Below are positions 1-64,000 of a DNA stretch of 64,000 nucleotides, in pieces. The stretch comes from Tubiluchus corallicola. Lineage: Eukaryota > Priapulida > Priapulimorpha > Priapulimorphida > Tubiluchidae. The notes under the pieces are model-generated. The model was not told the origin of the DNA, did not search any database, and saw only the letters and a program-made list of their open reading frames with translations. The stretch spans positions 370,001 to 434,000 of the forward strand of contig JAQGDQ010000065.1 in the NCBI GenBank assembly GCA_030141605.1, given 5' to 3'. Position 1 is the first letter of the stretch. Every line of letters begins with the position of its first letter. A program made the position numbers and the translations under genes.

Positions 1-366
1 TCATTTAGACAGTTGCGACTCTTACTTTTAATTACATTAAATTGCTGGATGCACGAGGTAGTGAAATAATAGTTAACAATGGACAAATAAAATTATTGGC
101 TGGAGAGACCCGAGAGTTCGTTTGAGGAATCTTGGATTTTTTGCACAAGTCTAGCTTGTGACATTCTTTCAGTTACCTGGAGAAAGATGAAGAATGGCTC
201 ATTTTTTGCAGTGGTCTGCGATTTGGACTTGCAGTAATCGCTGAACAAGATAAACAGGATTTGCTTTTCCTTATTATGCATAGGCACAAAATATGTAAGA
301 GGCTTATACTAATCATTAGCTAACGTGATCTCTCTTTCTCTCTCTCTCTCTCCCTCCCTTTCACTG

Positions 367-412
<46 letters not shown>

Positions 413-1740
413 TCTCTCTCTCCAACCTTCTCTTTCTCTCTAAGAGAGGGAGGGAGAAAAAAATCAATAAAAAATGCATTCCTTTTTTGCATAGTAGGCT
501 GCCCATCAGCTAGCCTCTTTCCTCAGGAAGAACAATAAAATTTTACTTACAAGAAGAAGTATTTGCAAGTACATAATACAAACTTACTGCTACAGTTTTT
601 TTCCTTTTCATTAAATGTTTTCAGTTTTTTTAAACTAATAATTGCTTTTAATTGAGATATACTTCTTTTATTAAAAACGCAAAAGTGATTTTGGCTTATC
701 GAAATTGCGCGTATGCCGACATTATTGGTAAATATTATTATTACAGTCAACGTGCCGCTCAAAATTTTTTAATGATTAGCCGTTTGATGCCGCCAGCATA
801 GCCGCTAATCGCAAAAACGAAATACGTAACAATAAATTTCGTCACTTCCTGTTTTCACACTTTGGGTATCTATACTTTCTGTGGCCGTATTCATTGGTTA
901 TTAGTTACATTTCGTTTATTTCAAAGATATTCCACTTTGCTGAGGAATGTTTGTTGACGAGCTCTTAACATGACAAAAACGCCGAGAGAAGTTAGTTACT
1001 AATTAACCATGATGCTTTGTAGGCGATGACGGAAAATAGGAGTGGGTAACATCATATGTGCGTGCCATGTTCGAACGTATAAGGACGGGTAGGAATAGAG
1101 CAGCAAAACTTACCTGGATAGAGAACAGGGCAAAATTTATTCCATTCATCGACTCAGTGGTGCGCTTCAGTGGTTCAGTCTTGATCCTCGTTGCAATTCA
1201 GCAAGCAGTCACTCTAGGAACAACTGCAGGATCTATCTACACTGTAATCAGCTTCATATCATGACTCCACATTCATTTCTAAGTTCCATATTGGCCGTAG
1301 TACACTCGATAATTCGTCTTATGAGTGACTTCCAGATTCGTTTCGTATAGATTATGGGCATCAATTCTCCAAACATTTGCTTGACTTAAACAGTTTCAAG
1401 TTGTTTTGAAGTTAATTTCATTTCCAACATATTTAATTTAGTTTTCATATAATTACTCTACTTAATCACACCTAATTCAGAAATGTGATTTTGTTTGTTA
1501 AATTCGTTATGTTTGAGAAATTTCAATTTGGTCATTTTATTGCATTTTGCTCTTAACTTCACTGCTACTTTTGTTGCTTCTTGTTTTTATTTACGTGTTT
1601 CATATCACTACTGTTTATTTCATAATAATTAACGATTTTTACAACCTTATCATACCAACAATGTTCACACAATGTATTTTATTTTATAACTACTTGTTTA
1701 ATTCTGTCATCATCAGAATTCAATAAATGATGATAATACA
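1..1740. other. Intergenic, no supported gene
   Basis: AT-rich sequence with a CT-rich microsatellite near the left end. A 68-codon open frame at 1058-1264 (+) has a hydrophobic C-terminal half but no recognisable family, and no splice or promoter context that I can defend, so it is not called as a gene. Confidence 0.5.
329..442. repeat. (CT)n microsatellite
   Basis: Nearly pure CT dinucleotide tract with scattered CCT and TTT interruptions. The frames open through it on both strands translate to Ser/Leu or Arg/Glu repeats and are artefacts. Confidence 0.95.
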
Positions 1741-1744
1741 TTAA

Positions 1745-2370
1745 AGCACAAGAGAACCCTCCACTTACATAAAGCTTAAAAAATTTGTCTCGAAATTTTA
1801 TATCACTTTCATACTACTTTTTCGTATGCATGGCTTGCATCGGCCGTAACACTGTATAAAACGTGTAAATTTAAAGTCCCGCGGTGACCGTTAGGCGCAG
1901 CCATTTTAATGGTAGGTCGTTTGAAACAAGTAAAGTTTGAAAAGTAATCAGAGCATTCGTAGCATACATGTTGCTAATTAAGTAAAATTTTAAATACTGT
2001 ACCTTGTCAATAAGATTAAAAATACGTTTTTGGCTAGTGAGTGTTTGTACCAATTGGCACAAACATTTTAAATTATTAGTCTAGTTACATAAGTCTTTCC
2101 AGCAGGCAAGTGAAATTCTAAGTAATATAGATTTGCACAGAAAGTTTTTTGGGTCATAATTTAACATTTACTTTTCTTCCCCTGATTTACGTGGCGTAGT
2201 GACATCATGTGATGGCGCCGTCGGAACAGTATTGCGGGAGATTTAAGATGAAGACAAATGAAAATTCCTTTCAACGCGAATACGATATGTGCATAAAATA
2301 GCTGTGAAGTAGTATAATTTCTTAAGGCGATTTTTCTGAAACCTATTTCAGGTGCCCCTTTTCTTGTCCT
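1745..2370. mobile_element. TTAA-flanked MITE, copy 1 (piggyBac-like)
   Basis: A 626-bp interspersed repeat flanked by TTAA on both sides (1741-1744 and 2371-2374). Its ends form imperfect inverted repeats, AGCACAAGAGAA at the left and AGGACAAGAAAA read inward from the right. A second copy of the same length lies at 31355-31980. TTAA target duplication is the hallmark of piggyBac-type transposition. No transposase is encoded, so it would be non-autonomous. The TIR does not start with the usual piggyBac CCC, so superfamily assignment rests on the TTAA sites. Confidence 0.75.
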
Positions 2371-2516
2371 TTAACTTCTTGTACTCAACTCTATTTTTAA
2401 TTGGCCACCAGTTTATTTGAGCTAAAATACTCCAGTAAGGAGTTGTATTTTCTGACGCAACAAGTTTGTTAAAGCTTCACACTGAATAGTTTCTAACCGT
2501 TTCCACTGTGTATTTG

Positions 2517-3830
2517 TTAAATTTGTCCACGTTTTACTGTTATATAACGATGCAGGTACACCATTGTCTCGTACATAATTAACCTACCTTCTGTTGATTT
2601 ATAGCCCATATTTGATGCAGTCCGAATGTTATTTATGTCCATTATCATCACTTTCGTTCTACCTTTTGTTTCTTTAAACATGATGTCATATCCGTTTCTA
2701 GTTGCAATCCAGTTAGCAAAATACTTGTACGTTTCTGTCTTACTAATTTCACCATGTTTAACAGATTCTTTTACTTCAGGTGTTGTTTTCTTTTTGGCCA
2801 TCTTTGTTTTCATATACTTAGCTTTTTGAATGTTAAATCTTGTCCGTTTTTTCCTCAGTTTCTTTAAAATTCCCCAATACCCAAAATGTCGTCTACGTAT
2901 AGAAGTATTCCAATTTCTACTTTTGGACTAAGTATAGTATTTGGATACGTAGCTATATTTATAACTTTGTTCATTAATATACTACAAAGAATTGGACCAA
3001 AAGGTGTGCGGGACTGATTCACCTATAATTATTTCCTGTGTGCAACCTAATGGAGTAGTTATCACTATACTTGCCCTTTTATAAAGTTGGTAAATATAAA
3101 CACATCTTTTTTATGTAGTCAGTAATTCGTTTACACAATCTCTAAGCTAAAGTTTATCAAAACATTTTTCATTGACTCCATAAAGTAAATGTACATCATT
3201 ATTCAGATACCTGTTATAATCCAGTAGAGCTATGATGACAAACAAATGATCTTCAGTGCTTCTAGTTTTTCTGCCACCGCACTGTAAATTTCTTAAGTTC
3301 TAATAAATTGTATCTTTATGTTTCTGAAGCAACACTTTTTCACAGAGTTTGCTAGTAAGACTTGTTAAAAATATCCCTCTTCTACTTTTCATCTCATTCT
3401 TAAGTCCGCTTCCTTTATATGTTGACTTTATGGTCATAAGCCCCCATTCACCAAGAATTTGGTGTGTTTGCTGTATTTCATTAAACATTAAGTGTAGACT
3501 TTATCAAATCTTCACCACCTTCAATCAGCATTTCGTTTCGCCAGTCATGTCTATCATTTGACTTTTCATTTTAATTCCTTTATTCGATTTCTGATTTCTT
3601 GTTCTGTTATGAAGCGCCCACTTTTCCTTTATTATAATTTTCTAATTCTCGAATTTGTTTGTTTATTTGTTCTTCAATCTCTTTTTCTTTCTTAGTTTGA
3701 GCCTTTGTAATAATTGCTTTCTATAGTAATTCGAGAAAATATCTAATATTTATTTTGGATTCTCACAAATTACATCATCATCATTTTTTATAGATGCTAT
3801 GTCTTCTAATTTTTTATTTCAACTCTCCTC
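2517..3830 (-). pseudogene. Decayed non-LTR retrotransposon RT fragment
   Basis: Read on the minus strand, broken frames give consecutive reverse-transcriptase blocks. Around 3720-3480 there is a segment like EMLIEGGEDLIKS. At 3488-3300 there is EWGLMTIKSTYKGSGLKN followed by a RGIFLTSLTSKL block. At about 3290-3150 there are GGRKTRSTEDHLFV and a degraded CFDKLWLRDC-type motif A. At about 2930-2890 there is LYVDDILGIG (motif C). At 2813-2517 there is an RT tail ending in a stop. Frameshifts and stops are frequent, so this is an old 5'-truncated copy. The clade is unresolved; it differs from the LINEs at 51 and 61 kb. Confidence 0.7.
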
Positions 3831-4415
3831 CTAAATTCCCAAAAGGTAATTTCATGTGTACTAATAATTGGTTTCACTATAAAAATTTAGCCAGACCAGA
3901 CTGGTTTGTGTTTTTTTATTTAGTGAAGTAATTTTATTTTATTTTTTTATTTTTTCTAATTCTATTTCGCAGGTGCACAGGGTTTGTAAGATTGAGCCGG
4001 TACTGAGGCTCAGTAAGCTCTGGAACTGAGTCGTTTGGTTCCATTTGACCACCGATCGACTGTCGATTGGTTCTGCAACCGAGCACTGGTTTATCATGCT
4101 TTAGCATAATTATTTAGTATAATTCAGTGTGATTAGCACAATTAGCAGGCATTGGCCTGCACAGAATGTATTTTCTTCATTTGAAGTATTTACTATGCCA
4201 TGCATTCCTAACAGTGACCTTAAGGTAAAGTCAGATACCATTGTTTTACAAACTTATAACACTGAATCAAAGAAAAACTGTGGAAGTAATCATTAATGTT
4301 GATATACAATTATTAACAACACTGTAATGTACATGTGTTGTAACAACCTTATGTCTTTATTAAATAGGTGTTTCAGCTGTTGCATGTTGTTAGCTGACTC
4401 ACAAAAGCAGGTAAC
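3831..4415. other. Upstream region of glomulin
   Basis: AT-rich with long T runs at 3905-3960. A possible 5'-UTR splice acceptor (tattaaatag) lies near 4367, but no upstream coding exon could be found. No clear TATA or initiator is assigned. Confidence 0.3.
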
Positions 4416-6131
4416 ATGGAAAAACCAACAGTTGAAGAATTCGTAGCACATGTATCGGGTATGATTGAAGAAAAAGATGCAGAGGGATTGTACAAGTTGT
4501 CTCAATCTTCTTGTGTGGATCATATTTTATGTGATGCTGCATGGCATTTATTGCCTTTACTTTGTGAAAGTCTTACTCAAGAAACAGCAGAGCAGTATCC
4601 TGCATATCCATATGCATGTGGAGAGTTTCTGTTAAGGCTGTGCAAGCATGGTAATGCTAAGGAACTTCTTGTTGGTATTTTAGAACATGCAGATACATTT
4701 ATCTGTGATATTCAATACAGTAAGCTTCTGTCAGCTTTGCAGATAATATTGCTTCGGCTTCCTGCTGAAAAGCATCTATATCTGGAGCTAGCTTTACCAC
4801 CAATGTTAGCTCATATTCAGTCTTTACGAGTGCCAGAAGCAAACAGCGTGGACAGTGAGGAAGAACAAATTTTGTATGCCGATGGAGACGTAATACGGAT
4901 TGCTGACTGTATGACAGACTTTGTAGAGTTTCTTCGCCCACTTTTTAATCATGTTAAGCAGTGTGCTAATGATGTGAATGTTCAACAGTCAAAGATGTGC
5001 CTTTCAATAATCCTAATTGGAAGCTTAGGTAGTCCTGTAAATCATTTACCATTAGACGATAAGTCAAGTTGTAAGATCATCGCACATGGTATTATTGAGC
5101 TTTTACTGATTTTAAACAAAAACTTATTTAATGCTTTCTCGTACTTAGCAATGAGCAATGCAAGTTATGACTTTTTCTATTGTCTGCCAGGTGAAGCTAT
5201 TTGTTGCTTGTTTTACCTTATTTTTTGTGAGAAGATTGCATTGGATAGGTTACCATGCGTGCTTCATCCTGTGTATGTAATGCATTTGTGTACTGATATC
5301 ATGAAATCAAGCTTAACACACAAGAGTGCTCAGGTCATCAAAAAATCACTGCTCTTGCTCACAGCTCTCTTAAATAGAATTGATGATTGTGCTAGTGACA
5401 ATCTAGAATTTCAAGAAAGCTATCTTCCAACTTTGCTGATAAATATCACAATTTATAATCATGACAAAGAGTTGCGGCTCATTTCTTTGGATGTTGTGCG
5501 CTTGATTTTCAAGAAATTGCATTTCAGAGCACGAAGCAATTTTCTAGTTCGCATGCTTCACCAGACACAACATTCAGGTGCAAAGGGCTTATTCATAGGA
5601 TTTCTAAAAGATGAGCTCGCATTTCATTTATCTTTAAAATACCCAGCAAAAGAATTCATTTCGGAACCATTCCTTAAGAAATTGCTAAGTCCAGTTTTTT
5701 ATCTTCCTGGTGGGGCAACTACGGATTTGCTTCAAGAGTCTGATAAAATGATGGCTGCGATGAATTTATTACGCTTTCTTCTTATGCGTGATACCAGTAA
5801 TGTGAGTGGTATATGGAACATGATACCTAGCATCACTGCTGAGTTTCTTGATCCCTTGGAAAGAGGCATAAATATATCTAAGGCACACTACAAACTTGAA
5901 CTGGACAACATATTAACAAACAAAACCAAAACTAGTGAATCCAAAAAAATTACTGGTAAACCCGAGATCAGCATTGATGTGGACGGTTTTAGGTTGCCAG
6001 AAGTTACACGCAAACAAGAGATAGATTTGTTAGAAAATGGCATAGCCATGTTTGATTTAATGGCATGCATTCTAGCACATGTTAAAGAAATCATTTATAC
6101 TGCAGAGCGACGTCGGAAAGAGCAAACTTGA
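4416..6131 (+). CDS. GLMN: Glomulin (intronless)
   Basis: A single uninterrupted 571-codon frame. Recognised as glomulin by co-linear similarity along the whole length to the vertebrate protein (about 594 aa). The best blocks are a HSGAKGLFIGFLKDEL segment (residues 387-401), the LPGGATTDLLQESDKMMAA segment (430-448) followed by MNLLRFLL (449-456), and the GINISKAHYKLELDNI segment (484-499). Glomulin is a HEAT-like all-helical protein that binds the RING domain of RBX1 and restrains cullin-RING ubiquitin ligases; this is family knowledge. The start is the first in-frame Met, in a purine-rich context (aacATGG). The vertebrate gene is split into many exons, whereas here nothing is spliced. Either introns were lost in this lineage or this is a retained functional retrocopy. 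I saw no poly-A tract or target duplication to prove retroposition. Confidence 0.92.
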   Translation: MEKPTVEEFVAHVSGMIEEKDAEGLYKLSQSSCVDHILCDAAWHLLPLLCESLTQETAEQYPAYPYACGEFLLRLCKHGNAKELLVGILEHADTFICDIQYSKLLSALQIILLRLPAEKHLYLELALPPMLAHIQSLRVPEANSVDSEEEQILYADGDVIRIADCMTDFVEFLRPLFNHVKQCANDVNVQQSKMCLSIILIGSLGSPVNHLPLDDKSSCKIIAHGIIELLLILNKNLFNAFSYLAMSNASYDFFYCLPGEAICCLFYLIFCEKIALDRLPCVLHPVYVMHLCTDIMKSSLTHKSAQVIKKSLLLLTALLNRIDDCASDNLEFQESYLPTLLINITIYNHDKELRLISLDVVRLIFKKLHFRARSNFLVRMLHQTQHSGAKGLFIGFLKDELAFHLSLKYPAKEFISEPFLKKLLSPVFYLPGGATTDLLQESDKMMAAMNLLRFLLMRDTSNVSGIWNMIPSITAEFLDPLERGINISKAHYKLELDNILTNKTKTSESKKITGKPEISIDVDGFRLPEVTRKQEIDLLENGIAMFDLMACILAHVKEIIYTAERRRKEQT

Positions 6132-7079
6132 TGAAATGAGAATTAAAAACTTGTTTTTACTTTTATTTAATTCGTACTGAAAATAGTCATCTGTACTGCA
6201 AGAATACATCTCAGTGATTGATTTTTTTGGCTTAATTTTACCTGTACAGTCCATGAACATGGTTTACCTTGAACTAAATTATGCATTATGTACTTACTAA
6301 ATAATTCAGTACTTTTATGGCAGTATCTCTAATACTATATATAGAATCATGGACTAGAAATACCATTCATTTCTATCTGTAGATTATGTTTAGGTTTCAA
6401 GTTAGTATGTATTTCACCATATGTACATTTGTTACAAAACACAACAAAGATGCTCTTGTTCAGCAGTGATTGTCTAAATTCTTTCAAAAATGTACATTAT
6501 TGAGAATCACTAATATGTTGTGTTTTAGTATTCACAATTGTAACACTTGTGCAATTTCCTAGTATATCATTTACCCATAAAAGACAACAGATGTTAGTTC
6601 TACAATGGATAAAAAAATTGAAATGTGAGCAAGTTAACACCATTAGTTTTGATCTTAGTATTGCAATCTTATTTATGGTTGTCGAAATTGGCTGCATTAC
6701 TTGTATCACATTGTGGTGACACAGACCGCAATTTCCATGAAATGTTTCAAATGCTGGATTGAGTTTTCTAAAAACATAAATTCACATTTTACGGATTACA
6801 TTTATAAAAAATTATAATTGTACATTGTCCTGTCTATTATTCTGTTATTACATGTATTGTCAACTATTAACAGGGTCATTTTTGTTGCACTAACAGTTTA
6901 GCATAGACTTACTGAATGTCTTCCTAATGATTAAAAAATGTAAGGTCAAAGATGACATGTTCACCTGAACTCCTTTATTAATTTTTCTTCAGGGAGCATA
7001 ACTATTATATTACTGCACGAACGTCAAGCGTGTATATGAATCAACAACCGTCATCTTGACAAAGTGTTATGCATGCCAA
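6132..7079. other. Intergenic between glomulin and the next gene
   Basis: AT-rich, with no coding frame or repeat recognised. It presumably holds the glomulin 3' UTR and the promoter of the downstream gene. The frame at 7080 extends back to a stop at 6999-7001 without another ATG. Confidence 0.4.
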
Positions 7080-10000
7080 ATGATATCAACAAAGCATTTG
7101 ATTTGTGCAAATGATGACATTTATTGGTTTGATAATGAGTGTCATACCAATTTGGTAAATGCTTCTAGAGAAGATCAGTTAATTCTATTTTTGAGTGCCT
7201 GTTGTGTAAACAATACCAGTGTTAAACGTGTTAGCACTGTGTTTGAATGTAGCCAGTTAACTGCATATTATTGCTCAAGGAGGAATAACCACAACATCTT
7301 TGTTCAGGAAGCGGATATTAAAGATAAAACATTTACAGATACCCGTGATATTCATTCGATGGTTAGCAAGTGTATTAAAATTAGAACCAGGTTAAAACAG
7401 AGACCATATGATGCATACGTAATCGCTTGTTTTCTGACAGAAGTCAAGCGGTCCTTTGTGTTACGTCAAGCACTAGTAAAGAAACTGAGAGATTTTTCTG
7501 GGAAGAAACCAAGAAGCCAGCTTTTTCCATTATCTGAAAACAACATACATCTAGTTGTTCAGCTAGAATGGCCAACGAGTCTGTCAGTATGTAAAGCTTG
7601 GTAAGTTGTGGATAATTTCTATCAAAAGTTCTAGGCCTTTGATAGAGTTCTAATTTTTATAGTTATTTAGAAAAAACAAATGGTTGCCAAACATCGTCTT
7701 CTTAATCCCTGTCTTTAACCAGTAAGATAATTGAGGTAAGGGTGCATTAAAATCAAGTGATACTTTATTAGAAATCACTTTATTAGAAAACTCCATGTTG
7801 CACCCCATCTTTTGCTCCAACTGCCTGTAAATCCGTCTTCTAGACGCATGTGTGTACTGTTTTAAGCTGCCTCTTTTTCACTGCTACCAGTTTTTTTGTT
7901 GCTGATGTTGTTTCTTTTTTGTTATCATTGCCATTTAGTTTTTGATGGCGGTGATGATAATGAAGTGAGGATTAGGTTGATAACCATGATGATACTAACA
8001 ATGATTATGATGGTGTGATGTTGATGACACAAACTATGACGCTGATGATGACAATGATGACTATATGGTGACCATGATAATGACACCGTTATTGTTTAAC
8101 TTACTGTCACTGGTTAGACCCCATTGCAAATATTCTACAGGGCATTGGTTACTGTTATACATAGTAACATTTTCTACAATCATCTGGGTCATTATGTTCA
8201 GCCCACGAATACACATATTTCCAATATTTAGGTCATGGCGCCTTATGCTTCTTGTGCTGAAAAAACAAAGTTTAGAAGAAACTATGGCCTGGCTGTCAAC
8301 ATTAGGTGGTGCATATTCTGCAATGGGTGACTATTACATGAGATGTGTATGTATAACTTTCACAGTAATTCATAAGGAATAAGACAAGTTATAAAATTTG
8401 TAACAGTTTTTGTGAATTATTTCAAAAATGGGTAATACTGAAGGTAATAAATGAGGAGTTGTGATGTAAGCTTGTGGGTAAAGTAAAGCAATACTTGACC
8501 GATGTAGTAAATTAATGGCAGGTAAACTGCCTTTTGGCCAGTTTCTCGAACTCTCATCTGCATGCTGCCTTGCTTATTTCACAAAACAAAACTTTATTTT
8601 GTCAGAGCATGAAGATTGTAAATTTTTCAACATTAAGGTACTGTTCTTTGAAGTTGACTGTTTGCAAATTGGTCTAGATATGACAAACTTGTCACTTTGA
8701 TTTGGGATTTCAAATTTTACATTATGCTGATGCAAAAACTGAAGCAGTTTACATGAACACAATTGCAGTTAATTTGGAATTTCAGTACTACAATATAACG
8801 TTATTATAGCGAATATACTAGTATAGGGGACCCAAAAAAAGGTACTCTATAACCGAGGTACTCTGTAATAAGCATATGTGGCTAATCACACACACACACA
8901 CACACATATATATACATATGTATGACTAGATGGACATATAACAATAACATAAGTATATAAATAATGTACACTGCTTGGTTTCATAGAGACGCTATCAAGC
9001 ATCAACTGATTTGAATGTAATTTCAATAAACTAAAAGTTAATGAACATTTCATTTAAATTGCATGTACATGTTCTGATGTAAACTTATATGACATGTTCA
9101 GAAAAGTTAATGAGATTAAAAACAGTCAGTCAATTGTGTTTGCACAAAATTTCTGTTTGTTTCTTGTTAAAAAAGTTTTTTAGCAAGTAACTGCTGTAGT
9201 GTACATCATCACTTGATGAAACATCTCAGTTTCCAGTGTACACCAGTGTAAATAAAACAGCTAGGTGCCAAGTTGCTGAGTGCCAGTGTGTGCTCAATGA
9301 ACTTTATGTGCTCAATGTTTGCTTTAATGGTGTTATGCTGCAGTAGAATCCGTATAGGAAGACAGTGCAAAGGTGCGTTTCAACTGGATGACCTAGTGTT
9401 CCCTCCTAGTGCTTCCTGACCATGAACGTAGGCAAAAATGGCACACTTAGTAAAATATGTGTTTAGGGTTGGGTTACAGCTGGGATAATTATTTTAGTTA
9501 TTTTTACCTCTGCCAAGGAAGTTATGCTTCAACACAGTTTGTTTGTCTGTTTAGTTTTTTGTCTTTATGAAAGTAAGCCTATTATGCAAAAACCATATAA
9601 CAGATTCCAAGAAACGAGTGCCAAATCTTTTCGCTGGTCCCTTTTTCGCAAAATTTGACGGAACACCATGTGCAAAAAATACGTGAAACATTTCTTGGAG
9701 ATCTCAGAGGTAGTGTTTAGTATTTATTTTTTGTTATTTCCACCTAGACAAACAACTATGAGTTAATTCCAGTTCCATTTTGGGAAATTCTCACTTGTAA
9801 ACCTGTATGACGCTGTCTATAACCTTTGCTTATTAATATGTAGTCTTATAAGGTGACTTAGTACGTATATTTGTCAGTCTATTACCATGGCTAAAATTAA
9901 TAGTTAAAAAAGTAGATAAACACTATGTGGCATATTCATGCATTTAACGAACAAATATTGTTTGGGCTTTACGGAGACAAACAAACAAAGTCATCATTCG

Positions 10001-13000
10001 CTCAGTGTAACTGTTTATTGTTTGTACTATTTTCATGGCACATGCCCCGTAGTCATATTTGCTTCATCCCAAAATATTACATTTTATCTGAAATAATATA
10101 TAAATTTCTTTAATAAACTGATTCATTTTTACCAAAACATCGAATATGATTAAATTAATGAGAAGCTTACAACAAAATAAAATAAATGACTAAATAAAAT
10201 TTACGTACATCGTTGGGATTAATCATGAGTTCACGCAGCCACGTCACCACATGTACACCTTGAAACCTAAATGACCGGAAACTCTGTAGGAAGCGACTAT
10301 TGAGGCCAGGTGTCGCCACTTGTAACTTATAGCTATACTAAATTTGACAAACAAAATCCTTGACACCGCCTCCTTAAATGTATGTTAAACATTTACTATT
10401 TACTACAAAGAGTTTAACTGAGCAAAAATCTTTACGAACTGTGCAATCTAATTTTTACAGTGCTTCTCCTTTAAACTCATCAAGTGCGCTTTCAATCAAG
10501 CATAATCTGTGAATGGGGCGCTGCAGCTGCCCATCCTTTGTTTTTAGTGTTACGCTTCTCACTAGGCCGTCTCTTCCAACATGTTTTTCCGTTATTCGAG
10601 CAAGAAGCCAACAACTTCTGGGGGTTTCATCCATTATCAGTACAACGTCGCCTATTTCGACATCCTTCTTTTGACGATTCCATTTTGAGCGGATCTGGAG
10701 AAGCGGCAAGTACTCCGTCTGCCAACGTCGCCAAAAGACATCAGCTAGGTATTGGATCTGGCGCCATTTGCGGCGATAGATGTCTGCTGATGTAAACTTT
10801 CCAGGAGGCAGGTTTGTTAAGTTACACTTCGCCAACAGCAGGTGATTGGGCGTCAGAGGACTACAGTCTTTTGGGTCGTCCGAGGTTGCCGTTAAAGGCC
10901 TACTATTGACAACGTTTTCAACAATGCAGAATAGAGTGTTGAGAGCTTCATCATCAAGAGCTTGTTCATTTGTCACAGAAAGCAAATGCTTCTTGACAAT
11001 CTTGACCATTGCTTCCCATACTCCTCCCATGTGGGGAGCTCGGGGCGGATTATACTCCCACTCGATGTTTTCCTGGAGCAAATCTTTCTGAATAGTGTTG
11101 TGATTCCACTCTTTCATAGCCTTGGAAAGTTCCTTGTTGGCACCTATAAAATTAGTGCCACAGTCGGACCTAATTCTGTTAGGTTTGCCTCTTCTGCTAC
11201 AAAATCTATGGAGTGCTTTAATGAAGGAATCTGTAGACATCGAGAAGAGTACCTCCAAGTGGATGCTTCGTGTGGCTAGACAAGTAAAGAGTGCCCCATA
11301 ACGCTTCACCTCGATTCTACCGCGTTTGACCACAATTGGTCCAAAGCAGTCCACGCCAACCGCAGAGAAGGAGCCTTGTTGAACTCTCTCAGGAGGCAAG
11401 TTGGCCATTTTTTGTTGCAATGGTTGAGAGTAACGCAGCCTACATTGTCTGCATTCATGGATTACTTTCCGCACCATGACTCGCATCCCAATTATCCAGA
11501 ACGCTCTACGGACGGAAGCCATGACATGTTCTCTTCCTGTGTGTCCATTCGTCTCGTGGAAGTGCTGTATGACAAGCCAAGAGAGTCTATGATTTTTGGG
11601 AAGAATAATAGGATGACGAGCTTCATGATCTACTAGAGCATCTTGCAGGCGACCGCCGACACGCAAAATTCCCTCTTTGTCAATAAAGGGATCCAGCTTA
11701 TACAGGCAGGATGATTTGGTTACAGAGCGTTCTCGGCATGTAGATTTGGTACGGGAACACATCGTCTTATATTCTTTGTTGAAACTTTGCTTCTGTGTGT
11801 GTCTGATCAGCTCATTCTGGGCCTCATTTAATTCAGTCAGAGTTAGATTTGTGGAACAATCCATATCACTTCCGCCAGAAGCTTTCCTGTGCAATATTGT
11901 TTTGGCTCGTAATAACCAGGCTAAACCTCTTTTTAGCCTGTAAAAGGATGAGTAATACTGCAACAATTGATCTATGATATTATTTGAAGTTCCCTTGCAT
12001 TCTACGACGTTCACAGTGGCTGACCGCTTTACTTCTTTGTCATTAGCTAGTATATCATCCGAATCTAAATTAGTCTGCGGCCACGAAGCTTCATCTTTTC
12101 TTAAGAAAGATGGACCAAACTTCCATCTATTGGAAAGTAGCAATTCTTCAGCGCTCATGCCTCGGGACGCATCATCAGCGCAGTTGTCTGTTGAGCTAAC
12201 AAACCGCCATTGAGTTGGTGAAGAGACTTGCAAGATTGAGTTGACACGGTTTTGGACGAATGTATGAAACCGCTTTGCTGTGTTCCGAATGTAATGAATA
12301 ACTATCTGACTATCAGTCCAGAAGACCGACTGATCTGTACCAACACAAAAGGATAGCTCTTCCCTTAGCATTTGATCAACTTTTGAGGCTAAAACTGCAG
12401 CGCAGAGTTCAAGACGCGGTATTGTAAGACCTTTAAGTGGGGCAAGTCTTGATTTAGCCATGAGGAATGCTGTGTGAATTTCACCTTGAGCACTCTTCAT
12501 ACGTACATAACTGACAGTACCATAAGCATAGCTCGAAGCATCGCAGAAATGATGCAACTGCAAATGGAAAATCAGGCCAAAATCACGAGGCTTCATGCAT
12601 CTCTCCAACTTGAAGTTTTCTAGTGCGAAACAATCTCCTTTCCACTTTGCCCACTTGGCTTCTGTATCTCGTTCTAGAGCGTCATCCCAATCCTTTTTCT
12701 GAATTCTACATTCATCTTGGAAGAGTTTTTTGGCCTGCAGAACGAATGGACAGATCATTCCTAATGGGTCATAGACTGACGAAATGCAGCTTAACATTCC
12801 TCGTTTTGTACTGGGCTTGTCTTTGAGTGAAACCAAAATTCCAAGGCAATCTTCCTCAACTAGCCATTTAACTCCCAGTACGCGATCAGTTGGCAGAGGG
12901 CTCTGAGTTAAGTCAAGATTCTTGATTTCACTTCCACGTTCTTCAGCAGGCACAGATGCCAAGACCTCACGTCTGTTGCTCATCCACTTAGTTATGTGGA

Positions 13001-16000
13001 ATCCACCAAGAGACAATAAGGCAGTCAGTTGAGAAACTAGCTGTATGGCTTCATTCACGGTGTTTAGCGATTTTAAAAGGTCGTCCACATAGAAGTTTCT
13101 CAAAACGGTAGCGACAACATTTGCGGGAAACAGATCTGCATTGTCTTTTGCAGTCCTTTGCAAAGCAAATGATGCAACGCTCGGGGACCACACCCCGCCA
13201 AACAAGTGTACACACATTCTAAAAGTACGTGGTTGACTGTTAAGATTTCCATCTTTACACCAAAGGAAACGCAACATATTTCTGTGTTTAGGAGACACGA
13301 TCACCTGGTGGAACATCTCCCGGATATCCGCCATTACTGCAATAGGATTCTCTCGAAACCGAAGCAAAACTCCAATGCACGTGTTTGTGAGATCTGGCCC
13401 TTGCAATGGTAATTTATTTAGAGATATTTCATTTGTTTCCGCTGCTGCATCAAAGACGATGCGAGTTTTCTCCGGTTTATTGGCATTAAACACCGGAAAA
13501 TGGGGAAGAAACCATTTCCTGGAAGTAGGGTCATCATCTTCATCGACCTCTTCTGCATATCCTTTCATGAATAGGTCATTTATAGCTATAGTGTATCGGT
13601 TGTGCAATTCTGGGTTCCTCTGCAGCCGTTTACGTAGACTTTCCAATCTAGATGAAGCCATTTGTAGCGTATCTGGTAAAACATCATTCTCAGATTTAAA
13701 TGGGATGTCCAACTGGTAATGCCCATGTGTTTTTGTGATTGAAGCCTCCCATATATCGAGAGCACGCATATCGTCTCTAGAGAAGTGTCTGTCAGACTCG
13801 CTAGTTTCAATTTTCCAGAATTGTTCTATTTGCTGCTGCAAGGAATTGGTTTCTCCATATGACAATGCATTGGCTTGGGTTAAATTACTACAAATGCGCC
13901 CTAAATTAGGAACGCCGCCTCCTATGGGTCCATTAAGGGTCCAGCCTAGCTTTGTCTTCACAGCATATGGCGTTAGTCTAGGACCTGTTCGTACCTCAAG
14001 AGGAATCAGCGCATCAGGAACATCCTGGCCGATCAAAAGTCCCAGTTCAGTTAGGTCTTCTGTATCTGTGAACGATAGGGGAAGTCCTTGCAAATGCGGC
14101 CATTGTTCTACATCCTTGCTAAAGGCCAAGCAGTCCTTTTCCAGTAACAATGCAGGCCTAACGAAGACATGAGGCAAAGCTATTTTATTGCCAGTGTTTA
14201 CCCCAGTAACAGACATCTTCGTGATTAAAGTGTTTACCTTGGAATATTTCTCTTCTATAGTGGTTAAAGAGAGCGTTCGTTCTTGTCCAGTAGCCCCAAG
14301 TTTGTCGAACAATGCCTTTGTACAAAAAGTGTTAGTCGAGCCAGGGTCAAGTAGGGCTAAAGTACGCACGGGCATCTTCCCATCAACTTCAACCAAAACT
14401 GACACAACAGGGAGAGCAGCTTTGCCGCCTTCCTTAATACTAGCACAACTGCTAGAAGCTTCTGGTTTGCAATGTGTTAGCGCTTTTTCCTCCTTGCTTC
14501 CATCATTGTTTTTAGAAGGTGACATTTTCTCCAAGGCAGCATGCAGTAAATTTGAATGCTTACGTCTGCAACCTTCTACGTCGCATCCTGCTTTGAAGCA
14601 CCGAGCAGCCCTGTGCTTTCCTTTAATCAAACAATTGAAGCAAAGACCTTCTCTTCTGGCGGTTTTCAATCTATCAGTATCATTCATTGACTTAAATTTA
14701 TTGCATAGCCTGAGTGAACGGTGTTCCGTAGAGTTACATAGAAAACAAGGCATCTCTAGGCGTTGAGAAGCCATTTTGCCACCACTTCCGGTTGTATTTC
14801 CGGGTTGTCGTTCACTGTTGCATTTCGTAATTGGCGCAGTTTCCTGCGCTGAGCTGGCGAAATTCCTGGCTTTGGTGTCGCGTTTACCTTTTGGGCTCCT
14901 GGTAGGCAGGCTAACGTTAATGTCGCCAAAAACAGGATGATTCATTTTGTCAGCTGCGTCCTTAATGAATTCGACTACATCAAATATCGTCGGATTCCTG
15001 TGCTCATATTTCAGAAGCCTGGCTACAACATCCTTCCACCTATCCTGGAACTTGAATGGGAGTTTTTTAATTATTTGTAGCAAACTGCATTGAGTACTAA
15101 TTTCGCAAACGTTGTTCATTATTTTCAAAGTTTCCACACAAGCCACAATCAAATCCGAAAATTCCTGTAACTTTCCCGGTTCATTTATCTTTATGGGCTC
15201 AAATTCAGCAATTCTGGAAAGCCAGGCCTGTGTGACAACAAATGGCGAACCGAATCTTTCGGTTAAAAGCTGTTTAGCATGCCCATATGCAAAACGGGGG
15301 TCCATGTAATTACAACTGTCTACAACTCTTTTAGCTTTACCAATGCAGAGTTGGGCTAACCTAGTGTACCTCGCTGCATCATCTTGGGTATAGTTCTCCA
15401 CGCTGGCTTCGAAACGCTTGATAAAGCTCCAGAACTTCATTACGTCACCATCAAACGTTTCAAGCTGCACGTGTGGAAGCTGCATAGCATTGTACATATT
15501 TAAGTGTTGTCTTTGGCCTTCTAACATGAGGTCCATAAAAACGTTCATGTCATTCTGACTAGCCCTACCGGAGAAATTCCTAGAATTATTTTGTATCCCG
15601 TTACCATAAGAAGCCTGAGGCGATGTAGCCGGAAGCGGAAGTAGCGTATTCCCTGGGACGAAGTCACGTGCAGAAATATTTAAAGTTTGTTCTACCTGGG
15701 GTGATTTAAATGCGGCATGGAAGAACGGCGTAGTTTGTTTAACGCTAGGTTCTAAAACTTCACTGGGAGAATTTTCGAAGAAGGGTTGTACATCAAATAA
15801 ATAGATATCCCACCATCTACGAAGAAAACCTGATTCATAGTCATCCGAAAAATTGACGTTTACATATTCAGTATAATCCCAGGGCTTCTTTCGGCCCAAA
15901 AAGTGCGCAACTTTAATCTTGCTACTGAACTGCTTCATTGCAGGAAGGTAACCGTAACGACCTTGGACGGCAGCATTATACACAAAAGGTAGGCGCTTGT

Positions 16001-19000
16001 CAAACTGTAAACTCCAGTTCGGAAAGGCTAAATTTAATAACCCCTGATCACCGCCATCGAATGAACAGGCCTCAGTTTGTGATAGTGACATCAATCTACT
16101 GTAAGTTTCCAAATTGGGCTGAAATACAAACATTCCAGAATTAAAACAATCAGGCCACCCCACATCTGGGGCAGCCGCAAGCTCATCATAATTGAATAAC
16201 TCATCAATATTATCTAATACTAAAGTATCAGCATCTAAGTAAACGCACTTTGTAAACTGTGTCATAGCCCAGCAGTGCAATTTCGAGAATGTTACATTTA
16301 GCTCTGGCCTACCTAGCAAATGCAAGTTATCAAAATCACTACTCTTTAATAAATCAATCATTTGTACATAATCAAAAACATTACTAAGCTTTGCCATAAC
16401 TCTGCTAGAAACAGTATGGGTGACCAAAATTGCTAGATGTCGAGTTGTACCAGTTCGACGCAAACTGTGTGCCAAGACAAGAGCTCCCTTAGCATAACTG
16501 TCGTTCGTTGCCATGGTGAGATAGGCCTCCATAGACGTATGATGAACTGCAGGCTTGGTGTCTGATGACTGGGCTTTGGTGACGTCACGCACTCCTTGAA
16601 GCCAATCGGTAACCTTGTCCTTGGTTGACATGGGTTTCCTAGCTAAAGTCTCGTCTTTGATTTCAGGCGAGGTGACGGTTGTACGCGACTTCTGACTGGT
16701 TGCACTGCTATGTGAAGTAACTTCACTCTCAAGTCTTAACTGTTTTAATTTCATTGCTTTTAATTTCAGCTCCTGTTCCTGAATCTTAATCTCATGCAAC
16801 TTTAATTCCCTGGCACTTTTCTTCGACCGTCTCGTAGATTTCGAATGACTAGCACCTGAAGATGCTTTGCGCTCAACAACTTGATGCTGCGCTGTCGCTG
16901 TAGCTGCGTCAGCATACGACGACGTACCAGACGCTTCACATGACGTCACATTATATGAATGATCTGGTTTCTGCTGACTTGCTAAGAGTCTGTGAATTAG
17001 CTCTTCTTTACTACCAGAAACTGACAGTTGTTTAGCCCGCAGCATTTCTCGCAGCTGATCACGGGTCGTATTTTTTAATTTCTCCCTTGTTGTTTGGTCC
17101 GACATCATTTAGGTGTGTTCAACTTTAAACATGACCAAATAACTTCTCCTGTCTACAAAAGTCAATCTATGTACGCGAAACAGTAGCTAAACCGGAAGTA
17201 GGTCACAATCTGGGTCATATGTTGACTGTATAAAAATGTCCACTCTGGATTGTCGAATGCCGATATAAAATTGTTTGGGCTTTACGGAGACAAACAAACA
17301 AAGTCATCATTCGCTCAGTGTAACTGTTTATTGTTTGTACTATTTTCATGGCACATGCCCCGTAGTCATATTTGCTTCATCCCAAAATATTACATTTTAT
17401 CTGAAATAATATATAAATTTCTTTAATAAACTGATTCATTTTTACCAAAACATCGAATATGATTAAATTAATGAGAAGCTTACAACAAAATAAAATAAAT
17501 GACTAAATAAAATTTACGTACATCGTTGGGATTAATCATGAGTTCACGCAGCCACGTCACCACATGTACACCTTGAAACCTAAATGACCGGAAACTCTGT
17601 AGGAAGCGACTATTGAGGCCAGGTGTCGCCACTTGTAACTTATAGCTATACTAAATTTGACAAACAAAATCCTTGACAAATATTGTTGTAAGTTTTGCTA
17701 GTCTATATAATACCAATACAGGCATTTTTTGTATGTTTGCATGTTTATCTTTGTGTTAAATTTTTTGAATCAAAATAATCAGACGAATAAGATTAGGATT
17801 GTTCAACTTTAGCAGAGATCTGCTTCATACTGAACGCATTCTAGTTTTATTATATAAGTCAATTGCATCAGTATAACATATGTGCCATTTTCCTACTTTT
17901 CCATTTGTGCCATTTTTACTTACTTTTCCAGTTCTGCCATTTTTACCGGGCACCCCTGACCACATATGGTATAGGTTAATGCTGTTAACCACAATGTGTG
18001 CCTTTAAGGCCAATACCAAATTCATACCAATTTGTACAAGAACAAAGTCAGAATCATGACTGGCAGCCAAAAATTAGCACCAACAACATATAAACCAAGA
18101 CTAGCAAAATGGTCTTGAGATCAAGACCAGTCTTGAAATGTACAACTCATTCTAGCAACAGAATAATGTTCACAACTTTCAAGCTTGTTAAAATTTATTT
18201 GTAGGCAGAGATTGCAGGAAAAATTTCTGTTCAGCAGCTACAGGTGGCATTGGAGACGGGTGATCAAATATTATCAGCCAAATGCAGAGTTTATATTGCG
18301 ATAAGTTTCATGCAAAGAGGCAGATTGAAAGATGCAAAGAAAATTATCAGGTTAATTTCTGTGTTGCTTTATAATTATTGATTAACTAGATATATAACTT
18401 TTATAATGAAATTGCAACTTGTGACATTTTAACTGTTCTTGGGTCAGGGGTCAAACCAAATTCGTGTCAACCTTGTTCAATTTGTTTCATCCAGGCCTTT
18501 TATTTGGTATACTACAAGCCATTGTTGTTCAACACTGGAACGACCCCTATTTTCTGGTTTTGGCCCCTAACAAAAATTGTTTTCCGCATCCATATTTCAA
18601 TAATGTAGAAGAATTCAACTTCTAGCCACATAACAAAAATTGTCACCCTACTTAAAAACTGTAGAAGGAACTGTAGAGCCTAATGAAAAACTGATAGACT
18701 CTACTTTCCTTGACTCTTTGACCCAATGTCACAGTCACTACTCCGTTGTTTGAAGTCCTTTTACAGGTATATGCAGTGCAGTTTTGTGACTCAAGTGTTG
18801 TGACTTTTCCAGTTATTGACAAAACTCTGCTTTAACACTTTTGTCACACGACCTGGCCATTCCCATTTTCCGAAAAGTACTTAATACGCCATTACTTGAC
18901 TACTCATGCGTGTAAAAACATGGACTCCTAATTGAATACTGCAAGTGGAGTTGAGTGACAAAGCCATTTGCCCTAATTTTCACATTCTGGCTCCTGCTGT

Positions 19001-20036
19001 TGAGATCTTTGACCCAGAGATTAACAATCCTGTACTGTTCTGCCTATGTCAGGTGCCTACCCCCAAATTGTGCAATTCTAGTCCTTATTAGTACAGTAGT
19101 ATCAACCTCAACCACGGATAAAAAAGCCAGCCACAGTTGGAACTATTTATGTACAGTCTGGAATTACTGTTAACATACAAACTACTGTTAAGAAAATTTG
19201 ATTAATAAAACCAATGCACTGTTTAATGAGACCACTGTAACACACAACAAAAGCAATATGAAAGTGAAAAATAAAATGGATCTTTGGTAGTTTGCCTGTT
19301 TTTTAGATGCACAGTTAAAATTTAAGTCCTGTTTCATAGATCACCTCTTTTTTACAGTCAATTGTTGTAATCACTGAAATCACCTTTGTATGCTTGAGTT
19401 ATTCTGCTGGCATGTGAGTAAGCTCATGTTTATTGCCATAAATTATTAATTACAGTTCTTTTTTAGGAATAAGCATTTAAGTACTGTTTCTTGCCAAATA
19501 CACATGCTTGCAATAGACTGATACATAATAAAACCACCATTTATTAAGACCACTTATTGCTGGTCATGTGGTGTTTTTATAAAGTGGCTATTACTGTACT
19601 TGTCGAGCTATTGATAAGATCCCATTCTAACGATTTCGCCTATGTCACGTAACCTGGTCAAGCCCATTTTTCGAAAAACAGTTAATGCACAGCTACCCTC
19701 GCCCAGCTACCCACACACACATGCATAAACAATGACTCCTAATCCATTACTTTATGAGGAGTTGAGTGAAAAGCAGTTTGCCCTAAATTTAAAATTTTCA
19801 AACTCCAATTTCTGAAAAAGACTTAATGCACATCTACCCCGCAAGACTAAATACCTATGAAATCCTAGCAGTTGAGCGACAATGGAAAAATGACCGATGT
19901 TCACAGTTATATTTATGTTTGTAGGAGTCAATGGTTGGTGGCCAAGTGTTCGGGTAACAACCAGCTGAAGAACATGTGCTTAGGAGTATGGAGTCGACTT
20001 TCACACGTAGTTAAGAAGAATGCTCAACTTTTATAA
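7080..20036 (+). CDS. Four-exon gene, TPR-like C-terminus, unrecognised
   Basis: Reconstructed exons: 7080-7600, 8232-8346, 18205-18350 and 19925-20036. All introns are GT-AG and phases fit (2, 0, 2), giving 297 aa. The start is the first in-frame ATG; an upstream exon cannot be excluded. The N-terminal 170 residues are Cys-rich early (a CANDDIYWFDNECH region) and unlike anything I know. Exons 2-4 read like helical TPR/SEL1-type hairpins: a block around ETMAWLSTLGGAYSAMGDYY, then QLQVALETGDQILSAKCRVY, then a C-terminal MCLGVWSRL motif. TPR-like repeats usually mediate protein contacts, so a scaffolding role is only inference. Intron 2 (about 9.9 kb) contains the antisense BEL/Pao element. The stop codon lies about 390 bp from the VPS33A stop on the other strand. 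Confidence 0.72.
8347..9953. other. Intron 2 sequence left of the BEL insertion
   Basis: Non-coding intron. Around 9505-9640 it contains a sequence starting ACCTCTGCCAAGGAAGTTATG followed by T/G-rich GTTTGTTTGTC-type words. I recall similar CCAAGGAGGTTATG-type dispersed repeats from several marine invertebrate genomes, so this is a tentative interspersed repeat. Nothing else is recognised. Confidence 0.35.
8887..8920. repeat. (AC)n/(AT)n microsatellite
   Basis: Run of CA dinucleotides passing into TA/CATA repeats, inside intron 2 of the four-exon gene. Confidence 0.9.
9954..9958. other. Target site duplication, left (AATAT)
   Basis: Five bases immediately outside the left LTR, repeated exactly at 17679-17683 outside the right LTR. 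A 5-bp duplication is typical of BEL/Pao integrases. Confidence 0.9.
9959..10365 (-). repeat. 3' LTR of the BEL/Pao element
   Basis: A 407-bp direct repeat of 17272-17678. In element orientation it runs from TGTCAAGGATT to AAAGCCCAAACA. An AATAAA polyadenylation-type signal (CAAACAATAAACAG) lies near 10011-10025. Confidence 0.96.
10366..10375 (-). other. Polypurine tract candidate
   Basis: Read on the minus strand, AAGGAGGCGG directly abuts the 3' LTR, the expected position of the plus-strand primer. Confidence 0.7.
10455..17108 (-). CDS. BEL/Pao Gag-Pol polyprotein with in-frame glycogenin domain
   Basis: 2217 aa, no stops. Domain order by residue:
- SAP-like DNA-binding motif, 8-43 (LREMLRAKQLSVSGSKEELI).
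- Lys/Glu/Leu-rich coiled coil, about 95-130.
- Glycogenin glycosyltransferase, 193-446.
- BEL Gag (DUF1759 type), about 540-725.
- Two CCHC knuckles, C788/C791/H796/C802 and C823/C826/H832/C837.
- Aspartic protease, DPGST at 921-925.
- Reverse transcriptase, YVDD at 1340-1343.
- RNase H, D1523, E1567, D1599.
- Integrase zinc-binding region, with candidate ligands H1849/H1851/H1856 and C1886/C1889.
- Integrase core, D1920, D1982, E2032.
- DUF5641-like tail, about 2105-2205.
Everything needed for mobility except envelope is present. The start is the first Met of the frame, 163 bp from the 5' LTR; a second Met follows immediately. Glycogenin is not a normal BEL/Pao domain. Confidence 0.95.
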   Translation of the reverse strand: MMSDQTTREKLKNTTRDQLREMLRAKQLSVSGSKEELIHRLLASQQKPDHSYNVTSCEASGTSSYADAATATAQHQVVERKASSGASHSKSTRRSKKSARELKLHEIKIQEQELKLKAMKLKQLRLESEVTSHSSATSQKSRTTVTSPEIKDETLARKPMSTKDKVTDWLQGVRDVTKAQSSDTKPAVHHTSMEAYLTMATNDSYAKGALVLAHSLRRTGTTRHLAILVTHTVSSRVMAKLSNVFDYVQMIDLLKSSDFDNLHLLGRPELNVTFSKLHCWAMTQFTKCVYLDADTLVLDNIDELFNYDELAAAPDVGWPDCFNSGMFVFQPNLETYSRLMSLSQTEACSFDGGDQGLLNLAFPNWSLQFDKRLPFVYNAAVQGRYGYLPAMKQFSSKIKVAHFLGRKKPWDYTEYVNVNFSDDYESGFLRRWWDIYLFDVQPFFENSPSEVLEPSVKQTTPFFHAAFKSPQVEQTLNISARDFVPGNTLLPLPATSPQASYGNGIQNNSRNFSGRASQNDMNVFMDLMLEGQRQHLNMYNAMQLPHVQLETFDGDVMKFWSFIKRFEASVENYTQDDAARYTRLAQLCIGKAKRVVDSCNYMDPRFAYGHAKQLLTERFGSPFVVTQAWLSRIAEFEPIKINEPGKLQEFSDLIVACVETLKIMNNVCEISTQCSLLQIIKKLPFKFQDRWKDVVARLLKYEHRNPTIFDVVEFIKDAADKMNHPVFGDINVSLPTRSPKGKRDTKARNFASSAQETAPITKCNSERQPGNTTGSGGKMASQRLEMPCFLCNSTEHRSLRLCNKFKSMNDTDRLKTARREGLCFNCLIKGKHRAARCFKAGCDVEGCRRKHSNLLHAALEKMSPSKNNDGSKEEKALTHCKPEASSSCASIKEGGKAALPVVSVLVEVDGKMPVRTLALLDPGSTNTFCTKALFDKLGATGQERTLSLTTIEEKYSKVNTLITKMSVTGVNTGNKIALPHVFVRPALLLEKDCLAFSKDVEQWPHLQGLPLSFTDTEDLTELGLLIGQDVPDALIPLEVRTGPRLTPYAVKTKLGWTLNGPIGGGVPNLGRICSNLTQANALSYGETNSLQQQIEQFWKIETSESDRHFSRDDMRALDIWEASITKTHGHYQLDIPFKSENDVLPDTLQMASSRLESLRKRLQRNPELHNRYTIAINDLFMKGYAEEVDEDDDPTSRKWFLPHFPVFNANKPEKTRIVFDAAAETNEISLNKLPLQGPDLTNTCIGVLLRFRENPIAVMADIREMFHQVIVSPKHRNMLRFLWCKDGNLNSQPRTFRMCVHLFGGVWSPSVASFALQRTAKDNADLFPANVVATVLRNFYVDDLLKSLNTVNEAIQLVSQLTALLSLGGFHITKWMSNRREVLASVPAEERGSEIKNLDLTQSPLPTDRVLGVKWLVEEDCLGILVSLKDKPSTKRGMLSCISSVYDPLGMICPFVLQAKKLFQDECRIQKKDWDDALERDTEAKWAKWKGDCFALENFKLERCMKPRDFGLIFHLQLHHFCDASSYAYGTVSYVRMKSAQGEIHTAFLMAKSRLAPLKGLTIPRLELCAAVLASKVDQMLREELSFCVGTDQSVFWTDSQIVIHYIRNTAKRFHTFVQNRVNSILQVSSPTQWRFVSSTDNCADDASRGMSAEELLLSNRWKFGPSFLRKDEASWPQTNLDSDDILANDKEVKRSATVNVVECKGTSNNIIDQLLQYYSSFYRLKRGLAWLLRAKTILHRKASGGSDMDCSTNLTLTELNEAQNELIRHTQKQSFNKEYKTMCSRTKSTCRERSVTKSSCLYKLDPFIDKEGILRVGGRLQDALVDHEARHPIILPKNHRLSWLVIQHFHETNGHTGREHVMASVRRAFWIIGMRVMVRKVIHECRQCRLRYSQPLQQKMANLPPERVQQGSFSAVGVDCFGPIVVKRGRIEVKRYGALFTCLATRSIHLEVLFSMSTDSFIKALHRFCSRRGKPNRIRSDCGTNFIGANKELSKAMKEWNHNTIQKDLLQENIEWEYNPPRAPHMGGVWEAMVKIVKKHLLSVTNEQALDDEALNTLFCIVENVVNSRPLTATSDDPKDCSPLTPNHLLLAKCNLTNLPPGKFTSADIYRRKWRQIQYLADVFWRRWQTEYLPLLQIRSKWNRQKKDVEIGDVVLIMDETPRSCWLLARITEKHVGRDGLVRSVTLKTKDGQLQRPIHRLCLIESALDEFKGEAL
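15771..16541 (-). other. Captured glycogenin (GT8) domain inside the retroelement ORF
   Basis: Residues about 190-446 of the polyprotein match animal glycogenin, which self-glucosylates from UDP-glucose to prime glycogen. Visible family residues: ATNDSYAKGALVLAHSL at the N-terminus (human TTNDAYAKGALVL), KLHCW (K276), DADTLVLDNID (DxD at D292/D294), PDCFNSG (N323), FDGGDQG (D351, D354), and HFLGRKKPW (H402, G405, K408). Tyr385, in RYGYLP, aligns with the human Tyr195 autoglucosylation site in IYSYLP. The match begins near Met193, close to the native glycogenin start, and ends after the WWDIYLFDVQPF block. The native C-terminal glycogen-synthase-binding tail is not seen. No introns are present, as expected of capture through RNA. 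Catalytic competence is inferred from conserved residues only. Confidence 0.95.
17109..17271 (-). other. 5' leader of the BEL/Pao element; primer-binding site not seen
   Basis: The 163 bp between the 5' LTR and the first Met. Bases next to the LTR (minus strand ATTTTATATCGGCATTCGAC) do not begin TGG, so a standard primer-binding site for a tRNA 3' end is not evident. A TTCGACAATCC stretch vaguely resembles a tRNA T-arm. Confidence 0.45.
17272..17678 (-). repeat. 5' LTR of the BEL/Pao element
   Basis: 407 bp, identical by eye and in length to 9959-10365. It would supply the element promoter. An ATAGCTATAAG word near the start of the LTR is a weak TATA-like candidate. Confidence 0.96.
17679..17683. 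other. Target site duplication, right (AATAT)
   Basis: Exact match of the left flank at 9954-9958. Confidence 0.9.
18826..19875. repeat. Degenerate repeat units in intron 3
   Basis: Segments near 18845-18990 and 19650-19800 share a diverged order of words (CCTGG-CA, CCCATTTT-CGAAAA, GACTCCTAAT, GAGTTGAGTGA, TTTGCCCTAA). A partial third unit lies at about 19800-19875. This looks like an old dispersed or tandemly duplicated element. No ORF or terminal repeats were identified. Confidence 0.5.
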
Positions 20037-20428
20037 CTCTTACTATAATAATAAGTGTGTTTTATAATATAAATCTTACATATTTAAATATACAATTTTT
20101 CGTGAATACATAATTCGTGAATAGAATATAACTGTGCCCGATACATTTTGAGCAGAAATTTTTAACGTTGTATAACTCTTCTGTGTGTAATACATACAGC
20201 CAAAATTGAGTTTTAATTAATAATAGTACATTTATTATAATGGCTACATTAATACAGAATCACGGAGATGTCTTTGTCTCCTAATAAATTATTTTCTCTA
20301 TGAGTTTATTGCATATTTATGAAAAAAATCATTCTATCTTATCTTCTTGGGTACATTTTAAATTCATTGATAGTCATTCAACCTTGTTGGACAGTTATTT
20401 ACAAGATCACTGAATTCTTCGATAATTG
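20037..20428. other. Shared 3' region of two convergent genes
   Basis: 392 bp between the stop of the four-exon (+) gene and the stop of VPS33A (-). It contains AATAAA on the plus strand at about 20283-20288 and AATAAA on the minus strand near 20303-20308, so the two 3' UTRs probably abut or overlap. Confidence 0.5.
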
Positions 20429-23400
20429 TTAACGTCGAGAAAGCAAAGTTGGTTCCATATCTTCCATTAATGACTTCAGAAACGAGTTGCCTCTAATTAT
20501 TTTCGTTGTGGCTATAATATATTCTGCAGGACCTAAAAGTAAAACGTTGACTTAATTCTTACGTAATTCTTTTACGTTGAAACTGGTTCAAGAGACAACA
20601 GAAGCAAAGGATATTTATACAGCAGTGACTGAATTTCTGTTCGTTATTAGTAAAGATGAAATAGCCAAATGATCAGTGTGTTATTTTATCAAACTACAGT
20701 AGGTGCCGCTTAAGAGACTCACTTTGAGACCATGCTTAAGAGACCTACTTTGGGACCAAAGTGTTTTGAACCAATTAACCGACTGAACTGATTAACCGAT
20801 GGGTGTAGTATTACTGGTATAGAAGTATGAGTCATCAGCTTAGTATGCACTGCAAAGGTTTTTAATGAATTTTAGAAACGAAGTAATGCCTAAATTCCTT
20901 TGTGCAGTTAAAAATTAAAAAAATTAAAATATGAATTTATGTAAGTGAATTAGCAATAAATTAAAAAGTATACTTTTCTAAATCACACAAGTCTGTTTAT
21001 TTGCAAAAATTACAAAAATTCCTTTAAAGTCAGCTGCTTCATTTTATTGAGAAGTTGGCTCAAAGTTCTCATAATGATAAAAACGTTGAAAATCTGTTGT
21101 TGTATGATGCACAAATTTTCGTAAAATACTTAGTGTTTGGCGTGCTTAAACTGTTTGTGGTGCCCGTGTTTCCCCACAACTAGCTTCGTCTGTAGTTTCG
21201 CGTATGCTCTGATTGTGACATACTTACTGTACCTGTGTGTCCCTGGCATAACAGCAACATCTAACTTTCTTGCAAAGACAGCCAGAGCTTCAAAAGCAAA
21301 CTGCTAAGCACCGTAATTAAATGTTTAGCTTTCAGGAATTCTTGGGTAACGAGGTTAATTGCAGTGGACAGGCCGGTCAGAGCAAACATTAGGCTAGCAT
21401 AATTAGCATATGATAAACATTCCTGCTTACAAACAAAACAGTACTTAACATGATTGTTTCCATGTATATTGTAGAACAAAAGTGAACTAAGATAATATAA
21501 GTCTTAATAAATGCTTATCAGTCACACGAAAGTGCCTTATTGAAGTATGTGGAGCAAAAATATTATGCAGAGTTATTTTAGTCAATTACCAACAATTTTT
21601 AGGCGTACCAGGCATTTTTGAGTCAATCAAGTAATTGAGTCTATTAACCGTGAGTCTATTAAGCGGCACCTGCTGCATTTATATTGAATATGATGTGGGA
21701 TTTGTTACTAATAAAGAAATAAAATATTTTAGCATCTTTGTATATTCTCAAAATAATATTATGGCTAGGGCTGGTAGGGATGGGTAGAATAAATTGCTGT
21801 TTCATGTGGTCAAAAATGTTAGAAGTTGTTACTACCGGAATTCTGTGCCCAATTTGATTTGTTAAACATACTAAAAAGCCAAAGACTTTGTTAAACTAAC
21901 AGTAGCACCTTTTTCCACTCCTAGTTTTTGTTGATATACTATGTAATGTCAAATTTGTTCATGTCTACATGGACTTACACTAAACTTGGCTATAAACTGA
22001 AAAAATCTGCTAAGTTTGGTGTGAGTGGTCAGCCTTAACAAGTGCAGAAAAACATTCAGCCAATCCTTTCTGTATTTATTTATAAAAGATACATTTTTGT
22101 GGATGTTGCGCTAAAACAGTCAAGCTACAACTTGCATACAAAATACAATATAAGTATACTATAAGCTCTGAGAAACACAATTGCTGAATATTCAAAAAAA
22201 ATTATTTAAATATACTTAAACCTTAGCTTCATTTCAGAAGAAGAGAACTGAAAAACCTAAAGCTTTTATCTTTGCCCAACAAGAAATAAATAATAGTGGC
22301 TTATTGTAGGTACAATAATTTTAATTGGTGACAGCACACAAATGAGCACACACAAACTTTCAAACAAGCTTCTTACTTTCATCTTGATGTGAAAGGAATC
22401 TCAAAGCAGCTATTTCAGCGAAGGTAACACCACCTAAGAAGAAAACCAGTGTCACTTTCTTGTCATCTGACTGGAGCGACGAAACTGAACCACCTGTACA
22501 AAGATATTTTTAGTTCCATTTTTTACACTTAAGTTAAAACAAAACAACACAAGTTACAGAGCAGAAAAACATAACACAAAAATAAGTCATGTACACAATG
22601 AATAGCATTAGTTAATTTGGAAAAGTAGCAGGAAATTATGAACTAAGGTAAGTAACAGAGTAGAAAGTTATGTATATGTTGTATGTTGTGTTTGACTAGT
22701 TGTTAATTAAAATGTGAATAAGCTACTTATGAGTGAGAAGTAAATAACTTAACATGGACTTAAATATACTTTAGCATTACGTTTTTTCTTCAGTCCCATA
22801 GGTATTTCTTGTGAAACTTCCACCTTTGGACCAGGAAGGATGTCTAGGCAATCCTCTATTGTTCTCCATCCTGGTTTTGTCAAAAACTGAGCAAGTCGAA
22901 CGGAGAGTGGAGCATAACCACTGTACACGTACGATATATCTGTTGGATTCTGACAAAAGAAAGAAAAATGAGATGGCAAGAGTGGCAAATATCTTTTTCT
23001 GATCAGTTAAGTGCAAGATCAAATTCCTTTACTAAGCGCTCCTAATGCAACTGAAGGCATTTTTAATGTTAATTTGAAATAATTACTTTGTCCACACTTT
23101 AATGCACTATATGTGATAAATGAAAATAGCATTAGTAATGGGATATTGTGTGCGAAAATTTCAGTATGACGTGACTTAGTAATGGGATATTGTGTGCGAA
23201 AATTTCAGTGTGACGTGACTGTTATCTCACGCTAGCTGCATTACTATTGCAGCACGGTCGTTTTTTGTCTTCTGATCACTTTTGCTTTTTAAATGTCTTG
23301 CTGCTAGAATGCACCGTGCCACTCAAATAATGCTACCGACAGTGACCACTTTTGCAATTGCAAGATAACAGTGGATTCTTATGTGTGATTGATGAGAATA

Positions 23401-26400
23401 GAACTAGATACTGAGGCAGCACGACAGAGTTTTCACTACACCTTACTGATGAAGGTTGAGCCTGAGTTGACTGGGTATATCCTGTCTGGTTTGAAAGAAA
23501 AAGAAAACTGAAACCTACTAGTGTTCTGCTAGGGATGTTAACGAGAATGACTAGCATCAATAATTATCATGTTGATAATTACCGAATGACTAAACAAAGA
23601 AGAGAACTTGGTCATAGATTACATTACCTAAACATTAATTAGGAAACAACCTGCAAAAAAATCATTACTGCAATGGATTGAGACAACTTGCAGAAAAACT
23701 AACCACATGTTGAGTATCATTTTTATAGTTCCAAATGATTTATTGTATTGTATCGATTCGTCTGAAATATAGATTATCGATATCGTATTGTTGGAAAAAA
23801 GTGTCATATCGTATCATAATCATATCACCAAATTTGTATCATTTAACATCCCTAATTCTTTTTTGTTTTACGATTGAGTAGTAGACATGGGTAATCGCAT
23901 AAACTACAACCAATTCCTTTATTTGCACAAAAGCCAACAGCCGTGCAAGTCCTAAAGCACACCACAAATGCAATTAAAATTGTACGCTCAGTTAAGTTAG
24001 CTTGGCATCAACTGAAATGTTTTTGTGAGTGACAATAGTAATACTAAAACAATCTTTGCAAAAATCCTCAAAAGTTGCTCAGCAACTCCTAACCCAAGTC
24101 AAATGTAGTTTTCACCAAATCTAGCCAGGAAAGATAATTGGGTACCTGTAATTACTGTGCATTTAATAACCCAGAAAATTGTGGCTACATCTTACTTGTA
24201 AATTAAATTCGTGAATTTGTGGGAGTACTGGGCACACTATAATTGTTCATGCAATCTAATAGAACACTATATAGGTCTCACAGTTTATTACCTGTGTAGT
24301 AAACACTTTGCTAACAAACAATACTTTGGTTTCAAAGTAAATTGTGTACCTCTGTAGTTGATATATCCAAAGACTATTTTTGACCGTCTGTGATATTTAG
24401 TGTGGAGTAATTTGTGTAATTTAGTGAGAGCAATTTCGATGCAGTAGCATTTTATTTGCATTTACTGCATATGAATTAGTGTTGTTGAAAATGATTTTCC
24501 CAAAGTTATACGATACTGATATTTACCTTTGTGTACTGATTGGATACTAATCCATGTTGTAAAAATTTCACAAAATAGTTCTTTTTTGTTTAAGTATGTG
24601 ACACTACAATTGAGATTAAAGTTTTACTAAACTGAAATAATGAATTGCTAGTCGCTAGACTGTTTAATTTTGCTAAAGTGCAAATGCTAATCGTTTCTTT
24701 TTTTTATTTCATATAATGATGTTACTAATTTGAGGTTAATAAAGTTGAATTTTACACTAAATTCAGTTTGAATTTTGAAATGTAAACCCTAAGCAGCTGA
24801 ACGTGAGTTAAATGCAGCCCATATTTATTCTAAGAGTGATTCAGCAGCTTGTCAGGTTTGTTCAACAAATTATGAGAGCGCAGCAATATGTGTCATCTAA
24901 AGGTTAATGTAATATGACATGTGACCACACTATATGACTGGCTGAATCATTCAGTCAATCAAACACTGCGCGCATGCTATTAGGCCAGCAAAGTACGCAT
25001 TGCATTAAAAACTTTGTACATTATACCAGAATTAGCTAAATCATCATTGCTTCACATAAGACTGACACAAGAGAATGTTTAGAATGTTTGAAATTTCAAG
25101 CAGATAAAAGCAGCAAATTTAAGTAAGTATTGAGCATTCCGAAGTGTAATATCGGGTATCAGACAACACTAATAGGCACGTGCATCGTTGTATGCATTAA
25201 GATACAAGTGACCACATGCCAAAACTACATGTACAAAGCTTTTCGTTAGTTTTGAATCATGATATGGCTATTGGCAATGTGTAAACTACATTTAGACACC
25301 CCATCATATATCATGTTTGTTCAGAGCTGTTTTAAGAGCTAGGGCATATATAAGATACGTTTTAGGCAAACAAACTGCATTCACAAATTCACAAGCTATA
25401 GCTTTATGTGTGCAGGTGTTTAATTACACTCATATTTGTAATACAAAAAGTATAGTAGAACTTGTATTTTGTGTTTTCAACTGTGTGCAATGAGATGATA
25501 AATTGTTTACCACTTCACTGACATCATCAACTATGAGACGTAAGGATTTTCGTAAAGTAGCATAAGACCTCGTAGTTTGTACACACAACAATCTGGCTTT
25601 CTCTAAATTAGCTAATGTCATCGCATGATGAAATCCATACACCTACACAATTAGGTAAATGGCATTAAAATGATTAACACAAAAATATCATTAGCATTCC
25701 ACCAAATAAGTTATTATTACATGGATCAAAAATGATGCTATAATCATAATGAAGATAGATTTGTATTGACAAGCTTGTCATCTGAGATGATCAAAAATAA
25801 TTTTTTTTTGCAAATTTGATGCATGCTACCACTTTCACACTTCACATGAGACAAGTGTGCAGGTCGTAGTCAGTTCTGAAAACTAAAAATACAGTAGGCA
25901 CCGCTTAACAGACTCACTTTGGTATGGAGTGTTTTGACCCAATTAACCGACTGATTCAATTAGCCGATGGGTGTAGCTTATTACTACGATGGAAGTATGA
26001 GTCATGACTCATCACCTTAGTATGCACTGCAAAGGCTTTAAATAAATTTTAGAAAGGAATTAATGTCAAAATTCCTATGTGCAAATCTGATTACCACTAA
26101 AATTACAAAAACTCATACAAGATTGGTTGCTTCATTTCTTCAAGAAGAAGTTGGTTGATCAAATTATCATAATTATAAAGACGTTGAAAGTCTGTTGCTG
26201 TATGCTGTACATGTTCATGCAAAACACCTAGTCACCTAGAGCTTGAGCTGCAGTTGGTAATGACCTTGTTTCCCCTTTGAAAAGCAGTAGAAGCTTCAAA
26301 AGCAAACTGCTGGGCAAGTGTTTAAATATTTAGCTGCGAGAAACAACGAGTTTAACTCGAGACAAGTGGGTGTCAGATTGAAAGCAAAACCACTATGCTA

Positions 26401-29400
26401 TCAATTAGCGCATATGATAAACGCGCTTACAAACAAAAATTGTTTCTACATATATTACAGCGCACAAAATTGAAGTAAAGATGACATAAAAGCAGTAAAA
26501 GCTCTTTGGGTACACACATACAAGTGTTTTATTTTAAGTACGTGAACAAAAAATATTTGAGTCAATTATGCGGTGTTATTTGAGTCAATTAGGTGACTGA
26601 TTCCATTAACCCTGAGTCTAATAAATGGCACCTACTGTATAGAAATGAATTTAACTGGAATTTTTACTGTTTAAGATCATGCATATTTCACTCATTGGTT
26701 AGTCCCATTTCAACATTAAGTATGTTCCCAAACATTTTTTAAGATTTTAGAGCGGGGTGCTATGGCTCTCTCAAAAGAGAAAGAATCGGGTTGAACAGTA
26801 ATGTAGGTCTTTTTTCAAAGTGCTTTAGCAGGAAGAACGACAAAGAGTCAACTCTAGGTTCCATTTTGTGGAATTTTTGCTAGGTTATCTATCTGCTGCA
26901 TTCCGCTGTTGTGATATAATCCATTATACCCTTTCTATAACCTGCTTTTCACATAGCTCTTAATTATGTACCGGCCAAGTACTATCAGTAAGCAAAAACT
27001 ATGTAGAATGTTGACACATTACTGATCATTTGTGGATGGTCTAATAACTGAGTTTGTGCAAATCTGTGGGGCTTATCCGCTAATGTAGAATTATTTCGGT
27101 GATATTTCACAATGGACCACTACAACTGCTTACCTGAAATATTTCTCGTTTATAGTACTCTAATGTCTTCTGTTTGAAGCCATTATTTGCTGCACACTGC
27201 AAACACAATAACCTCAGTACCTACAAAATAATACAGAAATGACAAGGTTAATAGTTTGTGATCTTTTTCCTTCAGTAAAATGTTAAAGTAATTAATTAAG
27301 ACTGGACAAAAATTTTAAATATAGGCATGTATTAGTTTACTTATAAATTTTTGCTGTTGATCAATGAATGATGATAGACTATGATAGTCTTGCACATATA
27401 TATATATTGCCAGCAATGAATTCATGTTTGATGGCATTTGAATAACAGAAAGTCAGAGTATTGAACAGGGCTGTTACCGATACTGAAATTACAAACCGAA
27501 ACTGAAATTTATGAAACATAGGAAACTGATACCGAAATGAAACCAATCTGATACCATTTTTGCAAAAATAACTTTGTGCTATCAAAAGCAAAAAATACTG
27601 CAAAATAAATAAAATACTTTGTTTTTGCTTGTGTGCTTTTATTTGCTCAGATACAAGGTTGGTGAAGTAGCTAGGCGAAAAATCTTGACCAAAAAAGTAG
27701 AACAACTTTAAAGACCAAGATGCTTCAAAAAATGACAAATTTTATTTTATATTTTCTTGCCTATATTTCATAAATTATAAAATTCAATTTGGTTTATTTA
27801 AATTATGCTTTGATATTTCAGCTGATTTTTCACCTAACCATAAACCTTAAAGCTTCACAGTCGTCAGGACTGAAGGTATACAGCATTGCTGTAAAAAGCA
27901 TGCCACAAATAGTATAAAAAGTTAAATAAACGATATGTACGCTTTATTTGAACTATTTAAGGCAAAAGTTTTCAGTGACTTTTAACTTCCAGGAGAAAAA
28001 AGGCGAGCCGGATAAGTACTACTAAAACCTTGGAAAAATGTTGTGGAAAATTACTGAAAGTTAATAATCAAATAATAATAATAGTTAATAATTAAAGTTA
28101 ATGAAGTTAAGTTTCGGCTATGAAACTTAATAATTTTTGACGAAAACGAAACTCAACCGAAACTGCAATAATCGACAAACCGAAACGAAATTTTCGGTAA
28201 TGTCCCCGGTATTAAAGCTTTGATTCAGTCATAAGTTTAGCAAGCATGTAAAAACTTTATTTCAGACTAAAAGTTCACATGACAAATATAGAATTTACAT
28301 GCATAAATACATATAAGGTTGTTAGTAAAATTCACGGAATGTAATTTGTTTGAAATGAAGACAACTTGCTGCATCAATTTTGCAGTTTTGATGCTATAAA
28401 GACATCAGAGTTTAAAATTTCATTGCACATAAAGTTGTTGTTATAATTTTAGTTTTTAACTCTCGCTATAAAAGAATATACAGTTTTCCTTATTAAGACA
28501 TCAAAATAAACAATAAAGAACAGTCTTACTGACACTTCATCCTACCCTAGTAAAGAACAACAGATACAGTCTATCACTTGCAGATTTACTATCTGAATTC
28601 TATTTCTCCGGAAACGTATTAATATATCTTCACCTTGCTGCTGTACTGAATGTGCCTGTTGAGCCAATTTATTTAAAGAAATGCAGTACAATCAAAAATA
28701 CATTACTTTAATATCTACACCTCTAATACATTTATTATTATGAAATCTATCATGTATCCTACTATTCACCTTTATCAATGGTTCCTGTTTAGCTATAGCA
28801 TCATCTATGTATGAATGAATTTTATCTACTTCTACACCATTCATAAATTCTGAAAAATAATACAAATTCAAGAAATATAATCATGTCCATCAAAACAAAA
28901 CAAAATTTCCTATAACTACTTTTAAACTGTAATGCAAATAACTGAAGCAATAAGTCTTTCATTTTGTCCAGTTTGAAACTGTCGTTGTGATGCTCCTACT
29001 ATGTTGAACTGATGTTCCTGTTCCCACCATTATCACAACTTTATCTACCGATCACAGGCCTCTTTATTCCCAAATATATACAGTCATAATTCCTTGCAGG
29101 GCCTATTTCAGCCTAAGCGAGGCCCGGGGAAGTGGGGTGTGTGAGGCCGCTCGAGGGGGGGGGTCAGCATGGCCCAGAAATTTTTGAACTGCTAGAATGC
29201 CGGAGAAGCATTTTCGAAGAGAAAATATGGAGTTAAACAGTTGTTAAAGGAAAGAACAATTGAAAGAAAAACTGCTTTATTTTCAAGACCAGTCCTTAAT
29301 ACTTGTCAAATAGTCAAATAAAAAACAACATCTTTGCAATATATAATACTGTACTCTCACTTCCGTACAAGCCGGTGTTAGAAATTCCGAAATTGAAAAC

Positions 29401-32400
29401 AGCTGAACATCGGCACCGAGCCGCACAAAGCAAACGGCGCTCGTGCGGCAAGAGAGAGAGAGAGGGAGAGAAGAGGCAGTAAGTTCGCATAAAGCAAAAA
29501 AAGTTACCTCGGCGCGAGGCCCCCTGGAGGGTGAGGCCCCGGGGAAGTATCCCCACTTCCCCCCCTTGAAATAGGGCCTGATTCCTTGAGGAATACTTAA
29601 GCATTACTAAGCTAAGCCTGAGACAACATCAAGCCAGAAAGGTCATTATGAGTCTCTAACTTGCAATACTGGATCACTGGAGTAGAATATGACCTCATTC
29701 AAAATGTAATGCACGTGACAGCCGCAGGGCACTTTTTTCTGAACTCGCACACAACAGCCATGTAAATTTTTAACAAGTTTTTTCCTTTAAAATTAAAAAA
29801 TTGGCATACGAACAGGGGCCTTTGGTGAAATTATGCTGCTACTCTAACTAAAATGCAAATTCAGTGACAGAAATTTTTGGTACAGCAGCTACGATTGGGT
29901 GCATGTACAACTCAAATGGTGCCAGCCAGAATTTGCAAAATAGACAGCTTAATAGTGAGTTAGAAATGAGTGGGGTTAGACTAATAACTACCTTGTTCTA
30001 CTCGTAAGCTATCAAAAAAATCATCAGTGCTGGTTACTTCTTTCACTAGCTCAGCTATAGCTGTGTCTGAAATACAAGGTAATCCACACTGTAAAAATGT
30101 ATAAAAATGAACATCATTACTCCTTTACAACCGAAAGTATTAGTTCTTTAATTATTAATTAATTAATTATTAGTTAATGTCATTAATTATTAGACCTTTA
30201 GATGAAAGAATGAATGAGCTTTTTCATAACTAAAGGTCAGGAGTGACATTAAACTAACGTTATGGAAAGATCATGTTCTCTAAGGACACATTCTCAAAAA
30301 TCAAGAAAGATTTCAGAACGATAAATTTATTTTATTGTATTTACTTGAGCTAATATAAACACACATAAGATAAAATATGATTAAAAACATACACATACAG
30401 TTTATATATTAGTAAACTATGTTGTTATACTGCAAATCTACAGTCATTAATGCAGGCTTATGTCATACTATTACAAGCCTAAGTCGCACTGTTCATTACG
30501 TGCGAGTCGTGTCCATGATTCATTAATGATGTAAAACAACAGCATGCACGAAGTATTACTGTTATATACAATGATTTAGGATCATTATTGCTACATACAC
30601 TGTTACATGCAGCTTTTTCGAAATTTTGCAAGCTTATTGTGACATAAATGTATAGATCTTTACATTTGAGCCACTGCACCCCTATATTTTGGGATTGTAA
30701 GCTAATTGCTTGGTCCCGTTTGTGTCCATGTCCATTTTTTTATTAGCATTTACCTCAGAGACTGTAAATTATATGTTCTACGTTCTCTGGCCCAATAAAC
30801 ATTCTGTATGTCATCAAGAGTATAACAGCTAATATTGCTAAGAGGGAAAAACTGCTGAAGTGAGAGAGAGTGCTTATAGTCTAACACTGCAATCGGTTCA
30901 TGAATATCAGTTGAATAGCTAAAGCAAAATTCTAACAAAGTTTCTTCAGCCTTATCAAGACTGAATAGCTAGCAAATGAATTAAAGCCAGTAGTTGAGTT
31001 AATATTTCAACATAACAAAACAGTGCTGAGTTTCATAAAAAACGGTCATTAAATTCACCATGTTGTTATTATCAATTTAGTGATTATAATAATGACGCCA
31101 TTAGCTTAGTGATGGCTTCACGAAACTGGCATCTGGTTCCTGTTAAGTCTGAGAACATGTTGTTGGCTTCTAAGCCTAAGAGCAGAAAAGTTTAGGGATT
31201 AACATGTTAATGCCATTTCTAGTCAAACCAGTAAATCATTGTGACATAATCATTTAATTAGTGCAAATCCACAGCTGTATAAAGCAACATAGAAGTCCTC
31301 AATTGCCACGATAAATGAAGTTTCATGTAAAATACTATTGTCAGGAACACTTAAAGCGCAAGAAAACCCTTCATAAACATAAAGCTTAAAAAATTCGTCT
31401 TGAAATTTTATATCGATTACACACTGCCTTTTTGCATGCAGGACCTCAATGGGCAGTCACGCTGTATAAAAAATGTAACGCAGCCATTTTTACGACAGGT
31501 CATATGAAACAAGTTTAGATAACATTGCATAAAGTTTGAGAAAATAATCAGAGCATTCGTAGCACACACTTCATTAACTAAGTAAAATTACTGTATCTTG
31601 TAAGATTAAAAATATGTTTTCTGTTAGTGAGTGGTGCACCCTGGAAGTGAGTCAACGACGTTTTACCAGTTAGTGAAAACATTTTAAAAAGTTAAAAAAT
31701 TTTCTTTTCTAGTTACATAATTCTGTATAGCAGGCAAACAAAAGGCTAAGTAATATAGATTTACATCGAAAGTTTTCTGGGACATAATTTAACATTGCCT
31801 CTTCTTCCCCTAATTTACATGTAATGATGTCGTCGGAACAGTATTGCGGGAGATTAAAATAAAGACAAACAAAAATTCCTTTCAATGCGAGTACGATGTG
31901 CGCATAAAATTGGTATAAAGTAATATAATTTTTAAGGCGATTTTTCTGAAACTTACTTCAGGTACCCCTTTTCTTGATCTTTAAATATAAGAAGAATTTG
32001 TAAGGATTTCATAAATTATCAGCTTCGGTAGAAAAGAGACCCCTCAAAAAATTATTAAATAGCATTAAATTGCAATTAACATACGATTTGCCAGAGATTC
32101 CTTTGCAGCCTGTATGTGGGAAAGTTTAGAGACAAACTGCTTGATTTCTCCAACTGTTTTAGCACCGTGCCTTTCCTTGAACAAAAATTAAAAATTATAA
32201 TGATTAGATTCACTTGCCAGCAAAGAATTATTAATGCAAAACATCCAAAAAAATCGAAAAACTAAGAACATCGCAAAACTGCAGAACATTATTGAAAAGA
32301 AAAACGTAAATCTTAGATTGCAAAAAGTGTCCAACAGAAAATTCAAGATTTCAGATAAGAAATTTAGATAAATATATGGTATTTATAAGAATATGCATTA

Positions 32401-35400
32401 CTTGCTTGTATGCTTAATTTGCAGAAACAGTTAAAACATTGTAAAGTGTACTATAAACACTAATGACATTTTTGGCTAAAATGTATCAAAATGGATAATC
32501 ACTTGAAAAAGCAAACTAACATAAACAATGAACAACCAGAACAAGATATTTTAACTTTCTACCTCAAACTGGGCAGATATAACTTTAGCCTTTTTGCTCA
32601 AAACTTGTCCAACGGCATTAAAGTTTCTATCACGGATGTCAGCATACAATTCTTCAGCTGAATTTAGCAGAAACTGCTTCATTTCTGTCTGAATCATAGA
32701 CACACCAGTTTGTGAGTCTTGGTTCAAAAACTTCTCAGGAGGCAATTTTACCACATCTAAAGTTACCAATTAAATAATGATAAAAACTGAAAAGGATTAA
32801 CCCTGTAATTAATATACATTAAGCTCTAGGTGTTTCTGATCTTGAAAATATTGATTTTTGATAGTGTGTACAAAATTTTTGATAGTGTGTACAAAATTAA
32901 AATTGCTCATTTATCACGAAAATGGCATTTTTTGCATTTGATTCTGCAATAATGCAACTGAAAATGAATTTTTGCAGATTTTATACATCTTACATTTAAC
33001 ATAGACCTAGGAACTCAAATGCTTCTTTTCAAGAGCTATACTGCACAACTTGCTTTGCTAACTAACATTCATATGAACATGCAATTAATAAACTATGAAA
33101 TCAGTGACTATATAGTCAAGACGGTAAAGCCAGCCTAACTGCTAGGCCGAACAAGTTTTGCAGGTTTTTAATATGATTATTAAAAAAATGTCATTTGTCT
33201 TAAATATTCGAGAATTTGTCAATGTATAATAACTAAATCTTTTTTGTGACTTCTTACGTATGACAATAGTTAGCGCTGTACTGCACAGCACCATGTTAAA
33301 GTTATTGAACCTCATGTTTATAAACAACTGCACAGACAGCTTTCACAAAAATATATAATTTCAAAAATTGTTAAACCCAGTTACACATCAATTTGTAAAA
33401 GTGCCTACTTGACAATTGTTTCAGTTACTATATAGCGAGCCAAGCAAAATATTACACTACTGTGAACTTTCAGCTGTTTTAACAAACCAAGAATTTTTTA
33501 AATGCCTTATATGAGACTTTAAGAACTTTGCTTACATTTAACGGTTCTTGGTTCAAACACAGGCTTGGTTTTTGCATTTTATATTTTTCAGGTAAATCTC
33601 TTTCGTTAGTGTAAAACATGTTTAACAGGCAGATGATCACAAGGTACAAACAATTTAACTTACTGTTATTAATGCCATATATTTCATCAATCAGACCTTC
33701 ATATGTAAGCTGCATAGCAAGTGGAGTGAGAAGATCCACATTACGGTCTAGCAATAGCAAGCTATCAATCTGCGGCACAATTTGTGGCTCATTACCTCCG
33801 AGCTCTCTCCGCATGCGTAGTATCATATCACATACTTTCTATATGCAATCAGTATTCAGTTAGAAATCAGTAAACAACATCATTAATATTAAAAGGAAAA
33901 AATAGTACTTGATTCAGTTTTATTAGTAATTACAAATACAAATGCTTATTGTTTGACATGATGCGAAGGTAAAATTCCACTTTGTATTTGCAGGAATAAA
34001 GAAAACAAAGAGACATATGATCCAATGTTATTGTTAAAAAGTGGCATATTAATTCCTGGATATCACTTCTACTACACAACTCACTGATTCATTTAAGCAA
34101 TTCAACAAGTTTACAAATATGAAGTTCTAATGAATACATTATTTCATTCTTGGCAATCTTTTTTTGTGTAAGCATTTGACTTTTGTTTATGAGACTTTTA
34201 TCTTTTTTCTTATTGACTACTAAATCATCAGTAATAAACTATTAATGTTGACTTATTAATTGCACTTCGAACAGTAAGTATCTGCTTATCAAGTTAAACC
34301 ATTTAAAAGTCGGTTTATTATTGATTTGTTTATTAATAATAGTTTTGCTTGCTTAATGTTCTTTTGCTATCTTTGCTTACTGCCACTGACTTATTAAAAT
34401 TAATGTCTTTCCAGATTTTACACTTGACTTTTAATTTTTAGTTACCTTTGCACACACTCCTTTTCCATGTATATAAGGGATAACTCCATACAATGCTTGC
34501 AATGTCATTAATGCCTTTGCAGCATCAAACAGCACTGTGTAGTCGTCTTCAACATAGCACTCCTAGAAGCAATACAACAACAACTGATTAGTTGTCAAAT
34601 CAGTGAGAAACAAAATTTCATGAGGGAATAACCCACAATTACTGCACTTTCAAGATCAAATTTAGCAAAAAAATAAAATGTAAAAAGTTTAGAATTCAGC
34701 TTGATTTGAATGATGGTTTTCCTAAGATTCCAGTACCTTAAAGCAACCAGCCATTTTCTCTACTTATCACCAAATCTTGTTTTTAGAAGTTTTATAATTG
34801 TGGGCTTACAGGATTATTTATTTCTTAATTGAAATTACAATTACATATAACTAAATAATAGACTTAAATTAAAACACCTTAAATGCATTTGCAGCTTCCA
34901 TGGATAGTACATCACTGTCAAATGGAAAAAGTTCAAGAGAATACTCATCTATAGTTGTAAAAGCACCATAAACACCTCTGTCCTTTAACATTTGTTCACA
35001 GAGCAGTGTTTTGCCCGGAACGAAGAAGATGTGGAAATCTTTACGTGGTCCTGCTGGAGATTCCGTCCTAAAATAAAAAAAACTTTCTGAAGAGGCTTAA
35101 GTTTTCATACTTCACAAGAATTTTTTATTTCCATTTTCATTACAGGTATAAAAATTTCAATTGGGTTACATGCATAGGTCACTCATTTGCTGGGTGGTCT
35201 TCTACTATTTCACCTAATAAGGTAGGTAATAAAGTCATTTCTTAGATTTCAGCTACTGTTTCATTAATTAAGTTTTTTCCGATCCTAAAGCATGTTTTAA
35301 TATCAGCCTTAAAGTTCTTAATGTTGCAAAGAGGTCACTGTATAATAACATTTAAAATTTGTTATTATGTCACAAATTTTAAGTTAATATGTAACAATAA

Positions 35401-38400
35401 CATAAAACTCCAGCTGTGGTCTGCTCTTTCTGAGATCTGGTATGGCTATGATCTGGTCTGGCTAATGTGTGTGATGTGACTATACAAGATGAATGACACT
35501 ACCGAGCCCCGACTTCCATACCAGAATAGGGACTGTTCGATTTCTCCCCTATGACTATTACTGAAATTGTAGAATAATAGGGAATATTAATGTATAAACT
35601 TCCGCTTAAACATGCCTAAAGCGATGCATTATTACTTCAGAAAAGCAGCCTATAGTTAGAAAAAATGACTATGCTCACAAAGTAGATTACGCTCAATAAT
35701 CATATACAGTAGTAGCTGCTTGAAAGAGGGTAAACAGGTCATACACCACATTGTAACCTTCTAATGTCAGACCATTCTGTCTGTTACTAAGAAAAGGAAA
35801 GTTGACTTCCAGATCCAGATACTGTCTAATATTAAAAGACATTGAGCAGAAAATAGCTGCGCGTGGGTGATTGATCATTCAGAATAAGGAATAGGGAATA
35901 GTTATTCCTGGAAATTAGTCTAGAAAAATACATATAAAAATAACAAATGAAAAAGGTAATACTCTCAATACTCACGATAAAATAATATCAGCCACGGTGT
36001 GCATGAGAGAAAGCTTTGGTCTACATATGAAGATAATGTTGTGTACAGATGACTCCACAGAAAGCCATGATTTCAGTGGATACATTTTTGTAACATCGTG
36101 TTCCTAAAAATATTTACTTGTTCACCATATCATCTACAATGCAACAGATATGCATCACAAACATTAATGTTAAAATAACGATGGCAAAGAATACCGTATT
36201 TTCCCGTGTATAAGAGACCCTTTTTTGCTCAGAATTTTCACTTTAAAAATAGGGGGTCTCTTATACACGGGAGTAAGTCTTTTCAATCAGATGCATAAAT
36301 TGTGACACTAATGATTTTAAAGAAATAAGTGCTCTACAACTGTTTTATTTCGAATAATTATAGTTTCCTTTCAATAAATCTTCTCCATGGCTAAATTCTA
36401 ATGATAAAATTATTAATATTAATCACGAAGTGGATGCAAGATGCCGACTCCAATCTGACACCAACTGGCAAGATAAGAAAGCCAACCCTTGGAGAAGTCT
36501 GCAGCTGGGTCCTCAAGGCATGGAATGGTGTAAAGCCAGAGGTCATTATTAAATCTTTCAAGAAGTGTGGCATCTCCAATGCCATGGACGGCACAGAGGA
36601 CAATGCCATTTTTGAGCAGAGTGACTCCTCTGATGATGAACTGGCTGGAATTGCAGTTGATATTTTTGATGAGAGTGATGAGGAATTTAATGATTTCTAT
36701 GATGAATAAAGTTATTCATTACCAAAAAACTTTTTTCCAGAATTTTTGCCTAAAAATTGAAGGGGTCTCTTATACACAAGGGTCTCTTATACACGGGAAA
36801 ATACGGTAATTGTATCAAAAGTTGAAGTTGATGAGGGTTTAGTCAACTGTTTCTAAAAGTCACGGTGAGCTCAAGGTAGTCTGACATCCCTAAGTAAAAT
36901 ACCCCTCCCTCAACCCTTCCCCCTTCCCACTGGGGACCCATAACAAATTGGATTTTTGGGATACAATAAATACAGTATAATAGAACAGTGTAAAGCTTAT
37001 ACATACTAATTAAGCATCAACTATCGATTTGTAGCTTGTGTTGAATGAATTTATGATCCCATAGACCTGGTACTTCAAGAGCAATCAAAATTTCTGTAAT
37101 TTCTGCTGCACAATCTTTACGTGTATAGGCCGCATTTCCACTGCGTCCGCACAGACACAGACGTATCTGTAAGCACGTTTTACGTCCGCAAAAGTTGTTT
37201 CCATTGGGACCATAAGCCTTAAAATTATCTGCTGTAGCTTTTCTCTTTCTTGTTACTAATATGTTGCAGTCGATTATGATTTTGCACGTCCGTATGTTGC
37301 AATTTTTACAGCGTGTTTTCTAAGGGAATTTAAATAGACTAGTTGAATTCACTGCAAATAAAAAAGTGGCTTTTATTATAAAACTAACAATGTTTTGAGG
37401 CTTATTATTTTCTCCCTGTAATAGCACAACAAAGCAATGCAATTTTCAGGGCAAAGTCAAAATATTGTGGCAATGGAGCATATAGATACATGTGTATACT
37501 ACAAATTTAAAAAATGCACCATAGGATCACAAAATCAAACCTAAATTTACAGAAATGTTAATTTAACAACAAAACTACATACATTCTACCTTCAGTATTA
37601 AGCTGAAAGGCAACTTCAGCCCACGGCTGTCTTGTAAAATCCCTGTGGGTGTATCTGGGATTACTTTTGTCATACAAAGCAGGTTTGATCTCCACAGCAT
37701 GTACGGTTTGTTTGTCCTCCATTATAAAAATCCATTATAAAAAAGGTTGAACAATTAAAGTGCAGATCCGTGCGTATACATGGCTTTCCATGCAGACGCA
37801 GCGGAAACGACAGGCACGTAAAACAATGGTATTCAAAGGACGGCCATTGTATCAATTTTTTTCCGTGCGAGTCATACAGAAAAAGTCTGTGTCTGTGCGG
37901 GCGCAGTGGAAACGCGGCCATAATCTTGCAACTAGTTAGATTTCCCCCACTTTTCCAATACGAAAATTTTCAGAGCCCTAACTCCTCTTTTTCACTTTCA
38001 TTCCTCTAGTTTCATCATCTTCTTAACTTAACTGTAAAAGGTCTGGTTGCAAATAGTTTATTAGTGAATCTTTTTTGCTGTTCAGTATCCACCTGTTTTT
38101 TAACTTTACCCATAACAAAACACACTACTGAAGGTTTTGATCTCGTATAACCTTGCCTTAATTAGAAAAGTGTTATGGTAAGAATCTTTTTATTAATGGA
38201 ATGGTCTGCTACGATTAACTCATGCAGGGCTCACATGATGTGAAATCCTTTTATAAGAACTTGTCTGAGAAAGACTTTTGCTCATATATGGGCTTGATAA
38301 ATACTGTTTTACCGTACAAGATTTTCATTAAATTTGCTTAATTTTCTATTTATAGAAATCCAGACATGTACATAAACTCTTGTGTACAGGCTCAGTATAA

Positions 38401-41400
38401 AAAAATCTGTCTCGGGCAAAACCATATCAGACCCATAAAAAGCAGTACTCTCGTCAAGGGTCATCAAATACTGTGTTAACCAAGTTACCCATGACACAAT
38501 TTGCTTCATGCAAAAGCTGCCGTGTGAGCAAATTTTGTGTGGGACAGTTTGCATAAGACAATTTGTTGCAGACATATTCGTGTGCAACTAGTATTAGCTC
38601 TGCTGCTTTAGGCACACAATACAAACTACGCCCAAAAGCAAGATAATGTGGCAGTACTGCTTGCCTAAAGTGATATAATTTTACGAAGACAGCTAAAGCC
38701 AAAAATAGAATGTGTTTTGTTGCAAGAAGGCAGCTTTATGTTAGCATCGATGAATCACACATTTGTAATGAAGATAACTCAAGAAACGATTTCATTTATT
38801 AATATGTTGTACACAAAAATAATGACATACATATACTGTTATTATTTATTCCAAATCTAAAAATTAAAGAATTACTTCTAGAATTTGGTGCCCTAGGCAA
38901 TATCCTAATGCCAGCCCTGCATTTATAAATCCACTAACATAAAAATATAAATATAAAAACACTGTCACATTACGGTCTGCAACAATTATGGTAATACAGC
39001 ATCTAGCAAACAGTAATACTGCGTGTTCGTTAATTTTTGTGACCCAGTGGTTTCGAAGTCTTATGGGTCAATAGTCTCTAAAAATTAGGGTAGTATTTTT
39101 TCAAGCCAGGTTAAATGTCATTTCAAGGATATTTAATGTAAAATGCCTAATTGTGTAAAATACATACATTCATAGGGTTTAAAGTCAAGTTATTGCCTTA
39201 GTCTCATTCAAATTGTAAACAGAAGTCTCACAAAAGGACTCCAATTGGTATTAACCAATACTGTTGTCAAGGTCAAGGTGATTTCAAGGTCAAAAATATA
39301 GACAATGTACAACTCTGTTATGTGTATCATCAATTTGTTACTAACTATCTATTTTTTGGTTTGTTCTGTCTGTCTGTTTGTTTGTCTATCTGATTGGCTG
39401 ACTGCCTGTTCTGTTAGTCCACCAATACATTGTCGGAATTTCAGTAGTTGTGTCTTTCCTGGAAAACATATCATTCACATCTCTAATGTGGTTGTCTCTA
39501 GTACATTATTATTATAAAAAAAAAACAATATTCCAAGGTTGTATTAAAGTTGAACTTCAAAGTTACCTGCATTTACAAGCTTAACATGTACAAGTATGAA
39601 CAAATGCTATAAAAACAGAGAAAAACAACGATACAGTTTTGGCAGTTGTATATGCTTGCCTTGTCCTAGCTTTTGCATTCAGAATCGGTATTTCTGAAAT
39701 TATTACCATATCAGAATTACGCGCAAGATTGCACCTCGATGCCCGAAAATTACATTTGCACAATTCAGAAATCACAAGATTTACTTTTGCACTAGACAGC
39801 TCAACATAAAGTTGTGGTACAGTTGCAGAGCACAAATGCATAGAGCTCTAGGCATGGCTGCTAGGATCTACACATCACCATGTTTGTTTCACCCGCTGGT
39901 AAAAGTTCTGGTTTAGGATCATCTAGATCAACCAAAAGCGACTGATGGGCAGCCCGAAATTATGTTCAAAAGTGCAGCTTGTGTAGGCCGTAATATCTGT
40001 GCTTCTGCTTGAAATGTAAATAGTTCCCATCAAATGCAAGGTAAATTAGTTGTTCTGCAACATGTCTTTCACAGTATAAACAAACAAATCCTTCAAATTT
40101 GTGAAAGATGCTTGTTTTTAAAGGTAGGTCGGGCATCTTCCCAGTTGCATAAAAGTATCTCTGATATGCATTAGGGCTTTGAGCAAGATATTATAACATG
40201 TTAACTATCCGTTATCCTGTAATCAGCCACAGGTATCACACCTTGTGAAAGCGTGGAAGCTATGATCGTAAAGGTTAAGGCTTTCTGCCACTTACTTCCA
40301 GTACCTTTCAAAATTTGCAGGGTCTTTCTAAGATACAGACACGTTGAAACAGCAAAAATAAGCAAGAAATGGCTAGTTTGGTTTCCATCTCGAGAGATTT
40401 GCTTCCTGTCATACTTATGCGATTTAAAAATAATGCCAACAGCAGTTCCTCACTGACTGTTCTGGTACAGCTCTCTGGCAGTCTTTTCTAATTTGAACTC
40501 TACCTGTGGTCTGGTCTTGGCAGCTTATGTGATGCTGTGACAAATACCGGACACAGTTAAACATGATATCTTTCGACCTAGTCCAGTGGTAGCTCAGCCT
40601 TCTTACACAATAGTAGATCTGATATACGTAAACAAAAGGGCTAATGACTGATTACTATATTCGTTTCTTAGATTCATCCTTTGGTGCCTTCAAATTTCCA
40701 TGTACCACTGGTTTTCTCTAAGATATTCTGTTGTACTAGCTCCATCGCTCTGAATGCTCTATATCTTTTCATGTGGTTCACTATATGCTTGAGCAACAAG
40801 GATAGCCTCACCAATACTTCCTTATAAAATTGTCATTGCACAACTTTTATACTTGCAGTGGGTATAACAAATTTGAGAATGGCATGGCACGTACATAAAG
40901 CACTTGGATGCAATGCATGGTTCTGGGCTCGAATCTTACTCGAACTTTTCGGCGGGTTTCCTAGGTTTGTTCAACCCTAACTGAGTACCTGATCATGAAC
41001 GATATAACCTCCTTACCGAGATTGTAAAACATAGAAGCCGTATGATCTATAGCCATATCATGAGGCATCTTCTTCTTCTTCTATTAAACACATTATCTTA
41101 CACATTTCACTCTATCTTTCGTTTCAATGATGTATTGCAGTAGTCAAAATTAGCCATAGCCACATATATGACCCACCTCAACATATATACACGAAACACC
41201 TGACTTCAGTGCACAAGATATTACGGTAACATTTACCCTTATAAAAAATTACCATGATCATTGCAGGTCAAGATCTGAGCCCTCAGATTGTAAGAGCAAG
41301 AATTTATTTTTACTAGGTCACTTTAAAAATAGTTTACATATAAATATTGTTTCCATAAAGGCCCAAGATGTTAGTTACAGTACGAATACAGAAAACAAGA

Positions 41401-44400
41401 ATATAAATTAAATAGCCGTTACAAAATATGTCTTGTTTACCTTAACTGTTTTGAAATGTGGAAGATGATGAGTCTGATAAAAGTCATGTCTTTGCTTAAG
41501 TGGAAAATGGATGTCATTTTTATTTTAAGAATTTGTTTTCCACTCACTAATCAGATTTTCTTTAGTTTGGCATTGAAACAATCTTCACCTTGACCTGAAA
41601 ATTAGCTTAAGTAACATGGAATAACACTCACATACTTTTGCTCAACATTTGAGTGTGATTGAATGAATTTAAATCAGGCCTATATGCATTTTTTTTCTGA
41701 AATATATCGCATTCCAATGTGTTTAACCTTTAAATGAGCTGGAACATTATTTGAAAAAGTGCCACATACTTTTTCTGAAACTCCAGGCCCATGAGACCTC
41801 AAAACCCTGAGAGACAACTATTAATTCTATCAGGATTGTAGGAGTTTGCTGCATTTTGCATGGATTCATGAAAAATTGCTCTCACTAAGCAGCAATCACG
41901 TTATATTTGATAATTTTTGTAGATTTCTACTTCTCGTGAGTCTTCAGGCAAAGATAAATACGAAATGCACTTTCCTTACTGTGATGGTCCCCCATCTAGC
42001 AGATTACTGCAACTAATTATTTTTCACTTTAAGTATTAACCTAAACGGTATCATGAATTGTTTACCTAACGATTGATAATATTGATGTATTGATTTTAAT
42101 GTTCCAATCTTGTGCTGCCATCTTTAGTCAAGAGTAGCATTATTTTTGACGAAGTTATCCATTAAATGAAGCCATTTTCTGTTAAGCTACCTTAAATATG
42201 TAATTAGGCAGAAGAAGATGAAATTCGTTTCGTTTCAACATGACTTGTATTTTTCAAGCGGAAATACGTTTAGCAACAACCTTTTCCATGATAATATTAT
42301 GCCCGTGTTTGAACAAATGTGAAAGCTTCGTCGCTGTACTACTGAGGTCACTTCACCCGGAACTCGTTTCTGATTGGTCGGCTAGCTTTCGAGGCCTGGA
42401 TATTAGAGGTATTGGCCTACGTGGCAGAGAGAGTAGAATGGCCGTGTTGAGAAATGGTCAGATATAACTATATCATGGTTTCTTTCATACGATGATTGAA
42501 CGAGAAATGGATGGTTTGTTCATTATTATGTTCTTCTTATTCGTTGGTGGACGATGTTCTTCTTTTGCTGGTGAAACCTCGTCAGTTACACAATTATTGA
42601 GAGACATTTGTTAAATTAGGCATTCATTACATAGCCTTATTACCTTTACGTTGGATGAAGATACTGGCACCTTTGACTTCACGTTCGATGGTCTAAATCG
42701 CTTCCGTTCTGCGTGGGAACCCAGAGGAGATGATCTTCTCATTATCCGATCTCCAAAGACTCTACTATGTGTCCTGCCAGTTTGATGGAAAGCTGTGGAG
42801 ACGTCCTGGAAAAGACTACCTGCTGCCCACGAAGTAGACCGAGAGACGCTAACTTAGCCAACCTCCATTGGAGACCGAATTCTGCTGCATTACTACAACG
42901 TGCGTGAGGAAGGACCGGTCCTACCCAAGTACTGGAGAAGACCTCGCCTTGGTAAACTACTATTTTGTTAAAATTGTTTGCTGAAAGACTGTTTTTTTTA
43001 TATAATGTCCTGTACAATGTTCGCTCTGTAAATTGAAATAATAATCCTGACACTTATCTATAAAAGCAAAAATAATTTGCAAACGTGTTTTATTGTCACA
43101 GGATGTTACACTTACCTTAGACAAATTAAAAAGTTTTCAGTGACTGCAGTATTTGCACTGTAACAATGTACAGTATCACTTATATGAAATTGGCTAATGC
43201 AGAAAATTTCAACTATCCAGACACAACATTATGATACACTTTGGCCTCAAGTCTACTCTATTTCTAAGGAGGAATTCCTTAATTCCTTAAAAGATGAAAC
43301 AACCTTAATTTCTCCTTGGCTGATCGGTGGGTTTTCCCTGGAACTCTGTGCAACAGGCAGGCAATCAATAAAACAGTGTGCACGATCACAATCACGATAA
43401 ATGTTTAAACAAATAGGATGGTTGGATATCCGAGATTCTCTCTAATAGAACAGTATGAAATTTGTAAATGTTTAGTTATATCTATGCTAATACAGTAGCA
43501 GAAAAGTCATAGGTCTTATAAGTCCTATTTTGAAAGGTGCAGTCCTGAAGAAGTTAATATGCAATGATGGATTCTTATCAATCACGCCTCAACTGCAACC
43601 TTGAAAACAAATAAAGTTGCCGGTTCAGCAAAGAGCTCGAACGATGCTTCACCTTTTTTGACCAGTTCAGGAAACAATCACATTTGTAAAAATAAAGGCT
43701 CTTTATCCAAAAAACTGGATAGCTTCCTCAAGCAAGAAAACATCTTAAAAATGACTAGTTGGTTTAATTTACCTTGAGCAAGGAATATTCTGAAATAAGG
43801 CTGAATGGACCTGCAAGATCATCATCCCATATAATAGCCTATAAATAAAAAAGTGTGTAAAAATTATACAACACACAAATAGGCAAGTGGGATAACACTA
43901 AAATACCGATTTGTGGGAATTAATTGCAACTCAAATGCTTTTTGTTTTTTCTAAATCAGTATGTTACATAGTATTGCTGAAAAATTCCCTTGGGGAAATG
44001 GCCTGGGGGAAAAATTTTTAGGGCCTGTTGTAATTTAAGCCCAGGTGAGCACCTGAAAATGTACAGATTTGTGCATGGCAAGGACGGCGGTATACAGTGC
44101 TGTAGCCATGTAAGATTTGAGAGATGACTGTCAGTATTTTGGTGTACACCATTGTGATCATGTGCGTTGTAGTAGAAAAAAAATTGTTAATAGACCTTCA
44201 TAGCGCACAACCCTAAAAATAAAAAAGTCTCCCCTCAGAGTACCCCAAAAATATATTCATTGATACCCTGTTTAATTTTCTCAGGCCTGTTTACCCTGTT
44301 TTTATTTCTCCTATAAGTTTATATCTATACAGTACATGGCTCTCGACACTGTTACATAAAATTCCAGTAACAGTAGTTGGGCATGGGACATTTTGTGAAA

Positions 44401-47400
44401 ACACACCCAAAACCCATGTTAACTTAGATATATTGGATGCTTAAATAAAACATTACCCAGTTCCGTGACTGTACTTGTCAGGTTATACAATTTACTTTAA
44501 ATTTGGATAGAAGTGCTTGACCTGGTGTTGATTTACTCATGGCTCGACATTGCTTCATTTTTTTGCTTCTTATGTTGGATTGAGTTTCTTGATTTATATG
44601 TAATTTTTAGTTTTGTTTTTGTTGAGGTCAAAGGGCAGAATAGGGTCAATCTTGCACAAAATATAAATAGCATTTTGATTTTAAGGAAAAAACAGGTCAA
44701 ATTTGTTATGTAATAATAAAAGCACTTTGAGTTAATAATGCAATTAATGAACAACAAGAATTAAATACATTTTGATTTGAGTTCAACTTCATCATTTCTA
44801 GATTTATTGATTAAAAATAAATCTAATGATTTGGACAATAATACTAAATAAAATAATTTTCAATATGCTGATAATTTTGACAAACATTTAGCTATATAGG
44901 TTTTTTTTAATAATTTTATAAAGGAAAGGTAAGACTTGTGCAATCTGTGAACAACACCCGAAACTTTACTCATAAAATAGTACTGCGGTATGACTTTAAA
45001 AATTACTGTGCTGCAAAGAAGAGAAGAAAGACAGAGTATTTCCTGATATTGATGATAATATCTGTAATGGTCTGTGGATTTGCTAATTTGTAGAGTTCAT
45101 TTGTATTAGTAATTTGTAACAGCATTCAAAGTACGAATCGGCAGCTCGTTATTCAATAATTGAAAAAAAATTAGTTGAGTATTAGAGTACATTTTCTGAG
45201 CCACAGATTCATGCCATGCTGTAGTATTTTCAGTTTTATGAATATTAATGTAGTTAAGATTATGAAGTTAGATAAAGAAAATAGAATATAGTTGAGTAAG
45301 AGCTTAACATTAACCAGAGTAAGTTAACAGCAATTGCTTTTTAAGTTTAGAGATCAACATATAGATATTGTTAGAATCTTTAATATTACTGTTCAACCAA
45401 TTCCAAAATTTAACAGCTTTATATTTGATAGTACTTAATCCATGAGTGGTACAGAATCTGGGCGTAAAATATAGACCACAAGTGGCAGATCTATTTTCGT
45501 AGTTATGGATTTCAGATATGGGAGTAAAATAGTTAGAGAATAGTTCAGGTAAGTTCTTATTTTCGAAACAATACATGAATTTGGCCAGCTTTAATTGGTA
45601 AATTTCATCAAGTTTTAACAGTTTAGGTTTTCCATAAGAGGGTGTAGCATGAGCACGATATGGGCTAAATGTAATGATTTTCACTATCTTATTCTGGGCT
45701 ATAATGAGTGGTTTTAGGACAGATGTTTTTGCAGTACCAAAGCACAGAATACAATACTGGAGATAAGGATATGCAAGTGAGTAGTAAGGCATTCATAAGA
45801 TGAAGGTGTCTAAGAAATATTGCACTTTAGCAAAAAGACCAATGAGCTAATTAAATTTATACGTGACTGATTTAATTTGAGTTTTCCATGACAATGTATT
45901 ATCAATGTACAAACCAAAGTATTTTATATTATCGGCTGCAATTAATTCATGATCCCCATAAACAGTTTAAAAGTATTACATGCATCGAAGGCTTGGTTAG
46001 AAATAAGCATATATTTTGTTTTTTCATAGTTTATTGTTAACTTATTAGCCCTCATCCATGTATCTATCTTGTCTAGTTCATTGTTAGTCTTGAGTTGAAG
46101 CTGACTAAGATTAGTACAACGTAAAAATAGGTTTGTATCATCTGCTAATAACAGGACGTGGAAATCAGAACAGTGTGCCAAATAATTAATGTGAATTAAG
46201 AAAAAAAGGGGACCTAATGTAGAACCTTGGGGAACTCCACATCTTATGCCAGTGATATCCGAGTGGGTATTGTTTATGCAAGTATATTGTTTATGATTGC
46301 TAAGTATGATTTTAGTAGTTCCAGCGGGGTACTCCTAATACCATAATGTTCGAGTTTGTTAAATAGTATGTGATGCTGTATGGTATCAAATGACTTTGAA
46401 AGGTCAAGAAATATACCACAAGTTGTTAATTTTTTATCTAAGTTGGAATGAATAGTATCTATTATTTCTGTCATAGCGAGCATTGTTGAGTAGATTTTCC
46501 TGAAGCCAAACTGGTACTTGCATAAGATGTTGCAACTGTTAAAAAAGTTGGAAAGTCTAGAATATATTACAGATTCAAAATTTTTTGCAATGGGGGACAG
46601 TAATGAAATAGGCCTATAGCTAGAAAGAACATCTAGGTCATTAGATTTGTAAATTGGTAATATTTTAGCTAGTTTCAGTTCATCAGGAAAAATACCTAGT
46701 GAGAGTGACTTATTGATTGTATGAGTTAGAACTGGAGAGATTATGTCAGCAGTGATTTTATAGTATTTTATTGGAACATTCTCGGGAATGGCAGCCTTAC
46801 TAAATATCTAGTTTTAATATAAGCAATGTAATTTCTTCTATGGTGACTGGATTAAAAAAATTGAGTTTTGATTGCTTGGGCCAAGAAATTGATAAGGACC
46901 AGCAGAGGAGTTAATGCTATTAGCCATGTTTTAACCAGCTGTTGTAAAAAATTGTTGACATTGTTGGCTATTAGCTTAGGAACTGTGATTTTGTTTTTCC
47001 TTGCACTAATTTTGGTTGGAGTAATCCATTTTTTTGTTACCAAGAATTTCATTTAAGGATGACCAAACTTTTTTAAATTATTCTTGTTGTTATTGATAAG
47101 ATTATGATAATATTTTTCCTTGGATTGGGCCTTAATATGATTAAGTTTATTGACATAATTTTTGTACTGTTTTTGCCTTAGAGTAGAATCAGACAGTTTA
47201 TGTGTTTTATACATTTTACTGCGATTACGAATAGAATTTAAAATAGCAGGTGTTATCCGGCTTCTTAAATGTTGATTGCTCTTTTCTGGATAAAGATTTC
47301 ATGGGAGCATGTTTATTAAGAATACTGATGAATATTTTTGAGCCTTTAATTTTGGTAGCTATTGTATTGTGTAAGGAACCCGAAAAAACAAGCTTAAAAC

Positions 47401-47725
47401 AAGCTTAATAAGAGTTTCAAACAGAAACATGAAGATGATGGTTTAGAAACTTAGACGTGGTTTCTGTATATAGACATTTTTTTATTTATCTCCTCATTTG
47501 TATTCTGGTGTAAATGAGATAAATAAAAAATGGCTATGTCTATCCTCGGTCTATGATTGTGGTTTTTACAGCACCACTAACACCAACTGCTAAAATTTTA
47601 AGTACCCGTAGCCGTTAACGAACCTTTGGTCCGATGCATTTATCAAGACATTCTAAAAGTTCTCTACGGGCTGACTCTCTCAAAATTGATAAATTAATGC
47701 GCCCTGTACTCAAGTGAACAGCCAT
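20429..47725 (-). CDS. VPS33A: VPS33A, HOPS/CORVET SM protein (15 exons)
   Basis: Exons in order: 47624-47725, 43773-43838, 35976-36103, 34878-35067, 34446-34562, 33664-33838, 32563-32756, 32085-32175, 29992-30066, 28770-28849, 27134-27220, 25511-25642, 22770-22949, 22377-22470, 20429-20532. All are GT-AG with consistent phases and sum to 1815 nt, 604 aa (human about 596). Recognised by co-linear similarity throughout: exon 1 [16 protein letters not shown], exon 2 [11 protein letters not shown], exon 6 [14 protein letters not shown] then [13 protein letters not shown], exon 7 VVKLPPEKF and [19 protein letters not shown], exon 13 [20 protein letters not shown], exon 14 [20 protein letters not shown], exon 15 [10 protein letters not shown]. 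Sec1/Munc18 proteins chaperone SNARE assembly; VPS33A serves endosome-lysosome fusion. The exon 1 donor (GTTCGT) is weak. VPS33A fits better than VPS33B on length and wording. Confidence 0.95.
20697..21675. mobile_element. TA-flanked MITE, copy A (Tc1/mariner or pogo type)
   Basis: 979 bp in VPS33A intron 14. The ends are inverted: the left end reads CAGTAGGTGCCGCTTAAGAG and the right end, read inward, CAGCAGGTGCCGCTTAATAG. A TA dinucleotide precedes the left end. A related copy at 25892-26637 shares the same termini and internal words. No transposase was recognised. Confidence 0.8.
22378..25510. other. VPS33A introns 12 and 13, non-coding
   Basis: Apart from exons at 22377-22470 and 22770-22949, this stretch shows no coding frame that I can support. 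It contains the 44-bp tandem duplication listed separately. Confidence 0.4.
23132..23219. repeat. 44-bp tandem duplication
   Basis: Two adjacent 44-bp units beginning TTAGTAATGGGATATTGTG and differing at one position (CAGTATGACG versus CAGTGTGACG). Probably a recent replication slip inside a VPS33A intron. Confidence 0.95.
25892..26637. mobile_element. TA-flanked MITE, copy B
   Basis: 746 bp, with a TA duplication at 25890-25891 and 26638-26639 and TIRs CAGTAGG-CACCGCTTAA and CAGTAGGTGCCATTTATTAG (right end read inward). Related to 20697-21675 with internal deletions. Inside VPS33A intron 11. Confidence 0.85.
27466..28208. mobile_element. hAT-like non-autonomous element
   Basis: 743 bp with ends CAGGGCTGTTACCGA and, read inward from the right, CGGGGACATTACCGA, followed by further matching inner words (CAAACCGAAAC). 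Flanking 8-mers are GTATTGAA (27458-27465) and GTATTAAA (28209-28216), a 7/8 match consistent with a hAT-type 8-bp duplication. Inside VPS33A intron 10. No ORF. Confidence 0.65.
29097..29580. mobile_element. GC-rich hAT-type MITE with perfect 8-bp duplication
   Basis: 484 bp bounded by CAGGGCCTATTTCA and its inverted copy TGAAATAGGGCCTG, with a perfect 8-bp duplication ATTCCTTG at 29089-29096 and 29581-29588. Both ends continue as GC-rich inverted sequence (GAGGCCC, GGGGAAGTGGGG), far above local GC. Inside VPS33A intron 9. No transposase. Confidence 0.9.
30754..30960 (-). pseudogene. Exon-like open frame in VPS33A intron 8, unrecognised
   Basis: About 68 codons open on the VPS33A strand, bounded by a TTCAG acceptor and an AG/GTAAAT donor. 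The translation includes [20 protein letters not shown] and [17 protein letters not shown]. It looks protein-like rather than random but matches no family I know. It is not part of VPS33A, because exons 8 and 9 join in phase without it and match the human protein contiguously. It could be a cryptic or alternative exon, an exon of a nested gene, or transposon debris. Confidence 0.35.
31355..31980. mobile_element. TTAA-flanked MITE, copy 2 (piggyBac-like)
   Basis: 626 bp, same length and orientation as 1745-2370, with TTAA at 31351-31354 and 31981-31984. End words are AGCGCAAGAAAA and, read inward from the right, AGATCAAGAAAA. Shared internal words include AAGCTTAAAAAATT, GGAACAGTATTGCGGGAGATT and GGCGATTTTTCTGAAAC. 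Inside VPS33A intron 8. Confidence 0.8.
32853..32897. repeat. Short tandem duplication
   Basis: Two copies of about 20 bp, TTTTGATAGTGTGTACAAAA, head to tail in VPS33A intron 6. Confidence 0.85.
36194..36806. mobile_element. pogo/Tigger-like deletion derivative
   Basis: 613 bp with long near-perfect TIRs. The left end reads CCGTATTTTCCCGTGTATAA then GAGACCC; the right end, read inward, is the same sequence. TA lies at 36192-36193 and 36807-36808. It keeps the C-terminal part of a transposase (see 36401-36709) but lacks the DNA-binding and most of the DDE domains, so it is non-autonomous. Confidence 0.85.
36401..36709 (+). pseudogene. Transposase C-terminal remnant (pogo/Tigger family)
   Basis: 102 codons. 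The segment [20 protein letters not shown] then [16 protein letters not shown] is typical of the C-terminal end of Tigger/pogo DDE transposases, followed by an acidic tail. The stop falls just before the right TIR, as expected for the original transposase 3' end. The N-terminal two thirds are missing. Confidence 0.75.
37128..37919. mobile_element. Long-TIR MITE, possibly PIF/Harbinger-like
   Basis: 792 bp with TIRs GGCCGCATTTCCACTGCGTC and, read inward from the right, GGCCGCGTTTCCACTGCGCC, both continuing CGCACAGACACAGAC. The flanks are ATA (37125-37127) and ATA (37920-37922), a 3-bp duplication. Superfamily is tentative because no transposase is present. Confidence 0.75.
39880..40780 (-). 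pseudogene. Broken coding-like debris, unrecognised
   Basis: Several short minus-strand frames in line read like degraded protein: near 40760 [20 protein letters not shown], near 40440 [16 protein letters not shown], near 40130 [20 protein letters not shown]. Stops and frame shifts separate them. I cannot assign a family; an old transposon ORF or host retro-pseudogene is possible. Confidence 0.25.
40870..41095 (+). repeat. tRNA-derived SINE candidate
   Basis: A box-B-like word (GGGCTCGAATCTTA, compare GGTTCGAATCC) near 40925 follows an A-box-like TGGCATGGCAC near 40880. Downstream there is a non-coding body and a (CTT)n-like tail at 41070-41085. Suggestive only; no second copy was found in the window. 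Confidence 0.35.
45300..47340 (-). pseudogene. Decayed 5'-truncated LINE in VPS33A intron 1
   Basis: Broken minus-strand frames give RT blocks in order: [20 protein letters not shown] (about 46620-46560), [19 protein letters not shown] (about 46530-46470), [19 protein letters not shown] (about 46410-46355), [13 protein letters not shown] (about 46155-46115), and a C-terminal maturase-like region at 45792-45310 including [10 protein letters not shown]. It is a CR1/Jockey-type RT but clearly a different family from the LINEs at 51 and 61 kb. The endonuclease is missing or unrecognisable. Confidence 0.8.
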
Positions 47726-48909
47726 GTTGTATTACTACTGTTAGAGACATCCGTTTTTCTCAAGGCGTACAAATCAATTAATGCTCACAGCCACAATATA
47801 ATTTATAATAACAAGATATCAATGGTTCTAGCAGGAATTCAATTCAATTTATTGCGCAAATTGCTATTAACATTACATACATTGGCAAGTACAAAAAGAA
47901 AATTATATACAGCAAAAGAGGAAAAAAGAGGAAACGAAGTATTATGACAATGCGGCGACAAGACACAAGATGAATTTAATTTGGATTTTATGCCCCTAAT
48001 ATTTATGTACCAAATTTTGACCGGTACCTGGATTTTAATAGAGTGCCATTTTAACCGCGTTATAATAACACAGGGGTGAGCATTCTCTACCAGAAAGCGA
48101 ATTCGAATGGGAATAAAATCTCAGTATTTCTGTAGTAAGACAACATCAATTTGTTTTATAATAAATTTAAATGTATCAATTTTCCAAACTAACACAATAA
48201 AAATGGAGTTTCCAAAAAACTAGAGGAAAGAAATCTTCAAGTAAAAACCAGTCAAAAACAGAAGAACATATTATTGCAAGAGATGGTAATCAGTCTTGGA
48301 AAAAGTGCAGGTATATGTGCATTTTTCTAAATACCGAAGACGATATTAAAAGTAGAAAGCAACAAGCAGTGCATGCTTTTCTTCAACACAAGAATGTATT
48401 AACTAGCAAGAAATCAAGTTTTAACATTAGATTTTGATTATTTAATGCTTACCTTACCAGCATAGTTATTTATAATACAACAGTGAAAATTGGGTCCTCT
48501 CTCAAATGCCTTTTAAAACTGTCAGCTGATGAAGCACTGATGGTTGACGATGAAAGACGATTGCATGAATTACCGGATGCCCAAAGAAGGGTGATCTGAT
48601 GTTGGTTCTAGCTGGTTATACAAATAACTTAGACTCATGACCATGAAGAATGTGAGGCCTGGAAAAAAGTCTGCCTGTGTCAGAATAGTATTTCCACTAA
48701 CCGTTTTGAAGCAGTTCAGAAGGTCTACCGTCTCACGCCTTGCCTTGAGAATAGAAATCAAACTACAACAAATATTCCACACTTACATGCATTCAAGACG
48801 CTACAACAGCGTAAAGATGATCATTCTTCGGTTTGCACAATTATGTAGAACTCAACTTAGCCATTTTAACAGCTACAAGATTTTATCAAATAGATAATCC
48901 ACTATTTAT
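47726..48909. other. Upstream of VPS33A; no supported gene
   Basis: Presumed VPS33A promoter and intergenic DNA. A fragment at 48073-48120 (AGGGGTGAGCATTCTCTACC) resembles the left end of the hAT-like element at 48910. A roughly 75-codon plus-strand frame at about 48205-48438 lacks a start and a family. Confidence 0.4.
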
Positions 48910-49290
48910 TAGGGGTGAGCATTCTCTAGCAGAAGAGAATTCGAATCGAACCGAATTTGTGACTTTCGAATTTGAATCGAACCGAATTCGAATTGAGATC
49001 GAAAGATTTTCGAACAAGTTTTCGAACCACCAGCAAAAATTAGTCTTACGAAGAGCATGCATATAACTAGATTTTGTTCTGCAATAAAACGACTAGTAAT
49101 TTCTTTAAAATTGTGTGCAGAAATCACAGTTAAATTATGCTAATTGCATGATGTTTCAATCGTTTTAGTGATAAAGAACATGCGTGATTGAAGTGCTGAA
49201 TTATTCGAATCTATAGTTTTGGATTCGAATCGAGTTCGAACTAAAAAAACCTCGTTCGAATCTAACTCGAACGTTCGACGCTCACCCCTA
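48910..49290. mobile_element. hAT-like MITE
   Basis: 381 bp with ends TAGGGGTGAGC and, read inward from the right, TAGGGGTGAGCG. Flanking 8-mers CTATTTAT (48902-48909) and CTATTTTT (49291-49298) match at 7 of 8 positions. The interior is rich in repeated TTCGAAT/CGAACC words that could form a long hairpin. Confidence 0.75.
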
Positions 49291-50670
49291 CTATTTTTTT
49301 AGGAACATTGCGCACCGTAAATTATATTTACCAGTCGCATAAATCCGACAGATTGCCTCACTTGAATCAGATTGGCCACAGAAAATTGGAACTATCTCAG
49401 CTTCACTTTAGACTGGAAGGAAATATGAATTCAAATATTAATTTTATTCACAGCTTTATATGCGAGAGATTGCTCAAGATCACGAAAAAGATAAACAAAA
49501 GAGAAGTCAAAATTTCACAAAAAAAAGATTCAGTACGCAGATTCGCGCAGCATTTCAACTTACGGACAGTTGAAAGATAGGTCTATAAATGACACTGCAC
49601 TCAATGCACTTTGTATGACTTCGCAATATTTGTAATCGCTCTATGCATTTATATATGTACGTATGCATATGTGTCATAATAGAAAGAATAATTTCAGGAA
49701 TCAATGATGAAAGAACGAATGCAGACCACGAGTCGCTATAAAGGATCTATGGACAAATACTAGATTGCTAAAGGTGCGATACCTGCACCATGTTTGTACG
49801 TCCACAATTTGTCAAAACAAGTAGGGGAACATTTTCACGCTATGTCTCACTCAAACTGGCTAATACCATTATGTTATATGTTCATGTATATTACATGTTC
49901 TATTATTATATATGTGATAGCGAAACGAGAGAACGAAATAGCGAAAAAAGAGAGAGCCAGGAAAAAAGGGAAAAAAGAAAGACAACGGAGACCCTAGACG
50001 AGAGTGTCAAGCTTCCTTCCATCCCAACAACTAGGGAAAAAGAAAACAACATCAGTATCAGTATAGGTTATACCTATCCACTTTGAAAAGATGACCCGAG
50101 ACATACGAAAGCGAAACTGGCAGCGCATGCCAAAAATATTTAGGATAGACTACAGATAGAGAAGTAGAAAGGACATTACCGCACCTTTAACTAAGGATTA
50201 CTAAAATACAACTGTCTATGTTGCACACTCTCTATATTAAGCATTTATATGCAGATTCGACAATTTTCAATTTCCGAACTTTCTAATTAGAGAATAAAAT
50301 GAACAAAAGATCATCGGTGTCTCAAACAGATGTGTCAAAAATTTCTTTGGTCTCAGCGACTAGAAAGAATGAAAAACAACATCAGTAAAAGTCACGGCTA
50401 TCCACTCCGAACCGAGCCATGCAAGACCGAAAAGGGAAGTGCATGCCGCATCCTATAAATTGTAATGTGAATGAAAACAAAATATTAGTGATAACAAAGG
50501 TTTACTGTGCCTTTAAACAGTTGCTATGTAACCTTCTTTCTCAGGCTCACATGGATCATTGTGATCCTTTTTCTATGCACTCATGGGAAGGTTTTCTACA
50601 AGCACATGTCCTATGATGTAGGGAACTAGCTTCAGATTGTCCTAGAGAACTATTGCAGGAGCTTTATCAT
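49291..50670. other. Intergenic, no supported gene
   Basis: Low-complexity AG-rich stretches at 49915-50000 produce spurious open frames. Two roughly 100-bp segments (about 50028-50133 and 50349-50452) share diverged words such as AACAACATCAGTA, CTATCCACT and GCATGCC, suggesting an old duplication. Nothing else is recognised. Confidence 0.4.
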
Positions 50671-50671
50671 A

Positions 50672-50986
50672 TTAAAGAATATTAAAAGCTTGATCATTGC
50701 CTATCACAAAGTGTACTAGCTGTACCCAGTCATCTCGACTCACAGGATCTGCACGTACTCCTGTAAACTTATTGAAGAGTTTTCTTCTTAACTTTGCTGG
50801 TAACACTGGTACGTGATATTTTCCTCCCAACGATTTAACCATAGGATGATACTTGAAATATTTGTCTTGAAGGTAGATCACTAAATGCCATAAAGTGGTG
50901 TTATAGGTTCTATTAATTGGAGGAATTCTATTTTCCGGAATAGTAGGATCCTTAATGGTCGCAACAACAGTCGGAAGAATGTCCAA
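50672..50986 (-). pseudogene. Unrecognised 104-codon open frame
   Basis: The translation looks protein-like (TLWHLVIYLQDKYFKYHP; VPVLPAKLRRKLFNKFTGVR; RDDWVQLVHFVIG) and ends in a stop. Upstream minus-strand sequence to about 51150 is broken by stops but also coding-like. It lies just downstream of the LINE 3' end. It could be a fragment of a host gene or of an unknown element. Confidence 0.35.
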
Positions 50987-51165
50987 GTATCATGATCAAA
51001 CACGAAGACTTCTTTAGGAAGTTCACAAGGCAATCCCTCGCCTACCTCTCAACATATATAGGTGGCAGTACAGAAACCTAAGTTACGCACCTTTCTTCTT
51101 TGTCTACGGATCTCACCGCTGGTGGTAAAGCCGTAGCATATGGTATAAAATGTCTACTACGAACC

Positions 51166-51190
51166 TATATATATATATATATATATATAA
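51166..51190. repeat. (TA)n microsatellite at LINE 3' end
   Basis: Pure TA run directly abutting the 3' end of the LINE copy (minus strand ...AAAGATTATTATATATA). It may be the LINE tail or its insertion site. Confidence 0.9.
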
Positions 51191-51397
51191 TAATCTTTAT
51201 TTGCCATTAAAAACATTGATAATCACTGATAAAAACTTTACAGAGATAATCAATCAGTGTTAGTTAATAAAAATTTACACTGCTGAAGGCAAATGCGTCA
51301 GTGCCATCTAAACTACTGTGCAGTAATGACGAATAAAATCAAACATATTTACAACCATATACAAAAAAATAAAAAATAAAAAAAAACTATGATTTAA

Positions 51398-52650
51398 TTA
51401 ATATGGCCGTGGGTATATGAATTCTGAATTAGTGTGTATGTTGTCGTACTGGTGTGATGGCATTTCATATCTGGTTAATATTAGTGATTTTAATTTTGTT
51501 TTAAATGCTGATAGGGACTTGATTTGTTTAACCTGTAATGGTAGAGAATTCCAAAGTAAAATTGCTTGTTTGATTACAGAGTTCGTTCCATAGTGGGTAT
51601 TTGTCCTAATTTGTTTTAGATTGCTTGTTCTGGAATTAACGATAGGATTTGGAAAAAAGGTAAATCTGTTATTCTGGAATGGTTTGCTGATGTTGTTAAA
51701 GTATTTAAATATAAAAAGCAGAGTAAAATATTCTTTGTGTGCTTCAATGATTGGGAATTTTAAAGTTTTTCTCAGGTTAGTTGTTGAAGCTTTGAATTTT
51801 TCTCTACCTGCCTTATGTTTGTATGAGTACCCAGCTATCAATCTCAACGCATAGTTTTGAAGGAGATTTAATTTTAAGTAATTTTCTCTTTTGGTTTTTT
51901 GAAGTAGCGTACATCCATATAAGAAGTGTGGTAGAACTAAAGTTTTATATATTAGTGTTTTAGTTTCCTTTGTTAGTTGCCCTTTAACTTGTCGGAGATA
52001 TGATGTGCTAGATGCCATTTTTGTGTATATGTTATTAAAGTGTTCATCCCATGAAAGATTATTGTCTACCTGTATGCCCAGGAATTTAACATTGTTAGTT
52101 TGTTTGATTACAGCATTATCTATTGTCAAAGTGGTTGATGATGCATCATTAGTATTTAATGAGGGTGACAATATCATAAATTCTGTTTTGTCATTATTCA
52201 TTTTTAGCTTGTAATGACTAAATGCCATATTTATATTTTTTATATCTTCTTCTAAATAATTTTTTGCAGTTTGGACATTTTCATGGGCTATGTAGATTGT
52301 AGTGTCATCAGCGTATTGCGTTATTTGTGAGTGTTTTAATACACTGGATATGTTGTTTATATATAGGCAAAATAATAACGGACCTAGTAGTGTTCCTTGC
52401 GGTATACCTCTGTTTAACGTGGCCCAGTCAGAAAAGTTGGTTGTATCTAACTTTACTCGTTGTTGTCTGTCTTTGAGATAATTTTGTATCAGTTTTAACG
52501 ATGTCGAATCTAATCTGATTTGTTTTAAATTATCGTAAAGTAGTTCGTGATTAATGCTATCGAAAGCTTTACTTAAATCTAAAAATGCTGCTAAAATGTA
52601 TTGCTTGTTGTCTAAACTATGTCTCCAATTTTCTGTTGTGTGTATTACAG
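51398..52650 (-). pseudogene. LINE reverse transcriptase, C-terminal part (frameshifted)
   Basis: The second part of the LINE ORF, in a different frame from the upstream part. RT motifs: AFLDLSKAFDSINHELL (motif A, Asp in LDLSKAFD), GIPQGTLLGPLLF (motif B), QYADDTTIYIA (motif C; YADD), FLGIQVDNNLSW (thumb side). The C-terminus continues about 250 residues to a stop at 51398. It is open throughout except for the junction with the upstream frame. The frame formally extends to 52708, but real LINE homology begins near 52650. Confidence 0.88.
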
Positions 52651-54671
52651 GCGTCAATGGTTGAATGGTGTTTACGGAAGCCAAACTGATGTTTTGATAA
52701 AAGTCCATGTTTATTTACATATGAATTTATCTGATCATAAATTACCCTTTCCCAAACTTTGCCAAAACAATGGATTACGGAAATTGGGCGATAATTCATG
52801 GGATCACATTTTGAATCTTTTTTATGGATTGGAGTCACGTATGCCATTTTACATACTGTTGGAAATTCGCCTCTCATAATTATCTGATTAGCAATGTAAG
52901 TCATATGCGGGGCTATTACAGATGCACTATCTTTTAGAATTTTGATAGGAATATCTGATGGCCCACTCCCTTTGTTGGAACTTAGGTTATTTAATATGTC
53001 GTTAATTTCTCCTACTGTGACGCTTTTGAATGAGAATACTGTGTTGGACGATTTGTTTTTTAATTTGTTAATTATATTATTGCTAATATGAGAAGCCATT
53101 CCCTTAAAATTTCCAAGATTCAGGAATATTGCATTTAGCGCGTTGGCAATATCTTTGGGTTTTGTAATAACAGTGTTGTTGATCTTAATTTCGTCAACAC
53201 GCGTTAGTTTGTTACGACATTTATTTATTACATTGTTAATAATTTTCCATTTTTCTTTAGTATTTCTTACGTTTTTACATTGTTGTTGTATATGTTTATT
53301 TTTCAAGCATTTATTAAGATTATTAAATTGATTTCTCTTTTTTTTATAATTGTTATGATTGTATTTAGTTTTGTTCTTTTCCCATATATTATACATTTTG
53401 TTTTTCGCTATTCTTAGTTTGTCAAGTTCAGGTGTTGTCCAGGTACTTTCGTTATTGAGTTTGTTTTGTTGTGGGATTTGCTTTACGTTTTTATATGGTG
53501 CATGTACATTAAGGCAATATTCGACATTATATATCAGAATATTAACTTGTGTATCTATTTTATCAGTCATATATATGGAGGTCCAGTTCATTTTTGCTAA
53601 GTCGATTAAGTATGAATGTTTGTTGTATTGGGCGTAGTCTCTCATTAAGTGCCAGACTGAATTTTGGTTATTGTTATGCTGTGGGGTCATTTTATCTACT
53701 AATATTGTGAAATGACGATCTGAATAATCACACGGGAAAGTATCATATGCTACGAAATTATTGTTACTATTCGAAATGAAATGGTCGATTACTGTGGCTG
53801 ATGTTTTAGAAATTCGAGTGGGTTTATTGTTGTTAAGTATGTGGACATTATATTGTTTTAAGAGCTCTGTGTATGTTTTGTATGCCAGTGTGTTAGTAGC
53901 TAAAATATCAAGGTTGAAATCGCCCATTATAAGAACTTTTTTATTTTCGAAAACAATGCGTTCTAGTTCTTCACTAAAGTATTTGAAAAATGTTTTGTGT
54001 TTGAGATTGGGTGGTCTATATATGGTTCCTATTACATAGTTTTCAATGCTGCACCAAACAGATTCAATCTTGCCGGTTCTGATGCCTTTCATTTCTTGTG
54101 GTCTCAGGTGTGAAGGTATATACATCGCAACCCCTCCACCTTTCTTATTTTTACATCTATCTCTTCTTATTAATGTGTGATTAGGTAATTCTATAGTGTT
54201 GCTAAGTATTTGTTTATGTAGCCAAGTTTCTGTTATGCCTACAATCAGATTTTCGGTGGCGTGAATTGTATCTTTCAGCAGCCAGTGTTTTTTGACGAGA
54301 CTTTGAATATTTATATTTAGAAATTTGATGTTCTTTTTATAAGTAATCATGAATTTTTTTAGCTCATCACTGGTATTATTATTGTTGGTGTTATTGTTAT
54401 TGTTATTATTATTATTATTATTATTTGGCAAAATGGGTCCAGGGTTAGTTTCGATACCACCAAGTATAAGTAGTAAACGAATTATGGTTAAAATGTAAGC
54501 CAGTTCAGAACATGAGTATATAGTGCTTTCAAATTTAGATGAAATCTGTAATTTTCCCAATTTTTTTAGAGCTACGTATTTTAGATTGACATGACGCATT
54601 TGCCTTTTTAGGAAGTACACAGAGTTAAAAATATTTTTTACAAGTGGTTGAACGTCATAATTAAAGTTCAA
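52650..54671 (-). CDS. LINE ORF, 2A-like motif, AP endonuclease and RT start
   Basis: An open 684-codon frame, of which about 674 codons are homologous before the frameshift. Residues 1-70 are a basic N-terminus with a hydrophobic LTIIRLLLIL stretch. GGIETNPGP at 71-79 is a 2A-like motif. A poly-Asn run at 83-99 comes from an ATT repeat. AP-type endonuclease spans about 112-325 (TETW with E148, GDFN with D251, IDH at 295-297, SDRH at 317-320). RT begins with MNYRPISVIHCFGKVWERVI and HQFGFRKHHST. This is the architecture of 2A-bearing CR1-type LINEs described in marine invertebrates. The frame then runs 10 codons out of register before a stop at 52617. Confidence 0.88.
54378..54425. repeat. 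(TTA/TTG)n microsatellite encoding poly-Asn
   Basis: Trinucleotide run read on the minus strand as AAT/AAC codons, just after the 2A-like motif of the LINE ORF. Confidence 0.9.
54435..54461 (-). other. 2A-like ribosome-skipping motif (G-I-E-T-N-P-G-P)
   Basis: Residues 71-79 read GGIETNPGP after a hydrophobic LLLIL stretch. The consensus is D-(V/I)-E-x-N-P-G-P, where translation skips the final Gly-Pro bond. Here the first Asp is Gly, so activity may be reduced. 2A motifs in this N-terminal position are documented for CR1-type LINEs. Confidence 0.75.
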
Positions 54672-55099
54672 ATGATTAAAATCAGGCCAATTTTTAAGTT
54701 TAAAAATATGATAATTCTTAATTATTACAGGTAAGTTGGTATTGCCATTGTACAGCTGTAAGATGCATATCGAAGCAATAAATAAAATTTTATGGGAATT
54801 ACATTTAGCTTTTACACATATGAAAATTTTTGAAATATAAATTAAGATCTGTATTACTTATTAAGTCAAGAGTATAAAGCACAAAATCAGGATTAAGGCA
54901 ACATGGGTCCACTAGTAAAATATATGAAGGTATTACGCTTAAATTTATCAGCACCATAATTAATTTACTATTGTGTGACTTAGAAAGAGTAACGTAAATT
55001 ATGAGAGTTAGACTGATTGCCAATAGGCTAATGTTAACGATAGGCCTATAACATGCACACATTTCATCATTAGTGGGTACATTATATGAAGTACAGGCG

Positions 55100-55330
55100 G
55101 CACTAATTGGGCAAATAACGTGAAGATGTGTGCCCTTGCAATATCTACATATTATTTGAGATGAACACATCCAAGCAAAGTGACCACCTTCTAGGCCCTT
55201 AAAATTGTATCATTGAGCTTGTTTCTTCTGCTTTGAGCGGTCGTAAACTGATCAGAATCTGCTGACCAGTAATTCTGATGGCAAAAATGGCACGAAGTCG
55301 GTGGCTGATCCTTCTTCGACATTCTATAAG
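55100..55330 (-). pseudogene. Gag-type zinc-knuckle fragment
   Basis: Minus-strand frames read CHFCHQNYWSADSDQF, then after one stop GGHFAWMCSSQIICRYCKGTHLHVICP, a CCHC-knuckle pattern seen in BEL/Pao and some Ty3 Gag proteins. The following 90 codons to 54805 stay open but are not recognisable. It sits just upstream of the LINE, so a LINE ORF1 origin is an alternative. Confidence 0.4.
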
Positions 55331-55659
55331 CTAGGAGACAAAATAATTAGTCAGTAAATGCTATCTTTTGTGGTTTTACGCTATATCGTATGTAATGCTT
55401 TGAATTTATGTTATAATACGTATTTTATTAAAATACATTTACAGATGATCTCCTGAAAGAGAAATATAGTTAATTTATCCATACATACTTTATCTCTATT
55501 CTGTAGTTGAAACTATGCTTGGTTATGTGAAAGCTGGGTTCAGATGTAATACGTCAAATGAACTTAAAAATAATAAAAAAGATATTAATGTCTATTTTAT
55601 GTACGTATCTAAATTATTTGCCACTTCTAGACGATTACAGATGCACCACCAGCTTATGG

Positions 55660-58600
55660 ACAGGGCGTTCCAAAATGGTTGCATCAGCAAGACTTCTACC
55701 TTGGTTGTCTAATACTGAATGAGCCATTTGAAGACGCACTTTTCTTATTTCACCCTCAGCACTAGGATTGGTTTCTTACGCTCTAGCCAACGTCCAATCA
55801 TTTCTAGTACGACCTTCATCTTTCACAAGATTATATCATCAGCTTCTACCTGGTGCTTAGATCCATGCCACTTAGGCCTTGTCTGAAAATTTTGGAGAAA
55901 TGCCTACCACCCGGACCAGAACAGATTTGCCCAGTGTTGCACTCTTCTCCAACGTGTGTGTGAACATTTTACATTCTCCACGAAGTTACTTGGTGAAGGC
56001 ATTATGAATTTCGATTTAACCTTCATCATGAGCAATTGATTTGGAGTTAACGGGTTAAGAAACTGAGAATCATTTATGGACTCTGTAGTCAGAGAATGAC
56101 TATTTACTATTTTAATGTCTTTGGTAATATTACATCAACTCGATAATTACTATTTGGACAACACTTCAACACTTTATTATTTCAAATGTAATGAACGATA
56201 CATTAAACAAAGAAAATTAGCATGTACTGTCAAATGCCTTATCTTACACATGTTCTCCTTTCCAGGCATCACTAACTAACCCACATCACTAAGCACAAGA
56301 TTTCATGCATATACAACATTTCCTTTCTCCTACTTGTGAACCTGCATACAAAATTAAGCCCAAGAAATTCACTCTAAAATGAAACACACATTGCAATTTG
56401 CAGGACAAAAATTTCCCATAGGGCTTGGATGAATCTCATCCTCAAATCAACATGTGCAGTGTGAACACTAACTTTTGAAATTTGTTAACATTAAACTGTA
56501 TCTAGTAACTAGCATATGTTTGCCCTATATAGGATAGCAAGACAAATCATATCTAATATATCTGTGTCCTCAAGCAGCAGAATTAATTACAAATTCAGCC
56601 GTTTTGGAGGAACAATGGCTCTTTTAGACCTTCTCAAGGTAGTGTTAGGATTTTCCTCGACATGAATAGCATTTGGTGATTTAACAGGTAACACATCTTT
56701 ACATGTGTCAGGTCCTTTCACTACAAAAGGTTTTTGGTTTACAATTGGTTTTACAGAAGTGTTTACAGTAGTAGTAGAGGGCATCGTAATATCGGGATGT
56801 AACTGTACATGGGACAGGAACATTACAACTGATTTTGGTTCAATTACACTAGGCTTAACATGCGGCTCTTTGCCAACTTTCAGTTCACAATCACTTCTTG
56901 CATCATCATGCATCAAATGATCAGTGTGCACAAATCGAGCAAAATTACCAGGTAGTTTAACTAAGTACGTATGAGGACCCTTGATTTCAGTTATTATACC
57001 AGGAATCCACTTTTCTCTACCTTTTCTCAAATTTCGAACTTTAACATGTTAATACAAACTGTATACACGAGATTTAGGGTTTTTACCATCACGATGTAGT
57101 TTACTTGCCTCTTGTTTATGTTCTACCTTACGCTCCAAGCTAAGTTTAACTAAAGACAACACAGTTCGAGGAGCTCTCTTTAGAAAAAGTTCAGAGGGAG
57201 TCTTACCAGTAGTGCTTTGGTACATTGCGATAATTAAATAAAACATGTGCTATTTTATTATGTAATGGCATACGAGCATCACACTTTTTGTACATCTGTT
57301 TAAAAGTATGCACATATTTTTGGTGGTATGGTGGGCATAGAGTGTGTTCGATATCATTTTGCTGTAAAAAGAACTTGAAATCTTCAGTAATGAATTGGGG
57401 TCCATTATCTGAAACTAATCTTTGGGGAAGGCCAAATTTTGCAAACAAGGTTCTCAAAGTTGTAATAGTAGCAGACGAAGAAGTACTTGTCATCGGAAAA
57501 AAGCTCAAGCCATTTAGAAAAACTATCAACAACTAAGAAAAACATCTGACCTCTAACTTCTGCGAAATCTTCATGAATCCTTTGCCAGGGTTCTGTGGAC
57601 CAGGGCCACAACAAAAGAGGAACAGGCTTAGGGTTCTTACCCAAGTCTGAACATTGTTGACAAGTCCGAACAATTTCTTCGATGTCCTGGCCACCAGACG
57701 AATGACCTCGCCATAGCCTTCATTCAAGTAACACCTGGGTGGCAATCATGAAGTTCAACTGGCATTCTTTTCTGCAAATGTACAGGAACAACTACTCTCC
57801 TACCCCAGAGAAGACATCCATCCTCAACTGACAATTCATCTTTGCGCTGAAAAAATGGAGAGAAAATTTTATCCACTTCAATCCGCCAACCAAATAAAGT
57901 GTACTCATACACTCTGGACAAGAAAGAACCGTTGGCAGTTACACTTGCAATTTCACTAGAGGTTATTGGCAGATTATCAACAATAACATGACAATTCCAA
58001 TGCTCATTGGGGTCAGCAGTAGCATGATTATTAACTGGGAATCTACTCAACATATCGGTTTTAGCATTTGCATTACCAGAACGGTACACAATATCATACT
58101 GATATCCTGACAAAAGCCCATCTTTGCATCCTGGCAGCAGCTAGAGTAAGAATGCTAGTCTTAGGACCAAAAATTCGAGTGAGAGGCTTATGGTCCGTCA
58201 TTAAAGTGAATTTTCGCCCATACAAATACATATGGAAACGCTTTACACCACAAATTATTGACAAACATTCGTTTTCAATCTGAGCGTAACCCTTTTCAGC
58301 AGAACTTAAGGTCCTAAGTGCAAAAGCAATAGGTCTATCCGACCCGTTTTCCATCTTGTGGCTCAAAACTGCTCCTAAGCCAAAAGGAGAAGCATCTACA
58401 CTTAAGATTAGTGGCTTCTGAGAATCAAATTGCACAAGAACCTGAGCACTTAACCAAGACTCTTTAGCAAACAAGAAAGCTCTTCACATGCTTTTGACCA
58501 GGCCCATTTAGCAGTATGCCTTAACAAACCATACAAAGCATGCAGTTTAGAAGACAAATTGGGCGCAAATTTGGCGTAATAGTTTACCATACCCAAAACG

Positions 58601-60165
58601 ATTTCAACTCTGACACATTTGTGGGTTTTGGTGCTTCCACAATAGCAGTAATTTTATTCTCTAGAGGGCGTATGCCATCAGCATTTAGTACATGTCCCAA
58701 ATATTTAACTTCAGGCTTGAAAAATACACACTTTTCCCCATTCAATTTAACATTGAACTTTGTCAATTGTTCAAAAATTCTTTTCAAAACTTTCATGTGC
58801 TGTTCGTATGTTTCGGTTGCAATAAGAATATCATCAATATAACAAAGTAGTTCTTCAATACCAGCTAAAATTTTATCCATGGTAGCTTGAAACTGAGTTA
58901 TTAACTTAATACCATAGCTAGTAATCCCTAATGTGTATTTAACACTAAATACCTTGGATAAATTCTTCATCCAACAACAGTTGGTTAAAGGCATCCTTTA
59001 GATCAAGACCTTGATGTCGCCTCCCGCAGCTATAAACCTACGTAATGCCAAAATAAAGCATCGGCGGTCATATCATTAACTACTTAAAATGTGCTGCACG
59101 TGATGCAAAACAGGTAAACAATGCGAAATAGCGCTTCTTTTCGGACCTCCTCTCCTTTATTACAAAAGGACCAAAACAATCTACAGCTACATATGTGAAT
59201 GGAGCACAATCCTCCAATCTATACTTTGGTAAATCACTCATTTCTAGGAATATACCTTTAAAGTGCTTACACCTCTTTATTTGTGCAGCTACAACTGAAC
59301 TGCAATGTATCACCCAATATCCTTGTGCACGTAACTCATTCATGGTCATACTTCGACCGCCATGTTTCACACGCTCGTGACTGTATCGCACAATTAATTC
59401 TGTCAATACATGTTTGGAAGGGTGTTTCTCATGAAAGGTAAATCTCTAACAAGTTGTACCACCGACTCTAAGAATTCCATTACTATCAATAAAAGGTGCA
59501 AGATTTCTCAACCTGCCATTTACCTTCTTCTCCCTAGACGACTTATTATTGGCTTGACTCTGCCTAATATGAATTAACTCGTCACTAAAACATTCTCTCT
59601 GTGCTAGACGAATCATAGCGTACTTAGCTTGCTGGGAATAAGAAACACTTTCAGATTCAGCTACCTTTCCTTTAACCTTGTTAAGAAAATTGTCTATAAA
59701 TCATGCACAATATTGCATACATCGTAATGTAGAGTCAGATACTCTATAAAGCAAAGGTAGAGCTTCTGACTTAACTGCTACGCGATAAGATACACCTTTG
59801 ACTTTGTTAATTTCTACATGACTAGGATTCAGAGTAGGTTCGTACGGATTAATGGGAATAGTCTCTTCCCACAGGAAATCAGCACCTTTAAACCATAACT
59901 CATCACACAACAGTTTTTCTACCGTCAAACCGCTTGATGCTATATCTGCTAGATTATTAAACGTAGAGATCCAGTTCCTCTGTGATGGACTGGTATGTGT
60001 CATTTGCTATGTAACCCAACTCTACATTGCTGTCATACTAAAAATATTCCTTACATTTTCTAAATTAAGCTCTCTGTTTAGAAACTTGCTAATATGAGCC
60101 GCTAACAAAGCTGCTGTCAACTTAAGACGATGAATACTAACAGTCTTGATCGGAGCTACTCAGGA
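55660..60165 (-). pseudogene. BEL/Pao pol fragment, interrupted by Ty3 sequence
   Basis: In minus-strand order:
- RNase H C-terminus, about 60160-59900 (IKTVSIHRLKLTAALLAAHI, NNLADIASSGL).
- Linker, 59890-59701.
- Integrase zinc-binding and core, about 59440-59010 (HGGRSMTMNELRAQGYW; AVDCFGPFVIKE; then NDMTADALF and a GGDIK end).
- After the Ty3 block, an integrase/DUF5641 tail, about 56120-55660 (VNSHSLTTESINDSQFLNPL, TRWRRVQHWANLFWSGW, LERPVHKLVVHL).
Frameshifts and stops are frequent. Its sequence is clearly different from the intact BEL/Pao element. About 95 codons of the integrase core are missing at the interruption. Confidence 0.8.
56130..59008 (-). pseudogene. Ty3-type pol fragment nested in BEL/Pao
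   Basis: In minus-strand order:
- RT from the LDLKDAFNQLLLDEE motif, about 59005, through YIDDILIATETYEQHMKVLK (about 58840-58780) and VKYLGHVLNADGI.
- RNase H, 58474-58094 (LSVDASPFGLGAVLSHKMEN; TDHKPLTRIFG).
- Integrase zinc-binding region (HPGVT, about 57730; CQQCSD, about 57650).
- Integrase core, 57600-57049 (RIHEDFAEV; FGLPQRLVSDNGPQFITEDF).
- C-terminal barrel, 57030-56587 (VKLPGNFARFVHTDHL; LRRSKRAIVPPKRLNL).
Gag, protease and the RT N-terminus are absent. About 450 bp of non-coding sequence follow, with an AATAAAG signal near 56176. LTRs were not identified. Confidence 0.85.
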
Positions 60166-61351
60166 ATTCAGTAGAGACAGAAAATTTACTTGACGATGCT
60201 TCAAAAATTCCACACCCACCAGAGTTGGCGGGTTTAACAACCAGTTTCGCGGAAAATGTAGCTGATAATGCATCGTGCCCCAAGTTGCCGAAAACACCTC
60301 CTTAGAAACTCGCCCTAGTGGTGCTGTGTAGTCTCCACTTTCTGCTTTTCCCCCTTTCCATTCTCTTCTACTACCCACCACCCCTCGTACATCAACACCG
60401 TTACATCTTTCTAAATCTGTTGTGTTTGAATTCTCAATAGATGAAAGTCCACCTACTATTGACCTAGTTTGTGATTTGCTTGATGGGGCAGTTGATGCTA
60501 CTGCCCATGATCCCAGGAAGTTATCCAGCATGTTTTAAGAGAATCTGTCCTACTAAATGTATCAGGTGAACGCATAATTTACTACAGAGATAAACGTCAA
60601 AGAAAGCATGCCTCTCAGTCATATTGCCGTATAGGAATAAACTATGGCAATCTTACTGCATGTAAGCCTCTCCAGCCCAGTCGGAGCCCTACAATACACC
60701 ACACTTTCCTGCAAAACTACTTAGGCGGAGACATGCGTAGATAAGACACAACTTCGCCATGCGTGTGCTCATAAGAATGACACTAATCGATGTTTCTCTT
60801 CAGCTATTATGATGAACTACCCTTGCAGCTGTAATGTATGATTTATTTTCAGCCGTTATTAAAAGCATTTGCATTTGTTTTTCCAGCATTCTTTTAGAAA
60901 GTAAGAGTCAAACTCTGTAAGACGTTTTTAAAAAATAATCTTGTCACTCGTTTTTCTTTTCTGAAATACTAGAATTATTGTACAGAAATGACTTTTCTTT
61001 GAGCAAAGATCTATTTTTGTCCAGTAAAGAAAACAAATTTTTTATTGTGGTTAAATGTTTATTTTCGTTCTTGAGCTATTTTTAATTTATTTGCCCAATT
61101 TAGCTACGAAAAAGCTTCACTATGCTAGTATGTCATAAATAATTGACATTTCGTTGCAGTATTGAAATAACGAAATTACGTTCCTCATCATCGAACTGAA
61201 TAGCGGGGAACGCAATTTTTAGTAATCATGCATTTTTGTTGATTTTAGCCCTTTTCAGCTTATCATAAGACACTTGGTCAATTGAAACCTTTGTGGCAGG
61301 CTAACAAATCTTCAAGACAACTGACCAACCTTCGTTTTACGTCTGTTGCAT
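60166..61351. other. Between retroelement fragments; nothing recognised
   Basis: A 123-codon minus-strand frame at 60160-60531 is open but has no recognisable motif and probably continues element debris. 60850-61350 is AT-rich non-coding. Confidence 0.35.
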
Positions 61352-64000
61352 TGCATAGAAAACATACACAGCGCTCTTAAAACAATATAATGTCCACATA
61401 CTTAATAACAATAAACCTACTCGAATTTCTAAAACATCAGCCACAGTAATCGACCATTTCATTTCGAATAGTGACAATAAATTCGTAGCATATGATACTT
61501 TCCCGTGTGATTGTTCAGATCATTATTTCACAATAGTAGATAAAATGTCCCCACAGCATAACTATAGCCAAAATTCAGTCTGGCATTTAATGAGAGACTA
61601 CGCCCAATACAGTAAACATTCATACTTAATCGACTTAGCTAAAATGAACTGGGCCTCTATATATATATATGACTGATAAAATAGATACACACGTAAATAT
61701 TCTGATTAATGATGTCGAATATTACCTTAATGTACATGCACCATATAAAAACGTAAAACAACTACCAAAGCAAAGCAAACTCAATAACGAAAGTACCTGG
61801 ACAACACTTGAAGTTGACAAACTAAGAATAACGAAAAACAGAATGTATAATATATGGGAAAAGAACAAAACTAAAAACAATCACAACAATTATAAAACAA
61901 GAGAAATCAGTTTAATAATCTTAATAAATGCTTGAGAAATAAACATATAAAACAACAATGTAAAAACGCAACAAAAACTAAAGAAAAGTGGAAAATTATT
62001 AACAATGTAGTAAATAGTTGCCGTAACACTAACTAACGCGGATTGACGAAATTAAATTTTCGCGGACACTGTTATTACAAAGTCCAAAGATATTGCCTAC
62101 GCGCTAAATACAACATTCTTGAATCTTGGAATTTTAATGGAGTGGCTTCTCAAATTAGCAATAATATCATTAACAAATTTAAAAACAAATCGACTAACAC
62201 AGTTTCTCATTCACAAGCGTCACAGTAGGAGAAATTATGGACATATTAAATAACCTAAATTTTAACAAAGGGAGTGGACCATCAAATATTCCTATCAAAA
62301 TTCTAAATGACAGTGCATCTGTAATAGCCCTGCATATCACTTACATTGATAATCAGATAGTTATGAGAGGCGAATTTCCAACTGTATGTAAAATGGCAAA
62401 CGTGACTCCAATCCACAAAAAAGATCCAAAATGGGACCCCATGAATTATCGCCCAATTTCCGCAAAATATGTTGTTTTGGCAAAGGATTATTTATGATCA
62501 GATAAATTCATACGTAAATAAACATGAACTTTTATCAAAACATCAGTTTTGGCTTCCGTAAACACCATTCAATCATTGACCCCCTAATACACACTACAGA
62601 AAATTGGAGACATAGCCTAGGCAACAAGCAATACATTTTAGTGGCATTTTTGGATTTAAGTAAAGCATTCGGTAGCATTAATCACGAACTACTTTTCGAT
62701 AAATGGGATTTGATTCGATATCGTTAAAACTGATAGAAAATTATCTCAAAGATAGACAAGAACGAGTAAGGTTAGATACAAGCAATTTTTCTGACTAAGC
62801 CATGTTAAAGAGAGGAACACTACTAGGTCCGTTATTATTTTGCCTATATATAAACAACATATCCAGTGTATTACAACACTCACAAATTACACAATACGCT
62901 GATGACGCTACAATTTACTTAGCCCACGAAAATATCCAAACTGCAAAAAATTATTTAGAAAAAGATATAAAAATATAAATATGGCATTTAGTCACTACAA
63001 GCTAAAAATGAATAACGATAAAACAGAATTCATGATACTGTCACCCCCATTAAATACTAACGATGCGTCATCAACCACTTTGACAATAGATAATGCTGTA
63101 ATCAAACAAACTAATAATGTTAAATTTCTGGGCATACAGGTAGACAATAATCTTTCATGGGATGAACACTTTAATAACATATACACAAATTTAGCATCTA
63201 GCACATCATATCTCCGACAAGTTAAAGGACAACTAACAAAACAAACTAAGACACTAATATATAAAACTTTAATTCTACTACACTTCTTATATGGATGTGC
63301 GCTACTTCAAAATCCAAAAGAGAAAATTACTTAATAATAAATCTCTTTCAGAACTATGCGTTGAGATTGATAGCTGGGTACTCGTACAAACGTAAGATAG
63401 GTAGACAAAAATTCAAAGCTTCAACAACTAACAAGAAAGACTTTAAAATTTCCAGTTATTGAAGCACACAAAGAATATTTTACTCTGCTTTTTATATTTA
63501 AATACATTAACAACATCAGCAAACCATTCCAAAATAACAGATTTACCTTTTTTCCAAATCCTATCGTTAATTCCAGAACAAGCAATCTAAAACAAATTAG
63601 GACAAATACCTACTATGGAACGAACTCTGTAATCAAACAAGCAATTTTACTTTGGAATTCTCTACCATTACAGGTTAAACAAATCAAGTCCCTATCAGCA
63701 TTTAAAACAAAATTAAAATCACTAATATTAACCAGATATGAAATGCCATCACACCAGTACGACAACATACACACTAATTCAGAATTTATATATCCACGGC
63801 CATATTAATTAAATTATAATTTTTAATATTTTTGTGAATAGTTGTAAATACGTTCTATTTTCATTCGTCGTTACTTTCCATTACTGCACAGTAGTTTAGC
63901 TTGCACTGACGCATTTGCCTTTAGCAAATGTTTTTATTAACTAACACTGATTGATCGTCTCGGTAAATTTTTCATTCAGTGATTATCAGTGTATATTAAT
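61352..64000 (+). pseudogene. 5'-truncated LINE copy 2, same family as copy 1
   Basis: Plus-strand copy whose similarity to copy 1 starts within the endonuclease (about 61352, AACATACACAG...TAATGTCCACATACTTAA) and continues through SDHYF-, RT and tail regions to the 3' UTR at the window edge. Recognisable pieces: 61669-61935 (endonuclease-RT linker), 62237-62497 (RT N-terminus), 62524-62727 (GFRKHHS, LDLSKAF), about 62860-62960 (QYADDATIYLA), 62981-63334 (FLGIQVDNNLSWDEHF). Several stops and indels make it inactive. It is in frame across the site where copy 1 carries an extra base. Confidence 0.88.

What the first reader, a model, noticed from the sequence alone, without database searches (positions are those of the whole stretch)
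15771..16541. A retrotransposon has captured a glycogenin enzyme in frame within its Gag-Pol ORF
The sequence shows a full GT8 glycogenin domain (polyprotein residues about 193-446) between a SAP/coiled-coil N-terminus and the BEL Gag, with no stop or frameshift on either side. Family knowledge: BEL/Pao polyproteins encode Gag, protease, RT, RNase H and integrase, and glycogenin is a host glycogen primer. I know of no retroelement described with a glycogenin domain. Inference: the element acquired a spliced host mRNA, and the enzyme may modify Gag or particles with glucose chains or tether them to glycogen.
Basis: partly seen in the sequence, partly recalled or inferred. Interest (0 to 1): 0.96.

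Follow-up and report, generated by a model that had tools for sequence, protein, structure and literature searches.

The report
Retrotransposon lineage carrying captured glycogenin enzyme
A whole lineage of jumping genes in this animal genome carries, inside its shell protein, a copy of glycogenin, the enzyme that starts glycogen by adding sugar to itself, with nearly all the parts needed for that chemistry kept, which suggests particles that may glucosylate themselves.

Summary
The window holds a recent BEL/Pao insertion: 407-nt LTRs without a difference, a 5-bp target-site duplication, and one open 2217-aa frame reading SAP - coiled coil - glycogenin (GT8) - Gag - protease - RT - integrase. 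In the same genome 30 of 93 pol places compared have a glycogenin stretch upstream on the same strand, 28 of them 2.6-3.2 kb away. At least six subfamilies, about 47-59% identical to the window copy, share both junctions. Retro-glycogenins form one group against 14-20 animal glycogenins and their branches broadly match the pol tree: best read as one old capture, inherited with pol, lost at least twice. The host gene has introns; the element's copy has none. dN/dS is well below 1, similar to Gag. The acceptor tyrosine is kept in 27 of 27 rows with data; the glycogen-synthase-docking motif was not found. Best mechanism, inferred: Gag carries its own self-glucosylating domain, uncoupled from glycogen synthase. 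No such fusion appeared in three capped protein searches or eight paper searches.

The parts
9954..9958 (.). target-site duplication AATAT (copy next to the 3' LTR)
   Evidence: read by eye
9959..10365 (-). 3' LTR, 407 nt, TGT...ACA, no difference from the 5' LTR
10366..10375 (-). likely polypurine tract (AAGGAGGCGG in element orientation)
   Evidence: read by eye
10455..17108 (-). single open Gag-Pol frame, 2217 aa
10497..10769 (-). DUF5641 (PF18701)
   Evidence: E 6.9e-29
11109..11306 (-). integrase core (PF00665), below Pfam cut-off
   Evidence: E 8.3e-05
11433..11591 (-). integrase zinc-binding domain (PF17921)
   Evidence: E 1.1e-10
12309..12809 (-). PF05380 (Pfam: Pao retrotransposon peptidase); this pol piece was used to find relatives
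   Evidence: (E 4.7e-44)
12993..13355 (-). reverse transcriptase (PF00078), below Pfam cut-off
   Evidence: E 4e-4
14202..14393 (-). aspartyl protease (PF13650), below Pfam cut-off
   Evidence: E 0.0071
15030..15455 (-). Gag (DUF1759, PF03564)
   Evidence: E 1.1e-06
15474..15770 (-). linker between glycogenin and Gag; no glycogen-synthase-docking motif found
15771..16541 (-). glycogenin catalytic domain (GT8), residues 190-446; acceptor Tyr at domain position 196 (human Tyr195)
16602..16616 (-). K-V-x-x-W motif (KVTDW) just upstream of glycogenin, present in 18 of 18 glycogenin-bearing rows aligned
   Evidence: by eye
16983..17066 (-). SAP domain (residues 15-42)
   Evidence: 21.4 bits, below cut-off; relatives 30-40 bits
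17272..17678 (-). 5' LTR, 407 nt
17679..17683 (.). target-site duplication AATAT (copy next to the 5' LTR)
   Evidence: read by eye

Best explanation
SHOWN: this is one member of a BEL/Pao lineage whose Gag contains the catalytic domain of glycogenin, free of introns, in frame between an N-terminal SAP/coiled-coil part (ending in a K-V-x-x-W motif) and the DUF1759 Gag; the domain changes mostly at silent sites, and its active site and acceptor tyrosine are largely kept. INFERRED: it was captured once from a spliced animal glycogenin transcript, long ago, was inherited with pol, and was later lost at least twice. INFERRED MECHANISM: each Gag precursor carries a working glycogenin. As in glycogenin itself (recalled), pairs of domains bind UDP-glucose and a metal ion and build a short alpha-1,4-glucan on the tyrosine. 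Because the motif that recruits glycogen synthase is missing, the chain is not handed on to make glycogen. The gain for the element would be a Gag that dimerises through the domain and is decorated with oligoglucose, changing particle assembly, solubility or recognition, with UDP-glucose as a possible cue. Rough odds: anatomy and lineage 0.95, single capture 0.85, active enzyme 0.75, self-glucosylation of Gag as the selected function 0.5.
For: Fusion in one frame with LTRs and TSD. 30 of 93 pol places compared have glycogenin upstream on the same strand, 28 of them at 2.6-3.2 kb. Same order of parts in the subfamilies read. Retro-glycogenins one group: 23 rows against 20 animal genes, 99/93; 23 against 14, 99/96. 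Branches of the glycogenin tree broadly match the pol tree. dN/dS within subfamily A: glycogenin 0.25, Gag 0.30, N-terminal part 0.22, linker 0.75; within B: 0.29, 0.21, 0.49, 0.35 (10 pairs of 5 copies each, not independent, no formal test). Columns invariant in 23 public glycogenins kept at 66-77 of 82 in seven representatives, against 36-47% at the other columns. Human K86, D104, D125 and N133 kept in 30 of 30 rows, Tyr195 and Tyr197 in 27 of 27 with data, while the loop before Tyr195 varies. Ten of 12 catalytic/substrate positions invariant among ten representatives against 61 of 252 positions overall. The docking-motif profile hits 188 of 196 sequences of my glycogenin set at E<1e-3; best retro frame E 4.8.
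Against: No biochemistry, expression or particle data. D102 of the DxD motif is E or N in 3 of 30 rows, and the C1821 copy has S for N133. The C1776 copy keeps SAP and Gag but lacks the domain, and the C1786 copy lacks SAP and the domain by Pfam, so Gag can do without it. In B, dN/dS is a little higher in glycogenin than in Gag, and the one D pair gives 0.47 against 0.11. In the first glycogenin tree the single E row, a long branch, joined A (89/85) against the pol tree; it moved only when four more E-group rows were added. The core clade A/B/C/F has 81/63 and the place of D is unresolved. Whether the mature particle keeps the domain is unknown. The source of the captured gene cannot be placed.
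Confidence: 0.6

Rival explanations
1. Structural co-option: the domain serves only as a ready-made dimer or scaffold in Gag; catalysis is not used.
For: Glycogenin is a dimer (recalled). The domain can be lost. Some rows have D102E or D102N.
Against: The acceptor tyrosine (27 of 27 rows with data) and 10 of 12 catalytic/substrate sites (ten representatives) are kept although subfamilies are only about half identical to the window copy; a bare scaffold would not need the acceptor, whose neighbours vary.
Confidence: 0.2
2. Effector: the domain acts on host targets, glucosylating host proteins or mixing with host glycogenin to divert glycogen metabolism or a defence pathway.
For: Active site largely kept. 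Absence of the docking motif would make a product that glycogen synthase does not take over.
Against: It is fused in the Gag precursor rather than encoded as a separate accessory frame, which suits a structural, stoichiometric role. No host target known.
Confidence: 0.2
3. Several independent captures, or exchange of the domain between element families by recombination, instead of one capture with losses.
For: Glycogenin-bearing rows are not one clade in the pol tree (4 changes; AU test p 1.8e-48); families without the domain are nested among those with it. In one search the E row joined A, against the pol tree.
Against: Retro-glycogenins are one group against the animal glycogenins sampled, sit at the same place after K-V-x-x-W, and with more rows the E group and, weakly, the core group match the pol tree.
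Confidence: 0.12
4. Assembly join or a processed glycogenin pseudogene that happened to land in one element.
For: None beyond the initial surprise; no tool call supports it.
Against: Many separate places and subfamilies with the same fusion; low dN/dS.
Confidence: 0.01

Closest known systems
BEL/Pao LTR retrotransposons (Belpaoviridae, name recalled)
   Same: DUF1759 Gag, protease, RT, PF05380, integrase, DUF5641 in one frame, LTRs, 5-bp TSD
   Different: SAP domain and glycogenin in the N-terminal part of the polyprotein; none of the 17 public relatives found by Gag lists PF01501 among its Pfam domains
Animal glycogenin-1/-2 (GT8)
   Different: No intron, fused to Gag, C-terminal glycogen-synthase-docking motif not found
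Bdelloid rotifer LTR retrotransposons with captured enzymatic ORF3 (PMC5408684; abstract and section 3.3 read)
   Same: LTR elements that acquired enzyme genes (GDSL esterase, DEDDy exonuclease) with the invariant residues intact (one DEDD changed to DEED), present in some families and missing from the earliest branches
   Different: There the enzyme is an additional ORF3; here it is an integral domain upstream of Gag in the same frame, and a glucosyltransferase
Bs1 of maize and other host-gene transductions by plant LTR elements (PMC7264820; abstract and passages read)
   Same: LTR element that took up host gene sequence, usually in the sense of gag and pol
   [quoted passage not shown] here the domain persists across diverged subfamilies
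Acutely transforming retroviruses with Gag-oncogene fusions (recalled)
   Same: Host cDNA fused in frame to Gag
   Different: Those are recent single events, usually replication-defective (recalled); here the fusion is an old shared trait, and 3 of 92 domain matches lie in open frames above 2000 aa

Membership tests
BEL/Pao LTR retrotransposon | LTR pair with short target-site duplication | tested here: met
   407-nt LTRs, no difference, 5-bp TSD AATAT
BEL/Pao LTR retrotransposon | DUF1759 Gag, PF05380 and DUF5641 in one frame | tested here: met
   Pfam E 1.1e-06, 4.7e-44, 6.9e-29, above cut-offs
BEL/Pao LTR retrotransposon | protease, RT and integrase | tested here: met
   PF13650, PF00078 and PF00665 in the expected order but below Pfam cut-offs; PF17921 above; public relatives found by Gag have PF05380 in 15 of 17
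BEL/Pao LTR retrotransposon | tRNA primer-binding site next to the 5' LTR | tested here: inconclusive
   No TGG directly after the LTR by eye; tRNA complementarity not searched
glycogenin | GT8 fold and sequence | tested here: met
glycogenin | DxD metal motif, UDP-glucose residues and acceptor Tyr195 | tested here: met
   window copy has those checked; D102 is E or N in 3 of 30 rows
glycogenin | C-terminal glycogen-synthase-docking motif | tested here: not met
   profile hits 188 of 196 sequences of the glycogenin set; best E 4.8 among the frames of L001-L030, which reach about 500 aa past the domain
glycogenin | self-glucosylation, dimerisation, priming of glycogen | not testable with these tools
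   needs biochemistry

The most novel reading that the evidence does not exclude
A retroelement whose capsid precursor is a self-glucosylating enzyme: its particles carry oligoglucose built by their own Gag from UDP-glucose, independent of glycogen synthase, an element-encoded glycan coat or an assembly switch tied to the cell's sugar state.
Probability: 0.4. Interest if true: 0.95.

Novelty: new variant of a known kind. Interest (0 to 1): 0.87.

Why it matters
Host-gene capture by LTR elements is mostly described as passengers in a few copies or as extra frames. Here a metabolic enzyme was built into the Gag precursor itself and kept, with nearly all of its active site, through deep diversification of the lineage, with natural losses as controls. 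It makes testable whether a retroelement can glucosylate its own particles, and gives a natural glycogenin that seems freed from glycogen synthase.

Tried and rejected
Assembly join: rejected, many diverged copies share the fusion. Processed pseudogene in one element: rejected by the repeated position and low dN/dS. 'A close copy without the domain': the C1991 copy (97% in the pol piece) looked like one, but its match to the window element starts inside Gag, so it seems 5'-truncated and says nothing. Spread beyond this genome: three protein searches list no glycogenin-Gag fusion. One search (glycogenin part, candidates 442-1405 aa) listed the best 120 of 775; (glycogenin plus Gag, candidates 772-2455 aa, 8000 candidates scored) the best 120 of 530, at 39-49% query coverage, i.e. 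glycogenin with little beyond it; (Gag and protease part) gave 17 proteins, none with PF01501. Viral contigs gave no match with six patterns specific to this copy, a weak test. Metagenomes and other animal genomes were not searchable here. Host species: not identified; pairing of the host gene with an acorn worm's (92/88) is weak. Answered paper searches: 10, 11, 42, 48, 49, 50, 78, 79 (listings seen; of PMC5408684 the abstract and section 3.3, of PMC7264820 and PMC8556966 passages); none listed reports, in title or abstract start, a glycogenin in a retroelement; most subscription papers are absent. The hypergeometric value ignores shared ancestry and the fact that active sites are conserved in any working GT8, so I use only its counts. 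Comparisons between subfamilies are saturated at silent sites and not quoted as dN/dS.
Full report

IT IS A LINEAGE. The genome (343.5 Mb, 2344 contigs, unnamed) gives 92 matches to the domain; some are exons of the host gene, some are several pieces of one copy, and five contigs give identical matches. Of the 30 best matches, 25 have no stop in the matched stretch; 3 of the 92 lie in frames above 2000 aa (2217, 2201, 2028). A search with a pol piece gave 150 places. Of 93 that I compared with 73 of the domain's 92 places, 30 have glycogenin upstream on the same strand, 28 of them at 2.6-3.2 kb; two of the 30 are pieces of one element (C485). Six subfamilies that I call A, B, C, D, E and F, plus single copies, are about 47-59% identical to the window copy in the domain (A copies 93-99%). 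They show the same order: SAP, basic coiled-coil-like stretch, K-V-x-x-W (18 of 18 rows aligned), glycogenin, linker, Gag, as far as each locus reaches.

ORIGIN. The host's own gene (C2137, L081) has at least four exons covering domain residues 5-204, with introns between them; the element reads through these joints without a break, so a spliced transcript was the source (inference). In trees of the domain the retro copies sit on one side of one branch: 23 rows against 20 animal glycogenins, 99/93, and 23 against 14, 99/96. The window copy is 55% identical to this host's gene over 201 residues, while the host's gene is 68% identical to human over 199; so the capture is old or the copy evolved fast, and capture from this host is not shown.

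CO-INHERITANCE AND LOSS. In the pol tree (51 rows: 27 with the domain, 24 without, six of these public) the 27 rows fall into one branch of 34 rows (91/95) that also holds seven rows without it. Forcing the 27 into a clade is rejected (p 1.8e-48, 48-row tree), so further gains or losses followed. The glycogenin tree shows corresponding branches: A/B/C/F (81/63, weak), the E group with C2344, C1821, C2123 and C25 (95/97), and D (100/100, place unresolved). In the smaller set the lone E row, a long branch, had joined A (89/85), against the pol tree. In the pol tree the C417 and C1776 rows, which have no domain match, lie next to C2344, which has one (100/99). The C1776 copy has SAP, coiled coil and a W motif followed by Gag (L097); C417 was not read there. 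The C548/C1786 group lies next to the E group (99/97); the one copy read (C1786, L082) has neither SAP nor GT8 by Pfam. Two more distant relatives (L083, L084) show no glycogenin match and no clear SAP, so SAP and glycogenin may have been gained on about the same stem. One gain and two losses is the simplest account; repeated gain or exchange is not excluded.

SELECTION AND CHEMISTRY. Within subfamily A (10 pairs of 5 copies) dN/dS is 0.25 in glycogenin, 0.30 in Gag, 0.22 in the N-terminal part, 0.75 in the linker; within B (10 pairs of 5) 0.29, 0.21, 0.49 and 0.35; one D pair gives 0.47 in glycogenin and 0.11 in Gag on few changes. Pairs share ancestry and no test against 1 was run, so these are descriptive. 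Of 82 columns invariant in 23 public glycogenins, seven representatives keep 66-77; at the remaining columns they match the host majority at 36-47% (59 of 165 to 79 of 169). In the 30 loci, broken copies included, human K86, D104, D125 and N133 are kept in 30 of 30 rows; D102 in 27 of 30 (two E, one N); D160 and D163 in 29 of 30; H212 and K218 in 28 of 29 with data; Tyr195 and Tyr197 in 27 of 27 with data. An added copy, C1821, has S for N133. Among representatives with data the residues before Tyr195 vary while the tyrosine does not. A profile of the C-terminal motif W-E-x-G-Q-x-D-Y-x-G-x-D, which recruits glycogen synthase (role recalled; the motif is visible in the consensus), built from 31 sequences, hits 188 of 196 sequences (195 public proteins and the truncated human domain, which lacks that part); in the frames of L001-L030, which reach about 500 aa past the domain, the best E is 4.8.

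HOW IT LIKELY WORKS. Shown: a glycogenin catalytic domain with nearly all of its active site is an integral, conserved part of the Gag precursor frame. Inferred: in the precursor two domains pair and add glucose to each other's tyrosine, as glycogenin does (recalled), stopping at a short chain because glycogen synthase is not recruited. What this gives the element is open: assembly by dimerisation, solubility, masking, or a sugar-state cue. The scaffold-only reading is less likely because the acceptor and most metal and substrate residues are kept; an effector acting on host proteins is possible but fits a Gag-fused, stoichiometric domain less well.

KNOWN OR NEW. BEL/Pao membership is met, with the primer-binding site unresolved. 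Glycogenin membership is met for fold and active site and not met for the docking motif. Bdelloid LTR elements carry captured enzymes as an additional ORF3 (PMC5408684, abstract and section 3.3 read), and plant elements transduce host genes in one or a few copies (PMC7264820, abstract and passages read). I found no report of glycogenin in a retroelement (listings) and no such fusion in the listed public proteins; the limits of both are given above. Hence: new variant of a known kind, high interest.

Noticed in passing
window 4398-6131 (+): 577-aa frame of the YAP/Alf4/glomulin family (PF08568, E 2.4e-22), a likely host gene near the insertion.
   Followed up: partly
window 51398-52714 and 52617-54857 (-); 62906-63808 (+); 45310-46807 (-): Frames that look like non-LTR retrotransposon pieces; 51398-52714 matches RVT_1 (E 9.3e-28), and 62906-63808 holds near-identical peptides on the other strand (by eye).
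   Followed up: partly
window 56587-58997 (-): Broken gypsy-like pol frames (by eye).
   Followed up: no
G000:C2246:59577-60062: A distant BEL-type pol match in an unusually long open frame of 2683 aa; could hold another extra domain. Not read.
   Followed up: no
G000:C2136, C2140, C2209, C1796, C2016: Five contigs give identical glycogenin and pol match scores with the same stop: duplicated haplotigs or a segmental copy; inflates copy counts.
   Followed up: no
L097 (G000:C1776:50800-52800): Glycogenin-less relative with a repeated glutamine/proline/serine-rich linker at the place where others carry glycogenin (by eye).
   Followed up: partly
window 17271 downwards (element 5' leader): The sequence after the 5' LTR does not begin with TGG, so the primer-binding site is unclear.
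   Followed up: no
L081 (G000:C2137:422300-427200): Host glycogenin gene pairs with that of the acorn worm Glandiceps in the tree (92/88), a weak hint at the host's kinship.
   Followed up: no
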